Origin: Nitratireductor sp. XY-223
GTDB taxonomy: Bacteria; Pseudomonadota; Alphaproteobacteria; Rhizobiales; Rhizobiaceae
Reading direction: 5' to 3'
DNA: 64,000 bases
Assembly: GCF_004959855.1 (NCBI RefSeq)
Contig: NZ_SPNT01000006.1
Coordinates: forward strand, 124,001 to 188,000
Shown here: positions 1 through 64,000 of the stretch, one piece after another
Layout of the letters: each line of letters starts with the position of its first letter
Position numbering within the stretch: position 1 is the first letter of the stretch
Made by a program: the position numbers and the translations under genes
The notes under the pieces: model-generated
Database searches by the model: none
What the model was told of the DNA's origin: nothing
What the model saw: the letters and a program-made list of their open reading frames with translations, nothing else

Positions 1-1515
1 CCTGCCGGTTTTCTGCCGCAACATTGTCGCGCATAGGGCCGGCGCCAGCGTTAGCGCGTTGACCGCCGACAGGCTGAAGGCGACGGTGATCGTCAGTGCG
101 AACTGCAAGTATATGCGGCCCGTTATGCCGGGGAAGAAGCAGACAGGAACGAACACCGCCAGGAGGACGAATGTCGTCGCAATGATCGGCCCTGTCACCT
201 GGTCCATGGCCTTGATCGTCGCCTCGCGCGGCTCGAGACCCTCCTCCTCCATGATGCGCTCGGTGTTCTCGATAATGACGATGGAGTCGTCCACGACCAG
301 CGTGATTGCGAGGATGATGCCGAACAGCGTGATCAGGTTGGCGCTGAAGCCGATCAGGTAGAGAATCGCCAGCGTGCCGAGCAATGAAACCGGTATGGCG
401 ATCGCCGGAATGAGGACGGCGCGCCAGCTCATCAGGAAGAGGAAAACAACGGCGACGACCAGCGCGGCGGTAATGCAAAGCGTTACAACGATTTCCTGGA
501 TCGAAGCACGCACCGCTTTCGTTACGTCGTAAAGAAGCTGGTACTCGACACCCGATGGGAAGCTTCCCTTCATCTGCTCGAGTGCGTTGTAGACGCTTGT
601 CGCGACGTCCAGCGCGTTGGCGCCGGGCGCCTGGTAAACGGCAATGGCGGTCGACGGTTTGTTGTTGAGCGCGGCTGAGGCCGCATAGGAGCGTGATCCG
701 AGCTGCACATCCGCAACATCACGGAGCCGGACGAGCTGGCCGGAGGAATCCCCGGAGACGATGATATTGCCGAACTGCTCGACGGTCTGAAGCAGGCCTT
801 CGGCGCGCAGCGTGAACTGGAAATCTGTTTCCCCGGCGAACGGCGCCCCGCCGATCTGGCCGGCGGTCGCCTGGACATTCTGTGCCTGGATGGCCTGGGA
901 CAGATCGGAGGCCGTCAGGTTCAAAGCGGTCATGATGTCCGGCCGCATCCAGACCCGCATGCTGTAATCGAGCGGACCAAACTGGGAAACGCTGCCGACG
1001 CCGGGCAGGCGCGACAGCGCATCCTGAATATTCTGGGACGCATAGTTGCTGAGATAGATCGCGTCGCGGGTCTCGTCCGGCGAGATCAGATTGATCACAA
1101 GCAGCATGTTCGAGGACTGCTTCTTCGTCGACACGCCCTGTTGTGTGACGGAACTTGGCAACTGGGGTTGTGCGAGCGAGACCCTGTTCTGGACGTTGAC
1201 GGCGGCAATGTCCGGATCGGTTCCAACCGAAAACGTGATCGTCAACGTGTAGGTGCCGCTGTTCGAACTGGTCGAAGACATGTAGAGCATGTTGTCGACG
1301 CCGTTGACCTGTTCTTCAATCGGAATGGCCACCATCTTCTCGACGAGACCGGAATCGGCGCCAGGATAATTGGCCGTGACGACGACCTGGGGCGGCGTGA
1401 CATTCGGGTATTCGGCGATCGGGATCAGCACGATCGCGATTACGCCGACAAGCGAAAAGATGATCGAAATCACCAGCGCGAATTTCGGTCGGGCTATGAA
1501 GAATCTCGACAACAT
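1..1515 (-). CDS. RND multidrug efflux permease (AcrB/MexB family), N-terminal 505 residues, cut by window edge
   Basis: Inner-membrane, proton-driven pump subunit of a tripartite exporter. The frame is open from the ATG at 1513-1515 to the left edge, so about half of a roughly 1,040-residue protein is visible. The first 30 residues form a transmembrane helix (LSRFFIARPKFALVIS...). A porter-domain segment with the family motif EEQVNGVDNM follows. A cluster of helices begins near residue 340, and VVDDSIVIIEN near residue 408 holds the two Asp residues that relay protons in TM4 of AcrB. The start lies 15 bases after the stop of the membrane fusion protein gene on the same strand, so the two form an operon. 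No outer-membrane channel gene or TetR regulator is visible. The substrate cannot be told from sequence. Confidence 0.93.
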   Translation of the reverse strand, partial: MLSRFFIARPKFALVISIIFSLVGVIAIVLIPIAEYPNVTPPQVVVTANYPGADSGLVEKMVAIPIEEQVNGVDNMLYMSSTSSNSGTYTLTITFSVGTDPDIAAVNVQNRVSLAQPQLPSSVTQQGVSTKKQSSNMLLVINLISPDETRDAIYLSNYASQNIQDALSRLPGVGSVSQFGPLDYSMRVWMRPDIMTALNLTASDLSQAIQAQNVQATAGQIGGAPFAGETDFQFTLRAEGLLQTVEQFGNIIVSGDSSGQLVRLRDVADVQLGSRSYAASAALNNKPSTAIAVYQAPGANALDVATSVYNALEQMKGSFPSGVEYQLLYDVTKAVRASIQEIVVTLCITAALVVAVVFLFLMSWRAVLIPAIAIPVSLLGTLAILYLIGFSANLITLFGIILAITLVVDDSIVIIENTERIMEEEGLEPREATIKAMDQVTGPIIATTFVLLAVFVPVCFFPGITGRIYLQFALTITVAFSLSAVNALTLAPALCATMLRQKTGR

Positions 1516-1530
1516 CGTGACCGGACCCGC

Positions 1531-2649
1531 CTACTGGCTCAATTCAGTTGCGTTGACCGTTACACCGGGGCTTATGCGCTGCAGACCCTGGGTGACGACC
1601 TTGTCGCCTTCCTCGAGCCCCGATGTGACCTCCCAGAGCCCACTGACCTGGCGTCCGAGCTTGACGTCGCGGCGCTCGATCTTGTCGGAGGCGTCCACCA
1701 GGTAAACGAAATGCCCGCTGCTATCGAGCTGCACGGCCGACTGCGGCACGACAAGCACCTGCTGGGGCTGGGCCTCGGCCACCGTGACATTGACGAACTG
1801 CCCGGGGATGAGGACGTTCTTCGGATTGTCGAAGGTCGCCCGTACCTCGACCGTATCGCTCGCTTCCTCGACGGCGGTGCCGACATAGGTGACCGATCCG
1901 GTCGATTCGTAAGGATCTCCGCTCGCCAGCGTCAGGCTGATTTTCAGCGCGGCTGAGTCGGTACCGATAAGTCCCTTCTCGCGATCGGCGATCAGGTCCT
2001 TCTCTCCCATGTAGAAGCTGACATAGATCGGATCGACACTGGTGATCGTCGCAAGGGTTCCGGAATTGGAACTGACGAGATTGCCGACATCGATGTTGGA
2101 TTTGCTGATCCGGCCATCGATCGGGGCGTAAATCTCGGTGTAGCCGAGATTGATATTGGCGGTGTCGAGGCTGGCCTTGGCCTGGTCGACCTTGGACTGG
2201 TCCACACCGACCGTCGCGGCCGCCGAATCGTAGGTCGATTGCGACACGTCGCCCTTGTCCAGAAGAAACTTCTGCCGCTCCAGTTCGACAGTGGCGTTCT
2301 TCAGCGTCGCCTGCGCACCTTCAAGTGTAGCCTGCGCACTGGCGACACTTGCCTCATACAGGCCCTTCTCGATCACATAGAGAAGGTCGCCCTCCTTGAC
2401 GGTTCCGCCTTCTGTGAAATTGCGTTGCTCCAGCACACCCTCGATGCGGGCCTGGAGGTCGACCGTGCTGACGGCCTCGACCCGGCCGACATAGAATCCC
2501 CTGTTTCCGCTTTGCTGGCTAACCACCGTTGCGACGGTGACGTTCGGTTTGGTTTCGGACGTGTCCTGCGCCGCGCTGTGCGCGGGCGCGAAAGCAAGGA
2601 TGAGGAGTGTGCCTAACCCGGCGAAAAGCTTCATCTTTTGAGTTTCCAT
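1531..2649 (-). CDS. RND efflux membrane fusion protein (AcrA/HlyD family)
   Basis: Periplasmic adaptor linking the RND permease encoded just downstream to an outer-membrane channel. 372 residues, usual for the family. Residues 1-27 look like a signal peptide (hydrophobic LFAGLGTLLILAFA, then AHSAAQ) without a clear lipobox Cys. A lipoyl half-motif follows (ARIEGVLEQRNFTEGGTVKEGDLLY), then a coiled-coil hairpin of Ala/Gln-rich heptads (about residues 100-165), the second lipoyl half (YAPIDGRISKSNIDVGNLV) and the beta-barrel and membrane-proximal domains. It is the first gene of a two-gene operon. The 142 bases upstream, before the CYTH-CHAD gene, presumably hold its promoter, but I see no clear operator. 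Confidence 0.93.
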   Translation of the reverse strand: METQKMKLFAGLGTLLILAFAPAHSAAQDTSETKPNVTVATVVSQQSGNRGFYVGRVEAVSTVDLQARIEGVLEQRNFTEGGTVKEGDLLYVIEKGLYEASVASAQATLEGAQATLKNATVELERQKFLLDKGDVSQSTYDSAAATVGVDQSKVDQAKASLDTANINLGYTEIYAPIDGRISKSNIDVGNLVSSNSGTLATITSVDPIYVSFYMGEKDLIADREKGLIGTDSAALKISLTLASGDPYESTGSVTYVGTAVEEASDTVEVRATFDNPKNVLIPGQFVNVTVAEAQPQQVLVVPQSAVQLDSSGHFVYLVDASDKIERRDVKLGRQVSGLWEVTSGLEEGDKVVTQGLQRISPGVTVNATELSQ

Positions 2650-2791
2650 CCCGACAGAATCCGTTGCGCGTGTGCACTATGGTCCATGGGAATCCAAAAG
2701 GAAAGCGCGTTGTCCGTATTCCGGCGGGCGGACATCGCCCCTGTTGCGCGTTCGCCAACAAAAGCCGGGATGCGGTCGCCGGCGCAGGGCC

Positions 2792-4345
2792 TCAGCGCCA
2801 GAACTTGGTGCTCTTGCGCAGTTTGCGCCAGCGGCCGTCCGCCTTGCGCATCTGCTTTTGCGCGCGCCTGGCGTGCCACTTGCAGATGAGCTTGACGCTT
2901 TTGTTCAGATCGGGCCTTTTCGGGTGATCGGCAGCGAGCGTTCGCGCCAGCTCCTCGGCCATGGCAACGTCGTTGAGGTAGCCGAACACGTTTTGCAGGC
3001 CGCGGAGCCTTTCGAAGAAAGTCCTGGAGTCTGATCCCGGGTAAACCGGCATCAGATAGTCGCTCGCATAGCGCATCGTCTTCAATGTCTTGCGCAATTC
3101 GTGGCGCTCTGAAATCTTGAGTTTCGCAAATCCCCGACCGCGCTGCCTGACCAGTTGCCAGACGTCCTCAAGCGCCTCCGCGGCGACATCCGGAAACGCG
3201 CGCCGCGCGGCGCGCTGGGGCGCGCGGTGAAGCGCCCGCTCGACCGCCTGGTCGAAAAGCATGCAATTGAGCTTCAGCCGGGTCCATTCCTCGCCGGCAA
3301 CGAGCGCCCGGACATTCTGCCGCTCGACGACGCGCGCCTCGGCCAGGTGAACGAGCAGTGCCTCGTGGTTCTTGTTCGCACCGAGAGCGGCGATCGCCGG
3401 TTCGGCGATATCTTCAACGAGCACGTCCGCATTGCGCAACCGGCCGACGACCCGCCCCAGATCGCGGGCCGCTTTGGACAGGCGCCTGAAGTCCTTGTCG
3501 GCGACAACAGTGCCGACTATCCGCAGGCCCGTGCGCAACCTGCGCAATCCGATGCGCAACTGATGGGGGACTTCGGAATCGTCGAGCGTATATAGAAGGC
3601 GCCAGTTCGAGAGGACCTTTTCAGCCGCCGATCCGCCGATGGCCTTGAATGCCTCCTCCACGGACATGCCGGGGTCGAGATCCGGCTTGCGAAACGTAAA
3701 GGCGCCGTCCGCCGGCGCCGTGGACGTTCGCGCGTCCAGCAGCGCGTAGCCGCGTTCAGCCTTGCTGCTGGTGGAAGGCGAAACGCATTCCCCCTCGAAC
3801 AGCCTTTCGCAGATGGTCAGCAATGTGTGGGGGAGACCGGATTTCAGTTCGATCTCGACCTCGTTGATGCCTTCGGATCGGGTGTCGTTGCTGACCTTGC
3901 CCTTGTCGATGGCCAATTCGGCGGTGCCGACGCCGCTGCAGCTCAAAAGATGTATGTCGCGATTGATGTCCGTCTCGAATACGGGTTCCAGCGGTGCCTT
4001 GGCGACGATCTTCTTGAGCCACGGCCTGACCTTTTTGTCCTTGATCTTCTTAAGGTCCAGTTGCGGGCCGTCCACAGGCTCCTCGATCTCCTTCGGGCTG
4101 GACAGGCCGTTCTTCAGTCCGGTGCCGTATTTCAGGGTCTGGACCCAGCCGTCGCCGTCCCAGCGAAGCCGCAGCGATGCGCGTTCGCTGCGCAGGCGAT
4201 GATCGGCCGTATCGTAATAGATGGATCGCAATTTGCGCTGCACCGGCTTGCCGATGGTCATGTCCCGCAGCGCCGAGTTCTTCCGCAGCCTGCGAACAGC
4301 ACCGGTGCCAATCTGGAGTTTGACTTCAAGCTCTGTGCTGCTCAT
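2792..4345 (-). CDS. CYTH and CHAD domain protein (inorganic triphosphatase-like)
   Basis: 517 residues from the ATG at 4345; the open frame runs on upstream, but the family starts at MSSTELEVKL. The ELEVK segment (residues 5-9) is the ExExK signature of CYTH triphosphate-tunnel enzymes, which hydrolyse tripolyphosphate or make cyclic nucleotides. The CYTH domain covers about residues 1-205, including the basic strands around SLRLRWDGDGW and EVEIELKSG. A CHAD domain, rich in conserved His, Arg and Lys and known to bind polyphosphate, covers about 230-510 (HQLRIGLRRLRTGLR, ELRKTLKTMRYASDY). The same architecture occurs in E. coli YgiF, which is a tripolyphosphatase. Monocistronic by position. 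Substrate here is inferred from family only. Confidence 0.9.
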   Translation of the reverse strand: MSSTELEVKLQIGTGAVRRLRKNSALRDMTIGKPVQRKLRSIYYDTADHRLRSERASLRLRWDGDGWVQTLKYGTGLKNGLSSPKEIEEPVDGPQLDLKKIKDKKVRPWLKKIVAKAPLEPVFETDINRDIHLLSCSGVGTAELAIDKGKVSNDTRSEGINEVEIELKSGLPHTLLTICERLFEGECVSPSTSSKAERGYALLDARTSTAPADGAFTFRKPDLDPGMSVEEAFKAIGGSAAEKVLSNWRLLYTLDDSEVPHQLRIGLRRLRTGLRIVGTVVADKDFRRLSKAARDLGRVVGRLRNADVLVEDIAEPAIAALGANKNHEALLVHLAEARVVERQNVRALVAGEEWTRLKLNCMLFDQAVERALHRAPQRAARRAFPDVAAEALEDVWQLVRQRGRGFAKLKISERHELRKTLKTMRYASDYLMPVYPGSDSRTFFERLRGLQNVFGYLNDVAMAEELARTLAADHPKRPDLNKSVKLICKWHARRAQKQMRKADGRWRKLRKSTKFWR

Positions 4346-4470
4346 CCACGGTGTTACTGATTTATGACAATACCAACAGCTTTCGTGCAGTCGCCACGAC
4401 ACTCAACACGTATCACAGGTGGCGATCTGCCGTCGAGCGCTTCAGGGCCGATGCCTGCCGCGCGTGGCAC

Positions 4471-4500
4471 AAAAAAGGCCGGCGCTGGGCGCCGGCCTCA
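4471..4500 (-). terminator. Rho-independent terminator of the TRAP transporter operon
   Basis: Read on the minus strand, an almost perfect hairpin with arms AGGCCGGCGC and GCGCCGGCCT (4476-4498) is followed directly by a run of six T. It lies about 20 bases after the dctM stop codon, in the right orientation to end the dctPQM transcript. Confidence 0.85.
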
Positions 4501-4520
4501 TTTGCCAGGGTATCTCCCGG

Positions 4521-5834
4521 TCAGGCGTTGGGGCCCGGCCTGAGATTTTCAGGCAGGTAGGTTGCAAGGTCGGGAAAGACGATCAACACAAAGACCATCA
4601 GCACCATGATGAGGAACATTGGGATCGCCGCCTTGGCGATGAAGTTCATCTCGTGGTTGGTCATGCCCTGCATGACAAAGAGGTTGAAGCCGATCGGCGG
4701 GGTGATCTGCGCCATTTCGACGACCACGACAATGAAGATGCCGAACCAGATCAGGTCGATGCCGGCCTGGACGACCATCGGTTCGACCACCGCCATGGTC
4801 AGCACCACCGAGGAGATGCCGTCGAGGAAGCAGCCGAGGATGATGTAGAAGACGAGAAGCACCATCAGCAACTCGAAACGGGTTAATTCGAGCGTTGCGA
4901 TGAGATCCGCAAGCCCGCGCGGCAGGCCGGTAAATCCCATGGCGAGCGACAGGAAAGCCGCACCGGCCAGGATCAGCGCGATCATCGCCGATGTCCGCGT
5001 CGCGCCCATCAGGCTTGCCGTAAAGGTGCTCCAGTTGAGAGATCCCTGCGATGCCGCGAGGATCAAACCGCCGATGACGCCGAAGGCGGCGGCCTCGGTC
5101 GCCGTCGCGTAGCCCAGATACATCGATCCGATGACGACGAGGATCAGCAGGATGACCGGTGCCAGGAAACGCGAGTTCCTGACCTTTTCAGCCAAACTCA
5201 GTTTCGGCTCCTCGTTGGGCTGCCATTTCGACGAGATCTTCGAATATATGGCCACGTAGCCCATGAACATGAGCGCCAGGACCAGGCCCGGCAGGATGCC
5301 GGCGAAGAACAGCTTGGTGATGGACTCGTTGATGGTCACGCCATAGACGATCAGCGTCAGCGAGGGCGGTATCATCAGTCCCAGCGTCGCGGCGCCGGTG
5401 AGCGTGCCGATGACCATCGTTTCCGGGTAGTTGCGCTTGCGCAGCTCCGGGATCGACATCTTTCCGACCGTGGTCAGCGTCGCGGCAGACGACCCCGACA
5501 CCGCCGCAAAGACCGTGCAGCCGACGATGTTGGTATGAACGAGGCCGCCCGGCAGGCGCGCCATCCACGGGGCAAGGCCACGGAACATGTCCTCGGACAA
5601 CCGCGTGCGGTAGAGGATCTCGCCCATCCAGATGAACAGCGGCAACGCCGTCAGGGTCCATGACGACGAGCTGGTCCAGATGGTGGTGACCATGACGTCG
5701 CCGACGGGGCGGGAGGTGAACAGTTCCATGCCGACCCAGGCGACGCCCATGAGCGCAAGGCCGACCCAGACGCCAGTGCCAAGCAGCAGGAACAGGACGA
5801 AGAGAAACAGAACGATGACTGAGATATCTTCCAT
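4521..5834 (-). CDS. dctM: TRAP transporter large permease (DctM family)
   Basis: 437 residues from the ATG at 5834; this start sits 4 bases after the stop of the small permease gene and gives the normal N-terminus MEDISVIVLFLFVLF. About twelve hydrophobic segments span the protein. Family features include the glycine-rich GCTVFAAVSGSSAATLTTVGKM stretch, the GTLTGAATLGLMIPPSLTLIVYG block and the late ITPPIGFNLFVMQG block. DctM forms the sodium-coupled elevator part of tripartite ATP-independent periplasmic transporters and works with the small subunit and the binding protein encoded upstream on the same strand. Substrate unknown; TRAP systems usually carry organic acids or amino-acid-like compounds. 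A strong terminator follows. Confidence 0.95.
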   Translation of the reverse strand: MEDISVIVLFLFVLFLLLGTGVWVGLALMGVAWVGMELFTSRPVGDVMVTTIWTSSSSWTLTALPLFIWMGEILYRTRLSEDMFRGLAPWMARLPGGLVHTNIVGCTVFAAVSGSSAATLTTVGKMSIPELRKRNYPETMVIGTLTGAATLGLMIPPSLTLIVYGVTINESITKLFFAGILPGLVLALMFMGYVAIYSKISSKWQPNEEPKLSLAEKVRNSRFLAPVILLILVVIGSMYLGYATATEAAAFGVIGGLILAASQGSLNWSTFTASLMGATRTSAMIALILAGAAFLSLAMGFTGLPRGLADLIATLELTRFELLMVLLVFYIILGCFLDGISSVVLTMAVVEPMVVQAGIDLIWFGIFIVVVVEMAQITPPIGFNLFVMQGMTNHEMNFIAKAAIPMFLIMVLMVFVLIVFPDLATYLPENLRPGPNA

Positions 5835-5838
5835 TGTC

Positions 5839-6372
5839 CTACTCCCCGTGGCTCTGCTCGACCAGATCGGTCTCGATGCGATGGTCGCCGGCAAACAGCA
5901 CATGGATCAGATGGTCGGTCAGCGCGATCGCCAGGATCACAGCGCCGATGACCATCGACAATTGCGGAATCCACAAGGGCGAAGCGTCCTGCCCCTGGCT
6001 GACCTCGTTGAACTTCCAGGACCAGTAGACGAAGCGGTAGGCGTAATAGGAGAAATACCAGGCGATCGCCGCGCCGATGCCGAAGCACCAGATTTCGAGG
6101 ATCCTGCGCACGCCATCCGGAACCGCGTTCAACACGATCGAAACGCGGATATGGGCACCGCGGTGCAGGGCATGGGCAAAAGCGAAAAACGAGGCCGCGG
6201 CCATGCAGTATCCCGCATAGTCCGGCGCGCCGGCGAACACTTCTCCCGTCCAGCGTGCAAGCATCTGAATGACAATCAGCAGCAAAATGGCGATGAGAAA
6301 AAACGCCGCAAACACACCGGACGCCAGATAGATGAAGTCGAGGCCGTTGCGCAATTGTCTGAGTGCGGCCAT
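5839..6372 (-). CDS. dctQ: TRAP transporter small permease (DctQ family)
   Basis: 177 residues with four transmembrane helices, the DctQ topology: FAAFFLIAILLLIVIQML, a second around the Ala-rich YCMAAASFFAFAHAL, the third around LEIWCFGIGAAIAWYF and the fourth MVIGAVILAIALTDHLI. The family motif follows helix 2 (RGAHIRVSIVL). It is separated by 4 bases from dctM and by 120 bases, including a hairpin, from the upstream dctP gene. Its role is to hold the large permease in the membrane and help dock the binding protein. Confidence 0.93.
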   Translation of the reverse strand: MAALRQLRNGLDFIYLASGVFAAFFLIAILLLIVIQMLARWTGEVFAGAPDYAGYCMAAASFFAFAHALHRGAHIRVSIVLNAVPDGVRRILEIWCFGIGAAIAWYFSYYAYRFVYWSWKFNEVSQGQDASPLWIPQLSMVIGAVILAIALTDHLIHVLFAGDHRIETDLVEQSHGE

Positions 6373-6426
6373 TTACCCCTCCATATTTTCGATTACGGCG
6401 CCGTTCCTCCTAAACGATGCCCGGGT

Positions 6427-6452
6427 GCCCGCCGCGCAGAAACGCGACGGGC
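6427..6452 (-). other. Stem-loop between dctP and dctQ
   Basis: Arms GCCCGCCGCG and CGCGACGGGC (one C-A mismatch) around a six-base loop, in the 120-base gap after the dctP stop. No T tract follows on the minus strand. Hairpins at this place in binding-protein operons commonly protect the upstream message from 3' exonucleases, so that the binding protein is made in excess; that role is inferred here. Confidence 0.55.
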
Positions 6453-6492
6453 AATGTCAATCATCGAACGGCTGCAACAGCAGCGGCCGTGC

Positions 6493-7482
6493 CTACTGCA
6501 TGGAATTGTATGCATCGATGATGGCCTTGCCGTCATCGCCGGCATTCTCAAGCCACTCGGCCGCCATGATCGCGCCGATCTCCTTGAGTTCGGCCTGCAG
6601 GGCCTCGCCTGCCGGTCCGACCGTCATGCCGCCGGCGCGAAGCCCGTTCAGTGTGAACTGGGTGTATTCGACAGCACGCCAGGTGCCGGCATATTCGGCG
6701 AGTTCTGCGCAGCCCTTGATGATGTTTTTCTGGGCCTCGTCAACGCCGTTCCATACGTCCTTGTTGATCATGACGTAGTTGCGCGGCAGCCAGGCGTCGA
6801 CCTCATAAAAATGCGTCAGGCTCTCCCAGACCTTGCGGTCGTAGCCGGTCGAACCCGACGAGACCATGGCATCGGCAACGCCGGTGGCAAAGGCCTGGCT
6901 GATTTCGGCGGCTTCGATCTGAACAGGCAGCATGCCGGTCAGTTCGGCAAGCCGTGCCGTGGCATTGTTGTAGGAGCGGAATTTGATGCCTTCCATGTCG
7001 GCAACCGCCGTCACTTCCTGTTTGAAGTAAAGCCCCTGCGGCGGCCAGGGAACCGAATACAGAAGAACAAGATTCTGCTCGTCGAGAATCTTCTCCATGG
7101 TCGGCTTGGCGGCTTTCCAGAGCTTGCCGGCATCTTCAAACGAGGTGGCCAGGAACGGCACCGAGTCGACGCCGAATACGGCGTTTTCGTTCTGGTGACC
7201 GGAGAGCAGCCGTTCGCCGATCGGCGCCTGGCCTGTCTGGATCGCCCGCTTGATGTCGGCGCCCTTGAACAGCGAGCCCGACGGATGGGTGACGACTTCG
7301 ATTTCGCCGCCAGTGCCGGTCGTGATGCACTGGGCGAACGCCGCCGCCGTCGCCGAGTGGAAGTTCGTCGCCGAATAGGCGAGCGGCATGTCCCATTTCT
7401 CCGCGAAGGCGGCGCCGGCGGTGACCGCCAGTGCTGCCGAGATCATCAGCGTTGCCGTGTGTTTTGCGATTGATGCTTTCAT
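6493..7482 (-). CDS. dctP: TRAP transporter solute-binding protein (DctP family)
   Basis: 329 residues, with a clear signal peptide (MKASIAKH then TLMISAALAVTAGAAFA, cleavage after about residue 27). The mature protein is a periplasmic DctP receptor: early KWDMPLAY strand, then THPSGSLFKGADIKRAIQTGQAPIGE, the region where the family checks for its substrate, and the RSYNNATARLAELTG block whose Arg usually binds the carboxylate of the ligand. SSGSTGYDRKVWE follows. First gene of the dctPQM operon; a Shine-Dalgarno-like GGAGGACC lies just upstream of the ATG. The neighbouring FAD oxidoreductase, on the same strand 33 bases upstream, probably belongs to the same transcript. The ligand is unknown; an amino acid or 2-oxo acid would fit the neighbours. 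Confidence 0.93.
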   Translation of the reverse strand: MKASIAKHTATLMISAALAVTAGAAFAEKWDMPLAYSATNFHSATAAAFAQCITTGTGGEIEVVTHPSGSLFKGADIKRAIQTGQAPIGERLLSGHQNENAVFGVDSVPFLATSFEDAGKLWKAAKPTMEKILDEQNLVLLYSVPWPPQGLYFKQEVTAVADMEGIKFRSYNNATARLAELTGMLPVQIEAAEISQAFATGVADAMVSSGSTGYDRKVWESLTHFYEVDAWLPRNYVMINKDVWNGVDEAQKNIIKGCAELAEYAGTWRAVEYTQFTLNGLRAGGMTVGPAGEALQAELKEIGAIMAAEWLENAGDDGKAIIDAYNSMQ

Positions 7483-7515
7483 TTGGTCCTCCCAGTTTGA
7501 AGCACTCGATGCTGG

Positions 7516-8757
7516 TTAAAATCGGTTCGGGTTGTAGGCTGCCAGGTCGATGTTCGGCCTGTCGCCGGTTATGAGGCCGGCAACCAGCCGGCCCGTCTTG
7601 GGCCCACCCGTCAGCCCAATATGATGATGCCCGAAGGCAGTATACACGCCGCTTTGCCCGATTTCGCCGATGAGCGGCAGGCTGTCCGTCGGCGCCGGGC
7701 GGTGACCGAGCCATTCTTCGGTATCGGCGTAGGTCAGGTCCGGGAATGTCTGTTCGACCGTCTTGCGCAGCAGCTTGAGCGGCGCCCTTGACGGTCCGGC
7801 GTCGAGGCCGCCGAATTCGACGATCCCGGCGCAGCGCAAACCGGCTTCCATGGGCGTTGCCACAAATTTTCCCGCCGCCACCATGGTCGGCGACTTGGGC
7901 GCCGATACGGGCTCCTTGAAGACGATGTGATAGCCCCGCTCGGACTCCAGCGGGACATTCAGGCCGAGCTTGGCGGCAAGCGGTTTCGACCAGATGCCGG
8001 CGCTCAGAACCACGTGGTCGCAATCGAAGCGCCCCTGATCGGTCAGAACCGCCTGAACGGTGCCGCCAACCAGGTCGAAATCGGTTACCTCGGCGGTGAC
8101 CACGCGCCCACCCATCTCTGCGAAGGTCTCGGCCAGGGCCGCAACATAGCCGCCGGGATCGGTGATGTAGCCGTGATCGCGCATCACGGCGAGCAGTCCG
8201 ACCGCCGGCCCGAATGCCGGCTCGTACTCGTGGACGGCTTCGCCTTCGAGGATGTCCGGTTCGAAGCCGGCGACCCGCCGCAATTGCCAGGTATAGGCAT
8301 CGGCTTCGAAAGCCGCGCGGTCCGCATAGGCAAAACTGTAATCCGACGGGACCATGTAGCGGCTTGCGCCGCCGCCTTCGGAAAGTGCTTTATGCTGTTC
8401 GACGCTGTCGGCAACGATCGGGGTCAAGCCCTTGGAAATACGGCGCGTATCGTTGTCGTTCGCGTGGCTCAGATAGCGCAGTAGCCAGGGCGCGAGTTTC
8501 GGCAGGTAGGACCAGCGCATGAACAGCGGGAAACCCGGATCGAGCAGCAGCTTCGGGCCCTTGAGAACTAGGCCCGGCGCCGTCACCGGCACGACCGAGC
8601 AGGATGCCAGGACACCGGCGTTGCCGAAGGAGGTTCCCTGTCCGGGAGCGTTCTTGTCGATGAGTGTCACCTTCGCGCCCGCGCGGGTCAGCCAGATCGC
8701 TGCAGAGACCCCGACGATCCCGGCTCCAACGACGACGATGTGTTTCGCAACGCTCAT
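7516..8757 (-). CDS. FAD-dependent amino acid oxidoreductase (DadA-like, DAO family)
   Basis: 413 residues from the ATG at 8757, chosen because MSVAKHIVVVGAGIVGVSAA puts the FAD-binding GxGxxG (residues 11-16) at the proper distance from the N-terminus. The length, the LIDKNAPGQGTSFGNAG stretch and the C-terminal GEIGQSGVYTAFGHHHIGLTGGPKTGRL block are those of the D-amino-acid dehydrogenase (DadA) group, which oxidises D-amino acids to 2-oxo acids and passes electrons to the respiratory chain. It lies 33 bases upstream of the TRAP genes on the same strand, and divergent from a LysR gene, so the likely picture is uptake by TRAP then oxidation here. Substrate not proven; sarcosine-oxidase-like or hydroxyproline-type enzymes share the fold. 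Confidence 0.85.
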   Translation of the reverse strand: MSVAKHIVVVGAGIVGVSAAIWLTRAGAKVTLIDKNAPGQGTSFGNAGVLASCSVVPVTAPGLVLKGPKLLLDPGFPLFMRWSYLPKLAPWLLRYLSHANDNDTRRISKGLTPIVADSVEQHKALSEGGGASRYMVPSDYSFAYADRAAFEADAYTWQLRRVAGFEPDILEGEAVHEYEPAFGPAVGLLAVMRDHGYITDPGGYVAALAETFAEMGGRVVTAEVTDFDLVGGTVQAVLTDQGRFDCDHVVLSAGIWSKPLAAKLGLNVPLESERGYHIVFKEPVSAPKSPTMVAAGKFVATPMEAGLRCAGIVEFGGLDAGPSRAPLKLLRKTVEQTFPDLTYADTEEWLGHRPAPTDSLPLIGEIGQSGVYTAFGHHHIGLTGGPKTGRLVAGLITGDRPNIDLAAYNPNRF

Positions 8758-8837
8758 TTTGTATCCGTCAATGCCGCGTGAGGTGCGCCCGTCGCACCGG
8801 CTGCCGCCGGACCGCGCCGGCCCGACGGGCAAAACCC

Positions 8838-8852
8838 GCAAGCTCAGCTTGC
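8838..8852. promoter_or_regulatory. Perfect palindrome in the divergent promoter region
   Basis: GCAAGCT-C-AGCTTGC, two perfect 7-base arms around one base, between the FAD oxidoreductase (leftward) and the LysR gene (rightward). Its position, 80 bases upstream of the oxidoreductase start, suits an operator for the adjacent LysR protein or another regulator. It is not a plain T-N11-A LysR box, so the binding protein is uncertain. Confidence 0.45.
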
Positions 8853-8920
8853 CAGTCGCAGGTCATCATTTCAAATACTAACATCTGTACAACTCATAAC
8901 TTTAGGTGATACATGGACAC

Positions 8921-9826
8921 ATGTCGCTTCGCTTCCGCCAGCTGCAGGCCTTCCACGCCATCGTCGAAACCGGCACGGTGACCGGCGCGGCGGAACAGCT
9001 CGGCATATCGCAGCCCGGCATCTCCAATCTCCTGTCGCAGCTTGAGCGGCAGACGCGCCTTAAGCTTTTCGAGCGGTCGAAAGGCCGGCTGGTGCCGACG
9101 CCGGAGGCCGGCGTCCTCTTCCAGGAAGTGGATACGGTCGTTCGCGGCCTCGATCACGTCGCGCAGGCGGTGTCCGATCTGCAGAACAAGCAGGCGGGCC
9201 AGTTGCAGGTCGCCTCGCCGCACGCATTGTCCTTCGGTTTCATGCCGAAGCTGATCGCGCGGTTCGCTAAGGACCGCCCCGACATGTCGATCTCTTTTCA
9301 GTCGCAGTATTCGACGAAGATCCAGGAATGGGTGCTTGCCGGTCTTTTCGAAATAGGCGTGTGCGAGATGCCGCTGATCTATGATGCTTTCGACAGCCAC
9401 GTCGTGCAGGTGGAGACCCTGCTCGCGATGCCCGAGGACAGTCCGCTGGCGCGTCACGAGGTACTGACGCCCGATCTTCTCGTTGGCGAGCCGTTCATCG
9501 TCATGGGGCCGGACCACATGACCCATCGGCGGACGCGCGAGGTGTTTCACACGGCCGGCGTGCCGTGGCGCACAAAGGTGCACACGCATCTTTTCAAGAA
9601 TGTCCTCAGCTTCGTCCAGGAGGGCATGGGCGTCGCGCTTCTCGATCCGTTCACGCTGCATTTCGACTTCGAGGGCGGCTTTGTCACCCGGCCGTTCAGA
9701 CCGGCGGTTCTGCTCGACCTTGCCGTCATCACGTCGCGAGCCCGGCCGCTGTCGGCGCTCGGCCGCCAGTTTCTGGACATGCTGCTCGATGAGCTCCGGC
9801 TCCATACCGTTCCGCAAGGCGGGTAG
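8921..9826 (+). CDS. LysR family transcriptional regulator
   Basis: 301 residues from the ATG at 8921 (a GTG at 8906 in frame would add five residues). The winged helix-turn-helix occupies residues 2-60 (LRFRQLQAFHAIVETGTVTGAAEQLGISQPG...), followed by a periplasmic-binding-protein-like effector domain. Divergently transcribed from the DadA-like/TRAP genes over about 160 bases, the classical layout for a LysR regulator of the neighbouring pathway; the effector would be the substrate or an intermediate. Convergent with the thiamine-diphosphate enzyme gene, with 47 bases between the stops. Confidence 0.93.
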   Translation: MSLRFRQLQAFHAIVETGTVTGAAEQLGISQPGISNLLSQLERQTRLKLFERSKGRLVPTPEAGVLFQEVDTVVRGLDHVAQAVSDLQNKQAGQLQVASPHALSFGFMPKLIARFAKDRPDMSISFQSQYSTKIQEWVLAGLFEIGVCEMPLIYDAFDSHVVQVETLLAMPEDSPLARHEVLTPDLLVGEPFIVMGPDHMTHRRTREVFHTAGVPWRTKVHTHLFKNVLSFVQEGMGVALLDPFTLHFDFEGGFVTRPFRPAVLLDLAVITSRARPLSALGRQFLDMLLDELRLHTVPQGG

Positions 9827-9873
9827 CAAGGGACGTCCAAGAAGCTGGTCGGCAAAGCGCTGCATGGCTGCGG

Positions 9874-11565
9874 TCATCCCATCCAGCGCCGCACCGGCGC
9901 GTTGGCTTCCTCGAGCGGCTGGCAGATGACATCGACCAGCGACGGGCCGTCGTGGTTCACCGCTTCCGTCAGAACACGCTCCAGGTCCTGCGGATCCTCG
10001 ACCCGCCAGGATTTGACGCCGTAGGCGGCGGCGACCGCGGCCTGGTCCGTGCGGCTGAAATCGACATTGTAGTAGCGGGCGTCCGTATCGGCGTGCTGGC
10101 TGGCCTTGATCCAGCCGAAATTCGAGTTGGAAAAGACAATGTAGGTGATCGGCGCACGGGCGCGGCACACGGTCTCGAGCTCGCCGCAGGTGAAGCCGAA
10201 GGAGCCGTCGCCCATCATGGCGACGATCTTGCTGGAGGGACGGCCGTACCAGGCGCCGAGGGCCGCCGAGAGCGAGTACCCCAAAGCGCCGTGGGCACGG
10301 TTGGTGATGAAGTAGCGGCCCTCCTTCGGCTGGCGGTAGTAGGCGGAGTAATAGGGGCAACTGGTGCCGGGATCGGACAGCACCGTGGCGTCCTCGGGCA
10401 GGACCTTCATCATCGCGTCGATGACCCGCTCGGGGCGCATCGGCCGCTCGCCGCTTTGCGCAAGCCGGTCGAAGATCGCGAATTTGCGGCGCTTGATATC
10501 GGCGATCGCCTCGGCGCCGCCGAAGGTGTCGGATCCCTGGCCGCGGCGGTCGAGTTCCGCGTTGACGGCGGCGAGCGACAGCTTCAGATCGCCGCACACG
10601 CCCACTTCCGGCTCGTAATTGGCGCCGATGACCATCGGGTCGCTGTCGAAATGGACGATGCGGGCGCCAAGCTTCGGCGCTTCCCAGCGGGAGGTGGTGG
10701 TTGAGCCGGCACGGCAGCCCATGAAGACCACCAGATCGGCGGCTTCCATCAGTTCCCAGGTCTCGTCCGTGCCGCCGTTCGAGCCGACCACGCCGAGGCA
10801 GTTCGGGTGGGTGTCGGCAAGCGAGCCCTGGCCTGAGATCGAGGTGGCAACAGGTATGTCGAGGCGCCTCGCCAGGCGGTCGAGCTCGTCCATTGCGCCG
10901 GCGATAACGACACCGCCGCCGCAGACGATGAGCGGGTTCTTTGCCGAAAGGATCGCGTCGATGGCCGCTTCCGCAGCCCCGGGCTCTGGCGCTGCGCGGT
11001 AGGCCGGATAGGTCTTCAGCTTGCCGTCGGCCCACACGTCCTCCGGGTCGACCGCGTCGTACTGGATATCGTAGGGCAGGCCGAGATGGGCGGCGCCCGG
11101 CCGCCCGGTCGTCATGGCCCGGAAGGCGGCGCGCACCATGCGCGGGATATGATCGGCGCGGCGGATGACGGTGTTCCACTTGGTGAGCGGGCGCATCAGC
11201 GCTTCCTGGTCCAGCTCCGTCAGCGGGTACTTGCCGTAAGAGGCGACGGAGATGTCCGTGGTTATGCCGAGCACGGCGTAGGAGGATTCGCTTGCCTCGA
11301 TGAGGCCTGGGATAATGTAGGTCGCGCCGCCGCCGGACGGCCCCTCGCACACGCCGACGCGCCCCGTCACCCGCGAATAGGCGTCGGCCATATAGGTGGC
11401 CGAACGCTCGTCGCGCGTCAGCACATGGTTGATGCCGTGGTCGAGCCGGTAAAGCGCGTCGTAGAAGGGCAGGGTGGTGTCGCCGCAGAGTCCGAATATG
11501 TGCTGAACGCCGTGCGCCTCCAGCATGCGCACCATGGCCTCGGCGCCGTTGAGGGTGTTCGTCAC
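9874..11565 (-). CDS. Thiamine diphosphate-dependent enzyme (acetolactate synthase-like family)
   Basis: 563 residues from a GTG at 11565, preferred over in-frame upstream starts because AAGGAC lies 10 bases before it and the N-terminus VTNTLNGAEAMVRMLEAHGV is that of the family. Three domains: N-terminal pyrimidine domain with the activating Glu in TRDERSATYMADAYSR, central domain (LIVCGGGVVIAGAMDELDRL), and C-terminal PP domain with the metal-binding GDGSFGF...NSNFG motif. The family decarboxylates 2-oxo acids or joins the active aldehyde to an acceptor; which of these applies cannot be told. The Asp/Glu-rich stretches typical of true IlvB are not preserved, so a catabolic lyase or decarboxylase is more likely than branched-chain biosynthesis. 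Divergent from a GntR regulator. Confidence 0.85.
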   Translation of the reverse strand: MTNTLNGAEAMVRMLEAHGVQHIFGLCGDTTLPFYDALYRLDHGINHVLTRDERSATYMADAYSRVTGRVGVCEGPSGGGATYIIPGLIEASESSYAVLGITTDISVASYGKYPLTELDQEALMRPLTKWNTVIRRADHIPRMVRAAFRAMTTGRPGAAHLGLPYDIQYDAVDPEDVWADGKLKTYPAYRAAPEPGAAEAAIDAILSAKNPLIVCGGGVVIAGAMDELDRLARRLDIPVATSISGQGSLADTHPNCLGVVGSNGGTDETWELMEAADLVVFMGCRAGSTTTSRWEAPKLGARIVHFDSDPMVIGANYEPEVGVCGDLKLSLAAVNAELDRRGQGSDTFGGAEAIADIKRRKFAIFDRLAQSGERPMRPERVIDAMMKVLPEDATVLSDPGTSCPYYSAYYRQPKEGRYFITNRAHGALGYSLSAALGAWYGRPSSKIVAMMGDGSFGFTCGELETVCRARAPITYIVFSNSNFGWIKASQHADTDARYYNVDFSRTDQAAVAAAYGVKSWRVEDPQDLERVLTEAVNHDGPSLVDVICQPLEEANAPVRRWMG

Positions 11566-11624
11566 GCTTTGATTGTCCTTCTTCGCCTGGGCAGCAGGAT
11601 TTCGCAAACTCGGCCCTTGCCGAA

Positions 11625-11665
11625 CTTCATACAGAATTGTATACAGCATCTTATGCAGAAGTGAA
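11625..11665. promoter_or_regulatory. Candidate GntR/FCD operator region
   Basis: The 180-base gap between the thiamine-diphosphate enzyme gene (leftward) and the GntR gene (rightward) holds TTGTATACAG (11637-11646), with the palindrome TGTATACA at 11638-11645, flanked by CTTCATACAG and CTTATGCAGAAG, which are partly inverted copies. Short AT-rich palindromes of this kind are the usual targets of FCD-type GntR regulators. The gene beside it encodes one. Confidence 0.55.
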
Positions 11666-11744
11666 GACAAAAAATTTGCGGCGGTTCAAAAAATGTGTCA
11701 TCTCATGAAGGTCCGGGCGGATGATGATCAGTGAGGTGTTGGAC

Positions 11745-12443
11745 ATGAGCAAAGCGAGCAGCAGCGTCGACCGGGTCTATGACCGGGTCAGGCACATGGC
11801 TGCGAACTTTGAGTTCAAGCCCGACGAGCGCATCAACGAGAGCGCGCTGTCCTTGAAGCTCGGCGCCAGCCGCACGCCGCTGCGGGAGGCCCTGAACCGG
11901 CTCGTCGCGGAGGGATTCCTTACCTTCCAGAACGGCCGCGGGTTCTTCTGCCGCTCGCTCAGTCCCGAAAAGATCGTTGACCTCTACGAGGCGCGCCAGG
12001 CGATCGAGTGCGAAGCGCTTCGGCGGTCCGTCACGCGGGCGTCGGACGAGGAGATTGCCGCCGTCGTCGCCTATCTCGACGAGACGGAACCGCGCTACAA
12101 CACCAGCAAATCGACCGTGGAGGTCCTTGAAATGGACGAGGATTTCCACATCCGGCTGGCCGAGCTTTCGAAGAACACCGAACTAGTGCGGCTGTTGCGC
12201 AACATCAATGACCGGATCCGCTATGTCCGGCTGGTCGACCTGAAGATGATCCTCGCCAAGAAACAGATCGCCAAAAACAAGGGCGCGAAGCTATCCGCGC
12301 ACAGGGTCATTCTCAATGCGCTGGCGGCGCGCGACGGGGAAGGCGCCGTCGCCGCGATGCGCAGCCACATCGAACGCAGGCGCGAGGAGGCGACCGAGGC
12401 CGTCCGTATCGCCTATTCGCAGCTTTATGTCCCGGCGGACTGA
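11745..12443 (+). CDS. GntR family regulator with FCD effector domain
   Basis: 232 residues from the ATG at 11745, preceded by GTGAGG eight bases upstream; an in-frame ATG at 11721 has no such site. The winged helix covers about residues 10-75 (INESALSLKLGASRTPLREALNRLVAEGFL). The C-terminal all-helical FCD domain has the metal or ligand residues of the family: the Asp/His of EDFHIRLAEL and the two late His residues in SAHRVILNAL and RSHIERRR. Regulators of this type repress sugar-acid, hydroxy-acid and amino-acid pathways. It is divergent from the thiamine-diphosphate enzyme and 35 bases upstream of the racemase-like gene, and so probably controls both. Confidence 0.92.
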   Translation: MSKASSSVDRVYDRVRHMAANFEFKPDERINESALSLKLGASRTPLREALNRLVAEGFLTFQNGRGFFCRSLSPEKIVDLYEARQAIECEALRRSVTRASDEEIAAVVAYLDETEPRYNTSKSTVEVLEMDEDFHIRLAELSKNTELVRLLRNINDRIRYVRLVDLKMILAKKQIAKNKGAKLSAHRVILNALAARDGEGAVAAMRSHIERRREEATEAVRIAYSQLYVPAD

Positions 12444-12478
12444 TCCGCATTTAAGGGAAACCCCGAGGGAGAATATGC

Positions 12479-13234
12479 ATGTCCGTCGAATTCGGTGGAA
12501 AAACGGTCTATGGCGCCAATGTCGGCATCATGATGCTGGAAACGCAGTTTCCGCGCATCCATGGCGATATCGCCAACGCCTACACGTGGCCGTTCCCGGT
12601 GCAGTACCGGATCGTGCGCGGCGCAACGCCCGACAAGGTGGTGCGCAACAATCCGCTGGAACTGGTCGATCACTTTATCGACGCGGCCAGGGACCTGGTC
12701 GCCTCCGGCTGCGACGGGCTGACCACCAATTGCGGCTTTCTCGCCCTCATCCAGGACAGGGTTTCCGAGGCGGTGCCTGTGCCGGTTGCGACCTCGTCCC
12801 TGATGCAGATCCCGCTGGTCCGGCAGATGCTGCCGCGCGGCAAACGCGTCGGCGTGATCACCATATCGAAGACCAATCTGTCGGAAGCGCATCTGCGCGC
12901 CGCCAATGCGCCGCTCGACACGCCGATTGTCGGAACCGACAACGGCCGCGCCTTTACCCACGGCATCCTCGACGACCAGCCGAGCATCGACTTCGCCGCC
13001 TGCCGGCTCGACCTGCTCGATGCGGCGCGCGAACTTGTTACCACCCATGACGATATCGGCGCCATCGTGCTCGAATGCACGAACATGACGCCCTATGCGC
13101 TCGATATCCGCAAGCTGACCGGTCTTCCGGTCTTTTCGATCTACAGTTTCGTGCGCTGGTTCCACCAGGGGCTGGTGCCGGACCGGTTCGAGTTGCGCCT
13201 CGACGATCCGATGCTGGAACTGGCGGGGCGTTAA
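12479..13234 (+). CDS. Aspartate/glutamate/hydantoin racemase family protein
   Basis: 251 residues, one domain pair. Two catalytic Cys are visible in the expected places: GLTTNCGFLAL (about residue 83) and IVLECTNMTPYA (about residue 199). This pair performs proton removal and return in the Asp/Glu racemase superfamily, which also includes hydantoin racemase, maleate isomerase and arylmalonate decarboxylase. Follows the GntR gene by 35 bases on the same strand, so the two probably form an operon. Together with the DadA-like dehydrogenase and TRAP transporter it suggests handling of a chiral amino acid or related acid, but the reaction is not determined by sequence. Confidence 0.85.
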   Translation: MSVEFGGKTVYGANVGIMMLETQFPRIHGDIANAYTWPFPVQYRIVRGATPDKVVRNNPLELVDHFIDAARDLVASGCDGLTTNCGFLALIQDRVSEAVPVPVATSSLMQIPLVRQMLPRGKRVGVITISKTNLSEAHLRAANAPLDTPIVGTDNGRAFTHGILDDQPSIDFAACRLDLLDAARELVTTHDDIGAIVLECTNMTPYALDIRKLTGLPVFSIYSFVRWFHQGLVPDRFELRLDDPMLELAGR

Positions 13235-13240
13235 CACGCG

Positions 13241-14212
13241 TCAGCCCAGCTTGCCACCCATTTCCTCGTCGATGTGGATGCGGATGATCTCGTCGATCGA
13301 CCCGTCGGCGACAAAGCCCAGTTTCGTTGCCCTTTCGGCGTTGAAATCGCGCGGCCAGCCGCTGACCAGGCGGTCGACCAGTTCGTCGGGCGCCTCGCGG
13401 ATGAGCGCCGACCGGTTTTCGCCCGCGACACGGTCGAGCGCGGCGATCATTTCAGCGACGGTGACGGACACGCCCGGCATGGTCAGCGCGCGGCGCGGGC
13501 CGACGGCCTGTGTGTCGATCGTCGCCGCGTGAACGAGGAAGCCGGCGGCCGTGCGCGGGCTGACCAACCAGTGGCGCACGTCGCGCGAAACCGGCAGGAC
13601 GGCCTCCTTGCCGGCGAGCGGCTCGCGCAGGATGTTGGAAAAGAACCCGGAGGCCGCCTTGTTGGGCCGGCCTGGCCGCACCACCACGGTCGGCAGGCGA
13701 ATGGCGAGGCCGTCGAAGAAGCCCTTGCGGCTGTAATCCGCCAACAGCAATTCGCAACAGGCCTTCTGCGTGCCGTAGGAGGACAGCGGTGCGCTGAGGA
13801 ACTCGTCGCCGATCTTTTCGGGAAACGGCGCGCCGAAAACGGCAATCGACGAACTGAAGACCAGACGCGGCATGTATTGCAGCGCACGCACCGCCTCGAA
13901 CAGGCGCTGGGTACCCTCAAGGTTGATGCGGTATCCCTTGTCGAAATCTGTTTCGGCCTCGCCGGAGACGACCGCCGCGAGGTGGAAAATGACGTCGGGC
14001 CTGTCCGCCACCAGGCGCTCGGCCTCGCCCGGGACGGACAGATCGCCGGCCCCGGTTTCGACCGGAAACCGCGCATCGGGCAATTCGGGCGGGACGATAT
14101 CATATAGCCTCAAAGCATCGATGGCCTGGCCGCCGAGTTCAGCGTCGGCACAGAGCCGTGCAACGAACTTCTGTCCGACCATGCCGGCGGCGCCGATGAT
14201 GAGGATCTTCAT
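13241..14212 (-). CDS. denD: NAD-dependent epimerase/dehydratase family protein, D-erythronate dehydrogenase-like
   Basis: 323 residues, extended short-chain dehydrogenase. Starts directly with the NAD-binding motif MKILIIGAAGMVGQ. The catalytic YxxxK is YGTQK (within SSYGTQKACCELLL), and the central SSSIAVFG supplies the Ser/Thr. Length and the RLPTVVVRPGRPNKAASGFFSNI block match the D-erythronate dehydrogenase (DenD) group, which oxidises C2 of four-carbon aldonates to 2-oxo acids. Convergent with the racemase-like gene (6 bases between stops). Assignment to DenD is by similarity of sequence pattern; true denD operons carry a kinase (DenK/OtnK) and OtnC/OtnI, none of which is present, so the substrate may differ. 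Confidence 0.78.
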   Translation of the reverse strand: MKILIIGAAGMVGQKFVARLCADAELGGQAIDALRLYDIVPPELPDARFPVETGAGDLSVPGEAERLVADRPDVIFHLAAVVSGEAETDFDKGYRINLEGTQRLFEAVRALQYMPRLVFSSSIAVFGAPFPEKIGDEFLSAPLSSYGTQKACCELLLADYSRKGFFDGLAIRLPTVVVRPGRPNKAASGFFSNILREPLAGKEAVLPVSRDVRHWLVSPRTAAGFLVHAATIDTQAVGPRRALTMPGVSVTVAEMIAALDRVAGENRSALIREAPDELVDRLVSGWPRDFNAERATKLGFVADGSIDEIIRIHIDEEMGGKLG

Positions 14213-14290
14213 TCCGGGCTCCTAGCCGTTCACAGGGCGCTTACGGGGTTTTGATTTGGCCGGGGCAGGTGTGGCCGATAGGGTTGCGCC

Positions 14291-14824
14291 ATGAAACGGA
14301 TATTACTTGCACTGGTGTTCACCGCAACCGCGCTGGCGGGAGCCGCTGCGTCGGACAAGACCGCGACCTGGCAGCAACTGCATGCGCTGGTCGCCAAGGC
14401 GCCGGCGATTGCCGCAAGCGACGATTACCGGCCGACCGAGAACGGCCCGGTCGTTGTCACTTTCTTCGCGTCCTGGTGCCCGCCATGCACGGACGAGTTC
14501 AAACATCTCAACAGCATCGCCGAAAGCGGCGAATACGGCGACGCACAGATCATCGCGATCAATCTCTACGAGGATTTCGGCGGGGTGAAGAACCCGCAGC
14601 GCATGGCCCGCTTCATCGACCGCACCGCTCCGCGGTTCCCGTTGCTGAAGGGATCGGAGGACATCCGCAAGGCCTTCGGCAATATCGACCGGATCCCGAC
14701 GGTCGTGGTCTACGGACGTTCGGGCGGCGAGGTCTGGCGCTTCGTCCACGAGCGCAACGCGGTGAAAACCCATGCCACGGAGGCCGAACTCGTCGAGGCC
14801 CTGACGCAGGCGCGGGCGCAGTAG
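14291..14824 (+). CDS. TlpA-like thiol:disulfide oxidoreductase, exported
   Basis: 177 residues. Signal peptide over residues 1-20 (MKRILLALVFTATALAGAAA). Thioredoxin fold with the redox motif WCPPC at residues 62-66 and the cis-Pro in RIPTVVVYGRSG. CPPC is common in TlpA/ResA-type periplasmic proteins that keep cysteines of cytochromes or other exported proteins reduced. Monocistronic; convergent with the DUF1127 gene. Partner unknown. Confidence 0.87.
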   Translation: MKRILLALVFTATALAGAAASDKTATWQQLHALVAKAPAIAASDDYRPTENGPVVVTFFASWCPPCTDEFKHLNSIAESGEYGDAQIIAINLYEDFGGVKNPQRMARFIDRTAPRFPLLKGSEDIRKAFGNIDRIPTVVVYGRSGGEVWRFVHERNAVKTHATEAELVEALTQARAQ

Positions 14825-14835
14825 GATCTTACTGA

Positions 14836-15045
14836 CTACTCGTCGATGCCGTTCAGGTCCCAGAAGGGGCGGTTGGCTTCCTTTTCGACGTCTTCCCGCG
14901 TCAGGCCGATATCTTCCAGGTCTTCGCGGTTAAGTGCGCGCAAGGCCTGCCGCTGTCGCCACACAGACAGATAAAGGCGAAGGGGTTTTGGCCGTTTCGG
15001 CGAAACGGCGGCGAATCGCAGGCTGCTGAGGATGGCGTGGATCAT
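14836..15045 (-). CDS. DUF1127 small basic protein
   Basis: 69 residues from the ATG at 15045; the frame stays open upstream but the family begins about here. The C-terminal half carries the DUF1127 signature, RQRQALRALNREDLEDIGLTREDVEKEANRPFW (Arg-rich helix, then LxDIGLTRxDxxxEA). Small DUF1127 proteins of alphaproteobacteria are linked to phosphate and RNA turnover and stress responses, but the role of this one is unknown. Confidence 0.82.
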   Translation of the reverse strand: MIHAILSSLRFAAVSPKRPKPLRLYLSVWRQRQALRALNREDLEDIGLTREDVEKEANRPFWDLNGIDE

Positions 15046-15184
15046 CGTTCCGGCTCTCGGGTTCGGCCGGTTCCCGGCCGTCATCTGAAAAGACATGGTT
15101 CGAGAACGCATATGGCCGACCGGCGCGGCGGATACCTGAAAGGGATGTGAAAAAGACCTGAAACTGGTCAAATGCGCGGTGCGG

Positions 15185-15568
15185 TTAGGGCCCGGTTTCG
15201 GGCGTGTCCTGGCTGAATATGTTGATCCAGCCCGATGGCGCGCGTTGCCAGATGGAACTCACATACATGGTTTCCGGACCGGTTGCGCCGATGCGCCGGA
15301 ACGTGGCGCGGTAGGACAGAAGCGCATGCTCCTCGCCCAACTCACGCATGTGAAATCGGCTCAGATCGTAGGCTGCGATGCTGGGGCCGTCCGCGAGCTG
15401 GCCGACATGATCGGTTTTGCCCGCGAAACCGTCCGCATAGACACCGAGGAAGTCATCCGAAAGGGCCGCGGCGTCGGACTCGGCATCGCCGCGCTTCAGC
15501 GCCTCCCAGACCGCGATCTCGCAGGTCTTCAGTTCCTCGATCAACGCGCCGGCATCGGATTCCTGCAT
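15185..15568 (-). CDS. DUF4440/SnoaL-like (NTF2 fold) protein
   Basis: 127 residues, a single cone-like NTF2-fold domain. The pattern LIEELKTCEIAVWEALKRGD then LSDDFLGVYADG and YRATFRRIG...MYVSSIWQRAPSGW is typical of DUF4440 proteins, where an Asp or His pocket may bind a small molecule. No catalytic residues can be assigned. Divergent from the MerR regulator gene, with 123 bases between them that include a palindrome. Confidence 0.75.
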   Translation of the reverse strand: MQESDAGALIEELKTCEIAVWEALKRGDAESDAAALSDDFLGVYADGFAGKTDHVGQLADGPSIAAYDLSRFHMRELGEEHALLSYRATFRRIGATGPETMYVSSIWQRAPSGWINIFSQDTPETGP

Positions 15569-15658
15569 CGGAAAACACCTGTCTTTTACCGTGGTGTGGC
15601 AAGGATAGCGTGCGGCTGGCGCGCGGGAAAAGCCGTTTCATTGACGAAAGGGCTTGAA

Positions 15659-15675
15659 CCTGACGTTGCGTCAGG
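15659..15675 (+). promoter_or_regulatory. MerR-type operator in promoter of the MerR-TipAS gene
   Basis: Perfect palindrome CCTGACG-TTG-CGTCAGG, 17 bases before the MerR start codon, following TTGAAC at 15654-15659, a plausible -35. The MerR family binds such dyads within overlong (19-20 base) spacers and twists the promoter into shape on effector binding. Position is right for self-regulation. Confidence 0.75.
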
Positions 15676-15691
15676 GTGTAGGGAGGGTGCC

Positions 15692-16459
15692 ATGTCACGA
15701 ATGAAGCTGCATACCGTCGGTCAACTGGCCAGGCGCTCGGGCGTTACGGTGCGGACCCTGCACCATTACGATGCGATCGGCCTGCTGACACCGGCCGCAC
15801 GATCTCCCAACGGGCGCCGGCTCTATGACAGGGACAATGCACTGCGGCTGCAGCAGATCATGCTGTACCGCACGCTCGGCCTTTCGCTCGACGAGATCGC
15901 CCGGATCCTCGACGATCCGGGCTTCGACCGCCACGACGCGCTGCTGGCGCAGCGTCAGGCGGTCGTTGCGCAGATCACGAAAGGCGAAGCCCTCATTCGC
16001 GGCATCGACGAGGCGCTCGCCCTTATCGACAACGCACTGCAAAAGGACATGGACATGGCCACCCTTTTCGGCGGGTTCGACCCGTCAAAATTCGAAGACG
16101 AGGCAAAGGCCCGCTGGGGCGACACGGATGCCTGGCGGGAACAGGCGAAGCGTACGTCGCAATACAGCGCGGAGGACTGGCGCAGCTACCACACGGAACA
16201 CGGGGCCATTTGCGAGCGGCTTGCCGAACTGGCCGCCGCCGGCGCCGCGCCTGACGGTAAGGAGGCGCAAGAAGCGGCGAAGACCTATGCGGCGCTGATC
16301 GACCGTTGGTTTTATCCTTGCGATGCATCGCATCTCGGCCCGCTTGCCGACATGTACGAGGCCGATGTGCGGTTCCAGGAGACCTTCAACGCCTTCGGAG
16401 CGGGCACCGCGGATTTCGTGATCCCGGCGTTTCGGGCCTGCGCGCAATCGGGGGAGTGA
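15692..16459 (+). CDS. MerR family regulator with TipAS antibiotic-recognition domain
   Basis: 255 residues from the ATG at 15692, which has GGGAGG seven bases upstream; the frame is open far upstream without meaning. MerR winged helix at residues 4-75 (LHTVGQLARRSGVTVRTLHHYDAIGLL), coiled dimerisation helix to about 120, then a TipAS domain (RTSQYSAEDWRSYHTEHGAICERL and FYPCDASHLGPLADMY). In TipA the C-terminal domain binds thiopeptides and other hydrophobic drugs and switches the promoter on. No obvious efflux target is adjacent; the palindrome upstream suggests that it regulates itself. Confidence 0.92.
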   Translation: MSRMKLHTVGQLARRSGVTVRTLHHYDAIGLLTPAARSPNGRRLYDRDNALRLQQIMLYRTLGLSLDEIARILDDPGFDRHDALLAQRQAVVAQITKGEALIRGIDEALALIDNALQKDMDMATLFGGFDPSKFEDEAKARWGDTDAWREQAKRTSQYSAEDWRSYHTEHGAICERLAELAAAGAAPDGKEAQEAAKTYAALIDRWFYPCDASHLGPLADMYEADVRFQETFNAFGAGTADFVIPAFRACAQSGE

Positions 16460-16568
16460 CTGTGTCCGCTCGGTCACGATTTCGTGCGCGGTGGCAGGCC
16501 GGGCTTGCAGTTTGCCGAGCACCCGCATATATGCAGCCGACCCACGGCGCAGAACAGAAGGTGATGCA

Positions 16569-17759
16569 ATGCAGCTGGCAATCGATGGCTGGCGCGTTGA
16601 CCCCGATGCGCGTGAGGCACGGCGGGGCGACGAGGTCAAACAGCTTTCTCCGCGGGCGATCCGCCTGCTCCAGGTGTTCGCCGAGGCGGACGGGGCAGTG
16701 CTTTCGCGCGCTGACCTGCTTGACCGCGTGTGGCCCAATGTCTTCGTCAGCGATGAAAGCCTGACGCAAGTGGTCTCCGAGGTGCGCCGCAAGCTCGGCA
16801 ACCGAGAACTGATCTCGACCGTCGCGCGCGGCGGCTACCGCCTGACGCAGCCCCTGTTGCGCATCGCCGACCCGCAATCGGCGGCGCTTGAGCCGGCGCC
16901 CTTCACCATCGACGCCTATGCGCTCTGCATCGAGGCGAGAGAATGTTTCCAGAGCGGTGTGGAAGGATCGCAACGCGCCTTTGTCGATCTTTCGGCGGAG
17001 GCCGCGGCCCTGTCGCCCGGCTTTGCCGATGCGCGCGCTCTGCACGGGCTGGCGCTCCTGAAACGGCATATCTTCTGGTCCGAGGGCCATCTGCTCCTGG
17101 AGACCGCGCTCGACGAGATTGCCGCGGCGCTGCGGCTCGACCCGAATTTGGCCGTCGCGCATCTCACCGACGCGGCGATCCGCGTTGCCATCGGCATGAA
17201 CGAGACGGGCCTTCAGTCCCTCGAGCGGGCGCTGGCGCTGGCGCCGCAGGATGCCGGGCTGCATCTCGAGGCATCGATCCTGCTCCTGTCGATCGGTAAC
17301 CACAAGGCCGCCGGCGCGCTTGCCGTCCGGTCGGCGCAGCTTGCGCCGCATGATTTCGGCGCCGACCTTCTGGCGGCGCGGCTCTTCCAGTATAGCGACC
17401 CGGTGCGCGGGCGCTTCGCCGCACAGAAAGCGCTGCAGAAGGTGCAGGCGGAACTTGCCATGAACCCCTATTCGATGCGGGCGCTCTATGCGCAGGGGCC
17501 GCTGCTCGCGCAGCTTGGCGACCACCGCGCCGCGCGCGTAGCGCTGGAGAGCGTCACCCATCACGACAGCCCGCTGGAATATTACCGCGCCATCGGCTTT
17601 GCGCAGATCGGCGACAGCACGGCGGCGCTGGAGCGACTCGATTTCATCGGCATGCGCGGCTGGCGCCACGCCTGCATCCTCGACAAGGATGACGGCTTCA
17701 GGCCGCTGCAGTCGGATGAGCGGCTGCACCGGCTGCAGGCCGATCTCCTCGCCGCCTGA
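16569..17759 (+). CDS. Winged-helix (OmpR-type) regulator fused to a TPR-like domain
   Basis: 396 residues from the ATG at 16569 (AAGG nearby upstream). Residues 1-100 are a Trans_reg_C DNA-binding domain: AIDGWRVDPDAREARRG, SPRAIRLLQVFAEADGAVLSRADLLDRVW and the recognition helix SLTQVVSEVRRKLG, then GGYRL. There is no receiver domain. The remaining 290 residues are helical repeats typical of TPR (LERALALAPQDAGLHLEASILLLSIGNHKAAGALA). No membrane helix follows the DNA-binding domain, unlike CadC. Lies 132 bases upstream of a peroxiredoxin-rhodanese pair, with direct repeats between, so it probably regulates them. Confidence 0.85.
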   Translation: MQLAIDGWRVDPDAREARRGDEVKQLSPRAIRLLQVFAEADGAVLSRADLLDRVWPNVFVSDESLTQVVSEVRRKLGNRELISTVARGGYRLTQPLLRIADPQSAALEPAPFTIDAYALCIEARECFQSGVEGSQRAFVDLSAEAAALSPGFADARALHGLALLKRHIFWSEGHLLLETALDEIAAALRLDPNLAVAHLTDAAIRVAIGMNETGLQSLERALALAPQDAGLHLEASILLLSIGNHKAAGALAVRSAQLAPHDFGADLLAARLFQYSDPVRGRFAAQKALQKVQAELAMNPYSMRALYAQGPLLAQLGDHRAARVALESVTHHDSPLEYYRAIGFAQIGDSTAALERLDFIGMRGWRHACILDKDDGFRPLQSDERLHRLQADLLAA

Positions 17760-17770
17760 TTCGCTCTGGC

Positions 17771-17801
17771 TTTCAGGACTCCTTCAGAAATCCTTCAGGA
17801 T
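17771..17801 (+). promoter_or_regulatory. Three 11-base-phased direct repeats upstream of the peroxiredoxin gene
   Basis: TTCAGGA (17772), TTCAGAA (17783) and TTCAGGA (17794), each preceded by CC or similar and starting exactly 11 bases apart. Head-to-tail repeats with an 11-base period are the binding pattern of OmpR/PhoB-type winged helices, and the gene just before encodes such a domain. The site lies about 90 bases upstream of the peroxiredoxin start. Confidence 0.6.
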
Positions 17802-17891
17802 AAGGCGCCCTTCCGCGCCTAGATGGTGACTGGACCGGAACCGGACCCGACAAGGGCCGGTCCGCGCCTGTCAATCAAGGAAGGATAGAAA

Positions 17892-18551
17892 ATGCCACTT
17901 GCCATCAATAGCACGGCGCCGGATTTCATGGCGCAGTCGACCGAGGGATCGCTCCGTTTTCACGACTGGATGGGTGACAGCTGGTGCGTTCTCTTCTCGC
18001 ACCCGAAGGACTTCACCCCGGTCTGCACGACCGAGCTCGGCGTCATGGCACGCATGAAGCCGGAATTCGACCGCCGTGGCGTCAAGCTCATCGGCCTGTC
18101 GATCGATCCGGTCGAGGACCATGACCGCTGGTCGGACGACATCATGACCGCCACCGGCCAGGCACCGAACTACCCGCTGATCGGCGACACCGATCTGAGC
18201 ATCGCCAAGCTCTACGACATGCTGCCCGCAGATGCGGGCGACACGGCCAAGGGTCGCACGGCCATGGACAACGCCACGGCACGCACGCTCTTCGTCATCG
18301 GCCCCGACAAGAAGATCAAGCTGACGATCTCCTACCCCATGACGACGGGGCGCGACTTCAACGAGGTGCTGCGCGCCATCGACAGCCTGCAGCTGACCGC
18401 ACGCCAGCAGCTGGCGACACCGGCCAACTGGGAACAGGGCGACGACGTCGTGATCGTGCCGTCCGTGTCGGACGAGGAGGCGCGCAAGCGCTTCCCGGAA
18501 GGCTGGCGGGCACCGGTTCCTTATCTGCGTCTTGTCGAGATGCCCAACTGA
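17892..18551 (+). CDS. Peroxiredoxin (1-Cys, PRDX6/AhpC-TSA family)
   Basis: 219 residues, the length of the 1-Cys Prx6 group with its C-terminal extension. The peroxidatic Cys lies in the motif FTPVCTTELG (about residue 45) with the conserved Pro and Thr, and the Arg completing the site is in MDNATARTLFVIGP. Cytoplasmic enzyme reducing H2O2 and organic hydroperoxides. Shine-Dalgarno AAGGAAGG eight bases before the ATG. It starts a likely operon with the rhodanese gene 24 bases downstream and is preceded by 11-base-phased repeats. Confidence 0.94.
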   Translation: MPLAINSTAPDFMAQSTEGSLRFHDWMGDSWCVLFSHPKDFTPVCTTELGVMARMKPEFDRRGVKLIGLSIDPVEDHDRWSDDIMTATGQAPNYPLIGDTDLSIAKLYDMLPADAGDTAKGRTAMDNATARTLFVIGPDKKIKLTISYPMTTGRDFNEVLRAIDSLQLTARQQLATPANWEQGDDVVIVPSVSDEEARKRFPEGWRAPVPYLRLVEMPN

Positions 18552-18575
18552 GCTACTGAACAGGAACACACGAAC

Positions 18576-19484
18576 ATGAAAACCCATATGACGCGCCGGA
18601 CTTTCGGCGCCTTCACCGGGGCGGCGGCGCTCGCCCTTCCGCGGCTGACCTTCGCTCAGCCGTCGGCCTACGCAAATCCGCAGCTCCTGATCGAGCCGGG
18701 CGAACTGATGGGGATGGTTTCAGCAACGCAGTCCGCCATCACCGCGGGCGGCGGGGCCGACGCGATCGTCATTGACGTGCGTCCCAGGGATGCCTTCGAC
18801 GAGGGCCATATTCCCGGCGCCCGCCATCTGGACCCCAATGCGGTCGCGGCCGAGCACAGCCCGGTTTCCGGTTCGCTGCGCCCGGTGGCCGAGATCGAGA
18901 GCCTGCTCGGCGCGCTCGGGGTCGCGGCGGACCGGCGCATCGTCTTTTACGACGACCGCGGCGGCTTCCACGCCGCGCGCATGCTGTGGCTGATGGAGTA
19001 TCTCGGCCATCAGAACGTCGCCATCCTCAATGGCGGGCTTACGGGATGGCAGTCTGCCGGCGGTCCCATGACGAAGGACGCCGCTAGGGCGTTTCCCGCC
19101 CGCTTCCAGTCGGCGCCCAGTCCGCGGCGTCACGCGACGGCGGAGGATGTCCTGCAGCACAGGGACGTGCCGGACGGGGTCCTCATCGATGTGCGCCCGC
19201 CCAAGATGTATGACGAGGGTCATATCCCCTGGGCGATCAATATCCCGTGGTCGAAGAACCTCGGCGCGGCCAGCCGCTTCCTGCCGTCTGACCCGCTGAT
19301 GGCGCATTTCGAGGCCCATGGCGTCACGCCGGCGCACGATGTCATGATGCATTGCCAGGTGGGGCTCGCCTCGTCGCACAGCTATGTCGCGCTGCGGCTG
19401 CTGGGCTTTCCGCGGGTTCGGGTCTACCATCGCTCGTGGGCGGAATGGGGCGGCGATCCCGCCCTGCCGAAAGCGACATCGTAG
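18576..19484 (+). CDS. Exported tandem-rhodanese sulfurtransferase
   Basis: 302 residues. The N-terminus MTRRTFGAFTGAAALALPRLTFA is a twin-arginine-like signal, so a periplasmic location is likely. Two rhodanese domains: the first (about 55-165) has YDDRGGFHAARMLW, with Asp where a catalytic Cys would be; the second (about 185-300) has the active-site loop HCQVGLASSH with Cys present. Tandem rhodaneses with one dead and one active half are thiosulfate or 3-mercaptopyruvate sulfurtransferases. Follows the peroxiredoxin gene closely, suggesting joint control. Donor and acceptor are not known. Confidence 0.9.
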   Translation: MKTHMTRRTFGAFTGAAALALPRLTFAQPSAYANPQLLIEPGELMGMVSATQSAITAGGGADAIVIDVRPRDAFDEGHIPGARHLDPNAVAAEHSPVSGSLRPVAEIESLLGALGVAADRRIVFYDDRGGFHAARMLWLMEYLGHQNVAILNGGLTGWQSAGGPMTKDAARAFPARFQSAPSPRRHATAEDVLQHRDVPDGVLIDVRPPKMYDEGHIPWAINIPWSKNLGAASRFLPSDPLMAHFEAHGVTPAHDVMMHCQVGLASSHSYVALRLLGFPRVRVYHRSWAEWGGDPALPKATS

Positions 19485-19489
19485 ACCCG

Positions 19490-19517
19490 GCGCGCGCCCG
19501 TCCGCTCGGGCGCGCGC
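19490..19517 (+). terminator. Strong hairpin after the peroxiredoxin-rhodanese operon
   Basis: GCGCGCGCCCG, six-base loop TCCGCT, then CGGGCGCGCGC: an 11-base perfect GC stem starting 5 bases after the rhodanese stop. It is followed by AGCCATTGTCTTT, a weak T-containing tail. Probably a terminator or attenuator between this operon and the acetyltransferase gene. Confidence 0.65.
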
Positions 19518-19554
19518 AGCCATTGTCTTTCCGGAGGTCAGTGAGGACGCGGCC

Positions 19555-20097
19555 GTGAAACCGATCCTGCCACTCGAATCGGGCCGATTGCGGCCGGCGA
19601 CAGCCGACGACGCTTGCAAGGTGCTCGCCCTGTTGCGTTCGCCCTCCGTGCGGTGGTTTTTGTGCGATGGCCGGACACTTGCCCGATCGGAAGTCGACGC
19701 GATGCTCGCCGACAGCATCGAGCTTGATGCCGATGGGCTGGGGCTGTGGATCATCGAGGATCACACACGCGGCTTTGCCGGCCTGATGGGCCTTGCGCCG
19801 GTTTCGCCGCAGGCCTCGGTGTCCGACGAGATGACCGGTGGTATCGAGCCGACCATCGCGATCGCCCCGGAACACGAGGGAACGGGCCTGGCTTTCGACG
19901 CGTTGAAGGCCATTCTCGCCTACGCACGCTCCTTTCTTGAGCTTCGGCGTCTTGTCGCGGCGGTGGACGAACCGAACAGGCGGTCGCACCGGCTGTTGAA
20001 GCGGGTTGGATTTGAAATCACGGGTCGGGCCTGCGGTCCCGCGCATGAACTTGTGCTCTACGCGTTGTCGTTCGACGATGCCCCGGATGGAGCCTGA
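19555..20097 (+). CDS. GNAT family N-acetyltransferase
   Basis: 180 residues from the GTG at 19555, the first start after the preceding hairpin that has a Shine-Dalgarno (GAGG nine bases before). Pattern of the RimJ/RimL-like group: LRPATADDACKVLALL at the N-terminus, IEPTIAIAPEHEGTGLAFDALKAILAYA for the acetyl-CoA loop (slightly unusual, no Q/RxxGxG/A) and VAAVDEPNRRSHRLLKRVGFE at the end. Substrate unknown. Overlaps the start of the next gene, suggesting translational coupling. Confidence 0.75.
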   Translation: MKPILPLESGRLRPATADDACKVLALLRSPSVRWFLCDGRTLARSEVDAMLADSIELDADGLGLWIIEDHTRGFAGLMGLAPVSPQASVSDEMTGGIEPTIAIAPEHEGTGLAFDALKAILAYARSFLELRRLVAAVDEPNRRSHRLLKRVGFEITGRACGPAHELVLYALSFDDAPDGA

Positions 20098-20800
20098 ACG
20101 CACGGTTATGCAGTCTTTTGGCGAGAACATATGGACAATCGACGGCGACGATGTGCGCATGTTCAAGTTGCTGCCTTTCACCACACGCATGACTGTCGTC
20201 AGGCTGCAATCGGGAGCGGTCTGGATCCTTTCACCGGTGCAGCCGTCGCCGGAACGGCAACGCGCCGTTGACCGGTTGGGGCCGGTCGAGCATCTCGTCG
20301 CCCCCAACAAGATCCACAGCCTCGGCATCAAGCCCTGGAAGGCGCTGTATCCTTCGGCCCGGGTCTGGACGTCGCCGGCGTTCAGCCAGCGCCATCCCGA
20401 TATTGCCGTCGATGCCGCACTCTCGAACGATGTCGAAACGCCCTGGAGCGGTGAAATCGACCATTGCGTGATCGCCGGGCATGCCGTTCTGGACGAGGTG
20501 GCGTTTCTTCACAGGCCCTCAGGGACGCTGATCCTCACGGACCTGATCCAGAAACACGAGGCCGCCGGCGCGCCGCTGGTCTGGCGTGGCGTCAAGCAGT
20601 TGGTCGGTGTGCTGGGAAGAGAAGGCGGCGTCCCCCGGGACATAAGGCTCAGCATTCGGGACAGGGCGGCGATGCGGCGCAGCATCGACACGATTCTGAG
20701 CTGGGATTTCGACAATCTCATCATCGCGCACGGCCACTGCGTGAAAGGCGGCGCCAGGGAAGATGTCGGCCGGGCGTTCAACTGGATCACCAGCGTCTGA
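20087..20800 (+). CDS. DUF4336 protein (metallo-hydrolase-like fold)
   Basis: 237 residues from the ATG at 20087; starts at 20078 or 20108 are also possible, and the last gives the commonest N-terminus of the family (MQSFGENIWTIDG). The pattern TTRMTVVRLQSGAVWILSPV, VEHLVAPNKIHSLGIKPWKALYP and the late DNLIIAHGHCVKGG is that of DUF4336, which resembles a metallo-beta-lactamase scaffold lacking the full HxHxDH motif. Overlaps the acetyltransferase gene by 11 bases. Function unknown. Confidence 0.78.
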   Translation: MEPERTVMQSFGENIWTIDGDDVRMFKLLPFTTRMTVVRLQSGAVWILSPVQPSPERQRAVDRLGPVEHLVAPNKIHSLGIKPWKALYPSARVWTSPAFSQRHPDIAVDAALSNDVETPWSGEIDHCVIAGHAVLDEVAFLHRPSGTLILTDLIQKHEAAGAPLVWRGVKQLVGVLGREGGVPRDIRLSIRDRAAMRRSIDTILSWDFDNLIIAHGHCVKGGAREDVGRAFNWITSV

Positions 20801-20844
20801 GGAATCAATAGACGCGGAGGCCGATCAATTCCCGTCAGCCGCCG

Positions 20845-21054
20845 TCATTGGTGAGGTCCGATATGCGCACCGGTTCCGGTCAGCAGATCGTCCACATAGG
20901 CGGCGGGACGGAACACGTAATAGAGTGCGATCGCTCCTTCAGGATAGATAACGTATGTGCGGCCGTCTTCGTCCCAAACCTCTGAATTCATTATTCGAAG
21001 TGTCAGATAGCCGATGATGTAGATTGCAACCAGAACAACAAGAATGCGTTTCAT
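20845..21054 (-). CDS. Small membrane-anchored hypothetical protein
   Basis: 69 residues. One hydrophobic N-terminal segment (MKRILVVLVAIYIIGYLTL) acts as signal anchor; the rest (WDEDGRTYVIYPEGAIALYYVFRPAAYVDDLLTG) is acidic and would face the periplasm. I do not recognise the family. Frame, start codon and codon usage look real, and it fits between two genes without overlap. Confidence 0.55.
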   Translation of the reverse strand: MKRILVVLVAIYIIGYLTLRIMNSEVWDEDGRTYVIYPEGAIALYYVFRPAAYVDDLLTGTGAHIGPHQ

Positions 21055-21116
21055 GAAATCGACCTTGCAAACATAGTATGACGGAACTTCGTTCCGGTCT
21101 GCTTTGTGCCGGGCGT

Positions 21117-21512
21117 CTAGGACGGCGGATGCCCCTCATACTGCGGCGCGTCATCGCAGATCTCGTACCAGGCGGGTTTTTCGGAAACAAATTCGTGAAA
21201 CCGGTTTTCAAGTCCGACTTCCGTGTCCAGGGCGTTGGCCGCGATGGGAAAACTGTCCTCCTGCGACAGAATCTCGCCAAGCGACGTTCCGCAAATCCTG
21301 CAAAAGCACCTGCCATACTTGTACGGCGCCTCGGGCTGATAGAGCGCGACGTGTTCTTTTCCCTGAATCCATTTCAGGTCCTGTTTCCGGATGAAGACGA
21401 TGGCACTTGCACCGGCCTTGCGGCAGCGGGAACAGTGGCATGTGCCCATCATTGACGGTTTGGCCGACAGCTCGAATTTCACCGCCTTGCAGCAGCAGCT
21501 TCCCTCAATCAT
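21117..21512 (-). CDS. GFA family protein (glutathione-dependent formaldehyde-activating-like)
   Basis: 131 residues from the ATG at 21512 (MIEGSCCCKAVKFEL). Shows the zinc-binding Cys pattern of the Gfa/CENP-V fold: GSCCCKAV, then GTCHCSRCRKAGAS, then CFCRICGTSLG. Gfa was named for the condensation of formaldehyde with glutathione, though most family members have no proven substrate. Monocistronic. Confidence 0.88.
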   Translation of the reverse strand: MIEGSCCCKAVKFELSAKPSMMGTCHCSRCRKAGASAIVFIRKQDLKWIQGKEHVALYQPEAPYKYGRCFCRICGTSLGEILSQEDSFPIAANALDTEVGLENRFHEFVSEKPAWYEICDDAPQYEGHPPS

Positions 21513-21610
21513 CTCGCCGGTTCTCCTTGTCTCAGGGTTCGCGCAACAGGAGAACATTACATGAACATTCGAAACCGATCAACGACAGGATCAAGTCGAT
21601 AGCGTTCCTT

Positions 21611-22432
21611 TCAGTGCCGCTTGCTGGACACGGCGTGGATCGCGTGCGTCGCGATACTGCTGAAACCCTTGGCCGCGACGCGCCCGGTCACGCTCTTTCT
21701 GAGCTTTCTTTGGGCAAACGGATCAAGATTTTCCACCTCTCCCCGGAATCCCGACCCCATGACCAAAGTCCAGAAATCACCCGGTTCAATCAACGCCTGA
21801 TAATCCTCGGCGCTGGTTATCTCGGGATCGGCGGCGCCGCCGCCCACCAGCAGATCCGCCAGGCCATCCGGGGTCGTCAACCGTGCCCAGGGCACCGGCC
21901 CTCGAGGCGCGCTGCCCCCCAGCCTCTCGAGTTCTTCAAAAAATACCGGGCCGCCAGGCTCGAACGCGTGCGGACCCCACACGGTCACCACCAGGCGACC
22001 GCCGGGTTTCAGCAGACTCCAGAGATCGGCCACCAGCTTTTCCATGTCGTCCACGAAGAATACCGAGAAGACGCTGATCACCGCGTCAAAACTGCGCTCC
22101 CGAAACGGCATCGACCGCATGTCCAGACACCGGAACTCGACATTCCGTCTGCGTCCTTCGTCGGCCTTGCGCCTTGCAACATCAATCATCTTCTCCGCGA
22201 AATCGACGCCGGTTACCTTGCCTGTCGGGCCAACGGCTTGTGAGGCCGGGAAGGCCGATGCGCCGGTCCCGCATCCGATGTCCAGCACCGACTCGCCGTG
22301 CCGTAGTCGAGCAAGTTCGACGGCCTTCTTGCCGTGACGCTCCCAAAAGCCCAAGGGTGCCGCGTCGAATGTATCCGCCGCGTGATTGTAAGTCGTCGCG
22401 ACCGGAAAAACTTGTGTCATCGGTTTTGTCAT
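21611..22432 (-). CDS. Class I SAM-dependent methyltransferase
   Basis: 273 residues. Motif I VLDIGCGTGA at about residues 49-58, motif II VTGVDFAEKMIDVAR, the acidic residue and loop VEFRCLDMRSMPFRERSFDAVISVFSVFF and the post-II LKPGGRLVVTVWG identify a ubiE/COQ5-like Rossmann methyltransferase of the Methyltransf_11 type. Divergent from an AraC regulator (146-base gap), which may control it. Methyl acceptor unknown. Confidence 0.88.
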   Translation of the reverse strand: MTKPMTQVFPVATTYNHAADTFDAAPLGFWERHGKKAVELARLRHGESVLDIGCGTGASAFPASQAVGPTGKVTGVDFAEKMIDVARRKADEGRRRNVEFRCLDMRSMPFRERSFDAVISVFSVFFVDDMEKLVADLWSLLKPGGRLVVTVWGPHAFEPGGPVFFEELERLGGSAPRGPVPWARLTTPDGLADLLVGGGAADPEITSAEDYQALIEPGDFWTLVMGSGFRGEVENLDPFAQRKLRKSVTGRVAAKGFSSIATHAIHAVSSKRH

Positions 22433-22578
22433 TTACATACTCCTGATGCGCACCTGGCGTTTATCCCTCTGCCTTGGGGGCGAGGGAGGTCGCACCGAAA
22501 CTAGCTTGCGCGGCTGCGGAGTGAATGATCGAGAATCCACGGTGTTTGATCGAACGTGCAAAACATTATGGAAAGCCG

Positions 22579-23544
22579 ATGGACGCGCTTTCTGAGATAT
22601 TGCGGTCCGCCCAGTTGTCCGGCGGGGTGTTCCTGCGCGCGGATTTCTCGGAGCCGTGGTCGTTCGAAACACGGATCACCGCCAGCGACTGCACCGAAAT
22701 ACTCGGTCCGGCAAACGAGATCGTGCTTTTTCATCATGTTCTTGAAGGATCGATGAGAATTTGCATCCCGGATCGCGAGGACGTTGAGGTGTCGGCGGGG
22801 CAAACTGTTGTTTTTCCGACCAACATAAAGCACACCCTGACCGGTACCCTGGACGATATCCATCCGCAGGAACTGCCGGACTCAATGACCGGCCTGCCGG
22901 GGCCCGGTCAAATCTCGCGGCTGAGGATCGGAGACGGAGAAACCGCCTGCAGGGTCATCTGCGGTTTTCTCGGCGGACGGGATCTGAAGCGGAACCCGGT
23001 GATCCGCGAGCTCCCCGATGTTTTCACTCACGATTGCAGGGAATCGGAATCCCGCAATTTTGTACAGTCGTCGCTGCGCTATGCCGTGGATGAGGTCTCT
23101 CGCGGGAGACCGGCATCCGACGTCCTGTTGGCAAAGATAGCCGAAGTGTTGTTCACGGAGGCCGTGCGTTCCTACGTGGAAGGCTCCGCGGCGTTCGACA
23201 GCGGTTGGCTGCGCGCGCTCAACGACAGCCGGCTCAGCCGCGCAATCGCACTGATCCACAGGCAGCCGGACGCCCCATGGACCAACGCCCGACTTGCCCG
23301 GGAGGCCGCGGTTTCCCGCTCCAGCCTCAGCAACAGGTTCAAGCGCGAGTTGGGGGTCACTCCCGGCAACTACCTGATGTCCGTTAGGATGCAGCTTGCT
23401 CAACGGGCGATCCTGTCGGGAAGTGAGAACCTCATGACAGTCGCAGCGTCCGTGGGCTACAGCTCCGAAGCCGCGTTCAGCAGGGCATACAGGCGCTATT
23501 TCGGATGGCCGCCGTCCTCGGAAACGCGGCCGAATTCCGAATAG
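22579..23544 (+). CDS. AraC family transcriptional regulator with cupin sensor domain
   Basis: 321 residues from the ATG at 22579. N-terminal cupin_6-type domain (about 1-180): LSEILRSAQLSGGVFLRADFSEPWSF and VLFHHVLEGSMRICI. C-terminal pair of helix-turn-helices (about 215-315): ARLAREAAVSRSSLSNRFKRELG and the second in AASVGYSSEAAFSRAYRRYFGWPPS, the AraC signature. The group often controls divergently encoded detoxification enzymes; here the divergent neighbour is the methyltransferase. Confidence 0.92.
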   Translation: MDALSEILRSAQLSGGVFLRADFSEPWSFETRITASDCTEILGPANEIVLFHHVLEGSMRICIPDREDVEVSAGQTVVFPTNIKHTLTGTLDDIHPQELPDSMTGLPGPGQISRLRIGDGETACRVICGFLGGRDLKRNPVIRELPDVFTHDCRESESRNFVQSSLRYAVDEVSRGRPASDVLLAKIAEVLFTEAVRSYVEGSAAFDSGWLRALNDSRLSRAIALIHRQPDAPWTNARLAREAAVSRSSLSNRFKRELGVTPGNYLMSVRMQLAQRAILSGSENLMTVAASVGYSSEAAFSRAYRRYFGWPPSSETRPNSE

Positions 23545-23584
23545 GAACCCCGGCCCGTCGATGCGGAAGCGGTGGCCGCCGTCG

Positions 23585-23929
23585 TCACTTCCCCAGCGGC
23601 GACCGGAGAACCGAGAACGGGTTCTGATAGAGATCGCCGTGGCTTTCCACACCGACCTCGATCACGCAGTCAGAACGCGGATGGGCGACGCACATCAGGA
23701 TGTAACCGGCCTTTGCCTGGCGCCGGTTGAGCGCGGTGCCCTTCGGCTGGCGGACCGCGCCCGACAATAGCCGCCCGGCGCAGGTGATGCAGCCGCCGTA
23801 GCGGCAGGCGACCGGCAGGATGAGGCCGTTTTCCTCGCACACATCCAGGATGGTCCTGTCTTCGCGCACATCAAAGGTGCGGCCGCCCCGATTGGCGACC
23901 GTCACCTTGTGGGATTTCGCAGCGCTCAT
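23585..23929 (-). CDS. [2Fe-2S] ferredoxin linked to methanethiol oxidase
   Basis: 114 residues from the ATG at 23929. Four cluster Cys in the plant-type order: C42, C47 and C50 in CRYGGCITC, and C80 in LMCVAHPRSDC. The N-terminal strands (KVTVANRGGRTFDVREDRTILDVCEENGL) are those of adrenodoxin/plant-type ferredoxins. The ATG lies 17 bases downstream of the methanethiol oxidase stop on the same strand, so both are one operon. It may carry electrons to or from that enzyme, which is inference. Confidence 0.9.
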   Translation of the reverse strand: MSAAKSHKVTVANRGGRTFDVREDRTILDVCEENGLILPVACRYGGCITCAGRLLSGAVRQPKGTALNRRQAKAGYILMCVAHPRSDCVIEVGVESHGDLYQNPFSVLRSPLGK

Positions 23930-23945
23930 AGCGCCGTCGTCGGCG

Positions 23946-25301
23946 TCACAGCCAGATGTCGGACGTGACATCGCCGCCCGGATAGCGCATCTCGTGGCAG
24001 CGGGCCGGCCCGTTCGGCTCCTTGCCGAAATCGACCAGGAATCCCTCATTGATGGTCATGCCGCCGTTCTCGGTGTCGCAGTCGACCAGGAACATCTGCG
24101 CGCCCTTGTCCTTCATGCCGGGATAGAACTGGTTGTCCCAGGACGAGAACAGCGAGGTCGTTACGTAGAGCCGCTTGCCGTCGAGTGAGAGCTGGATCAT
24201 CTGCGGCGCGCCCTGGACGGCGACGCCGTTGACCTCCGGCGCCTTGCCGAGCATGCCGCCGAGCCAGACCTGTCCGGTCATCTTCGGGTTTGACCGGTCG
24301 CTGATGTCGTACTGGCGCAGGTCGCCGTGCAGCCAGTTGGCGAAATAGATGTAGCGGTCGTCCATCGAGATGAGGATGTCGGTGATCAGGCTCGGCATCG
24401 GAACCGGGAAGCCCTCGACATCGATCGTCGGAATGTCGATCACCTTCTCAAGCTGGAAATCGCCATTGTCGTCCTTCCACCAATGGAAGACGTTGGACGA
24501 CAGCGTGGCGGCGAAATAGCCGTGGTTCGAATCCGGGTCGTGCAGCCCGCGCACCTCGAGCGGGATCATGCCTTCGCCGCCGAGATCGACGGATTTGGCG
24601 ATGCGCTTGCCCTCGAAATCCCAGAAATGCACCGACTGTCCGTATTTGCCGGCAGCCACGTCGTCGAGATCGAAGCCGGGCATGAACGTATTTGGCGCAG
24701 CCCATTCGGAGCTGACCATCATGTTGTGGCGCGGCTGGTACCAGAAATCGTAATTGTAGTTCATTCCGGTGATGTCGTTCTCCCAGCGTCCGACGATCTC
24801 GAATTTTTCATTCAGATGAAGGAAGCCGCCCGGCGCGTTGCCGTCCGCATCGCCGAGCATCGAGATGATGATATCGGATCCGAGACAGTGCACCGTGTGC
24901 GGACCCGACAGGCCCGTCTTTGCCTTGATGTCGTCGCCCGAAATCACCGTGTGCAGTTTCGGGTTTGTCGAATCCTTCGTGTCGATGACGTTGATGTTCG
25001 ACGTGCGAACACCCGGCATCAGCAGGAACCGGCGGTTCTTTGAGCCGTCGTGGTGGCAGCTCGAGCAGGCGTTCCATCCCGAATGGTGCAGTTCGTCGCC
25101 GATTTGCGGCATCTCGGTGCGGGCGATCACGCTTGAATAGGTCGGGCTGTCGGGGTCGACATCAACGGTTGCCAGGTAATCGGGCTTTTCAACACCGGTG
25201 CCGACATAAAGTGCGACCGTATAGAGCAGCTTTTCCCGTTCCGCCTGCATGGCCTCCTGCGGCGAGGCGTAGCCGGGTCCACCATTGCCATTTACTGCCA
25301 T
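23946..25301 (-). CDS. Methanethiol oxidase / selenium-binding protein SBP56 family
   Basis: 451 residues, full length for the family. Residues 72-84 hold HHSGWNACSSCHH, the near-invariant segment equivalent to the selenium-binding Cys57 region of human SELENBP1 (GWNTCSSC). Further family blocks are GPHTVHCLGSDIIISMLGDADGNAPGGF, LHWWKDDNG and HGDLRQYDISDRSNPK with ALYVGTGVEKPDYLATVDVDP at the start. Bacterial MtoX and SELENBP1 oxidise methanethiol to H2S, formaldehyde and H2O2 with copper. No signal peptide is visible, whereas studied MtoX proteins are periplasmic and come with SCO1 and MauG-like partners; here a ferredoxin follows instead. The enzyme activity is therefore inferred. Confidence 0.88.
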   Translation of the reverse strand: MAVNGNGGPGYASPQEAMQAEREKLLYTVALYVGTGVEKPDYLATVDVDPDSPTYSSVIARTEMPQIGDELHHSGWNACSSCHHDGSKNRRFLLMPGVRTSNINVIDTKDSTNPKLHTVISGDDIKAKTGLSGPHTVHCLGSDIIISMLGDADGNAPGGFLHLNEKFEIVGRWENDITGMNYNYDFWYQPRHNMMVSSEWAAPNTFMPGFDLDDVAAGKYGQSVHFWDFEGKRIAKSVDLGGEGMIPLEVRGLHDPDSNHGYFAATLSSNVFHWWKDDNGDFQLEKVIDIPTIDVEGFPVPMPSLITDILISMDDRYIYFANWLHGDLRQYDISDRSNPKMTGQVWLGGMLGKAPEVNGVAVQGAPQMIQLSLDGKRLYVTTSLFSSWDNQFYPGMKDKGAQMFLVDCDTENGGMTINEGFLVDFGKEPNGPARCHEMRYPGGDVTSDIWL

Positions 25302-25424
25302 TTGATCCTCCCGTTCTTGAGTATTTCTCCAAGTATTCTTCTTGTCTGGAGAAGTATGACATGCGCGAAGGGCTGAGAAAATGTCGGAGCGATCAAATCT
25401 GAATGCGAACTGTGCTTGGCGGTA

Positions 25425-26213
25425 TTACTGGCCCTTGAACTCCGGTGCCGTCTTGCCGAGGAAGGATTCCAGCCCGTGCGGGCCGTCATGGGTCCGCATC
25501 ATGCCCGATATGCCCTGCGTTTCCCGCTCGAGCTGCGTCTCCAGCGTGTCGGAATAGGCGGTCAGGAGCAGCCTTTTCAGGCCGCCATAGGCCTTGGTCG
25601 GGCCGCCGGCGAAATTGGTCGCCACTTCCTGGGCCTCCTCCATCAGCCGCGATGCGGGAACGACCTTGCTGACCATGCCCCAGTCGCAGGCCTCGGATGC
25701 CGTCAGCCGGCGGTTGGTGAACAACAGCTCCTTGGCGCGCAGCAGGCCGACATGCTTGGCAAGGTAATAGGTGGACGAGCCGTCCGGCGTCAGCCCGGAG
25801 GCCGTATAGGCCGAGACGAATTTGGCTTCCTCCGCGGCGAGGACGTAGTCACCTGCCAGCGCCAGGGAAAACCCGGCGCCCGCCGCAGTGCCGTTGACGG
25901 CGATCACCACCGGCGCGTCCATGTGGGCGAAGCGCGTGATGGCCGAATGCAGCACGCTTGCCATTCGGATGATGTGCGCGGGCTTGTCGTCGCCCCGTTC
26001 ATGCATCTCCTTCAGGTCTCCGCCGGCGCAGAACATGGATCCGGTCCCGGTGATCAGGACGGCGCGCACCTCTTCGCTTTCCGAGCACAGCACCGATGCT
26101 TCCAGCAGCTCCATGGCCATCGTCGCGTTGAGGGCGTTGGCGTCGTCAGGCCGGTTGATGGTGATGGTCGCGACATTGGACGCGATCTCGAACTTGAGGG
26201 TCTCGAAGGTCAT
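25425..26213 (-). CDS. Crotonase-fold protein, enoyl-CoA isomerase-like (annotatable as enoyl-CoA hydratase)
   Basis: 262 residues from the ATG at 26213. Oxyanion-hole blocks are clear: GSMFCAGGDLKEM and NGTAAGAGFSLALAGDYVLAAEEAKF. Of the two Glu used by hydratases, the first falls on the segment SAYTASGLTPDG, where no Glu is found, and the Asp of TPDG is the pattern seen in PaaG-type isomerases. A 2,3-dehydroadipyl-CoA-type isomerase is thus more likely than a hydratase. The gene lies 123 bases upstream of methanethiol oxidase on the same strand; a functional link is not shown. Divergent from an SDR gene. Confidence 0.85.
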   Translation of the reverse strand: MTFETLKFEIASNVATITINRPDDANALNATMAMELLEASVLCSESEEVRAVLITGTGSMFCAGGDLKEMHERGDDKPAHIIRMASVLHSAITRFAHMDAPVVIAVNGTAAGAGFSLALAGDYVLAAEEAKFVSAYTASGLTPDGSSTYYLAKHVGLLRAKELLFTNRRLTASEACDWGMVSKVVPASRLMEEAQEVATNFAGGPTKAYGGLKRLLLTAYSDTLETQLERETQGISGMMRTHDGPHGLESFLGKTAPEFKGQ

Positions 26214-26366
26214 GCGGAACTCCCGGAAGAATTGAAGCAAGGAGGCAGAGATTTCGACCCACACTGACAGAGGTGGCGGTGTCTCTCAAGGGTTGTATTA
26301 ATTGGCCGAGAGGCGCGTCGATGATGTACTGTCCGCGCAATTGGATTTTTCGGTTCGGGAGGAACT

Positions 26367-27107
26367 ATGTCGCAGACCAAGCCAGTCGCACTCATCGTCG
26401 GCGCCGGAGATTTCATTGGAGCGGCGATTGCCAAACGCTTTGCGGCAGAGGGCTTTGCCGTGTGCATCGGACGCCGCAATGCCGACAAGCTGGAGCCGCT
26501 CGTGGCGGACATCAGCGCATCGGGCGGCACGGTACACCCGTACAGGCTCGACGCGCGCGACGAGGAAAGCGTCAAGCAGGTCTTCGCCGAGATCGAGAAC
26601 ACGGTCGGCCCGCTCGATATCGTGATCTGCAATGTCGGCGGCAACGTGCGTTTTCCGGTCCGCGAGACGACCAGCCGGGTCTTCCGCAAGGTCTGGGAGA
26701 TGGCTTGCTTCGCGGGGTTCCTGTGCGGCCGCGAGGCGGCCGACTACATGGTTCCGAGACAAAAGGGTTCGATCTTCTTCACCGGTGCGACCGCGAGCAT
26801 GCGCGGCGGCGTCGGCTATGCCGCCTTCGCCAGCGCCAAGGCCGGACAGCGGGCGCTCGCCGAGAGCATGGCGCGGGAGCTGGGGCCGCAGAATATCCAT
26901 GTCGCCCATCTCGTCATCGATGCCGGCGTCGACACGCATTTCGTGCGCGAACGCATGCGCGAGGCGGGGGGCGATCCCGACGCGCTGCCGCCCGATACGC
27001 TGATGAACCCGGACTCCGTCGCCGAGGCCTACTGGAACCTCTACCGCCAGCCGCGCGACGCCTGGACCTTCGAACAGGATCTCAGGCCTTTCGGGGAAAG
27101 GTGGTAG
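26367..27107 (+). CDS. Atypical short-chain dehydrogenase/reductase lacking the catalytic Tyr
   Basis: 246 residues. Nucleotide-binding motif GAGDFIG (12-18), basic GRRN (35-38) suggesting NADP, and CNVGG in place of NNAG. In the active-site helix the segment is GYAAFASAKAG: Lys158 is in place but the Tyr four positions earlier is Phe154; Tyr151 sits three residues before it. This matches the SDR_c10-like subfamily, whose activity is unclear. GGAGG precedes the ATG. Monocistronic, diverging from the crotonase gene, facing the exported YHS gene. Confidence 0.83.
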   Translation: MSQTKPVALIVGAGDFIGAAIAKRFAAEGFAVCIGRRNADKLEPLVADISASGGTVHPYRLDARDEESVKQVFAEIENTVGPLDIVICNVGGNVRFPVRETTSRVFRKVWEMACFAGFLCGREAADYMVPRQKGSIFFTGATASMRGGVGYAAFASAKAGQRALAESMARELGPQNIHVAHLVIDAGVDTHFVRERMREAGGDPDALPPDTLMNPDSVAEAYWNLYRQPRDAWTFEQDLRPFGERW

Positions 27108-27131
27108 CTGCAGACCTCACGACGCAAAAGA

Positions 27132-27159
27132 AAGCCCCCGGGAGGGGATCCGGGGGCTT
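27132..27159 (-). terminator. Terminator for the YHS-protein gene
   Basis: Ten-base perfect stem AAGCCCCCGG/CCGGGGGCTT with an eight-base loop. Read on the minus strand it is followed by TTCTTTTG, so it ends leftward transcription from the YHS gene at 27207; on the plus strand there is no T tract. Confidence 0.8.
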
Positions 27160-27206
27160 GAACCGCCTGCCGGGGAGGGCCGGCATGGCGCTTCGGGATC
27201 ACACGC

Positions 27207-27734
27207 TTAGTTGGTGACCGGTCCGATCACACCGTCATATTGCGGAATTTCACGGTCCGACGCTGCGTTCTTTTCCAGCTTGGTCCAGTTGGTCGTCGCG
27301 GTCGAGATGTTGCCGGGCACATCCTCTTCCCAGAAGCCGACAACGTTCTTCGTGATGTTCAGGTAGAGCTTGCCGTCGACGATGCGCCACAGGTGCGGGT
27401 TTGCCGGAACCTTGCCGCCCTGGGCGACGCCGTAGGCGCAGTGGCCGTCATATTGCGGCGAATATTTGTCGGGGTTTGCGGCGAACTTGTCGCGGTTCTC
27501 GGCCGACGAGAAAGCCCATTTCGCGCCGTTATGATCGACCGTATAGGCGGCGTTGCCGCGAACGGCGGCGGGCTGGGCCGAGCCGACCGGGCTCTGATCG
27601 AGATCGAAATAGGCGACGACGTCATAACCGGATACGGCATAACCGGAACTGTCGACATACTGGTCGCCGGCCAGGGCAGGGAAAGCGCTGCCGGCAAGCA
27701 GGGTCAGGGCAATCGCTGTTGTGCGTAAGGACAT
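27207..27734 (-). CDS. Exported YHS domain protein
   Basis: 175 residues from the ATG at 27734. Signal peptide over residues 1-22 (LRTTAIALTLLAGSAFPALA). The YHS domain follows: GYDVVAYF then YTVDHNGAKWAFSSAENRDKFAANPDKYSPQYDGHCAYGVAQG, with the Cys of GHCAYG in its usual place. YHS domains are thought to bind metal, and periplasmic members of this length are widespread but of unknown role. Single gene with its own terminator. Confidence 0.85.
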   Translation of the reverse strand: MSLRTTAIALTLLAGSAFPALAGDQYVDSSGYAVSGYDVVAYFDLDQSPVGSAQPAAVRGNAAYTVDHNGAKWAFSSAENRDKFAANPDKYSPQYDGHCAYGVAQGGKVPANPHLWRIVDGKLYLNITKNVVGFWEEDVPGNISTATTNWTKLEKNAASDREIPQYDGVIGPVTN

Positions 27735-27897
27735 TGTGTGTCTCCCGTTGGATGTTCCTAGCTCTCGGCTATAACTACGGCCGGCACCGCCGGAATGCCA
27801 TTCACGGCTATACACACTATCGTTAGGCCCGCGTGTGCCGGGTTGCCGCCTCGGCGCTTGACAAGCGTCGCCATACGTCGAAGTTAAGGAGCAGCCC

Positions 27898-29550
27898 GTG
27901 CAAGCGCCCGCACAGGCGGTTGATTTTGAATGTCCATTTCACGCGGGGGTAAAATTGAGAGACTTGTCGCGTCCGGGGCGCTCGCCGGTCCATAGCACGA
28001 AGGCCATGGCGGCGACCTCCCATCCACTGGCCACACAGACGGCCATCCGTATCCTGCAGCAGGGCGGCAACGCCATGGATGCAGCGATCGCGGCCTGCGC
28101 CGTGCAATGCGTGGTCGAGCCGGGATCGACCGGCATCGGCGGCGACTGTTTCTGCATGTATGCGCCGGAGGGGTCGACCGACCTTGTCGCCTATAACGGG
28201 TCTGGCCGGGCGCCGGCGGCGGCCGATCCCGAGACCCTGGAAGCACGGGGCGTCACCGAGATCGGACGGCATTCGCCGCATGCGGTGACCGTTCCCGGCG
28301 CCATCGATGCCTGGGCGCGGCTTCAGGCCGACCACGGGCGCCTGCAACTGGGCGACGTGCTGGCGCCGGCCATCGACTATGCCGAAAACGGATTTCCGAT
28401 TTCGTCGCGCGTTCACCGCGATTTCGCCGGGCAGGCCGAGTTCCTGCGCGACGACCCCATCACCTCGGCGATCTACCTGAACGAAGGCGAGGCGCCACAG
28501 GTCGGCTCCGTCCTGCGGCTGCCGTTGCTCGCCAACGCCATGAAAGCGATTGCCGAGGGCGGCCGCGACGAATTCTACACCGGATGGATCGCCCGCGACA
28601 TCGTCGAACACCTGCAGAGCCTTGGCGGGCTCCACACGATGGAGGATTTTGCCTCCGCCGCCGGCGAATATGTCACGCCGATCGCGTCCGAGTTCCGCGG
28701 GCGGATGATCCACCAGTGCCCGCCGAACGGACAGGGCGTGATCGCGCTGCTTCTTTTGAACATGATGAAGCAAATGGACATCGAACCGGACGGCCCGCTC
28801 ACGGCCGACCGGATACACCTCGAGATCGAGGCCAGCCGGCTGGCCTACGCGGCACGCAATCACTATGTCGGCGATCCGGCGTTTTCCGATATTCCGGTCG
28901 AAGCGTTGCTGTCCGAGGACTATGCCCGGCACTTGGTCGGCCAGATCGATCCGGCCCGCGCCGCGAGCGCGGCGCCGGATATCGCACTGCCGCAACACCG
29001 GCACACGGTCTACATCTCCGTCGTCGACAAGGACCGCAACGCCTGCAGCTTTATCAACACGCTGTTTTTCGGCTTCGGCAGCGGCATCACCGCGCCGACA
29101 TCGGGGGTCCTCCTGCAGAACCGCGGCCAGGGCTTTACCCTGGAAGCCGGACACCCGAACCGGATCGCCGGGGGAAAAAGACCGCTGCATACGATCATTC
29201 CCGCAATGGCGACACGGGACGGCCGGGCGGGGCTGTGTTTCGGCGTGATGGGCGGCCAGTACCAGGCCTTCGGCCAGATGCAGTTCCTGACCCGGCATTT
29301 CGATTTCGGCTTCGACCTCCAGGAGGCGATGGACCTGCCCCGGTTCATGGCCGATCCGTTCAACGGCGTCGTGGAACTGGAAGGTGCCATTGGCGAGAAT
29401 GTGCGTTCCGAACTCGTGCGCCGCGGCCACGAGATCGTCAGCCCGGCCGCACCGGTCGGCGGCTCGCAGGCCATCGCCATCGACTGGCACAACAATGTCC
29501 TGACCGGCGCATCCGATCCGCGCAAGGACGGATGCGCCATTGGCTACTGA
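27898..29550 (+). CDS. ggt: Gamma-glutamyltransferase family protein
   Basis: 550 residues from the GTG at 27898, with AAGGAG six bases before it. N-terminal nucleophile fold: large-subunit blocks SHPLATQTAIRILQQGGNAMDAAIA and GSTGIGGDCF; the autoprocessing and catalytic Thr is T370 in QHRHTVYISVVD, then SFINTLFFGFGSGI and GGKRPLHTIIPAM. No signal peptide, so a cytoplasmic enzyme; such short members may hydrolyse gamma-glutamyl amines, glutathione-like conjugates or cephalosporin side chains. Its stop codon overlaps the start of a polytopic membrane protein gene, so the two are coupled. Confidence 0.93.
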   Translation: MQAPAQAVDFECPFHAGVKLRDLSRPGRSPVHSTKAMAATSHPLATQTAIRILQQGGNAMDAAIAACAVQCVVEPGSTGIGGDCFCMYAPEGSTDLVAYNGSGRAPAAADPETLEARGVTEIGRHSPHAVTVPGAIDAWARLQADHGRLQLGDVLAPAIDYAENGFPISSRVHRDFAGQAEFLRDDPITSAIYLNEGEAPQVGSVLRLPLLANAMKAIAEGGRDEFYTGWIARDIVEHLQSLGGLHTMEDFASAAGEYVTPIASEFRGRMIHQCPPNGQGVIALLLLNMMKQMDIEPDGPLTADRIHLEIEASRLAYAARNHYVGDPAFSDIPVEALLSEDYARHLVGQIDPARAASAAPDIALPQHRHTVYISVVDKDRNACSFINTLFFGFGSGITAPTSGVLLQNRGQGFTLEAGHPNRIAGGKRPLHTIIPAMATRDGRAGLCFGVMGGQYQAFGQMQFLTRHFDFGFDLQEAMDLPRFMADPFNGVVELEGAIGENVRSELVRRGHEIVSPAAPVGGSQAIAIDWHNNVLTGASDPRKDGCAIGY

Positions 29551-31018
29551 AAGTCCGCGCGCCTCGGCGACGGATCTGCCGGTCGCCCGCAAGCCGGGCG
29601 CGATATTCGCATTCGTAAGCTGCGCGCTGTGCCTGGCCGTCGTGTGGGCGACGCTGAGCGATCGCGATGCGGCGCATTGGGCCTCGGCAATCCTGTTCGC
29701 GCTCTTTTGCGCCCTCGGCATTGGCCGCTTCGGCATGCGCGAACGGGTGCTGATGTTCTTTGCACTTCTGGTGACCGGCACGGCCTTCTTAAAACTCGGC
29801 AATGACGCCGTTGAGCCGGTCGTGGAGGACATGTCGCGCGCCGCCTATCTCGGCACCTTCATGATGCTGATTACGACAATGCGGGAAGGCGCCTACAGTT
29901 CACGCTCGGTGCTGGAGATCGGACGATATGTGACCAACCAGCCGCCCGGCCGGCGCTATTTCGCCCTCCATATCGGCGGTCATTTCATTGGAACGCTTCT
30001 CAATTTCGGCGCGGTCAGCCTGCTCGGACCGCTGGTCCTGCGCGGGGTGCGGGCCGCAGAGGCGGAGGGCAGTCCGCCGGAACTGTCGGAAATCCGGTTG
30101 CGGCGGCAGATCAGTGCCCTCAGCCGCGGCTTTTCCTGGTTCAATATCTGGGCGCCGACCGCGATTGCACAAGCGGTGGTGCTGACAACCGTGCCGGGCT
30201 CCCGCGCCGGAACCATCGCGCTGATCGGCATCACGATCGCCTTCATCCTGTTGTGGGTTGGGTGGGCGGAGGACCGCGTCACCGGCCACCGGGCGCGAAT
30301 GGGTCTTGCGGAAAAGGGATTTCGGGTCGAACCTTCCGCTGTTCCGCCGTTTCCGTTCCGCGCCCTCACGCGGTTTTTGACCGTGGCGGTCGGGCTGCTG
30401 ACGCTTGCCTGGATCGTTTATCGACTAAGCGCCATTCCGTTCGTTTCAGCGATCATGATCTCGGCGCTGCCCCTGACCGTCCTGTGGATGATCGCGCAGT
30501 CGGCGTCCGCCGGCGCCATGGACGCCGGTCGCCTGTTGCGCAAGGTGTGGCAGCTTCCGCGCATCGCCATCCCGTCGGGGAGCCCGGAAGCCGCCACGCT
30601 CGGGCTTGCCGGCTATATCGGCATACTGGGCGCGACCCTGGTCGACCGCAGCTGGTTTGCCGGCTTGCTCAACGGGGCACATCTGACGCCGGCAGCGGTC
30701 TATATCACCGTGTCCGGCCTCATTCCGCTCGCTTCCTGCATCGGTCTGCCGCCGATGATGCTGGTGACCTTCCTCGGCGGGCTGCTGGTTTCGATCCCCC
30801 AGCTGGGGCTCGATCCGACGATGCTCGGCCTGTCGTTGCTTGCCGGTTGGGCGCTCAACCTGACCGGCTCGCCGTTCGGTGCCACATCGCTGCTCTTGTC
30901 GCGGGTGGTCGGTATTTCGGGCATGACGCACGCATGGCGCTGGAACGGTATCTTCACGGTGCTGTCGTGGGTTGTCGCGGCAATCGTCATCCTGACGGCG
31001 AGCCGGCTGGGCGCCTGA
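29540..31018 (+). CDS. Polytopic membrane protein, ion-transporter-like, family uncertain
   Basis: 492 residues from a TTG at 29540, which overlaps the end of the gamma-glutamyltransferase gene by 11 bases; no ATG or GTG start upstream is possible and later ones cut the first helices. Ten or more hydrophobic segments. Glycine- and proline-rich loops such as GFSWFNIWAPTAIAQAVV, ISGLIPLASCIGLPPMMLV-like and GWALNLTGSPFGATSLLLSRVVG resemble the hairpin loops of the ion transporter (IT) superfamily, but I cannot name the family. Translational coupling suggests that it moves a substrate or product of the transferase. Confidence 0.7.
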   Translation: MATESPRASATDLPVARKPGAIFAFVSCALCLAVVWATLSDRDAAHWASAILFALFCALGIGRFGMRERVLMFFALLVTGTAFLKLGNDAVEPVVEDMSRAAYLGTFMMLITTMREGAYSSRSVLEIGRYVTNQPPGRRYFALHIGGHFIGTLLNFGAVSLLGPLVLRGVRAAEAEGSPPELSEIRLRRQISALSRGFSWFNIWAPTAIAQAVVLTTVPGSRAGTIALIGITIAFILLWVGWAEDRVTGHRARMGLAEKGFRVEPSAVPPFPFRALTRFLTVAVGLLTLAWIVYRLSAIPFVSAIMISALPLTVLWMIAQSASAGAMDAGRLLRKVWQLPRIAIPSGSPEAATLGLAGYIGILGATLVDRSWFAGLLNGAHLTPAAVYITVSGLIPLASCIGLPPMMLVTFLGGLLVSIPQLGLDPTMLGLSLLAGWALNLTGSPFGATSLLLSRVVGISGMTHAWRWNGIFTVLSWVVAAIVILTASRLGA

Positions 31019-31176
31019 ACGATCCGCGGCCGGACCGTCAGATTCGGGCCGCAATCGCCCGGTATCGAGCGTCTCGACCGCGGCGGTCCGGCATTGTCCA
31101 GCCGGCATTGTGTTGAAACGTATCGATGCTAGATTGTCGCAGACATTGAACCACTTAGAGGCCGCGCCGCGCTTTC

Positions 31177-32280
31177 ATGCTCCGCTTTATCCGCACCGAA
31201 ATAGCCCTGATCCTGGGCTTCGTTCTCACGGCCCTTGCCTACGGACCGCTCGCCCCGCTATTCGGCGAAACGTTCACGCCGGGGTTGTTCGCGGTACTGT
31301 TCGCGGTGCTCTTCTGCACGATGCTGCTTTTGTCATTCTCCGCCGTTCGGCACGCGGACCACCTGGCTGAACTGCTTGGCGAGCCTTACGGCACGCTGAT
31401 ACTGACCATCGCGGTAATCACCATCGAGGTGGCGCTGATCTCGGCGATCATGCTGGGCGGTCAGGCACAGCCCACCCTTGCGCGCGATACCATGATGGCG
31501 GTCCTGATGATCGTCATGAACGGTGTCGTCGGCCTCGTGCTCCTGGTCGGCGCGTTCAAGCACACCGAACAGGAGTTCAACCTGCGCGGTGCCAGCGCCT
31601 TTCTGACCGTCCTCGTCACGCTCGCGACGATGACGCTGATATTGCCTAATTTCACCGAGTCGACACCGGATCCGAGCCTCAGCCGGATCCAGTCGGAGTG
31701 GTTCGCCTTCATCACCATCGTCCTTTACGTGACGTTCCTTGCCATCCAGACGGTCCGCCACCGGTCGTATTTCGTGCAGCCGGGCGACGAGGACGGGCAG
31801 GGCGGACATCACCATGTGGCGGGCGGCGGCACGGTGCCCTACCACGCGGTGCTCCTGATCCTGACGCTTGTTCCCGCCGTGCTCCTGTCGAAAAAGCTCG
31901 CCGTGCTTGTCGACTTCGGCATCGGAACGTGGCAGCTGCCGGCCGCTCTTGGCGGCATCATCATCGCCGCGCTGGTGCTGGCGCCGGAGGCGCTTGCCGC
32001 GCTTCACGCCGCGCGCCAGAACTACCTGCAACGCGCCGTCAATATCTGTCTCGGCTCGGCGCTGGCGACCATCGGCCTCACCGTTCCAGCGGTGCTCGCC
32101 ATCTCGATCTTCTTCGACAAGGAAATCCAGCTCGGGGTCGGCAATACCGACATGACGTTGCTGATCTTGACCATGTTCGTCAGCGCGCTGACCTTCGGCG
32201 GCACGCGCACCAACATGCTGCAGGGCGCCGTGCACCTCGTTATTTTCGTCGTCTATATCGTGCTGATCTTCAATCCCTAG
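31177..32280 (+). CDS. Cation/proton antiporter, ChaA-like (Ca2+:cation antiporter family)
   Basis: 367 residues, eleven or so transmembrane segments. Two alpha-repeats with acidic centres are visible: ITIEVALISAIMLGG and ALVLAPEALAALHAARQNYLQRAVNICLGSALATIGLT, as in ChaA, YfkE and CAX. A His-rich cytoplasmic loop (GQGGHHHVAGGG) divides the halves. The family exchanges Ca2+ or Na+/K+ for protons. Monocistronic; 158 bases separate it from the gene before and 142 bases from cydA. Confidence 0.88.
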   Translation: MLRFIRTEIALILGFVLTALAYGPLAPLFGETFTPGLFAVLFAVLFCTMLLLSFSAVRHADHLAELLGEPYGTLILTIAVITIEVALISAIMLGGQAQPTLARDTMMAVLMIVMNGVVGLVLLVGAFKHTEQEFNLRGASAFLTVLVTLATMTLILPNFTESTPDPSLSRIQSEWFAFITIVLYVTFLAIQTVRHRSYFVQPGDEDGQGGHHHVAGGGTVPYHAVLLILTLVPAVLLSKKLAVLVDFGIGTWQLPAALGGIIIAALVLAPEALAALHAARQNYLQRAVNICLGSALATIGLTVPAVLAISIFFDKEIQLGVGNTDMTLLILTMFVSALTFGGTRTNMLQGAVHLVIFVVYIVLIFNP

Positions 32281-32303
32281 CGGAAGCGGCGGGAAAGACC
32301 TAC

Positions 32304-32351
32304 CAAAGCGTGTGCGGCATAATTGCACGCTACAATAATTTACACGCTTTG
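32304..32351 (+). promoter_or_regulatory. Inverted repeat upstream of cydA
   Basis: CAAAGCGTGT (32304-32313) and ACACGCTTTG (32342-32351) are perfect 10-base inverted arms 28 bases apart; between them a further GCACGC (32325-32330) repeats the core. The AT-rich interval CTACAATAATT also lies inside. The site is 70-120 bases before the oxidase start and is probably where its expression is controlled. No FNR-like TTGAT-N4-ATCAA box is present. Confidence 0.5.
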
Positions 32352-32422
32352 CGATTGAATTTGTTCGGGCCATGCCGATAATGGCCGCCACAGTGACCCA
32401 TGCCTGAAGCGGAGTGCCTGCG

Positions 32423-33832
32423 ATGCTTGAATCGATGGATCCCGTCCTGCTTGCCCGCATTCAATTCGCGTTCACGGTCTCCTTCCACATCATCTTTCCC
32501 GCCACCTCGATCGGGCTCGCCAGTTTCCTCGCCTTTGTGCAGTGGCGCTGGCTGAGAACACGCGAGGAAGTCTATCTCTCGCTCTTCGATTACTGGATCA
32601 AACCCTTTGCCGTCGTCTTCGGCATGGGCGTCGTGTCCGGCCTGATGATGAGCTACGAGTTCGGCACCAACTGGAGCGTCTTCAGCGACAAGACCGGGCC
32701 GGTGCTGGGACCGCTGATCGGCTACGAGGTGATGACGGCGTTCTTCATCGAGGCCGGATTTCTCGGCGTCATGCTGTTCGGGCGAGACAAGGTGGGGCCG
32801 AGGCTGCATTTCATGGCCACCTTCCTGGTGGCGGCCGGCACTCTGATGTCGGCCTTCTGGATATTGAGCGTCAACAGCTGGATGCAGACACCGGCCGGCT
32901 ACAGCATGAACGAAGCCGGACAGTTCGTTCCCGAGAACTGGCTCAAGGTCATTTTCAATCCTTCGTTCCCGTACCGCTTCGTGCACATGGCGTTCGCCGC
33001 CTACCTGACGACCGCGCTGGTGGTCGGCGCCACCGGTGCCTATCACCTGCTGCGCGACCGCCAGAACCAGACCGCCCGTACGATGTTCTCCATGGCGATG
33101 TGGTTCGTCGCCATCCTGGCACCGCTGCAGATCCTTGCCGGCGACCAGCACGGGCTGAATACCTATGAGCACCAGCCCGCGAAGATCGCTGCGCTGGAAG
33201 GGCATTTCGATAGCCAAGCCGCGGCGCCGTTCTATGTGGTCGGCTGGCCGGACGTCGAAGCGGGCAAAATGGAGTATGCCATTGCCATTCCCTATCTCGG
33301 CTCCTGGATCCTGACCCATGAATTCACCGCGGAGATCACCGGTCTCGATGCTTTCCCGCGCGAAGACTGGCCCAATGTGCACATTGTCTTTTGGTCGTTC
33401 CGCATCATGGTCGGTCTTGGCTTGTTGTTTTTGGGGCTGGGCGTTTGGAGCCTGGTGCAGCGCTATCGCGGCCGCCTCTATGACAGTCCCTGGCTGGCAC
33501 GGTTTGCGCTGCTGCTCGGACCGACCGGATACGTTGCCGTCCTCAGCGGCTGGGTGACGACCGAGGTCGGGCGCCAGCCCTACACGGTCTACGGACTGTT
33601 GCGGACCGCGGAGTCCGCTTCGCCGGTTGCCACGCCCGCCGTTGCCACGTCGCTGGCGGCGATTGTGGTGATCTACCTGTTCATCTTCGGTCTCGGCACC
33701 TACTACACGGTGCGGTTGCTGGCGAAAGTGCCGCCCGACAGTCCCGAGCCGCAGACCCGTGGGCTGCTCGATCAGGGCGGCGCGCGTGCGGTGCGGATCC
33801 TTCGTCTGCTGATACCGGGCAGGGGGGCCTAG
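32423..33832 (+). CDS. cydA: Cyanide-insensitive quinol oxidase subunit I (bd family, CioA/CydA)
   Basis: 469 residues from the ATG at 32423 with GGAG eight bases before. Haem-b and haem-d ligands are in place: His near the N-terminus (FTVSFHIIFPATSIG), the Glu of YEVMTAFFIEAGFLG, His/Met in the RFVHMAFAAYL block and GWVTTEVGRQPYTVYG towards the end, where quinol oxidation and proton loading occur. The Q-loop after GDQHG is short, which marks the CIO group rather than E. coli bd-I with its long loop. It reduces O2 to water in the inner membrane and tolerates cyanide and sulfide. Forms an operon with cydB and a small DUF2474 gene. Confidence 0.95.
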   Translation: MLESMDPVLLARIQFAFTVSFHIIFPATSIGLASFLAFVQWRWLRTREEVYLSLFDYWIKPFAVVFGMGVVSGLMMSYEFGTNWSVFSDKTGPVLGPLIGYEVMTAFFIEAGFLGVMLFGRDKVGPRLHFMATFLVAAGTLMSAFWILSVNSWMQTPAGYSMNEAGQFVPENWLKVIFNPSFPYRFVHMAFAAYLTTALVVGATGAYHLLRDRQNQTARTMFSMAMWFVAILAPLQILAGDQHGLNTYEHQPAKIAALEGHFDSQAAAPFYVVGWPDVEAGKMEYAIAIPYLGSWILTHEFTAEITGLDAFPREDWPNVHIVFWSFRIMVGLGLLFLGLGVWSLVQRYRGRLYDSPWLARFALLLGPTGYVAVLSGWVTTEVGRQPYTVYGLLRTAESASPVATPAVATSLAAIVVIYLFIFGLGTYYTVRLLAKVPPDSPEPQTRGLLDQGGARAVRILRLLIPGRGA

Positions 33833-33834
33833 AA

Positions 33835-34833
33835 ATGGATCTCGCGTTGATATGGGGCTTTGTCATTGCCATCGCCGTCTTCGTCTACGTGGCGCTGGAC
33901 GGGTTTGATCTTGGCGTCGGCATCCTTTTTCCGCTGCTGCGCGACGAAGCGGAGCGCGATACGGCGATCGGGGCGATCGCGCCTGTCTGGGACGGCAACG
34001 AGACCTGGCTGATCCTCGGCGGCGGCGGATTGTTCGCCGTTTTCCCGCTTGCCTATGCGGTCATTTTCCCGGCGCTTTACGTGCCGCTGATCGTCATGCT
34101 CCTGGCACTCGTGTTCCGGGGCGTGGCGTTTGAATTCCGGGTGCATTCCGGCGGCCACAAGTGGTTTTGGGAGCACGCGTTTTTCGGCGGTTCGCTCGTT
34201 GCGGCCTTTGCGCAGGGCATTGCGCTCGGCGCCTGGCTGCAGGGCATCGACGTTGAGGGCCGTGCCTATGCGGGCGGATGGTGGGACTGGCTCAGCCCGT
34301 TTTCCGTCACCACGGGCCTGGCGCTCGTCTTCGGCTACGCAATGCTGGGCGCCGGATGGATCAACCTGAAAACGGAAGGCGCGCTGAATGAGCGGGCTCA
34401 GAGCTTCATTATTCCGCTCGCCGCCGCGACCGTGGCTTTCATCGTCGTCGTCAGCCTGTGGACACCGCTTCTCAACGAGCGGTACTGGGTGCGCTGGTTC
34501 ACCTTCCCGACCATGATCTACGCTATACCGGTGCCGGTGCTGGTCGCTCTGACCGTGTTTGCGCTGTGGCAGGCTTTGAAACAGGGCTGGGCGCTGCGGG
34601 CATTCCTGGCGACGGAGATCCTGTTCCTGCTTTGTTATATAGGTCTCGGCATTTCGGTATGGCCGGACATCGTGCCCACCGCCATCACCCTTCAGGAGGC
34701 CGCCGCGCCCGACAAGAGCCTCGGCTTCCTGCTGGTCGGAGCGGTCGTCCTCGTGCCGCTAATCCTGGTCTACACCGCGGCGGCCTACTGGATCTTCCGC
34801 GGCAAGGTCCGGCACGGCGGCTACCATCACTGA
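33835..34833 (+). CDS. cydB: Cyanide-insensitive quinol oxidase subunit II (CioB/CydB)
   Basis: 332 residues, two bases after the cydA stop. Eight hydrophobic helices; family blocks are ALDGFDLGVGILFPL near the N-terminus, APVWDGNETWLILGGGGLFAVFPLAY, LVFRGVAFEFR and the C-terminal GAVVLVPLILVYTAAAYWIFRGKV. This subunit pairs with CydA and stabilises the haems. The stop overlaps the ATG of the small DUF2474 gene (TGATG), a sign of coupled translation. Confidence 0.95.
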   Translation: MDLALIWGFVIAIAVFVYVALDGFDLGVGILFPLLRDEAERDTAIGAIAPVWDGNETWLILGGGGLFAVFPLAYAVIFPALYVPLIVMLLALVFRGVAFEFRVHSGGHKWFWEHAFFGGSLVAAFAQGIALGAWLQGIDVEGRAYAGGWWDWLSPFSVTTGLALVFGYAMLGAGWINLKTEGALNERAQSFIIPLAAATVAFIVVVSLWTPLLNERYWVRWFTFPTMIYAIPVPVLVALTVFALWQALKQGWALRAFLATEILFLLCYIGLGISVWPDIVPTAITLQEAAAPDKSLGFLLVGAVVLVPLILVYTAAAYWIFRGKVRHGGYHH

Positions 34834-34961
34834 TGGACAGCCCCGACCCGAGGCCGCCGCTATGGAACCGGCTCCTGTGGTTCGTCCTTTTGTGGGGCGC
34901 GGGTGTCGTGACGATCGCGGTCGTCGGTTATGCATTGCGCTCGCTGTTCTTCCCGTCCTGA
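34833..34961 (+). CDS. DUF2474 small membrane subunit of the CIO-type oxidase
   Basis: 42 residues, too short for most gene callers. The ATG is at 34833, sharing its first base with the cydB stop codon. One helix, WFVLLWGAGVVTIAVVGYALRSLFF, follows a proline-rich cytoplasmic start (MDSPDPRPPLWNRLL). Composition and position match DUF2474 proteins found after cioAB, thought to be the counterpart of CydX, an extra single-helix subunit needed for stable bd oxidase. Confidence 0.87.
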   Translation: MDSPDPRPPLWNRLLWFVLLWGAGVVTIAVVGYALRSLFFPS

Positions 34962-34986
34962 AAGGGCCCTGAGCGAAAGCCTGCTG

Positions 34987-36228
34987 CTAGCCGGGCATCA
35001 CCCACACGATCCAGGCATAGCTGACCGCGACGGAGACGATCGTCACGGGAATGACGAGCCGCGTGAACTGCCAGAAGCTGAACGGCGTGGCGCCGAATTT
35101 CTCCGCCTGCTGCACGACGATCACGTTGCTCGCGGCGCTGATGATGAACAGGTTGCCGGCCAGCGTGCTCATGGCCGACAGAAGCATCAGCGTGCGCGCA
35201 TCGCTCGAGGTCAGCAGGTTGAGATAAATCTCGACGACCGGCACGTTCGAAAACAGCTGGCTCGCCCAGAAGCCGATCAGGGTGACCACCAGCGGTTCGT
35301 CAAGGCGCGTTTGCCAGGAGCCGAGCATCGATTGCAGGGCGCCGGACTGCAGCACAGCGCCGGTGACGACGAACATGGCGACAAAGAAGATCAGCGTGTG
35401 CCAGTCTACCGCGCGGAATAGGCTGATGCGGTGCGGTGAAAACACGAAGACGGGCAGGCAGGCGACGAGGCTGAGATAGCCGAGCGGAACGTCCAGCGCC
35501 GGAAAACGTTCCTGCAGTAGGCTGTCGCCGACCACGAGGACCGCCAGCAGGCCGGCGCCAAGATAGGCGGGCCAGGCAAGCCGCCGCGTCGGTGCGGGAA
35601 GGTCCCCATTGCCTTGCTGCTCCGGCGTCTCGCGGTTCAGGCACCAAAGCAGCCAAATGTAGGCGAAGGCCAGGGAAACGAGAGTCGGCACGGTCAACCA
35701 AAGCGCGAATGTGCCAATGGGATTGGAGAAATGCCCGTCGGCGACGATGAGGATGTTCTGTGGGTTTCCGACCGGGGACATCATGCTGGCGACGGTGACG
35801 ATGACGCACAGCGCGACCAGCGGCACGGCCGGGCGGATGCGGTAGGCGATCGCAAGCGACAGGGCGATGGGCGTTCCGATCACCGCACCGGCGTCGTTGG
35901 TGAGGACGATCGAGATAAGGCTGACCAGCACCACAAAGAGAAGCAGGGCGCGCGGCAGGGACGCACGGGAGCCCGCGATCTTCTCGCTGACGGTGTGCGG
36001 AAAACCGGAATCGTAGAGCGCGGAGGCAATCGAGAACACGCCGAACAGGTAGCCGATGACGTTCCAGTCGATGGCCTTGAACGCATCCAGCGGCGCTATC
36101 CGGCCGGTGGCGACAAGCACGACCGCCCCGGCCAGCATGACCTGCCAGATGCGGACCCAGGAAGGCAGCCATTGGCGAATTGAGATGACGAAGAATATTG
36201 CGATCGCTACCGCCAGGCTCACGGTCAT
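34987..36228 (-). CDS. ArsB/NhaD-type permease (SLC13-like ion transporter)
   Basis: 413 residues, about eleven hydrophobic segments. IT-superfamily patterns appear twice: SIVLTNDAGAVIGTPIALSLA and SQLFSNVPVVEIYLNLLTS with the NDA / NVP central residues, plus MMSPVGNPQNILI. It might export arsenite, Na+ or a carboxylate; no arsC, arsR or acr3 gene is next to it, so arsenite is unsupported. Convergent with the oxidase operon and divergent from an MFS gene. Confidence 0.85.
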   Translation of the reverse strand: MTVSLAVAIAIFFVISIRQWLPSWVRIWQVMLAGAVVLVATGRIAPLDAFKAIDWNVIGYLFGVFSIASALYDSGFPHTVSEKIAGSRASLPRALLLFVVLVSLISIVLTNDAGAVIGTPIALSLAIAYRIRPAVPLVALCVIVTVASMMSPVGNPQNILIVADGHFSNPIGTFALWLTVPTLVSLAFAYIWLLWCLNRETPEQQGNGDLPAPTRRLAWPAYLGAGLLAVLVVGDSLLQERFPALDVPLGYLSLVACLPVFVFSPHRISLFRAVDWHTLIFFVAMFVVTGAVLQSGALQSMLGSWQTRLDEPLVVTLIGFWASQLFSNVPVVEIYLNLLTSSDARTLMLLSAMSTLAGNLFIISAASNVIVVQQAEKFGATPFSFWQFTRLVIPVTIVSVAVSYAWIVWVMPG

Positions 36229-36329
36229 GTCGAAAATCCCAATAAAATCGCCCCTGGTTCAACTACATTCGAACCCGATAATTGTTTGTTAATTTCCAGC
36301 GTGTCTTTTGGAGCCGGCGACGTCTGATA

Positions 36330-37586
36330 GTGAGAAACAGTGTGCGGTTGCATAGACCACTCCTGGGCATGAACTTTTTCGCCGGCGATGTTGCGGCAGG
36401 GCTCGGACCCTATCTCGCCATCTATCTGCTCACGATGCTGAAATGGTCGCCCGGACAAATCGGTCCGGTTCTGGCGGTCGGCGGCATCGCGACGGTCCTT
36501 GCGCAAACGCCGGCGGGCGCGATTATCGATGCAACGCGCTTCAAGCGTGCGGTGCTCGCGCTGTGCATTGTCACAATCGCCCTCGGTGCCGTCTCCATCA
36601 TCCTTTTCAAGTCTGCGACCGCGATCTACGCGGCACAGATCGCATTGGGCGTGGCCATGGCCTTCATGGGCCCGAGCATCGCGGCTCTGACGCTCGGCAT
36701 TGTCGGCCGTGAAAACTTCACCGCCCAGACCAGTGCAAACCAGGCGTGGAACCATGCCGGCAACGTTGTCGCGGCGCTTGCGGCGGCGGGGCTTGCGCTT
36801 TGGGTTTCCAGTCTCGGTGTCTTCTGGCTGGTGGCCGCGATGGCCGTCGGCATGCTTGCGTGCGTCGCGATGCTGCGGCCCGATGAAATCGATCATGAGG
36901 TCGCGCGCGGTCTGGACGCCGGATCCGAGATCCGTCCGGGACGGCCAAAACCCTCCGGGTTCAAATTGCTGATTGAAGACAGGCGATTGCTGGTTTTCGC
37001 AGTTTGCGTGGTGCTGTTTCATTTCGCCAACGCGGCGATGCTGCCGCTGGTCGGCCAGAAACTTGCATCCAACAGTGACGCCGCGCACGGGATCGCCTTC
37101 ACATCCGCCTGTATCGTTGCCGCCCAGATCGTGATGGTGGCGATGGCTTTGTTCTGCGGCTGGAAAGCCGACAGCTGGGGTCGCAAACCGCTGTTCCTGA
37201 TCGCGTTCGCGATGCTGCCCATTCGCGGCGTGCTGTTCACGCTGTCGGACCATTCCGTCTATCTCGTTGCCGTGCAGGCGCTCGACGGTGTTGCCAATGG
37301 CATATTCGCGATGCTGTTCTTGTTGATACTCGCCGATGTCACAGCCGGCACGGGGCGGTTCAATCTCGTGCAGGGCGCGCTTGCCACTTTGCTGGGAATC
37401 GGCGCCGCCTGCAGCAACCTCGTGGCGGAGGAGGTGGTTCAACTCGCCGGATATTCGACCGGGTTCCTGTTCCTGGCATCGGTCGGTGTCGTCGGATTGC
37501 TGACATTCGCATTATTCATGCCGGAAACAGCCCCGCATGCGGCCCGGCGGCCGTCAAATCCGGCGATCGAGCCGGTCGAGGCATAA
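36330..37586 (+). CDS. Major facilitator superfamily transporter
   Basis: 418 residues from a GTG at 36330 (RNSVRLHRPLLGMNFF...), the best in-frame start near the first helix; an ATG at 36369 would trim the first turn. Twelve hydrophobic segments. The MFS loop between helices 2 and 3 is PAGAIIDATRFKRAVLA, and the second half repeats as GWKADSWGRKPLFLIAFA. Related to drug and organic-acid exporters; substrate unknown. Alone in orientation between the permease and an exported hypothetical protein. Confidence 0.87.
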   Translation: MRNSVRLHRPLLGMNFFAGDVAAGLGPYLAIYLLTMLKWSPGQIGPVLAVGGIATVLAQTPAGAIIDATRFKRAVLALCIVTIALGAVSIILFKSATAIYAAQIALGVAMAFMGPSIAALTLGIVGRENFTAQTSANQAWNHAGNVVAALAAAGLALWVSSLGVFWLVAAMAVGMLACVAMLRPDEIDHEVARGLDAGSEIRPGRPKPSGFKLLIEDRRLLVFAVCVVLFHFANAAMLPLVGQKLASNSDAAHGIAFTSACIVAAQIVMVAMALFCGWKADSWGRKPLFLIAFAMLPIRGVLFTLSDHSVYLVAVQALDGVANGIFAMLFLLILADVTAGTGRFNLVQGALATLLGIGAACSNLVAEEVVQLAGYSTGFLFLASVGVVGLLTFALFMPETAPHAARRPSNPAIEPVEA

Positions 37587-37598
37587 ACGTATCCAGCT

Positions 37599-38105
37599 CT
37601 AGTCGGCGCTGACCCGCTGGCGCTCCAGCAACGCCTCGGAAAGCTGCCGGGCGTCGTCGCATTCGACGCGTTCCATCTCGCGCACCGACATGACCGACAT
37701 TTCGGCCGAAGAGACGGTCCAGGTGTAGATCAACGTGTCGTCCTCGGTCAGATGGGCGCGGGCGAAACCGCCGCCCGGCGAGCCGAACGTCAACGTTTCG
37801 GACAGCGGGTCAAAGACGCCGTTCTTGAACACCGGTCCGCTGACGGACCGGGAATCCTCGCTCCATTCGAACAGCGAGCCGAAAACCAGGTAATCCGTGT
37901 CCCTGATACGGTTGAAGAGCAGCAGCGACATGGTTTCGGCGGTCGCGGCACTGTTCGGGTCCGTACCGTCCGTCAGGCGCGAAACCGGGCTGGGGTCCGG
38001 TGTCACCCAGCATCCCACCAGATCGTCGAGATCGGCGCTTTTCGCGCTGCCCGCTGATCCGGCCACCCACAGAAATGCGGCGGCAAATAGTGGCAGTTTC
38101 CTCAT
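37599..38105 (-). CDS. Exported hypothetical protein
   Basis: 168 residues from the ATG at 38105, giving a signal peptide (MRKLPLFAAAFLWVAGSAGSAKS). The mature part starts DLDDLVGCWVTPDPSP and contains TYTWTVSS-like beta strands, which suggests a lipocalin-like or small beta-sandwich domain. I do not recognise it as a named family. The 217 bases before it, up to the SpoIIAA-like gene in the opposite direction, hold both promoters. Confidence 0.6.
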   Translation of the reverse strand: MRKLPLFAAAFLWVAGSAGSAKSADLDDLVGCWVTPDPSPVSRLTDGTDPNSAATAETMSLLLFNRIRDTDYLVFGSLFEWSEDSRSVSGPVFKNGVFDPLSETLTFGSPGGGFARAHLTEDDTLIYTWTVSSAEMSVMSVREMERVECDDARQLSEALLERQRVSAD

Positions 38106-38322
38106 GATCACCCGTAATGACTGATGGCGTTTCCGGTTGATATCCATGTGCGTGTCCGGGCGAAAATTACAACTATCAACATGTTTTGTCCCTGTTTTTC
38201 TGTTAGCGTGTCGCCGGTCACCCCCGGGGCCGGCCGAATTCACGGCGGCCGCTACGCGGTGGACGGGCCGGGTCCGGCTTTACCGGCATGGCGATTTTTT
38301 TATGTATTCGGGAGGACACGCG

Positions 38323-39063
38323 ATGATTGAAACCACGATCGACAGGGAAAACAATCTGATCATCGCAACGGCCCGCGATACGCTCTCGGAGGCTGATTTC
38401 GAAAATCTCTCCGATACGATCAATGACTATATCAACAGCACCGACCGGGCGCCCGGCATCGTCCTCAACGCCGAAGACCTCCCGCACTGGAAGAACGCGG
38501 CCGCGCTGTTCGCCCATTTCAAGCTGGTCCGCGATCATCAGAACGTCCTGCCGAAAGTGGCGCTGGTCAGCGACAGCACGGCCCTGTCGATCATGCCCTC
38601 GCTGGTGGACCATTTCGTCAAGGCCAAGGTCCGCCATTTTCCCCAGGAAGACATGAACAAGGCGGTCGAGTGGGCAGAGACCGTCGACGACTACACCAGC
38701 GCAATCAAGATGATCGACGGGATGCCGGCGGACGTCATTGCCTATGAAGTGGTCGGAACGCTGTCCTCGCACGACTACAAGGACGTGCTCACGCCGCTGG
38801 TCGAGGAAAAGCTCAAGACACACGACAAGGTCAAGATCCTGGCCGTGTTCGGCGATGCGTTCGATGGCGCGACGGCTTCGGCCCTGTGGGACGACGCCTG
38901 GCTGGGGCTGGGCCACATCGCGGCCTTCTCGAAGCTGGCGGTCGTGTCGGACATCGACTGGATTCGCCATGGCTGCAGGATCTTCGGGCCGCTCATCCCG
39001 GCGCAGCTGCATGTGTTCGACAGCAGCGATCTCGACGCCGCGAAGGAATGGATCAAGTCGTAG
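38323..39063 (+). CDS. Two-domain SpoIIAA-like (STAS/SEC14-type) protein
   Basis: 246 residues from the ATG at 38323, with GGAGGA eight bases before. Two copies of the SpoIIAA-like fold: residues 1-120 (ARDTLSEADFENLSDTINDYI and APGIVLNAEDLPHWKNAAALFAHFKLVRDH) and 125-245 (EVVGTLSSHDYKDVLTPLVEEKL, KILAVFGDAFDGATASALWDDAWLGLGH). The family is thought to bind lipid-like ligands or act in stress signalling; single-domain versions are more common than this doubled form. Lies 110 bases upstream of the metallo-hydrolase. Confidence 0.82.
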   Translation: MIETTIDRENNLIIATARDTLSEADFENLSDTINDYINSTDRAPGIVLNAEDLPHWKNAAALFAHFKLVRDHQNVLPKVALVSDSTALSIMPSLVDHFVKAKVRHFPQEDMNKAVEWAETVDDYTSAIKMIDGMPADVIAYEVVGTLSSHDYKDVLTPLVEEKLKTHDKVKILAVFGDAFDGATASALWDDAWLGLGHIAAFSKLAVVSDIDWIRHGCRIFGPLIPAQLHVFDSSDLDAAKEWIKS

Positions 39064-39172
39064 CGGTATCGCAAGCCAATGTATTTGGCGGCGGCATGTC
39101 TCGAAAATGCGGGGGAAACGGAATATATTTCAAGGATGCAGTCTTGGCCAAGAGCACTTCGAGGATCGCATC

Positions 39173-40063
39173 ATGACGCTACCGTTTACGCCCGACCTTT
39201 CCGTTAAACCGCAAGTCATCGCCTTCTTCGACGCGGATTCCAACACGATTTCCTATATCGTCCGCGATCCGGATTCCACGGCCTGCGCCGTCGTCGATGC
39301 GGTGATGGAGATCGATTACGCAGCCGGGCGGCTCACCTTCAACGGCGCGGATACCATCATCAAGCGGATCGAGGACGAGGGCTGGACGCTGGAGTGGCTG
39401 ATCGAGACCCACATCCATGCCGATCACCTGTCCGGGGCGCCCTATATCCAGGAAAAGCTCGGCGGCCGGATCGGCATTGGCGACCAGGTCACCGTGGTGC
39501 AGGACACGTTCGGCAAGATCTTCAACGAGGGTACGGGGTTCGAGCGCGACGGCTCGCAGTTTGACCGGCTGTTTTCCGACGGCGACAGCTATGAAATCGG
39601 CACCATGACGGCCCATGTCATGCACACGCCCGGCCACACGCCCGCCTGCATGACCCATGTCATCGGCGACGCGGCCTTCGTGGGCGATACGCTGTTCATG
39701 CCGGACGGCGGCTCCGCGCGGGCCGATTTCCCGGGCGGCGACGCGCGCATCTTATACCGGTCGGTGCGACGGGTGCTTGATCTGCCGCCGCAGACACGGC
39801 TCTTCATGTGCCACGACTACGGGCCGAACGGCCGCGAGATCCGTTGGGAGACGACGGTCGCCGAGGAGCGGGCCAACAACATCCACGTGCGCGACGGGGT
39901 CGACGAGGACACTTTCGTCGAAATGCGCGAGGCGCGCGACAAGACGCTCGCCATGCCGAAGCTGATCATCCCCTCGCTGCAGGTGAACATGCGCGCCGGC
40001 AAACTGCCGCCGAAGGACGAGGACGGCGACGTATTCCTGAAGGTGCCGATCAACAAGCTTTAG
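39173..40063 (+). CDS. MBL fold metallo-hydrolase, persulfide dioxygenase-like (intact copy)
   Basis: 296 residues from the ATG at 39173 with GAGGA eight bases before. Contains the metallo-beta-lactamase signature THIHADHLSG (about residues 79-88), then the His of HTPGHTPAC, the Asp of FVGDTLFMPDGG and His of CHDYGP. The short lid and the ADFPGGDARILYRSVRRVL block are those of the ETHE1/Blh persulfide dioxygenase and rhodanese-linked group, which oxidise glutathione persulfide to sulfite. Its last 425 bases recur as a broken copy at 41678-42100. The activity is inferred from family. Confidence 0.9.
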   Translation: MTLPFTPDLSVKPQVIAFFDADSNTISYIVRDPDSTACAVVDAVMEIDYAAGRLTFNGADTIIKRIEDEGWTLEWLIETHIHADHLSGAPYIQEKLGGRIGIGDQVTVVQDTFGKIFNEGTGFERDGSQFDRLFSDGDSYEIGTMTAHVMHTPGHTPACMTHVIGDAAFVGDTLFMPDGGSARADFPGGDARILYRSVRRVLDLPPQTRLFMCHDYGPNGREIRWETTVAEERANNIHVRDGVDEDTFVEMREARDKTLAMPKLIIPSLQVNMRAGKLPPKDEDGDVFLKVPINKL

Positions 40064-40167
40064 GTTGCGGACGGGGGCTGCGATGGATGGGGCCGCTGGG
40101 CGGACAAAGCGATCGTAGGCCTTCGTCCAATCCGCGTCTGCTTTGCTGCCACGGACGCGCGATAGCT

Positions 40168-40641
40168 CTACGGAGTCTCAAGACGGTATTTGAGAAAGCG
40201 CGCGCCGTCATATTCCACATCGCTCACGAATGTCGCTCCGATCCTGTCAAGAGCCCCAAGGCTCCTGCGAGACGGCGGGAGGAGGAAGGTGAAGAAGGGT
40301 ATCCGGTCATCTGCAATCGCGAATTCGATTGCCTTTTGCGAAATACGGCGGCCCAATCCGAAGAATTCCGGCTTGAGGACCAGGCCAAAGTCCCATTCGT
40401 CGCCTTCCTTTTGGAAGCCGCCCCAGCCGACATAGCTTTTGTCTAACAAAATGGCCCAATGGCCAAGTCCGTCGCGCCTCCAGCATGCTTCTTTCGTCGC
40501 GATAAAACTGGAGACCTCCGCCTTGCCCCAACGAGAAGTCAGGAGGGGCATGTGCTCGGCCACACGAGGATCCGACATATGGGACAGAATCTCATCGGTC
40601 GATATCGTCGGTAGTCTGGTAAATGTAATTTCGGATGACAT
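40168..40641 (-). CDS. GNAT family N-acetyltransferase (RimJ/RimL-like)
   Basis: 157 residues from the ATG at 40641. FTRLPTISTDEILSHMSDPRVAEHMPLL is the usual start of the ribosomal-protein acetyltransferase-like group; the later FGLGRRISQKAIEFAI forms the acetyl-CoA loop, and LLPPSRRSLGALDRIGATFV closes it. Substrate unknown. Lies within the rearranged stretch between the intact metallo-hydrolase and the truncated quinone reductase fragment. Confidence 0.8.
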   Translation of the reverse strand: MSSEITFTRLPTISTDEILSHMSDPRVAEHMPLLTSRWGKAEVSSFIATKEACWRRDGLGHWAILLDKSYVGWGGFQKEGDEWDFGLVLKPEFFGLGRRISQKAIEFAIADDRIPFFTFLLPPSRRSLGALDRIGATFVSDVEYDGARFLKYRLETP

Positions 40642-40720
40642 CGGAAGTCGCGACCTCTCGTTGACGAGAATACATGACAAAGGTTGCAGAGCGGATTGTC
40701 GGCAGGTCGTCGCGGTCATA

Positions 40721-40843
40721 AAGGGCTCTAAGCCGTCATTCGGCATCGGACAGGCGCGCAATGCGGTCAGCCTTCAACGTTCGGACGGCGGCTCCCCAAT
40801 CCATTTGTATTATTCACCCGCTTCGTCCGGGTCACCGATCAAC
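40721..40843 (-). pseudogene. 3'-end remnant of a quinone reductase gene and its downstream flank
   Basis: These 123 bases align with 45847-45973, which covers the last about 45 bases of the intact quinone reductase gene plus the sequence after its stop. By eye the match is about 85 to 87 percent with a few small gaps. On the minus strand it would encode GDPDEAGE then a stop, where the intact gene ends GEPDEAGEESK. No 5' part of the gene remains. Treated as the dead end of an old duplication. Confidence 0.72.
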
Positions 40844-40873
40844 GCCGGCCCAGCTGCAACCGAGGCGGCGGCA

Positions 40874-41458
40874 TTACGGATCGTCGCCGGCAAGTGCAAT
40901 TGCCCATCCGACGCAAAAAGAGACAATGGATCCAAACAGATAAAAGAGCGCCGTGCTTCCGGGCATCTGGTAAGTCACTCCCTGCAGCCTTTGCTCGTGC
41001 GTCAGGTTTACGTTTTCACCGCCTTCGAACATGCTGCGCGTCGCGGCGTCGAGGGCCTGTGCTGACCAATTGTCCGCTGTGGTGAACAAATAGATGATCG
41101 TGAAGGCAAACCAAAGTGCGAGTGCCATGGCCATGTACGATCGGCCGCCTGTCTTTGCTCGTATGGACGCCGCTATGATGCAGGCAACGACCGATAGCAC
41201 GACCGCGAGCGTCGCGTCGCCGGCATCGTCGAGTTGCGTAAGGTCCAAACCGCGTGGTGCCGCATTGTAGACGAGCGTCACGGCTAATATGGCTACGAGC
41301 ACGATCCCGCTGAAGATCAGATTGATCGTATTACCGATTGACCGGTCTCCCGCCAATCTTGCGCCCACCGCATTACCGTACGCGGCACCAAGAAGAATGG
41401 GCATCCACATCATAACGAGATAGAGGACTGCCAAGGCTGCTCCTGGCGCTCTCTCCAT
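40874..41458 (-). CDS. Four- to five-helix integral membrane protein, unknown
   Basis: 194 residues starting MERAPGAALAVLYLVMMWMPILLG, with five hydrophobic segments: the first, IFSGIVLVAILAVTLVYNA, LAVVLSVVACIIAASI, MAMALALWFAFTIIYLF and ALFYLFGSIVSFCVGWAIALA. A periplasmic loop (GENVNLTHEQRLQGVTYQ) joins the last two. I do not recognise the family. It sits between two truncated gene copies, exactly at the junction expected of a tandem duplication, and its GC content appears lower than its neighbours, so it may be an insertion. Confidence 0.65.
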   Translation of the reverse strand: MERAPGAALAVLYLVMMWMPILLGAAYGNAVGARLAGDRSIGNTINLIFSGIVLVAILAVTLVYNAAPRGLDLTQLDDAGDATLAVVLSVVACIIAASIRAKTGGRSYMAMALALWFAFTIIYLFTTADNWSAQALDAATRSMFEGGENVNLTHEQRLQGVTYQMPGSTALFYLFGSIVSFCVGWAIALAGDDP

Positions 41459-41677
41459 CGGTTGCCTCCTACCTTTACAAAGGCCGCGTTACCGAGACTG
41501 CGAATGGCTTGTCAAAGGAGCGGCTCCCGCGGCATGCGTCCGGAATTCATGTCAAGCTCTTGCACCGGTAGTTGCGGTGATCGTAGCAAAAAATGATCGA
41601 TAATCCGACTCTGTCGATCAGGTAAGTCCAGATGAACCGCTGAGGAGTTGATCGAAGTGGAAGGGATGCAACCGTAT

Positions 41678-42100
41678 CGCCCGCCTGCATGACCCATGTC
41701 ATCCGCGACGCGGCTTTCGTGGGCGATACGCTGTTCATGCCGGACGGCGGCTCCGCGCGGGCCGATTTTCCGGGCGGTGACGCGCATCTTATACCGGTCG
41801 GTGCGACGGGTGCTGGATCTGCCGCCGCAGACTCGGCTCTTCATGTGCCACGACTACGGGCCGAACGGCCGCGAGATCCGCTGGGTGACGACGGTCGCCG
41901 AGGAACGGGCCAACAACATCCACGTGCGCGACGGCATCGACGAGGACACATTCGTCGAAATGCGCGAGGCGCGCGACAAGACGCTCGCCATGCCGAAGCT
42001 GATCATTCCCTCGCTGCAGGTGAACATGCGCGCCGGCAAGCTGCCGCCGAAGGACGAGGACGGCGACGTCTTCCTGAAGGTGCCGATCAACAAGCTTTAG
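41678..42100 (+). pseudogene. Truncated, frameshifted copy of the MBL metallo-hydrolase gene
   Basis: Matches 39639-40063 (the last 425 bases of the intact gene including the stop) with 15 substitutions and one 2-base deletion by hand count, about 96 percent identical. The deletion lies at the site corresponding to GACGCGCGCATCTT in the intact gene, so the reading frame shifts and only the last about 110 codons remain in the native frame. The first half with the HxHxDH motif is absent. Upstream of 41678 I find no further similarity. Weak similarity continues for about 60 bases beyond the stop codons. Confidence 0.9.
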
Positions 42101-42258
42101 ACGCCATGATCCAGAGTTGTGATGGATCGGTCCCGGGCTTTGGGATAAATCCGCTATGCGGACAAACCGACATCAGTTTGCTCAGTGTGTTGTTCCGCAA
42201 ACGACGCGATTAGAGTGGCGCAATGGGCCCTTCGGCTCCCGGTTATTTGGCGCTTCGT

Positions 42259-45200
42259 TCAACCCTTCAAAACTGCAAGCAAATCTTTGGCAGCGGCCCG
42301 ATCATCGGGGCAGCCGCCGTCTGTGATGCTGTCATGAACTGGATCCAGCAACGCTATGGCCTCATCTGTGCGGCCCTGTTCCTGCCAAAGGCGCGCAAGG
42401 TCAATGGCCGCGCGCAATTCCCAGAGTTTGGCACCCTGCTTTCGGGCGACGTCAAGCGCGGAACTGAGGTGACTTTCGGCGGCCACACTGTCGCCATCCG
42501 CATGTGCCAAAGCCGCATTCAAACGGTGTAGATCCGCCAACGCGTAAGTCTCACCCGTCTGCTCGATGATGTCGTGAGCCATGCTGGCTAGTTCAGCCGC
42601 TTCCTCCTTGAGCCCCATGGCCAAGGCCGACCGTCCGACATTGATGCGAAACTGAGATACGAAGAACGTGCACTTTTCCGCGACTATGGCTGCATCGGCG
42701 ATTTTGTATCTCTGTACGCTGGTTCTATCACCATCTTGAGCCGTGGTGATCTCGGTGACCACCGATACATAGGCGAGCCAGAGTGTAAGACTATGCTCTT
42801 GGGCAATTGGTGCAATTTCGGACAAACAACGCCGGACACCGGCCTGGTCACCGGCCGTCAGATCGAAAACGGCCCGCACGACAAACGCATAGCAAACCGT
42901 CTGGCCATGGCCTGTCGATTTAGCGAGACGCTCGCATTCCTCTGCGTGCTCCAAGGCGCGTTTCGTTTCGCCAAGTACCAACAAGGTGCATGCCTTGAAA
43001 ATGTGAATCGCGACGCCGATATCCTGCCCAAACCGATGGGCGAGGCCCGCATGCGCGACCGGGTCAAAGTGTGCCAGCGCGGCATCGAGATATCGATCTG
43101 CCTCCATGAAATCGCCTATGAACCAGTGCGAAAGGCCGGTAACACGATTGGCGACGACAAGAGACACAGAATCCGGCGACTTGTCCGACTGCTCAACAAG
43201 CGCTCTTGCGATCCGCAAAGCGTCGGCGTGCTGGCCCCTGATTGCGGTGCTGACCCATAGGCCATAAAGGATTGAGTATCGCATCGGAGTTTCGCCGATC
43301 CTGTCCGCCAGAGCGAGCGCCTTTTGGAACGCGGCCACGGTTTCATCTGCGCCGTAACCTTTTCGGGCAAGCAACGCCATGCCCAGCGGGACCTGCAATG
43401 ACAACGCACGTTCAGTTGACAGGGAGGCGTCGTCCTCCAGCTGGGGGGAGATCAACGCTATGGCGTGTCCTAGATGCGAGATGGCTTCGTCATACGCAGG
43501 CCGTGCGAGGGCTGCCTTGCTGGCCGCTTCCCACAGATCAATAGCCCGGTCGGTAAGGTTTGCGGCCTCGGCGTGAACGGCCAGGACTTCTGGTGCAATA
43601 TCAGTGTCTGTTTCCAGTGCCGCAAGTATCCGGGTGTGGACCGCCCTGCGCTTTTCCTTCAGCAGGCTTTCATAAGCCGCATCCCGCACCAGCGCGTGTT
43701 TGAAGAGATAGGTCGCTTCTGGCGGCAGGCCGCGCCGGTAGATCAGTTCCGCTTCGATCAGACCGTCCAGAGCCGCGGCCAGTTCGGTGTCTGGCAAACC
43801 GGAGATTTGAGCCAGCAGGCCGTGGCTGAACTCGCGTCCGATACATGCGGCAGTCTGCGCCACCTCCTTGATAGGCTGAAGCCGATCCAGCCGCGCCATA
43901 AGACTGTCATGCAGCGTGGTGGGGATGGCGATTGTACTCAGCGGGCCGTTCAAAACGAGACGGTTGCCGTCCTCCTTAAGGGCACCGGATTCAAGGATCG
44001 TCTTGGTGAGTTCCTCGACAAACAGTGGTACGCCATCGGTGCGCTGGGCGATAACCTCCATGATCTCATCGGGTAATGCCTTGCCCCCAGCCAGTTTGGA
44101 GGTAATGGCCCCGATCATTTCCTTGCCCAACCGGTTCAACGCAAATCGCGTGACGATGGGGTGTCCGCCAAAGCCGTAGTCAAAGCTGGGACGTGCCGTG
44201 GCAAGGATCATAATTTGCTGGTCGGCAATCGCGTCCAGCAAGAGGTCAACGAGCTCCAGAGATGTCGGATCGATCCAGTGCAGGTCTTCGTAGACCAGCA
44301 GAACGGGTCGATTCTGAGCTTGTTGTACAAGCAATCTGGTCAACGCCTGCATCGTTTGCGCTCTTTGCTGTGCAGGTGTCAGGTCAAGTTCGCCGTACCG
44401 CTCGGCTCCATATCCCATCATGGGCGCGACTAGTTTCAGCGTGTCGTTCTCTGCACCAAGCAGAGCCTCCAGCTTGTCCAATCGGGCATCCGAACTGTCC
44501 GCTGGCGTAAACCCGGCTGCAAATGACAGCTGCTGAATGACAGGATAGAATGCAGAGTCAGTGTGATAGGGCGAACATTGATACGTGATGCGGGTAAGAT
44601 CATCCTGCGCAATCTCGTCGATCACAGCGCGGGTGATGCGAGACTTGCCGATGCCGGCCTCACCGCTCACAAGGACTATCTGCCCATGACCAGAACGGGC
44701 TAGCGCCCAGCGTTCGAGCATCAACTCGATCTCCCGGTCCCGGCCAACGATGGGCGTCAGCGTTCCCGACTGGTGCGCGGCGAACCTGCTCTCGACAGAT
44801 ATCTCACCCTTGACGACAAAAGCCTCGACCGGCGCAGCGACACCTTTCAGCTCCTGGGCGCCGATGGATATCAAATCAAAGGCGTTACCCAGCAAACGCT
44901 GCGTTTCCTTTGGTAAAACCAACTGGTTCGGTTCCGCAATCGCCTGCAAGCGCGCGGCCAGGTTGGGGGTCTCACCCACAACTGCCGCCTCTTGTGTTGC
45001 TCCACGGCCGATCAGATCGCCGACAATAACCACACCGGTTGCAATACCCACGCGGGTTGAAAGTGGTGTGCCATCCGGACCAACTATCCGCTTGACTGCA
45101 TCAATCATCGCCAGGCCCGCACGAGCAGCTCGTTCAGCATCGTCTTCATTGGCCCGAGGCCATCCGAAATAGCACAGAACTCCATCGCCCATGAACTTGG

Positions 45201-45618
45201 CAACGAACCCTTCAAAGCGAGAGACAATCCCGGCAACAGTATCTTGATAACTCGTAATGACAGTGCGCATGTCCTCAGGATCGGTCTTGCTTGCGATTTC
45301 CGTGGATCCCACAAGATCGACGAACATTACCGTCAGATGACGTCGTTCAGCCTCGGAGGACGATGCAGAGGGCGTTGCGGCAGAATCCCTTTGTTTGGGT
45401 TCGATATTCCTTGGTGCTTGGGTAGGTGATTCAGAGCCGGCATTAAGGCTCTTGATTGCCTCATTCACACGGCGGCGAGGACCAAGGGGCAACCCGAGTT
45501 CCTTCAAGTCTTCATCGGTAAGATGCGCTAGATCGGCAAACTCTATTTCGGCCTCCGCAAAAGCAGAGACGTACTTGTCCAATCCAAGCTCCGCGAGCCA
45601 ACCCTCAATATCTGACAA
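42259..45618 (-). CDS. SAM - guanylate/adenylate cyclase - AAA ATPase - TPR protein
   Basis: 1119 residues from a TTG at 45618, chosen because GGAGGG lies six bases before it; an ATG at 45648 further upstream lacks such a site. Order of domains: SAM (about 2-62, DIEGWLAELGLDKYVSAF), class III nucleotide cyclase (about 92-270, with the metal Asp in FVDLVGSTE and FMGDGVLCYFG, and GETPNLAARLQ), P-loop ATPase (Walker A GEAGIGKS near 320, Walker B LLVYEDLHWID), and helical TPR repeats to the end. This architecture is common in rhizobia and is thought to be a cytoplasmic signalling protein. Whether it makes cAMP cannot be told. Lies on the minus strand downstream of the quinone reductase. Confidence 0.9.
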   Translation of the reverse strand: MSDIEGWLAELGLDKYVSAFAEAEIEFADLAHLTDEDLKELGLPLGPRRRVNEAIKSLNAGSESPTQAPRNIEPKQRDSAATPSASSSEAERRHLTVMFVDLVGSTEIASKTDPEDMRTVITSYQDTVAGIVSRFEGFVAKFMGDGVLCYFGWPRANEDDAERAARAGLAMIDAVKRIVGPDGTPLSTRVGIATGVVIVGDLIGRGATQEAAVVGETPNLAARLQAIAEPNQLVLPKETQRLLGNAFDLISIGAQELKGVAAPVEAFVVKGEISVESRFAAHQSGTLTPIVGRDREIELMLERWALARSGHGQIVLVSGEAGIGKSRITRAVIDEIAQDDLTRITYQCSPYHTDSAFYPVIQQLSFAAGFTPADSSDARLDKLEALLGAENDTLKLVAPMMGYGAERYGELDLTPAQQRAQTMQALTRLLVQQAQNRPVLLVYEDLHWIDPTSLELVDLLLDAIADQQIMILATARPSFDYGFGGHPIVTRFALNRLGKEMIGAITSKLAGGKALPDEIMEVIAQRTDGVPLFVEELTKTILESGALKEDGNRLVLNGPLSTIAIPTTLHDSLMARLDRLQPIKEVAQTAACIGREFSHGLLAQISGLPDTELAAALDGLIEAELIYRRGLPPEATYLFKHALVRDAAYESLLKEKRRAVHTRILAALETDTDIAPEVLAVHAEAANLTDRAIDLWEAASKAALARPAYDEAISHLGHAIALISPQLEDDASLSTERALSLQVPLGMALLARKGYGADETVAAFQKALALADRIGETPMRYSILYGLWVSTAIRGQHADALRIARALVEQSDKSPDSVSLVVANRVTGLSHWFIGDFMEADRYLDAALAHFDPVAHAGLAHRFGQDIGVAIHIFKACTLLVLGETKRALEHAEECERLAKSTGHGQTVCYAFVVRAVFDLTAGDQAGVRRCLSEIAPIAQEHSLTLWLAYVSVVTEITTAQDGDRTSVQRYKIADAAIVAEKCTFFVSQFRINVGRSALAMGLKEEAAELASMAHDIIEQTGETYALADLHRLNAALAHADGDSVAAESHLSSALDVARKQGAKLWELRAAIDLARLWQEQGRTDEAIALLDPVHDSITDGGCPDDRAAAKDLLAVLKG

Positions 45619-45930
45619 TTCGTTCCCTCCGGCCCCGAAGGGAGGCATTGACCAGTGTTGTCCAAAATCTCCCGATGGAACAAACAATAGCTCAAAACGA
45701 GATATGAACAAAACTGATGTGAACTTGAGACCCAACTATAGCGAACAATCAGAACGGCTGGCTTATTGAATGTCGGCTATGGGTCATCTTCGGTAATTGA
45801 AGAATTATCTGGCTGCTCGGATTGCGGCACCATCCGAGCGGCATGGAAGGGCTCTTAGCCGTCATTCGGCTTGATCGGCCAGGCGCGTAATGAGGGTCAG
45901 CCTTCAAGATTCGGATGTCGGCTCCCCAAT
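45619..45930. other. Intergenic stretch holding the flank shared with the 40.7 kb remnant and a hairpin
   Basis: About 310 bases with no gene. 45847-45930 is the flank that is duplicated near 40.75 kb. A hairpin with 11-base arms, one G-T pair and a nine-base loop (GCTGCTCGGAT/ATCCGAGCGGC) lies at 45812-45842 and could be a terminator for the quinone reductase, with a weak T-containing tail on the minus strand. The rest is AT-rich and includes the upstream region of the cyclase gene (45619-45780). Confidence 0.6.
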
Positions 45931-46935
45931 CTATTTGCTTTCTTCACCCGCCTCGTCCGGCTCTCCGATCAGCAGTACGATCGCCCCGTTGCGTTTCTCG
46001 GTCTCGACAAGGCGGTGGGCTTCTGGCGCTTCGCTCATCGGGAGTGTCCGGTCGACGATCGACACGATCCGGCCTTCCTCGATCATTTCCCTGAGCGTTT
46101 CCAACTCCTCCATGGTTTCCTTCGCGAAGGCGAAGCTCGCGCTCTTGTCGGTGAAGCGGTTGGTCAGCGCCGTGCGCAGCATGACCGAGAGGCGCGGGTT
46201 GCCGCTAAAATAGCGGCCGCCGGGCTTGAGCACCGACAGGCAGGCCCTGTAGGAGCTGCGGGCGACCATGTCGAAGACGACATCAAAGGTCCGGCCCGCG
46301 CGCGCGAAGTCTTCCTGTTGATAGTCGATGAAACGGTCGGCGCCGAGGCGCTCCAGCATCGCCGCCTTTTCCGCCTTGTCGACCGCCGTGACCTCGGCGC
46401 CCATGCTCTTGGCGATCTGCAGGCCGTGTGTGCCGATGCTGCCGCCGGCGCCGTTGATCAGCACCCGGTCGCCTGGGCTTATCTTTGCAAGGCGCATGAA
46501 ATGCAGGGCGTTGAGGCCACCGAGCGGCACCGCCGCCGCCTCGGCGAAGCTCATATTCGCCGGTTTCGCGGCAATGGTGTAGGCCGCCGGCAGCGCGGCA
46601 AATTCGCCATAGGCGCCCATGCGCAGGCCCGCCGTGCCGAACACCGCATCGCCGACGGCAAAGCGGGTGACGTCTTTACCGACCGCCGCGATCTCGCCTG
46701 AGAAATAGCCGCCGAGGATTTCTCGCCTCGGCCGGGTCACCCCGACGGCGATCCGCAGTGGAAGCCAGAACCAGTTGACCGAGAAGCGGAAGCCGCGCAG
46801 CTCGCAGTCGGACTTGGTCGCCTCCGCCGCCCGGACCCGGATGAGCACCTCGTCGTCGCCCGGTGCCGGCTTGTCGACGTCGTTCACTTGCAGGACTTCG
46901 GGCGGCCCGTATCTCGTGTAGGTGATGGCTTTCAC
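45931..46935 (-). CDS. NAD(P)-dependent alcohol dehydrogenase / quinone reductase (MDR family, intact copy)
   Basis: 334 residues from a GTG at 46935 with GGAG 10 bases before it, giving the standard start MKAITYTRYGPPEVLQ. Medium-chain fold without catalytic zinc: GYFSGEIAAVGKDVTRFAVGDAVFG, then the nucleotide motif INGAGGSIGTHGLQIAKSMGAEVTAV and DVVFDMV. Catalyses NADPH-dependent reduction of quinones or enones in related proteins (QOR). Its last about 45 bases and its downstream flank recur near 40.75 kb. Divergent from a GNAT gene. Confidence 0.9.
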   Translation of the reverse strand: MKAITYTRYGPPEVLQVNDVDKPAPGDDEVLIRVRAAEATKSDCELRGFRFSVNWFWLPLRIAVGVTRPRREILGGYFSGEIAAVGKDVTRFAVGDAVFGTAGLRMGAYGEFAALPAAYTIAAKPANMSFAEAAAVPLGGLNALHFMRLAKISPGDRVLINGAGGSIGTHGLQIAKSMGAEVTAVDKAEKAAMLERLGADRFIDYQQEDFARAGRTFDVVFDMVARSSYRACLSVLKPGGRYFSGNPRLSVMLRTALTNRFTDKSASFAFAKETMEELETLREMIEEGRIVSIVDRTLPMSEAPEAHRLVETEKRNGAIVLLIGEPDEAGEESK

Positions 46936-47176
46936 GTGCTTATTGCTCCGGCAGGGGATCATGTGGACCGAAAGGTGACCGGCAATCCGGCCCACTCTTA
47001 TAGCCTCCGGATCGGGACCGGCAAGCCTTGAGCGCAAGGGCGATCTGCAACGGCGTTTACAACGAACCCGGCACCACCCTCTGGGACTTTCCCACTACCC
47101 TCGATTGATTGTCGACAGCCAGCTTGAACTGATATGACCGGACAAGTGCAAGTGCCGGCATGCGGGGCGAATAAGG

Positions 47177-47674
47177 ATGACCGACAAAGCTGATCTTGAG
47201 ATCGTGCCCTACGCGGCCGCCATGAAACCGGACATCCTGGCGCTTTCCATGCGGACATGGGAACCGGTCTTCCGGAAGATGAAGCCGGACGTGCAAGCCT
47301 ATGTTTACGAGGCCTTTTACCCGGACGGCTGGCAGGTGCGGCAAAGGGCCGATGTAGAAGCCTATCTGGACATCGACGATGTGCAGACGTGGGTGGCGGT
47401 CCGCGCGGCGACGGTCCTCGGCTATGTCGGCCTGCGGCTCCATCCCGAGGACAGGATGGGCGAGATCTTCATCCTTGCGGTCGATCCCGATCATCAGCGC
47501 CAGGGCATCGGCGCGATGCTGATGGCGTTCGCCGAGCGGCAGATCCGCGAAGCGGGCATGGGCATGGTCATGGTCGAAACAGGCGGAGACACCGGACACC
47601 AGCCGGCGCGCGCCGCCTACGAGGCGGCGGGGTACGACCGTTGGCCGGTCGCCCGCTATTTCAAGAAACTCTGA
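47177..47674 (+). CDS. GNAT family N-acetyltransferase
   Basis: 165 residues. Start MTDKADLEIVPYAAAM; acetyl-CoA motif A is clear as ILAVDPDHQRQGIGAMLMAFAERQI (Q-R-Q-G-I-G), followed by the usual AARAAYEAAGYDRWPVARYFKKL end. Substrate unknown. The stop abuts the end of the LysR gene on the other strand (convergent, no gap). Confidence 0.9.
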   Translation: MTDKADLEIVPYAAAMKPDILALSMRTWEPVFRKMKPDVQAYVYEAFYPDGWQVRQRADVEAYLDIDDVQTWVAVRAATVLGYVGLRLHPEDRMGEIFILAVDPDHQRQGIGAMLMAFAERQIREAGMGMVMVETGGDTGHQPARAAYEAAGYDRWPVARYFKKL

Positions 47675-48580
47675 TCACCGGCTCCAGACCGGTTCCTTGC
47701 CGATCCTGTCCAGCAGGTAGTCCATGAAGACCCTGACCTTGGCGGTCAGCACGTTGGATTTTGGATAAAGCAGCCACAGGACCGATTGATCGCCGACCTC
47801 GTAGTCCGGCAGGACGCGGACCAGCGATCCGTCGGAGAGTTCGGCATGCACGCTCCAGATGGAGTTGATCGAAATGCCGGCGCCGGCAATCGTTGCGCGC
47901 TTGAGGCTGAGACCGTCATCGACGGCCAGGCGGCTGCCGGCCCGGCGCGGATCGAAATGCCCGGCCGGCCCGCCGGCGCCGACCAGTTGTTTCGGTGACG
48001 GTTCGCCGAACGATATCAGATGATGCGCGTCCAATTCGCGCGGCTCCCCCGGCATGCCATGGCGCTCAACATATCCGGGCGACGCACACAGGATGCGGGT
48101 GTCGTCGGCAAGCTTGCGGCCCTTCAGGCTGGTGTCCTCGAGCGGCGAATTGCGCAGGGCCAGATCGAAACTGCCTTCGATCAGGTCGTATTGCGTGTCG
48201 GACAGTCGAAGATCGAGCCGGATGCCCGGATGCATCTGCAGGAATTCCGGCAGGACCGGTGCGATGTAGAGCTGGGCGAAGGTGCTCGGCGCAGTGAAGC
48301 GCAAGGTGCCCGTCGCCGCGGCGCTGCCGAGCCCCAGCGCGGCACGGGCAGCGCTTTCCTGGGCGAGGATTTCCCGCGCGTAGGGCAGAAAATCGGCGCC
48401 TTCCTGCGACAGCGCCACCTTGCGGGTCGAGCGGTGCAACAGATCCGCCCCGAGGGTCCTTTCCAGCTTCGCCAGCCTGGCACTGGCAACGGCGGGCGCC
48501 ATGTCGAGCGCTCGGCCGGCGGCGCTGATGTTGCGCTTTTCCGCCGCGAGCACGAACAGCCTTACGGCTCCGGTGTCCAT
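47675..48580 (-). CDS. LysR family transcriptional regulator
   Basis: 301 residues. Winged helix at 1-60 (GAVRLFVLAAEKRNISAAGRALDMAPAVASARLAKLERTLGADLLHRSTRKV) and a type-2 periplasmic binding domain to the end (GSFDLALRNSPLEDTSLKGRKL, IGSV-like LVDYLLDRIGK). Belongs to the DsdC/CrgA-like group. Divergent from the DUF1330 and SDR genes over 121 bases, so it probably controls those two. Confidence 0.92.
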   Translation of the reverse strand: MDTGAVRLFVLAAEKRNISAAGRALDMAPAVASARLAKLERTLGADLLHRSTRKVALSQEGADFLPYAREILAQESAARAALGLGSAAATGTLRFTAPSTFAQLYIAPVLPEFLQMHPGIRLDLRLSDTQYDLIEGSFDLALRNSPLEDTSLKGRKLADDTRILCASPGYVERHGMPGEPRELDAHHLISFGEPSPKQLVGAGGPAGHFDPRRAGSRLAVDDGLSLKRATIAGAGISINSIWSVHAELSDGSLVRVLPDYEVGDQSVLWLLYPKSNVLTAKVRVFMDYLLDRIGKEPVWSR

Positions 48581-48701
48581 ATGATTATATCCAAAATACG
48601 AATTATGAACTCAAATCTGAGCTGTTTATATGTTTTTTGCAAGTAGTATTTCGATTGCGGCGACGAACGCGTCATCCAAGCAATCAAGGGAGATATCTGC
48701 C

Positions 48702-49004
48702 ATGGCTTATTATTCCGTATTGGCCGTCACGCCCACCACCGAGGACTGGATCCCGGCTTATATCGGGCCGGCGAACGCGCTGGTCGCCAAGCACGGCGGC
48801 CGTTATATTGCCCGCACGTCCAGCCATGAACGCCTCGAGGGGGAAGGCGAGGACGCGGCACTGCGCATCATCATAGAATGGCCTTCGAAAGAGGCCGCCA
48901 AGGCGTTCATGGGCGATCCGGAATACGTCCCGCACCTGAAGGCGAGGACGGAAGGTTCGGACAGCCATCACTTCCTCATCGAAGGCAAGGACGACCTTGC
49001 CTGA
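48702..49004 (+). CDS. DUF1330 protein
   Basis: 100 residues from the ATG at 48702, with AAGGGAG nearby upstream. Shows the DUF1330 ferredoxin-like fold: AYYSVLAVTPTTEDWIPAYIGPANALVAKHGGRYIART and IIIEWPSKEAAKAFMGDPEYVPHLKAR. A stress- or phenolic-response family with few known roles. Followed after 38 bases by an SDR gene on the same strand, likely an operon under the divergent LysR. Confidence 0.85.
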   Translation: MAYYSVLAVTPTTEDWIPAYIGPANALVAKHGGRYIARTSSHERLEGEGEDAALRIIIEWPSKEAAKAFMGDPEYVPHLKARTEGSDSHHFLIEGKDDLA

Positions 49005-49042
49005 GTGATCCGCTGCGGAACCGCAAAGGGAAAGACAACACG

Positions 49043-49855
49043 ATGCAGAAGACCATCCTGATTACCGGATCGACCGACGGGATCGGCCTGGAGACGGCCA
49101 AGATGCTGGTTGCGCAGGGGCACGGCGTGTTGCTGCACGGGCGCAACCCGGCAAAGCTGGCGGATGCCGAGAAAGCGCTTTCGCAGTTGCCGGGCGGCGG
49201 CCGGGTGGAAAGCTTTGCCGCCGACCTTTCGAAACTGTCCGAAGTGGAATCGTTCGCAGCCGCCGTGGCCGGGAAGCAGGCCGGGCTCGACGTGCTGATC
49301 AACAATGCGGGGATACTGCGCACGTCCCGCGCCGAAACGCCGGACGGTCTCGACGTGCGGTTCGCGGTCAACGCCATCGCGCCCTATCTCCTGACGAAAA
49401 GACTGCTGCCGCTGATCGGCCCGTCGGGCCGTATCGTCAATGTTTCCTCCGCGGCGCAGTCCCCGGTCGATCTGCAGGCACTCGCGGTGCGTGCCGGCCA
49501 GTCCGACATGGAGGCCTACGCTCAGAGCAAGCTGGCGCTGACCATGTGGTCGCGTCATCTGGCGCAAGCGCAGGACGATGGCGGCCCGGTGATCGTCGCC
49601 GTCAACCCGGGGTCGATGCTCGGCAGCAAGATGGTCCGGCAGGGCTTCGGCGTCGCCGGCGGCGATATCCGTATCGGCGCGGAAATCCTTGTCCGCGCGG
49701 CGCTCGACGACTCATTCGCAACCGCGTCGGGTGCCTATTTCGACAATGACGCCGGCCAGTTCGGGCAACCCCATCCGGACGCCCTCGATGACCGGAAAAG
49801 CCGGGAAGTCGTCGACCGAATCGAAGCCGTCCTGGCCGGCGTCGGACAGGCGTGA
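49043..49855 (+). CDS. SDR family NAD(P)-dependent oxidoreductase
   Basis: 270 residues. Nucleotide motif TGSTDGIG (about 8-15), NNAG at about 89-92, Ser in VNVSSAAQ and the active Tyr/Lys in YAQSK. A GRNPAKL stretch after strand 2 favours NADP. In an apparent operon with the DUF1330 gene; the retinol dehydrogenase-like pattern is common among such pairs. Substrate unknown. Confidence 0.87.
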   Translation: MQKTILITGSTDGIGLETAKMLVAQGHGVLLHGRNPAKLADAEKALSQLPGGGRVESFAADLSKLSEVESFAAAVAGKQAGLDVLINNAGILRTSRAETPDGLDVRFAVNAIAPYLLTKRLLPLIGPSGRIVNVSSAAQSPVDLQALAVRAGQSDMEAYAQSKLALTMWSRHLAQAQDDGGPVIVAVNPGSMLGSKMVRQGFGVAGGDIRIGAEILVRAALDDSFATASGAYFDNDAGQFGQPHPDALDDRKSREVVDRIEAVLAGVGQA

Positions 49856-49895
49856 CGACGATCCGCCGCGCGAGGCAGGCGCGCCGCCAATCGGC

Positions 49896-50393
49896 TCATT
49901 TGGGTTTGCGGTAATCCTCGTGGCATGAGGAACAGGTCTTGCCGACCGCGGCGAAGGCGGCTCTGATCTCCGCCGCGCTGGTGGCGTTGCCGGCGACCTC
50001 GGACAAAACGACAGCGTTCGCCTCAAGTTCCTCGGCAGATTCTGAAAAACCGTCCCAGTCGGTCCAGATGACCGTCAATGCCTCGCTCGGGCTTTCATTC
50101 GCGCCCTCTGGAAACAGCGACAGCATGTTACCGGCGTGCTGTACGATCGCGCCGGCGGCCAGTGAAGCTGCCGCGGAGTCGTAATCCCGCTCACCCTTGA
50201 TCATCGCGCCGATCTGCTTCATTTGCGCCGCGATATCCTTCATGGCTTCCATCCGCTGCTTGACGATGCCGGTGGCCCCCGAATGGGCCAGTGCTAAGCC
50301 ACTGATGGCAGTGAGCGCCAAGGCGGCCGCGACGGTTGCCGGCCGGCGACCGCGGCCGGACCACCGAAGAGCCGGAAACGCGGACCGGGTCAT
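49896..50393 (-). CDS. Cytochrome c' (exported)
   Basis: 165 residues from the ATG at 50393. Signal peptide in the first 35 residues (RPATVAAALALTAISGLALA, cut before HSG). Four-helix bundle with the C-terminal haem site CSSCHEDYRKPK, the CxxCH that defines class II cytochrome c; the early VKQRMEAMKDIAAQMKQIGAMIKG helix is typical. Cytochrome c' binds NO and CO and protects against nitrosative stress. The start overlaps the stop of the small upstream membrane gene by 4 bases. Confidence 0.92.
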   Translation of the reverse strand: MTRSAFPALRWSGRGRRPATVAAALALTAISGLALAHSGATGIVKQRMEAMKDIAAQMKQIGAMIKGERDYDSAAASLAAGAIVQHAGNMLSLFPEGANESPSEALTVIWTDWDGFSESAEELEANAVVLSEVAGNATSAAEIRAAFAAVGKTCSSCHEDYRKPK

Positions 50394-50509
50394 CGCGCCT
50401 TTCCGGCAAGATACCCGGCTGCGAAACCGGCCAGGAATATCAGGGCGACCGTCAACAGCATTCCAAGGCCCATGCCGAACGGACCGCCAACCCATACATC
50501 GTGCATCAT
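50390..50509 (-). CDS. 39-residue membrane protein coupled to cytochrome c'
   Basis: 39 residues from the ATG at 50509 (an alternative ATG at 50506 trims one residue). One transmembrane helix, PFGMGLGMLLTVALIFLAGFAAGYLAGKAR, follows a short His-containing start. Overlaps cytochrome c' by ATGA, so the two are translated together. It lies first in the operon and may be a partner or anchor of the cytochrome. I know no family name for it. Confidence 0.6.
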   Translation of the reverse strand: MMHDVWVGGPFGMGLGMLLTVALIFLAGFAAGYLAGKAR

Positions 50510-50635
50510 CGCTTCTTCTCCATGCTGAAACCATAAAGGTTCCAGTGGCTGGAAGCTCAAGCGGAAAATTCGCAACGTGAAGGCCATGACGGAAGGAGAG
50601 CCTACAGCCGGTCCGCCCGGATCGTATGATACTCG

Positions 50636-51193
50636 CTACCCGGCCTCCATATAAGCGTCGTGCAGCCATCTTGCGACGTCATCATCGACAGCGCCGGGGT
50701 CGGTCAGATTGATCTTGTGCGTGCACATGCCGGATGCCGGCAAAAGGCGAGCGTCATCCGCCGCGTGTTTCAGGCTGAGGCCGAGTGTGACCCTTTTTGC
50801 CGACGGAACCTGGACCAGGCCGAATTGCTTCCTTCGACGCAATGATACGCCTGTCTTCTGTATCAAGACCTCCACATCGTCTCCAAGACCGGCAGCCGTG
50901 GCCAGGATTTCGTCGCATATCGGACGCAGCGCGGATTTGGCGCCGGCATATTGCGCAGCAAGCAGCGAGTCGGCGCTGGCTGGACCGCCTGCCAGTTTTT
51001 CGCGCACCTTCAGGGCCAGCAGATTGGCGTGGCCGTGGGTCAGGCCATATTCGGTCTTGAAGAAGCGCAGCATGTCGCCGTGCCTTTCCAGCCCCTTTGC
51101 TTCGACCGCCCCGGTGAAGTGGTCAAGGTCTTGGCCGGTCAGGCTTTCGATCGATTTGAGCTGCGCGTTCGCCTGTTGTTTTGGATCGGTCAT
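50636..51193 (-). CDS. DUF4287/DUF5655 domain protein
   Basis: 185 residues from the ATG at 51193. The N-terminal DUF4287 helix pair has SIESLTGQDLDHFTGAVEAKGLERHGDMLRFFKTEYGLTHGHANLLALKV, and the second half (DEILATAAGLGDDVEVLIQKTGVSLRRRKQFGLVQVPSAKRVTLGLSL) is DUF5655, a small fold found in many predicted DNA-associated proteins. Role unknown. Follows the SRPBCC gene by two bases on the same strand. Confidence 0.85.
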   Translation of the reverse strand: MTDPKQQANAQLKSIESLTGQDLDHFTGAVEAKGLERHGDMLRFFKTEYGLTHGHANLLALKVREKLAGGPASADSLLAAQYAGAKSALRPICDEILATAAGLGDDVEVLIQKTGVSLRRRKQFGLVQVPSAKRVTLGLSLKHAADDARLLPASGMCTHKINLTDPGAVDDDVARWLHDAYMEAG

Positions 51194-51195
51194 CG

Positions 51196-51621
51196 CTACC
51201 GCGCCTCCATATAGTTCTTCAGGTTTGAAAGCTGGTTGCCGTCCACACGCTTCATCGCAAAACGCAGCAGCGGAAAGGCGGCACGCCAGAGCAGGCCGCC
51301 AGCCCTGCATTCGGCGACGAGGGTTACAAGCGTGCGCCCGCCCGGGCATTCCTGCAGCACATAGGTGTAGTCGGCCGTGACCTTGCCCTGGACCGACCGC
51401 AACACCAGCGATCGACCGGGCTCATATGCGGCGATAGATGCCGGGCGCTCCTTGCCGCGGGCGCGAAATGTCAACAGGGTTCCGTTTGCCGTTTCTCCGT
51501 GCGCCTGCAGGTTTTCGACGCCCGGCATCCATCGCGGTGCGTTGTTCCAGTCGGTGAGCGCCGCCCAGACGTCCGCAACCGATCTGTCGATGTGTTCCCT
51601 GGCTGTGAATACGGGCGCCAT
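51196..51621 (-). CDS. SRPBCC family protein (START/polyketide cyclase-like)
   Basis: 141 residues. Begins FTAREHIDRSVADVWAALTDWNNAPRWMPGVENL, the classic first helix-strand of the START-like barrel, and later has LVLRSVQGKVTADYTYVL and a long C-terminal helix. Such proteins bind hydrophobic ligands or act as cyclases/aromatases. In operon with DUF4287. Function unknown. Confidence 0.85.
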   Translation of the reverse strand: MAPVFTAREHIDRSVADVWAALTDWNNAPRWMPGVENLQAHGETANGTLLTFRARGKERPASIAAYEPGRSLVLRSVQGKVTADYTYVLQECPGGRTLVTLVAECRAGGLLWRAAFPLLRFAMKRVDGNQLSNLKNYMEAR

Positions 51622-51702
51622 TTGCTGTCTCCATACGCAATGCCCGTATAGGCGCGAACGCCCCTGAGCGTATTGTATGAATTTGATCTGGAACCGAACG
51701 GC

Positions 51703-52557
51703 TTACGATTCCGGTACAAAGCCGGCGGCGGTTTCGGCTTCCCGGGCCGTGTAAGTCGCCCGCTGCGCGGCGACGTAACGGGACGGCGAGACCCCGGTAT
51801 GGCGCCTGAAATCCCTGATGAAGTGGGCTTGATCGAACCAGCCGAAACGGTTTGCCAGGTCCGCCCAATCGATCGGTGTATTGACGTCAAGCCCGTCGAG
51901 CAGACGGCGCAATCGCAGAAGCCGCGCCAGCGCGCGCGGGCTCAGGCCGACGATCCTTGCCAGTTCCCGATCGAGATGCGCGTGCGAAATGCCAAGTTCG
52001 GCGGCGATATCGGCAATGGGTCGTGTCGGTTCGCCTTCCAACAGGGCCACCGCCTGCTCGCAGCGCCGGAAGGCCGGATCTTCCGGCACCGGCTTCTGGT
52101 GGAGTCCGGCTTCGAGGAGGTTCAGGATATCGTCCGGTTGCCCGCAGGAAAGCAGATCGGTTCGAAGGGCCGCTGCCTCGTCCCACGACGCCTCAAGGTC
52201 CACCACACGGCCGCGAATGTGCGACGGCTCGACCCCGAAAAGCGCCTTGCAGCCGACGGGCGTCGCAACAATGCCGATCGCGAATGTTTCGGCTGTCGGC
52301 TCGTTGACGATCGGCCTGACATGCGGCCCGATGAGCAATCCGTGCCTGGCCGAACAGGTTACGCCCATGCCGTCATCGGGTGTCTGCAGGATCGGAGCGC
52401 CGAGAACGATGACAGCGACGGTTGAACCCGTCGGCGCGATTTTCTCCCGCTTGTAGCCGATCTGGCCCCGCGCGTACCAGATCGACGAAACCAGGCGCGA
52501 CAAAGGCCCCTCGGCGACGCGGTTGCGGAAATCGAACTCGTTTGTTTCGGCGGTCAA
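51703..52557 (-). CDS. AraC family transcriptional regulator
   Basis: 284 residues. N-terminal DUF6597-like sensor domain (about 1-150, EGPLSRLVSSIWYARGQIGYKREKIAPTGSTVAVIV) and two helix-turn-helices at the end: ADIAAELGISHAHLDRELARIVGL and DLANRFGWFDQAHFIRDFRRHTGVSPSRYV. Members are found near SRPBCC or dioxygenase genes; here the next gene on the same strand is SRPBCC, 81 bases away. Effector unknown. Confidence 0.9.
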   Translation of the reverse strand: MTAETNEFDFRNRVAEGPLSRLVSSIWYARGQIGYKREKIAPTGSTVAVIVLGAPILQTPDDGMGVTCSARHGLLIGPHVRPIVNEPTAETFAIGIVATPVGCKALFGVEPSHIRGRVVDLEASWDEAAALRTDLLSCGQPDDILNLLEAGLHQKPVPEDPAFRRCEQAVALLEGEPTRPIADIAAELGISHAHLDRELARIVGLSPRALARLLRLRRLLDGLDVNTPIDWADLANRFGWFDQAHFIRDFRRHTGVSPSRYVAAQRATYTAREAETAAGFVPES

Positions 52558-52649
52558 TCTGTTCAGGCTCCCAACGGAGTAAACCTATCGCACACGAGCG
52601 AAATTGCCGAGTAACTACCGAACAATGGTTGATTGATGCCCGGGGGCGT

Positions 52650-53984
52650 CTATAGCCGGTCCTTCAGCGCGTAGTAGACCATCGCCAGGGCAAGCAGGGG
52701 CGTGCGCAGCGCGCCGCCGCCGGGAAAGCGCGGCGTCGGTATGGAGGCCATCAGGTCGAAACGGGCGGCGGTGCCGCCGATCGCCTCGGCGGCAAGCTTT
52801 CCGCAAAGGGTCGCCATGCCGACACCATGACCGGAGTAGCCGGACGCCGACAGGATGTTCGGTGCAAGGCGCGCGAGATGCGGCATCCGGTTGACGGTGA
52901 TGCCGAGCGTCCCGCCCCAGCCGAAATCGATCGCCGTGTCTTCGAGCTGCGGATAGATCCGCAGCATGTATTTGCGCACGAATGCGGGAATGTCGGGCGG
53001 AAAGCGGTAGCCGTAATTCTCGCCGCCGCCGAAGAGGAGCCGGTTGTCGGCCGACAGGCGGTAATAGTTGATGACGTTGCGGGAATCGGCGACCGCCGCG
53101 TTGTTGGATATCAGCGAGCGGGCGAGGTCGGACGGCAGCGGCGCGGTGGCGATGATGAAATTGTTGATCGGCATGACATGGCCGGAGACGTCGGCATCAA
53201 GGGCACCGATATAGCCGTTGCACGCGAGCAGCGCGAAGCGCGCCCGAACACTGCCCTTCCGGGTGTTGATGCGGGCTTTTTCGCCGGGTTCGAGGCCGGT
53301 GACCTCGGTCTTCTCGAAAATGCGCACGCCCGCCGCGGCGGCAGCGCGGCCGAGGCCGAGCGCAAGGTTGAGCGGATGCAGGTGGCCGGCGCCTTCGTCC
53401 AGCATGCCGCCGAAATAGGCGTCCGTTCCGAGGATCGAGCGGATTTCCTCGCTGCCGACGAAGCGCAGCTTTTCATACCCGTAGTCACTGCGCAGTTTGT
53501 TTACGTAGTCCCGCGTTCCGGCAACGAAGCGGGCGCGGTGATCGGCGTAGAGGATGCCCGGCCTGATATCGCAATCGATCTGGTGCCGGTCGATCAGCGC
53601 GTGAACGAGCTGCTTGGATTCCTCGGCCAGATCCCAGAGCCGGTGCGCCTTGTCGGCGCCGACCATCGCTTCCAGGTCTTCCTGGTCGCGCCGCTGCCCG
53701 GAACCGAGCTGTCCGCCATTTCGGCCGGAGGCGCCCCAGCCGATCCGGTGGGCGTCGAGCAGCACGGTGTCGAGGCCCTGTTCGGCGCAGTGCAGCGCGG
53801 CCGACAGGCCGGTATACCCGGCGCCGACGATGCACACATCGCAGTCGGTATCGGCGTCGAGCTCGGGACAGGCGTCCACGCGGTTCGCAGTCGCCGCATA
53901 GTAGCTCTCGGGATATTGCCCCGGTCTGTCATTGGCGTTGAGAAGATCCAATGCCGCTCCTTCGATGCTGGTCCGTCGTTTCAT
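52650..53984 (-). CDS. FAD-dependent oxidoreductase, PuuB-like (gamma-glutamylputrescine oxidase group)
   Basis: 444 residues from the ATG at 53984. N-terminal RPGQYPESYYAATANRVDACPELDADTDCDVCIVGAGYTGLSAA carries the FAD-binding GAGYTG (about 54-59) and the PESYYAATA block typical of PuuB. Also HRIGWGASGRNGGQLGSGQ and the C-terminal SGYSGHGVGMATLCGKLAAEAI. Oxidises amines or N-methyl amino acids in related proteins. Its start diverges from an SDR gene, with 167 bases between. A role for polyamines is inferred from the subgroup. Confidence 0.85.
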   Translation of the reverse strand: MKRRTSIEGAALDLLNANDRPGQYPESYYAATANRVDACPELDADTDCDVCIVGAGYTGLSAALHCAEQGLDTVLLDAHRIGWGASGRNGGQLGSGQRRDQEDLEAMVGADKAHRLWDLAEESKQLVHALIDRHQIDCDIRPGILYADHRARFVAGTRDYVNKLRSDYGYEKLRFVGSEEIRSILGTDAYFGGMLDEGAGHLHPLNLALGLGRAAAAAGVRIFEKTEVTGLEPGEKARINTRKGSVRARFALLACNGYIGALDADVSGHVMPINNFIIATAPLPSDLARSLISNNAAVADSRNVINYYRLSADNRLLFGGGENYGYRFPPDIPAFVRKYMLRIYPQLEDTAIDFGWGGTLGITVNRMPHLARLAPNILSASGYSGHGVGMATLCGKLAAEAIGGTAARFDLMASIPTPRFPGGGALRTPLLALAMVYYALKDRL

Positions 53985-54151
53985 GCCTCTTAGCGCAAAT
54001 TGCCGGTGCGTCGACACAGAATTTGCCGTTTGTGTTACGCGATTTGTTCGCCACGGGGCTTTACAATCCCATCATGGGCAGGACATACTACTCGGTATGT
54101 TGTAAACGACAGAACCAGCGCCGCGAAAGACGGCGCAACGGGGAGGCTGAG

Positions 54152-54976
54152 TTGGATTATCTGGAAAACCTGTTTTCCGTGAAAGGCAAGACCGCGCTCG
54201 TCACGGGCGGTGCGACGGGCATCGGAAAAATGGTCGCGACCGCACTGATAAACGGCGGCGCCACCGTCCTGATCGCATCGCGGAAAGGCGAAGCCTGCGT
54301 CGCCGTCGCGGAGGAACTCAATGCGCTGGGGGCACCCGGCTCGGCGGTCGGCTTCGCCGGTGATGTCGGGACCGAGGAGGGGATCGCGGCACTGGTCGCC
54401 GACGTCAAGGCGCGAACGGATGCGCTCCACATCCTGGTCAACAATGCCGGCGTTACCTGGGGCGAGCCGCTCGACACCTTCCCGCACATGGCGTGGCACA
54501 AGGTGATGAACATCAATGTCGGCGGGCTCTTCACCCTGACGCGCGAATTGCTGCCGCTGCTCGACGCCGCCGCTTCGGACACCGATCCGGCGCGGATCAT
54601 CAATCTCGGTTCGGTGATGGGCACACAGCCGGTCGCCGAGGGAGCTTACTCCTATTCGGCTTCGAAAGCGGCGGTTCATCATCTGACCCGGATCCTCGCC
54701 AACGAGTTCGCCAGGCGCCGGATCACGGTCAACGCGTTCGCGCCCGGTCCGTTCCAGAGCAAGATGACGGCCTTCGCCACGGGTTCCGACGAACAGGCTG
54801 CCAAGGTCGGCATGGGGGTCCCGCTCGGCCGCATCGGCTCGCCGGACGATGTCGCCGGGGCGACGCTTTACCTTTGCGGAAAGGGCGGCTCCTACATTTC
54901 AGGCGCCATCCTGCCGCTGGACGGCGGGCTTTCCGTCTACAGCTCCATGGGTCTCTTCGCCCATGCGCTCGAATAG
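54152..54976 (+). CDS. SDR family oxidoreductase (TTG start)
   Basis: 274 residues from a TTG at 54152 with GGGAGG six bases before it, which gives MDYLENLFSVKGKTALVTGG; the frame is open further upstream without a site. TGGATGIG for NAD(P), NNAG, the Ser in NLGSVMG, and YSYSASKAAVHHL for the active Tyr/Lys. NAPGP-like FAPGPFQSKM and GGLSVYSSMG complete the classical SDR. First of a probable four-gene set with a kinase-fold protein and another SDR. Confidence 0.88.
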   Translation: MDYLENLFSVKGKTALVTGGATGIGKMVATALINGGATVLIASRKGEACVAVAEELNALGAPGSAVGFAGDVGTEEGIAALVADVKARTDALHILVNNAGVTWGEPLDTFPHMAWHKVMNINVGGLFTLTRELLPLLDAAASDTDPARIINLGSVMGTQPVAEGAYSYSASKAAVHHLTRILANEFARRRITVNAFAPGPFQSKMTAFATGSDEQAAKVGMGVPLGRIGSPDDVAGATLYLCGKGGSYISGAILPLDGGLSVYSSMGLFAHALE

Positions 54977-55047
54977 GGCCCGGCCGGAAACGACGCTTGT
55001 CAATTGCGCGCATGCCGTGTTCCCATTGAGCGGGAGGATCTGCCGCC

Positions 55048-56079
55048 ATGAGCAACAGCAACGATCTTGATATCCAAACCCTGGGTGCCGAGCTGGAAGC
55101 CGGCATCGCGGGTTTTTCCGGGCTGCGCGCGGCAACGAAATTCAATACCGGCCAGTCCAATCCGACCTATCTGATCGATGCCGACAGCGGCCAGTATGTG
55201 CTGCGGGCGAAACCGCCCGGGCAGTTGCTGAAATCGGCGCATCAGGTGGATCGCGAGTTCCGCGTGATGCGGGCGCTCAAGGGCAGCGGCGTTCCCGTGC
55301 CGGACATGCTCTATCTTTCCGAGGAGGACTCGTCGATCGGACGTATGTTCTTCGTCATGGACTATCTGGACGGCCGGATTTTCTGGCAGCCGGACCTTCC
55401 CGAATGCGACCGGGCGGAACGCGGACCGATTTACGACGCCATGAACGCGGCGCTGGCATCCCTGCACGACGTCGATCCGGCAGCCGTGGGGCTGGCCGAA
55501 TTCGGCAAGCCCGGAAACTACTTCGAGCGTCAGCTCAGCCGCTGGACGAAGCAGTACCGGTCAAGCGAGACGCAGACCATCAGCGACATGGACGCGCTGA
55601 TCCCGTGGCTGGAGGCCAACATGCCGCCCGATGACGGCGCGGTTTCCCTGGTGCATGGCGACTACCGGATCGACAACATGATCTTCGCACCCGACCGCCC
55701 GGAGATCCGCGCGGTGCTGGACTGGGAACTGTCCACCCTCGGCCACCCGCTGGCGGATCTCGCCTATCAGTGCATGCAGTGGCGATTGCCGCATGATTCC
55801 GGATTTCGCGGTCTCGGCGGATTGGACCGCACCGCCGCGGGCCTTCCGACCGAGGAGGACTATGTCGCCGCCTATTGCCGGCGCAGGAACATCGACGCGA
55901 TCGAGAACTGGCCGTTTTACCTGGCGTTTTCGTTCTTCCGGCTTGCGGCAATCCTGCAAGGGGTGCTCAAGCGCGCGCTGGACGGGAACGCATCCAACCC
56001 GAAACGGGCAAAGGAAATGAGTGTCGCCGTCCCGGTGATGGCGCACATGGCCATGGAAATCACAAGGGGAGGCCACTGA
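55048..56079 (+). CDS. Phosphotransferase family protein (APH fold, ACAD10/11-like, LvaA-like)
   Basis: 343 residues. Kinase-like fold with the catalytic motif VHGDYRIDNMIF (Brenner motif, about residue 200) and metal-binding Asp in VLDWELSTLGHPLADLAY. N-terminal FNTGQSNPTYLID and VLRAKPPGQLLKSAHQVDREFRVMRAL match the group of LvaA and the human ACAD10/11 N-terminal halves, which phosphorylate 4-hydroxyacyl-CoAs. Followed one base later by an SDR gene (ATG at 56081), so they are translated together. An acyl-CoA dehydrogenase, the usual neighbour, is not present. Confidence 0.88.
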   Translation: MSNSNDLDIQTLGAELEAGIAGFSGLRAATKFNTGQSNPTYLIDADSGQYVLRAKPPGQLLKSAHQVDREFRVMRALKGSGVPVPDMLYLSEEDSSIGRMFFVMDYLDGRIFWQPDLPECDRAERGPIYDAMNAALASLHDVDPAAVGLAEFGKPGNYFERQLSRWTKQYRSSETQTISDMDALIPWLEANMPPDDGAVSLVHGDYRIDNMIFAPDRPEIRAVLDWELSTLGHPLADLAYQCMQWRLPHDSGFRGLGGLDRTAAGLPTEEDYVAAYCRRRNIDAIENWPFYLAFSFFRLAAILQGVLKRALDGNASNPKRAKEMSVAVPVMAHMAMEITRGGH

Positions 56080-56080
56080 G

Positions 56081-56875
56081 ATGGCGGGTCTTTTTGAAGG
56101 GGCGACCGTATTGATCACCGGTGCGTCGGGCGGGTTTGGCAGTGCCGCCGCCCGCCGTTATGCGGCGGAGGGCGCCCGGCTCGTGCTTTCGGACTACGAT
56201 GAGAAGGCGCTCGACGATATTGCCGGAGCGATCAGCAACAATCACGGCTGCGATATCGCGGCGCTGGCCGGCGATATTGCCGATGAGAGCCTCTCGGAGC
56301 GGCTTGTGGCGCTCGCGGTCGACCGTTTCGACCGCCTCGACGTTGCGCTGAACAATGCCGGCATCGCCCAGGAGGCATTCACAAAGCTGCCGAAGACGGA
56401 TTCGGCGGAAGCGCGGCGGATCTTCGATATCGATCTCGTCGGCATGTTCTATGCGCTCAAGCATCAGTTGCCGGTCATGGAGAGGCAGTTCCGCAGCAGC
56501 GGATCCGGCGGGGCGATCGTTAATGTGGCCTCCGTTGCCGGTGTCACCGGAGCGTCGGGCCTCGCCGTCTACGCCGCCGCCAAGCACGGGGTCGTCGGCC
56601 TGACCCGCTCGGTGGCGCAGGAATATGCGCGGCTCGGCGTGCGGATCAACGCCGTGTGCCCGTCCTTCGCGCGCACGCCCATGGCGACCGAAATGCTGGG
56701 CGTCGAGGTGCGCGGCAAGGTGATCACCGAAGAGCAACTGGTGCGCGGCATTCCGATGGGCCGTCTCGCCGAGGTCGAGGAGGTGGTCGAAGCGTTCATC
56801 TTCGCGTCCTCGCCAAGCAACTCGTTCATGACGGGCCAGACGCTGCACGTGGATGGCGGCCTGACCGGCTACTGA
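56081..56875 (+). CDS. SDR family oxidoreductase (glucose-dehydrogenase-like)
   Basis: 264 residues. TGASGGFG (12-19), acidic LSDYD that prefers NAD, NNAGIAQE, Ser in VNVASVAG and the active Tyr and Lys in YAAAKHG. A one-base gap to the phosphotransferase gene shows coupling. The pair would oxidise or reduce the substrate handled by the kinase; the order cannot be told. Confidence 0.88.
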   Translation: MAGLFEGATVLITGASGGFGSAAARRYAAEGARLVLSDYDEKALDDIAGAISNNHGCDIAALAGDIADESLSERLVALAVDRFDRLDVALNNAGIAQEAFTKLPKTDSAEARRIFDIDLVGMFYALKHQLPVMERQFRSSGSGGAIVNVASVAGVTGASGLAVYAAAKHGVVGLTRSVAQEYARLGVRINAVCPSFARTPMATEMLGVEVRGKVITEEQLVRGIPMGRLAEVEEVVEAFIFASSPSNSFMTGQTLHVDGGLTGY

Positions 56876-56881
56876 TTTGTA

Positions 56882-57850
56882 TCAGTCGCCGATCTCGTCG
56901 GTCGGCCGCCTGGCGATCGTGTCGAAATAGTGGGCGGCGAAAAATCCGGCGTCGATGTCGAGCAACGCGGTATGCTGCGGGCGCTCGCCCCAGCTCGGAT
57001 CAACGGTCGGCTTGCCGGCCGGGTTGAAGATCGTCTGGCCGATGCCGGGGCCTTCGGTCACGGCGGCCAGCGCGCCGCGCTTTTGCATGTATACGCCCGG
57101 GATCGTCAGGTAGGCGAGCGCCATGACGTCGTGCGGGATGCAGCCGTTGATACCCGAATGGCTGCGATAGAAGCGTGCGTAAAACCGTGCCATGTCCGAA
57201 AGCAGCTTGCCGACTTTCGGGTCGGCCTCCTCGAGATCGGCGAAGAAATGCGGCGACAGGACCACCTTGGTGGTCACGTCGAGCGGCGCCAGCACCACCG
57301 GCCAGTCTGCGGCGAAGACCCGTTCGGCCGCGTGCGGGTCGTTCCAGATATTGGCCTCCGCGACCGGTGAGACATTGCCGGGCCGGTAGACCGCGCCGCC
57401 CATGATACAGACGGATTTGACGCGTTCCGCGATCGATGGATCGCGCTCCAGTGCGCGCGCGAGGTTGGTCAGCGGCCCGACGGCGCAGATGTCGATCTCG
57501 CCGGGCATTTCTTTCGTTTTTTCAATCAGATAATCCGCCGCGTCCAGCGCAACGACGGACCTTGCCGAGGCGGGAATTTCAACTTCGCCCAGACCGTTCC
57601 GACCGTGCACGAAATAGCTGTGGGGCTTCGGTTCCATGACCAGCGGCCGGCTGTCGCCACGCGCGACGTCGCCTGCGTGGCCGAAATAATCGAGCAGTGC
57701 GAGCGCGTTGTCGGTCGCTTCAGTAACCGACACATTGCCGAAGATGGTGGTCAGGGCGATGAGGTCGATGTCCGGGTGGGCGATGGCGTAGGCGATGGCC
57801 ATCGTGTCGTCGATGCCGGGATCCGTGTCGATGATAATCTTGTGTGTCAT
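56882..57850 (-). CDS. Nucleoside hydrolase (inosine/uridine-preferring family)
   Basis: 322 residues from the ATG at 57850. The calcium-binding signature DTDPGIDD is at residues 8-15, with the later VVLAPLDVTTKV and HDVMALAYL supplying the other ligands. Cleaves the N-glycosidic bond of ribonucleosides or related ligands. Convergent with the SDR gene (6 bases) and divergent from an MFS gene (115 bases), which may carry its substrate. Confidence 0.92.
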   Translation of the reverse strand: MTHKIIIDTDPGIDDTMAIAYAIAHPDIDLIALTTIFGNVSVTEATDNALALLDYFGHAGDVARGDSRPLVMEPKPHSYFVHGRNGLGEVEIPASARSVVALDAADYLIEKTKEMPGEIDICAVGPLTNLARALERDPSIAERVKSVCIMGGAVYRPGNVSPVAEANIWNDPHAAERVFAADWPVVLAPLDVTTKVVLSPHFFADLEEADPKVGKLLSDMARFYARFYRSHSGINGCIPHDVMALAYLTIPGVYMQKRGALAAVTEGPGIGQTIFNPAGKPTVDPSWGERPQHTALLDIDAGFFAAHYFDTIARRPTDEIGD

Positions 57851-57965
57851 ATCCGTCCGTTTCTTGTTTTTGATTGTGCGAAGTGGCGCAGACCGTGCGT
57901 ATATTGCCGGAGCGAAGTCAAGCGAATTTGCACATCGGATCGCAATCGGGGACAGAGGGGCCTTC

Positions 57966-59309
57966 ATGTTCGACCGGAACCGGCAGTGGTGGCTGCTTTG
58001 CGCGCTGAGCGGCGTGCTCGGCCTGACCGTGCTTGGCGAGACGATTGTCGGCGTGGCCTTACCGACGATCCGAACGGATCTCGGCATGACCCAGATTGCC
58101 TCGCACTGGGTGGTCAACGCCTATCTGCTGACCTTTACATGCTTTGTGGCGCTCGGAGGCCGATTGGGCGACAAGCTCGGCCACGGTCTTGTATTCCAAT
58201 CCGGCGCCGCCCTGTTTGCGGTGGCATCGCTTGCCGCGGGACTGGCGCCGTCCGGAGGCATTCTGATCGCGGCAACGGCCGTGCAGGGAATCGGTGCCGC
58301 CGTAATTTTCCCGGCCTCCATGGCCATGGTGACGGCCAGCTTCCCGCCCGAGAAACGCGGCACCGCCTTTGGCATGCAGACGACGGTCGGCGGCGTTTTC
58401 ATGTCGAGCGGACCGTTGCTCGGAGGGTTGTTCTCCCAGGTGCTTTCGTGGCGCTGGATATTTCTGATCAACCTGCCGATTGTCCTGGCAATCGCACTCG
58501 TGGTGCTCGCCACCTGGCGGCCGTCGGATCAGCAAATGAGAGATAGCCGGGGACGCTTCGACCTGAGCGGCTTTGCGACGCTCTTTCTCGGCCTCGTGGC
58601 ACTTGTCGTCTTTCTCATGCAGGGGGCCGATTGGGGATGGACGAGCCCGACGCTCCTGATGCTGCTTGTTTTCGGCATCGTGCTGATGATCGTGTTCTTC
58701 ACGGTTGAGCGGCGACGGCCCGATCCGCTGATCGAGCTCGACCTTCTCGCCATCCGGACATTTACCGGCGGCACGATTTCCTTCTTTGTATTCCAGTTCA
58801 ACAAGATCGCGATCTTCGTGTTTCTCGCCATGTACTTCCAGGAGAAGCTCGGACGTTCGCCGGTGGCGGCGGGTCTTGCCGTGATGATCGCCATCCTGCC
58901 GACACTGGTAACGTCGCTGATCACCGGTCGCATGACCGATCGGCTCGGCGCCCGCGTTCCGTTGATTTTCGGCTATGCGCTCAACGGCGCAGCTGTCGTG
59001 GCCATAGGCCTGCTCAGTGTCTTTGAGAGTTACTGGCTGGTCCTTTTGCCGCTGATCATCTGGGGCGCCACGCTTCCGCCATCGTCGATCCCGGCCCGGC
59101 AGGCACTGATGGGTGCGGTGCCCAAGGACAAGCACGGCCAGGCAAGCGGTATCAACCTGACCGTACAGATGCTTGGCGGCACGATCGGCATGGCGCTGTG
59201 CGGTTCGATCCTTGCGGCGACCGGCAGTTATCAGCTCGTCTTCCTGATTACCGGGTGTCTCGTTCTGGCGACAATTTTCGTAATCTGGTCAATGGTTGAG
59301 CGGGATTAG
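57966..59309 (+). CDS. MFS transporter (DHA2/EmrB-like)
   Basis: 447 residues from the ATG at 57966. Twelve to fourteen hydrophobic segments. Motif C-like GGRLGDKLGHGLVFQSG after helix 2 and the GPLLGGLFSQVLSWRWIFLINLPI block between helices 5 and 6 place it in the DHA2/EmrB subgroup; second half IDRMTDRLGARVPLIFG-like. Substrate unknown. Overlaps the next convergent gene by 4 bases at its stop. Confidence 0.88.
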   Translation: MFDRNRQWWLLCALSGVLGLTVLGETIVGVALPTIRTDLGMTQIASHWVVNAYLLTFTCFVALGGRLGDKLGHGLVFQSGAALFAVASLAAGLAPSGGILIAATAVQGIGAAVIFPASMAMVTASFPPEKRGTAFGMQTTVGGVFMSSGPLLGGLFSQVLSWRWIFLINLPIVLAIALVVLATWRPSDQQMRDSRGRFDLSGFATLFLGLVALVVFLMQGADWGWTSPTLLMLLVFGIVLMIVFFTVERRRPDPLIELDLLAIRTFTGGTISFFVFQFNKIAIFVFLAMYFQEKLGRSPVAAGLAVMIAILPTLVTSLITGRMTDRLGARVPLIFGYALNGAAVVAIGLLSVFESYWLVLLPLIIWGATLPPSSIPARQALMGAVPKDKHGQASGINLTVQMLGGTIGMALCGSILAATGSYQLVFLITGCLVLATIFVIWSMVERD

Positions 59310-60391
59310 ACCGCAAACCGCTCGGGTCGGCAGATGTCGAGAAGGCGAACCGCGGTGCCGTCGAGTATCTCGACCGCCGCGAAACGGCCGACGGCGGGGG
59401 CCAGGGTTACTCCCGAATGCATGACGGAAAGGTAGAGGCCCTTCACCTGCGGCGCGAAGCCGACAATCGGCAGCCCGTCCTCGGGGATCGGCCGCACGCC
59501 GACCGCCACCCGGTCCAACGTCACGGACGCCGTGTCGGTAAAACCGTTCCTGATATCCAGCAGCATCCGCTGCGCCACGGCTTCCGGGCCGTTTTCACCG
59601 GTTGCATCGATATATTCGGCGGCGCCGGCGACCAGGTTTGTTGAGACCTGGCGGATTTCCAGCGCCGGGTGGATCAACACCGTATTCACCAGCGGCGCAT
59701 CGCACCGGTAATGGGCGATGATGGCGGGCGAGGCCTCGACGGGAAGATTTATGCCCAAAGGCGCGGTCAGATCCGCGGATCCGGTTCCCGAAGCCACGAC
59801 GACGACGTCCGCCTCCAGTACGGCTCCGGAAGAAAGGCGCACGCCGGCGACCCGCTCGCCATCGACGACAAGCGCCGATGCCGTTTCGGGACAGCGGACC
59901 CCGGCACCGGCATCCCTTGCGGCGCGCAACAGCAGCCGGGTCGTCTCGACCGGCTCGGCCGCGCCTTCGCCGGCGGCAAAGGCCGCGAGCGCGGGCGGTT
60001 TCTTCAGCCGGGGTTCGAGGCGCGCGATCTCAGCGGCATCAAGCAGCCGCACGTCGTAGCCGGCGGCGGCCTGGATGCCCGCGCGGCGCTCGGTTTCGGC
60101 CCGGTCGTGCCGGCAGATCAGCGTCCCGGTCCACTTGAGAGGCAGCGCGCCGCCGAGTTCCTGCTGGAGCCTTCGGTATTCGCCGAGGGCGTGGTGCCGT
60201 AGCCGCGCATAGGGCTCGGTCGTGCCACTCCAGGCGTTGATCCATGCGAAGGACCTGCCGGTGGCGCCCTCGGCCGGATCGCCGCGGTCGATCAGGGTCA
60301 CGGCAGCACCGCGCCGTGCCAGGTGGTAGGCGATCGATGCGCCGACAATACCGCCGCCGACAATCGCGACCCTGGGTTTGGCATTGCTCAT
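59306..60391 (-). CDS. FAD-dependent oxidoreductase, DAO family
   Basis: 361 residues. GGGIVGASIAYHLARRG near the N-terminus binds FAD, with the LIDRGDPAEGATGRSFAW pattern of DAO and glycine-oxidase-like enzymes. Active site not clearly assigned: VRPIPEDGLPIVGFAPQVKGLYLSVMHSGVTLAPAVGR closes the fold. Probably oxidises an amino acid or amine. The stop overlaps the MFS gene by 4 bases. Followed upstream on the same strand by the SqrR/BigR-type regulator (29 bases). Confidence 0.85.
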   Translation of the reverse strand: MSNAKPRVAIVGGGIVGASIAYHLARRGAAVTLIDRGDPAEGATGRSFAWINAWSGTTEPYARLRHHALGEYRRLQQELGGALPLKWTGTLICRHDRAETERRAGIQAAAGYDVRLLDAAEIARLEPRLKKPPALAAFAAGEGAAEPVETTRLLLRAARDAGAGVRCPETASALVVDGERVAGVRLSSGAVLEADVVVVASGTGSADLTAPLGINLPVEASPAIIAHYRCDAPLVNTVLIHPALEIRQVSTNLVAGAAEYIDATGENGPEAVAQRMLLDIRNGFTDTASVTLDRVAVGVRPIPEDGLPIVGFAPQVKGLYLSVMHSGVTLAPAVGRFAAVEILDGTAVRLLDICRPERFAV

Positions 60392-60420
60392 CGGCGGTTT
60401 TCCGCTTGTTTACCGGGTGT

Positions 60421-60753
60421 TCAATCCTTCGCAGGCGGCTCGCAATACAGTCCGTAAAGCGTTTCGAGGACCGCCTGGACCTCCTCGGAAGCCAGCGAAT
60501 AATAGATCGTCTGCGCGTCGCGCCGCGTCTTCACCAGCTTCAGGGCGCGCAGTTTCGCCAGGTGCTGCGACAGCGCGGACTGGCTGAGGTCCACGGTGGT
60601 CGCCAGTGCCCCGACGGCCATCTCGCCGCCGACGAGATTGCACAAAATGAGAAGACGCTTCGGATTGGCCATCGCGGCAAGCAGCTGCGCGGCCTGTTCG
60701 GCATTGCCGGACAAATCCGCCTGGCCGGCTCTATCCTGCACGATCGGCGCCAT
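60421..60753 (-). CDS. ArsR family persulfide-sensing repressor, SqrR/BigR-like
   Basis: 110 residues from the ATG at 60753 (a TTG at 60780 is in frame but GAGGA would then touch the start). Winged helix: AMANPKRLLILCNLV, LATTVDLSQSALSQHLAKLRALKLV and RRDAQTIYYSLAS. Two Cys, C38 in LLILCNLV and C104 in LYGLYCEPP, lie 66 residues apart, exactly the C41/C107 spacing in SqrR and the matching pair in BigR/YgaV; these form a tetrasulfide-type bridge with sulfane sulfur and release DNA. Upstream of a DAO oxidase and downstream of HugZ on the same strand. Confidence 0.9.
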   Translation of the reverse strand: MAPIVQDRAGQADLSGNAEQAAQLLAAMANPKRLLILCNLVGGEMAVGALATTVDLSQSALSQHLAKLRALKLVKTRRDAQTIYYSLASEEVQAVLETLYGLYCEPPAKD

Positions 60754-60794
60754 GGGTCTTCTCAGCCTTTCCTTTGTCAATCCTCACATTCTTA

Positions 60795-60815
60795 TATAAG
60801 CAAATTCGAAAATAA
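60795..60815. promoter_or_regulatory. AT-rich element around TTCGAA, candidate SqrR/BigR operator
   Basis: The 64-base gap between the hugZ stop and the repressor start holds AAATTCGAAAAT (60802-60813), with a palindromic TTCGAA core, beside TTATATAAG (60792-60800). BigR-type repressors bind AT-rich dyads with a TTCGAA-like centre. It may control the repressor gene itself; distant targets such as the metallo-hydrolase would need their own copies. Confidence 0.5.
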
Positions 60816-60817
60816 AT

Positions 60818-61579
60818 CTATCCCCGGCGTGCACGTGCCGACCTGGCCATTTCCGCGAGCACCGGCGCAAGCCGGCCGGAATCCTCCAGCACCGCATCGA
60901 ATTCGACACGTACCAGCCGGTCGCCGCTGACCAGTTCGAAGCCGGCGGCATCGATGCCGCTGATCTGCCATTTTCCGGTTTTCTCGCCGGCAAGGACGCG
61001 GGCATAGACCTCGACGGCATCGGCGTGGTCGCCGTTCATGTGTTCGATCGCGCTCTCCTCCATTTCGGCGAGCGACTCGAGGGCCGGGGACGCGATCAGA
61101 AAATCCCCGGGCACAAGCTGATAGGCCTTGCCGAACCCGCCATTGAGGCTCGCGGAGGCCGGATCCAGTCGGTAGAACGAGAAATCGGCGAAATCGGCAT
61201 AGAGGGCCGATTTCGGGTGGCGGCGCAGGAAACGCGCGCGGATCCTCGCATGCCGCTCCTCGTCGCGTCCGATCCTCTCCGCGATGCACTGCAGCGTGAT
61301 GCGCGGATGCGCCAGCGGGTCGCCCTTGCCGGGCGCGCCGAGCAGCAGCGAGACGCGCGGATCGTTCTTCAGGCCGGATGTGTGGCCGGACAGGTCGGAA
61401 ACCAGAATGACCGGCGCCCTGTCAATGTCGTTCGCGACAGCGGTGCGGCTGGCAAAGGGGTGCCCGCCATCCGGAAGCAGGACGGCCAGCGACCCGCAGC
61501 GCGCACTGCTGACAAGGCGCCGGGCGAGCGCCCGAGCCTCGTCATCGGTCTCGCGGATTGTCTGTTTCTTTTGCGCCAT
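60818..61579 (-). CDS. hugZ: HugZ family haem oxygenase-like protein
   Basis: 253 residues. N-terminal split-barrel PNPOx-like fold (ARALARRLVSSARCGSLAVLLPDGGHPFASRTAVANDIDRAPVILVSDLSGHTSGLKNDPRVSLLLG) and the C-terminal DUF2470 region with HMNGDHADAVEVYARVLAGE. The His/Asp pattern in HMNGDHAD is a hallmark of HugZ and related haem-binding proteins, which use haem as substrate or cofactor. Its start is separated by 6 bases from the CoA transferase stop, so it belongs to that operon. Confidence 0.9.
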   Translation of the reverse strand: MAQKKQTIRETDDEARALARRLVSSARCGSLAVLLPDGGHPFASRTAVANDIDRAPVILVSDLSGHTSGLKNDPRVSLLLGAPGKGDPLAHPRITLQCIAERIGRDEERHARIRARFLRRHPKSALYADFADFSFYRLDPASASLNGGFGKAYQLVPGDFLIASPALESLAEMEESAIEHMNGDHADAVEVYARVLAGEKTGKWQISGIDAAGFELVSGDRLVRVEFDAVLEDSGRLAPVLAEMARSARARRG

Positions 61580-61585
61580 GACACA

Positions 61586-62617
61586 TTACTCGGACGAAAA
61601 TCTGGGTGCGATGGCCGGCATGACCTGGCCGGCAACCGTGTCGAAGCTGCGGCGGGTCTTGTTGTGCGGGTGCTCGGCCGCCTCGCGGGGCGTCAGCACG
61701 GGTGTGACGCAGGCATCGCTTTGCGCGAAGATCTCGGTCCATTCGTCCCGGCTTCGCCTGCGGAAAACGGCGGTGAGCTGCGCCCTCAGTTCATCCCAGT
61801 GCGACCGGTTGTATTGGCGCTCCAGCCAGACCGGATCGAGCCCGAGCCCGTCCACCAGTGCGGCAAAGAACTGGGGTTCCAGCGGCGCGACGGCCACATA
61901 TCCGCCATCCGCGGTCTCGTAGGTATCGTAAAACGGGCATCCGGAATCCAGCAGGTTCATGCCGCGCTTGTCGCCATCCCACAGGCCAGATGCCATGAAG
62001 GAGAAGATCGGTGTCGCCAGCATCGCGGCGCCATCCACCATTGCGGCATCGACAACCTGTCCCTTGCCGGTCTGCGCGCGCGCATAGAGCGCCGAAAGGA
62101 CGCCCATGATGAGGACCATGGTACCGCCGCCGTAGTCGCCGATCAGGTTGAGCGGGGGAACCGGGCGGTCGTCATGGTGGCCGATCATCGACAGAACGCC
62201 GGCCATCGAGATGTAGTTGAGATCGTGGCCGGCCCTGTCGGACATCGGACCCTGCTGCCCGTAGCCGGTCATGCGCGCATAAATCAGTCCCGGGTTGCGG
62301 GCGATCATCGCGTCGGGCGAAAAGCCCAGCCGCTCCATGACGCCCGGCCTGAACCCCTCGATCAGCACATCGGCATCGTCGATCAGTTCCACCGCTTCGA
62401 GGCGGTCCTCCTCGGTCTTGAGATCGAGCTGCACGATCCGCCGGTAAAGCACGTCCGGATTGGTCTGAGGGTCCAGCGGCAGAAAGACCGCCGAGCGCCC
62501 CTTGGCCTCGATACGGGTGACGTTCGCGCCGAGGCTGGCGAGGATGTAGCATGCGAAGGGGGCGGGGCCGAGCCCCGCCATCTCGATGATCTTCAATCCG
62601 TTGAGCGGCCTTGCCAT
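61586..62617 (-). CDS. CaiB/BaiF CoA transferase family protein
   Basis: 343 residues, shorter than the 380-400 of most members and near the size of alpha-methylacyl-CoA racemase. Start GLKIIEMAGLGPAPFACYILASLGANV; active Asp in SDRAGHDLNYISMAG; then YGGGTMVLIMGVLSALYARAQTGKGQVVDAAMVDGAAM and DAGYVAVAPLEPQFF-like block. Class III CoA transferase or acyl-CoA racemase. Starts 4 bases after the SDR stop, so both form an operon with hugZ. Confidence 0.9.
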   Translation of the reverse strand: MARPLNGLKIIEMAGLGPAPFACYILASLGANVTRIEAKGRSAVFLPLDPQTNPDVLYRRIVQLDLKTEEDRLEAVELIDDADVLIEGFRPGVMERLGFSPDAMIARNPGLIYARMTGYGQQGPMSDRAGHDLNYISMAGVLSMIGHHDDRPVPPLNLIGDYGGGTMVLIMGVLSALYARAQTGKGQVVDAAMVDGAAMLATPIFSFMASGLWDGDKRGMNLLDSGCPFYDTYETADGGYVAVAPLEPQFFAALVDGLGLDPVWLERQYNRSHWDELRAQLTAVFRRRSRDEWTEIFAQSDACVTPVLTPREAAEHPHNKTRRSFDTVAGQVMPAIAPRFSSE

Positions 62618-62620
62618 GGA

Positions 62621-63382
62621 CTATTTCGGCGCCAGGCGGATGGCGCCGTCAAGACGTATCGTCTCGCCGTTGAGCATGGTGTTGTCGAGGATGTGCATGA
62701 CAAGCGCGGCGAAATCCTCCGGCGTTCCGAGCCTGGAGGGGTACGGCACGGAGGCCGCGAGGCTGTCCTGAACCTCCTGCGGCATGCCCATCAGCATGGG
62801 CGTTCCGAAAATGCCGGGTGCAATCGTCATGACGCGGATGCCGAAACGGGCAAGTTCGCGCGCCGCCGGAAGCGCCAATGAATGGATGCCGCCTTTCGAC
62901 GCCGCGTAGGCGGCCTGGCCGATCTGTCCGTCGAAGGCTGCGACCGAAGCGGTGGAGATGATGACCGCGCGTTCGTTGTCATCCATCGGGTCCAGCCTGG
63001 ACGCCCGGTCGGCAACCAGTCTCAGGAGGTTGAAGGAGCCGATGAGGTTGACGTTGATCACCCGCGAGAACAGCTCGAGATCGTGCGGGCCCTCGCGGCC
63101 GACGATGCGGCTCGCATTGGCGATGCCGGCGCAGTTGATGAGGACGCGCGCCTCGCCATGGGCGTCGGCGGCCGCGGCAACGGCTTCCTCGGCGGCTTTG
63201 GCGCTGGAGACGTCGCAACCGAGCGCGATGCCGCCGATCTCGTCGGCGACGGATTTTGCCTGTTCCTCGTTGATGTCGAGGACCGCGACCTTCGCCCCCG
63301 CGGCGGCCAGCGCCCGGGCCGTCCCGGCGCCCAGTCCCGATCCGCCGCCGGTGACGATTGCAGCCTGTCCGTTAACCTTCAT
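62621..63382 (-). CDS. 3-hydroxyacyl-CoA dehydrogenase-like SDR (HSD17B10 family)
   Basis: 253 residues from the ATG at 63382 (MKVNGQAAIVTGGGSGLG). The long ANASRIVGREGPHDLELFSRVINVNLIGSFNLLRLVADRAS region and QIGQAAYAASKGGIHSLALPAARELARFGIRVMTIAPG are diagnostic of the HSD10-type enzymes, which oxidise 3-hydroxy-2-methylacyl-CoA and others with NAD. First gene of the operon with the CoA transferase and hugZ, which suggests breakdown of a branched or methyl-acyl-CoA. Confidence 0.93.
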   Translation of the reverse strand: MKVNGQAAIVTGGGSGLGAGTARALAAAGAKVAVLDINEEQAKSVADEIGGIALGCDVSSAKAAEEAVAAAADAHGEARVLINCAGIANASRIVGREGPHDLELFSRVINVNLIGSFNLLRLVADRASRLDPMDDNERAVIISTASVAAFDGQIGQAAYAASKGGIHSLALPAARELARFGIRVMTIAPGIFGTPMLMGMPQEVQDSLAASVPYPSRLGTPEDFAALVMHILDNTMLNGETIRLDGAIRLAPK

Positions 63383-63442
63383 GGATACCTCCCGTACTGA
63401 GTAGACAAATTTGCCTAACACCTGTTTGGTGCAGCAATTGGG

Positions 63443-64000
63443 TCACTGGGTGGCAGACTGTTTGTGGCTGGTCAAGCCCCTGACGATATCCTGCGCGGTG
63501 ATTGTCCCGACCAGCGCTCCGTCGTCCATGACGCCCACGGTGCCGGGACTGTTCGCCAGCGTGTCCAGAATTTCGGTCAAAGGCGTCTCCGGGCTTGCCG
63601 TCCCGGCAAACTCGCCCGAGATTGTGCCCGCACCGTCGCCGGTCATGACATCGCCGGCCACGAGCATCGAGAGCGGGTTCATGTTGGCGACGAAATCGGC
63701 GACATACTCATTTGCCGGATTCTGGACGATCTCCTGCGGCGTGCCGCACTGGACGATGCGGCCGCCTTCCATGATGGCGATGCGATTGCCGATCCGGAAA
63801 GCCTCATCGAGATCGTGACTGACGAAGATGATGGTCTTGTGCAGTTGTTCCTGCAACTGCAGCAATTCGTCCTGCAGGCGCGTGCGGATCAGCGGATCGA
63901 GCGCCGAGAAGGGCTCGTCCATAAGAAGGATCGGCGCGCCGGTGGCGAAGGCACGCGCAAGGCCGACGCGCTGCTGCATGCCGCCGGACAGCTCGTTGAC
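63443..64000 (-). CDS. proV: ProV/OpuAA-like ABC transporter ATPase, C-terminal part, cut by window edge
   Basis: The frame runs from the stop at 63443 to the right edge, so about 185 residues of some 380-400 are visible. Signature [14 protein letters not shown], Walker [15 protein letters not shown], the H-loop [10 protein letters not shown] and the D-loop are intact. After them a CBS-like tail is present (AGDVMTGDG and [21 protein letters not shown]). The long tail with CBS motif is typical of glycine-betaine/choline ABC transporters, active in osmoprotection. Confidence 0.9.

Follow-up and report, generated by a model that had tools for sequence, protein, structure and literature searches.

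Within a 64,000-nt stretch of the Nitratireductor sp. XY-223 genome (NZ_SPNT01000006.1, 124,001-188,000; hereafter the window), the segment at 4471-14212 sets genes for TRAP uptake beside those for a flavoprotein, a thiamine-diphosphate (ThDP) enzyme and a racemase-like protein. Which of these genes form a unit, and what does that unit consume? The initial annotation had listed nine co-located genes (TRAP, DadA-like, ThDP, racemase-family, DenD-like, LysR and FCD-GntR). All nine are open frames, and profile searches (Pfam, and NCBIfam with its curated cut-offs) bear out the families named:

4475-4499, minus strand: terminator-like stem-loop with a T tail, 3′ of dctM (11 pairs, 9 of them G-C)
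4521-5837, minus strand: DctM, TRAP large permease subunit (PF06808)
5839-6372, minus strand: DctQ, TRAP small permease subunit (PF04290)
6493-7482, minus strand: DctP solute receptor, nearest to pyroglutamate-binding receptors (PF03480)
7516-8763, minus strand: DadA-like FAD-dependent oxidoreductase (DAO, PF01266)
8921-9826, plus strand: LysR regulator, divergent from the DadA-like gene (profile match)
9874-11565, minus strand: ThDP enzyme, acetolactate-synthase-like, distinct subfamily, 563 aa (ThDP N, M and C domains)
11635-11646, minus strand: palindromic site CTGTATACAATT, probable FCD-GntR operator (sequence search)
11721-12443, plus strand: FCD-type GntR regulator (GntR and FCD domains)
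12479-13234, plus strand: Asp/Glu-racemase superfamily protein with Cys 85 and Cys 200 (PF01177; PRK07475)
13241-14212, minus strand: DenD (D-erythronate dehydrogenase family) homologue, a neighbour judged to lie outside the module (NF043036)

Content and limits of the module

The conserved module consists of DctPQM, the DadA-like protein, the ThDP enzyme, the FCD-GntR regulator and the two-cysteine racemase-family protein, joined less often by LysR. This follows from 59 loci anchored on the ThDP gene, in which a gene was scored as present when tblastn gave a homologue at at least 45% identity and at least 60 bits; tblastn was used for the counts because gene calling in the relatives is crude and in places yields antisense ORFs, as in cluster 14. 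The initial annotation had proposed such a comparison of neighbours and would have been contradicted by genes never found together, whereas ThDP, racemase-family, GntR, DadA and DctP genes occur together in 33 of the 59 loci. Sixteen of the loci span less than 20 kb; the 43 longer ones include 25 with all five genes. Individually, the racemase-family gene is present in 52 loci, GntR in 44, DadA and DctP in 38 each, DctM in 35 and LysR in 19. Counts at any identity (GntR 52, DadA 44, DctQ 36, LysR 21 and DenD 3) include weak paralogues, and the stricter count is preferred. A second set of 14 loci, anchored on the racemase-family gene and drawn from the same order, several of them from the same genera, retains DadA in 13, including one at 39%, DctP in 11 and ThDP at at least 59% identity in 7. 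Many marine bacteria carry the module, among them Rhodobacterales, Pseudovibrio, Cohaesibacter and Hoeflea-like bacteria.

On the racemase side the module ends with the racemase-family gene, at 13234. At the other end lies the terminator-like stem-loop, a weak marker by itself, since the region has about as many of these sites as chance would give (9 found, 7.4 expected in shuffles). The module genes are probably switched on together. Some relatives add genes: an enolase-type cluster is present in 18 of 70 loci (16 of the 59) and a 312-aa protein cluster in 16 of 70 (14 of the 59). In some relatives an MLE-type enolase-superfamily enzyme sits beside the racemase-family gene; its assignment as cis-3-hydroxyproline dehydratase was rejected (122 bits, cut-off 500), and its score for the muconate-cycloisomerase family is higher yet also below the cut-off (224 bits). 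A Pfam scan of a sample of 30 ORFs from ten relatives, nearly all flanking, revealed no common gene that points to a substrate.

The solute receptor

The closest structures to DctP are 6wgm from a marine metagenome (57% identity) and the Bordetella pertussis receptors DctP6 (2pfz, 42%) and DctP7 (2pfy, 37%), all three titled as pyroglutamate-binding. Their bit scores are 375, 270 and 236, whereas the next TRAP receptor reaches 61. The same three rank first to third when the DctP model is searched with Foldseek (target-normalised TM 0.95-0.96), placing the protein in the pyroglutamate-binding DctP subfamily by both sequence and fold proximity. Alignments compared by eye show Asn 40, Glu 90, Trp 146, Gln 149, Arg 169, Tyr 171, Thr 175, Ser 209, Thr 212, Gly 213 and Asp 215 to be common to all three structures, and Arg 169 is invariant in 24 of 24 aligned rows. 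PMC3454389 describes a conserved carboxylate-binding arginine in TRAP receptors; from its position, Arg 169 would be this residue. For DctP7, a KD of 0.3 µM is given in PMC13274462 and PMC11668362.

Thus, the initial description of the substrate as unidentified was too pessimistic, as the receptor's relatives point to pyroglutamate-like ligands. Its further caveat, that DctP might bind a common substrate such as malate, is not borne out at the level of sequence, where DctP groups with the pyroglutamate-titled and not the malate-binding receptors. The solute is likely a small, ring-shaped amino acid similar to pyroglutamate. The Bordetella receptor genes differ in their surroundings, with an oxoprolinase gene in the vicinity according to PMC13274462; no oxoprolinase is found among the nine window proteins.

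The module enzymes

The racemase-family protein matches PRK07475 with 314 bits (cut-off 231). Cys 85 and Cys 200 are both conserved in all 29 aligned members, which places the protein among the two-cysteine members of the superfamily; by analogy, the pair may be catalytic. In a fold search the model shows 11-18% identity to arylmalonate decarboxylase and to hydantoin, allantoin, aspartate and glutamate racemases, none of which is closer than the others. The window genome encodes a second copy (58% identity) whose 20-kb surroundings hold no DadA or DctP homologue; therefore, the family as such is not tied to the route proposed below. Neighbours scanned at this second locus (L109) and at L121 are mainly transporter genes.

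The flavoprotein is best described as DadA-like. Its highest NCBIfam score, for PRK00711, is 177.1 bits against a cut-off of 383, and the D-proline dehydrogenase profile gives 61 bits against 600. We know of no precedent for DadA-type oxidation of a lactam. Since pyroglutamate is a lactam, the ligand and the enzymes require either another step or another ligand.

The ThDP enzyme probably starts at the GTG at 11565 rather than at the TTG at 11670 of the listed ORF. It scores 370 bits for acetolactate synthase, below the cut-off of 538, and sulfoacetaldehyde acetyltransferase (Xsc), hinted at by the neighbours in one locus, was rejected (259.5 bits, cut-off 620). That locus, from Ruegeria, has pta and a sulfate-exporter-like gene beside the ThDP gene, the only such case among eleven plasmid loci, two of which are unannotated. 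Homologues 84 and 80% identical to the ThDP enzyme adjoin a tripartite tricarboxylate transporter and GntR, and the annotation within 10 kb of them lists no gene of the racemase-family, DadA or TRAP type. For R. pomeroyi, the annotation shows GntR-ThDP-racemase and neither DadA nor a TRAP gene within 15 kb. The ThDP step is therefore separable from DadA. Conversely, three racemase-anchored loci of one genus (L113, L114 and L123) retain racemase-DadA-DctPQM and lack the ThDP gene. Displacement by another ThDP gene was considered for L118, L121 and L111, near which other ThDP proteins at 27-35% identity are encoded, and was rejected. Two neighbours in L118 belong to the PfkB and indigoidine-synthase-A families and are uninformative.

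A probable operator near the ThDP start

In 54 of the 59 loci the palindrome TGTATACA lies near the ThDP start (55 sites, from 350 bp upstream of the ThDP match to 120 bp inside it); elsewhere it is rare (19 copies in the 1,148,147 bases of the loci). Two of these 19 stand 46 and 64 bp upstream of the racemase-family gene (L088 and L096), two are in L081, one of them 74 bp upstream of DadA, ten are in L055, L070, L071, L072 and L076 (two each), and five are unexplained. A racemase-family or DadA gene in its own transcription unit can thus bear the palindrome of the ThDP gene. In the window the palindrome occurs once, and TGTATACAATT is single-copy in the 6.19-Mb genome, at this locus. The site is probably the GntR operator. 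A promoter-like hit overlaps it, yet such hits are only as frequent as chance predicts (2 observed, 2.0 expected).

Comparison with known systems

Pseudomonas aeruginosa degrades D-arginine through the flavin dehydrogenase DauA followed by an AruI-type ThDP decarboxylase. That route and our proposal have their logic in common: inversion at the chiral centre, oxidation by a DadA-like enzyme to a 2-oxo acid, and decarboxylation by a ThDP enzyme. The module differs in its TRAP uptake, its two-cysteine racemase-family protein and its ThDP subfamily; 5-guanidino-2-oxopentanoate (arginine) decarboxylase was rejected as the identity of the ThDP enzyme (286 bits, cut-off 500). In the hydroxyproline route, HypO, HypD and KGSA dehydrogenase act. 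Here, no DapA-like deaminase or aldehyde dehydrogenase is present among the nine window proteins, with relatives covered by sampling.

Four distant plasmid clusters, from Agrobacterium, Sinorhizobium, Bosea and Paracoccus, place a DAO-family gene directly after a racemase-family gene. They differ in having two further dehydrogenase-type subunits ((2Fe-2S) and FAD/NAD), other transporters and racemase-family proteins only 38-45% identical. In the Paracoccus denitrificans cluster there are, in addition, genes for an aldehyde dehydrogenase and a ThDP enzyme, both of which the proposed chain would require. Searches of open-licence PubMed Central literature, partly aimed at related topics, retrieved no description of the module, and the main text of the R. 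pomeroyi transporter study (PMC10130141) has no mention matching the terms sought.

A proposed pathway and its alternatives

We propose that DctP captures a small amino acid, cyclic or acidic and shaped like pyroglutamate, which DctQM would import. The two-cysteine protein would then invert the α-carbon, and the DadA-like flavoprotein would oxidize one stereoisomer to an imine or 2-oxo acid. The ThDP enzyme would convert the 2-oxo acid to an aldehyde by decarboxylation or ligate it to another 2-oxo acid. In profile searches none of the nine window proteins matches an aldehyde dehydrogenase, a deaminase or an oxoprolinase, and later steps would fall to enzymes encoded elsewhere. FCD-GntR would control, and probably repress, both the divergent ThDP gene and its own gntR-racemase unit via CTGTATACAATT, while LysR may control dadA-dctPQM. 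We hold this reading, a catabolic module for such an amino acid acting through racemization, flavin oxidation and a ThDP step, with moderate confidence. The sequences themselves establish the genes present, their repeated co-occurrence, the conserved palindrome, the closest relatives of the receptor and the two cysteines; the ligand, the reactions and their sequence, binding and repression by GntR and the part played by LysR are deduced from these.

Other solutes and roles were weighed. A minor possibility is an acidic amino acid or a glutamate substituted at position 4 and able to close a pyroglutamate-like ring: DadA would yield a 2-oxo dicarboxylate for the ThDP enzyme to decarboxylate. Close ThDP homologues adjoin tricarboxylate-type transporters, those of ~59% identity lie near aconitase-, PEP-mutase- and RraA-family genes, and Leisingera loci have a TAXI receptor, a class with one glutamate-specific member according to PMC11574862; all of this is gene neighbourhood. 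About the same small probability attaches to a proline- or hydroxyproline-type imino acid, oxidized to pyrroline-2-carboxylate, whose open 2-oxo form would be decarboxylated towards 4-aminobutanal. DAO-family enzymes do oxidize such imino acids, and a ProC-family reductase adjoins the racemase-family gene in 8 of the 59 loci (the TIGR00112 score of the one scanned, in L060, is 240 bits, above the cut-off of 197). However, these eight are confined to a few lineages (Pseudovibrio, Cohaesibacter and one MAG), ProC may be an ordinary biosynthetic gene, the sole ProC match in the window genome is away from the module, and the D-proline dehydrogenase score is far below its cut-off. Plain scavenging, in which the transporter imports 5-oxoproline and an oxoprolinase encoded elsewhere forms glutamate, the racemase and DadA serving D-isomers and the ThDP enzyme a side product, fits the titles of the receptor's relatives. 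The genome also encodes one PxpA and matches Hydantoinase_B six times; two of these matches fall within long ORFs, of 1247 and 1228 aa, which is about as long as a fused oxoprolinase. Yet PxpABC and OplAH are absent among the nine window proteins (flanks of relatives were sampled), and the recurrent ThDP, racemase-family and DadA genes are left unexplained. Moreover, one of the long ORFs (L144, 8091-11822), whose best NCBIfam match is caprolactamase alpha, below the cut-off, follows another TRAP operon (DctP homologue, DctQ and DctM), so the genome already has a separate TRAP-hydantoinase unit. We regard scavenging as improbable.

The chain first suggested for this locus, with the DenD-like dehydrogenase oxidizing a terminal aldehyde, survives in part. 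Its order of uptake, isomerization, oxidation and ThDP step is plausible, and the module neighbours are conserved; its last step falls away. In favour of that step, the DenD gene is 6 bp from the racemase-family gene, and the two are also close together in Hoeflea poritis (L039, 87%). Against it, a true orthologue occurs in 1 of the 59 ThDP-anchored and none of the 14 racemase-anchored loci, the gene is on the opposite strand, and no palindrome lies beside it. The protein also passes the equivalog cut-off of NF043036 (380.6 bits, cut-off 325), which links it to D-erythronate catabolism (DenD, OtnI, OtnK and OtnC). Unlike in a denD operon, where these genes form one cluster, the 3-oxo-tetronate kinase OtnK (548.6 bits, cut-off 350) and decarboxylase OtnC (293 bits, cut-off 250) are on another contig, L143, and seven ORFs scanned there gave no match to OtnI. 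We therefore reject DenD as a pathway member; it is probably just a neighbour, and the complete chain with DenD as last enzyme is very improbable.

Returning to the route through racemization and flavin oxidation to a dedicated ThDP decarboxylase or carboligase, we tentatively suggest that it may be a new, widespread marine alphaproteobacterial path for pyroglutamate-like cyclic amino acids that bypasses the ATP-dependent oxoprolinase. A conserved module for uptake and breakdown would provide named genes and a probable operator with which to follow this flow of carbon and nitrogen, and would assign functions to the PRK07475 racemase family, to this ThDP subfamily and to the 3i6t/3i6e group of the enolase superfamily.

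Gene content and conservation of the module

Nine genes, all of them open, occupy positions 4521-14212 of the window, and the names given to them in the initial annotation agree with Pfam and NCBIfam. Neighbouring genes are separated by gaps of 1 to 157 bp if the long open reading frame (ORF) of the thiamine-diphosphate (ThDP) gene is assumed.

dctM, minus strand, TRAP uptake
dctQ, minus strand, TRAP uptake
dctP, minus strand, TRAP uptake
DadA-like gene, minus strand
ThDP gene, minus strand
lysR, plus strand
gntR, plus strand, FCD-GntR regulator
12479-13234, plus strand, Asp/Glu-racemase superfamily protein (Race)
13241-14212, minus strand, DenD homologue

Elsewhere in the window, AT skew is strongly negative at 30001-34000 and 44001-46000 (-0.23 and -0.17), with a low-G+C stretch (0.553).

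Scanning the ThDP protein against genome contigs yielded 59 loci, mostly from Rhodobacterales with the addition of Pseudovibrio, Cohaesibacter and Hoeflea; ThDP peptides were the anchor, so that ThDP is present in all by construction. The nearest locus, in a scan that may omit records very near the window, is that of Hoeflea poritis (94%). At thresholds of at least 45% identity and at least 60 bits, homologues were counted for Race (52/59), GntR (44), DadA (38), DctP (38), DctM (35), DctQ (23), LysR (19), a MLE-type enolase-superfamily gene (16), a 312-aa protein (14), a ProC-family reductase (8) and DenD (1). ThDP, Race, GntR, DadA and DctP occur together in 33 of the 59 loci, and in 25 of the 43 that span at least 20 kb. 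Across the order, 65 of 199 sampled genomes, our own included, have a racemase match at E <= 0.001. A further 14 loci anchored on Race came from other genomes, picked from the best matches and several of the same genus; here DadA is found in 13 (12 at 53% or more, one at 39%), DctP in 11, ThDP at 59% or more in seven, MLE at 53% or more in five and DenD in none. These counts indicate that the co-location recurs across lineages, and that the DenD homologue lies outside the module. Searches of open-licence papers listed no published description of the cluster.

The window genome has its MLE homologue (48%) elsewhere, and a second Race (58%) within a 20-kb stretch devoid of DadA or DctP. A MLE-type enzyme is seen in or near the module in 18 of 70 loci (e.g., L084 12681-13853 and L042 11701-12840), the closest structures to that of L084 being 3i6t and 3i6e (650 and 571 bits). 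The 312-aa protein, membrane-protein-like by eye, occurs near dctM in 16 of 70 loci (e.g., L048 13732-14670); the L048 member, which follows dctM, gave no match in NCBIfam or Pfam. The ProC-family reductase adjoins the racemase gene in L042, L045, L046, L047, L049, L050, L060 and L094, from Pseudovibrio, Cohaesibacter and one MAG, and may be either a pathway member or an ordinary proline gene.

A palindrome near the start of the ThDP gene

The long ThDP ORF starts at TTG 11670, but in 42 of the 59 homologues the match begins no earlier than residue 23. GTG 11565, preceded by a Shine-Dalgarno-like GAAGGA, would give a 563-aa product, and we infer this to be the start. The palindrome at 11635-11646 would then fall in the intergenic region.

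In the 470 bp that surround the start of the ThDP match, TGTATACA is present in 54 of the 59 loci (55 sites; majority sequence CTGTATACAATT) and absent from L056, L066, L079, L093 and L095, compared with 50 of 1180 segments of that length drawn at random from these loci, some of which may include the real site. Over the full 1,148,147 bases of the loci, a further 19 copies fall outside these 470 bp. Two of them precede a turned-round racemase gene by 46 and 64 bp (L088, L096), and two are in L081, one of them 74 bp upstream of DadA. Ten occur as pairs in L055, L070, L071, L072 and L076; in L070, L071 and L076, one of the pair precedes by 55-57 bp a called ORF belonging to a single cluster, of which the L070 member is of the MmgE/PrpD family, and the other L070 copy is near a TctC-family gene. 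The remaining five (L041, L056, L059, L063, L091) are unexplained. In the window genome, TGTATACAATT has one copy, at the module site, and its backwards control has none. Allowing two mismatches, the window contains three matches against 0.67 expected, the others being at 6504-6515, in the 3' end of dctP, and at 23056, far away. A promoter-like match overlapping the palindrome was not above chance. The simplest reading is that the palindrome is a predicted FCD-GntR operator that would tie ThDP and Race, joined in some relatives by DadA, into one regulon.

The solute receptor

By sequence search, the three nearest PDB relatives of DctP are 6wgm (375 bits), 2pfz (270) and 2pfy (236), followed by the next at 61, and the same three top a Foldseek search with the AlphaFold2 model (mean pLDDT 82). 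Their titles state pyroglutamate or pyroglutamic acid binding. Residues N40, E90, W146, Q149, R169, Y171, T175, S209, T212, G213 and D215 are, by eye, common to DctP and all three structures. Thus, the solute is likely pyroglutamate-like, and malate is unlikely. The next DctP-like protein in the window genome is only 26% identical. For DctP7, two papers give a KD of 0.3 µM (PMC13274462, PMC11668362).

The enzymes and their substrate

Race retains C85 and C200 in 29 of 29 aligned members; no PDB sequence relative was found at E <= 0.001. Its model (pLDDT 89.5) is roughly as distant from arylmalonate decarboxylase as it is from the hydantoin, allantoin, aspartate and glutamate racemases (11-18% identity), and so points to no particular substrate. 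The DadA-like protein is under the cut-off of every NCBIfam family among the best 25 of 50, as is the acetolactate-synthase-like ThDP protein among the best 25 of 58 (top, 370 of 538 bits). Mean column identity is highest for ThDP (74%, 22 rows; DadA 71, DctP 65, Race 59), but the rows differ and ThDP is the anchor. Plasmid clusters of Agrobacterium, Sinorhizobium, Bosea and Paracoccus have a Race homologue followed directly by a DAO-family gene. In Paracoccus, a ThDP enzyme and an aldehyde dehydrogenase are present as well, which makes up the complement that a sequence of racemisation, oxidation, decarboxylation and aldehyde oxidation would call for. UbiD and UbiX genes also belong to this cluster, and such a scheme leaves them unexplained.

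A lactam is chemically an implausible substrate for DadA, so either the true ligand belongs to the imino or acidic amino acids, or a step that opens the ring is missing. Oxoprolinase-type genes in the window genome comprise one PxpA and two open frames (1247 and 1228 aa) that match Hydantoinase_B, one of which stands right after another TRAP operon. ThDP homologues 80-84% identical have a GntR and a TTT transporter as neighbours, while Race, DadA and TRAP genes are absent from the annotation within 10 kb, and at the R. pomeroyi locus neither DadA nor a TRAP gene is annotated within 15 kb; L113, L114 and L123, of one genus, keep Race-DadA-DctPQM without ThDP. These points argue against settling on one substrate. 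At locus L144 of the window genome (C11, 5142-11822), the second TRAP operon mentioned above (DctP homologue, DctQ, DctM) is followed directly by a 1243-aa hydantoinase/oxoprolinase-type ORF, whose NCBIfam best match is caprolactamase alpha, under cut-off.

The DenD homologue scores above the D-erythronate dehydrogenase cut-off. Among the loci seen, only Hoeflea poritis has an orthologue near Race (87%, above cut-off too); matches in L062 and L069 reach only 32-34% identity, that of L069 being of the epimerase family. Since another contig of the window genome carries 3-oxo-tetronate kinase together with the decarboxylase, each scoring above its cut-off, the economical view is that the DenD homologue would have a D-erythronate role. 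At locus L143 of the same genome (C11, 4996-6905), where the 3-oxo-tetronate 4-phosphate decarboxylase adjoins the kinase, a neighbouring ORF is weakly like N-acyl homoserine lactonases, under the cut-offs shown.

The module is real and conserved, is predicted to be catabolic, and is probably under GntR control. The chain proposed initially, from uptake through isomerisation and oxidation to a ThDP-dependent step, appears plausible on sequence grounds once its last enzyme, the DenD-like protein, is removed, as this homologue is not conserved with the module. From its sequence and model, the receptor would narrow the solute to pyroglutamate-like compounds.
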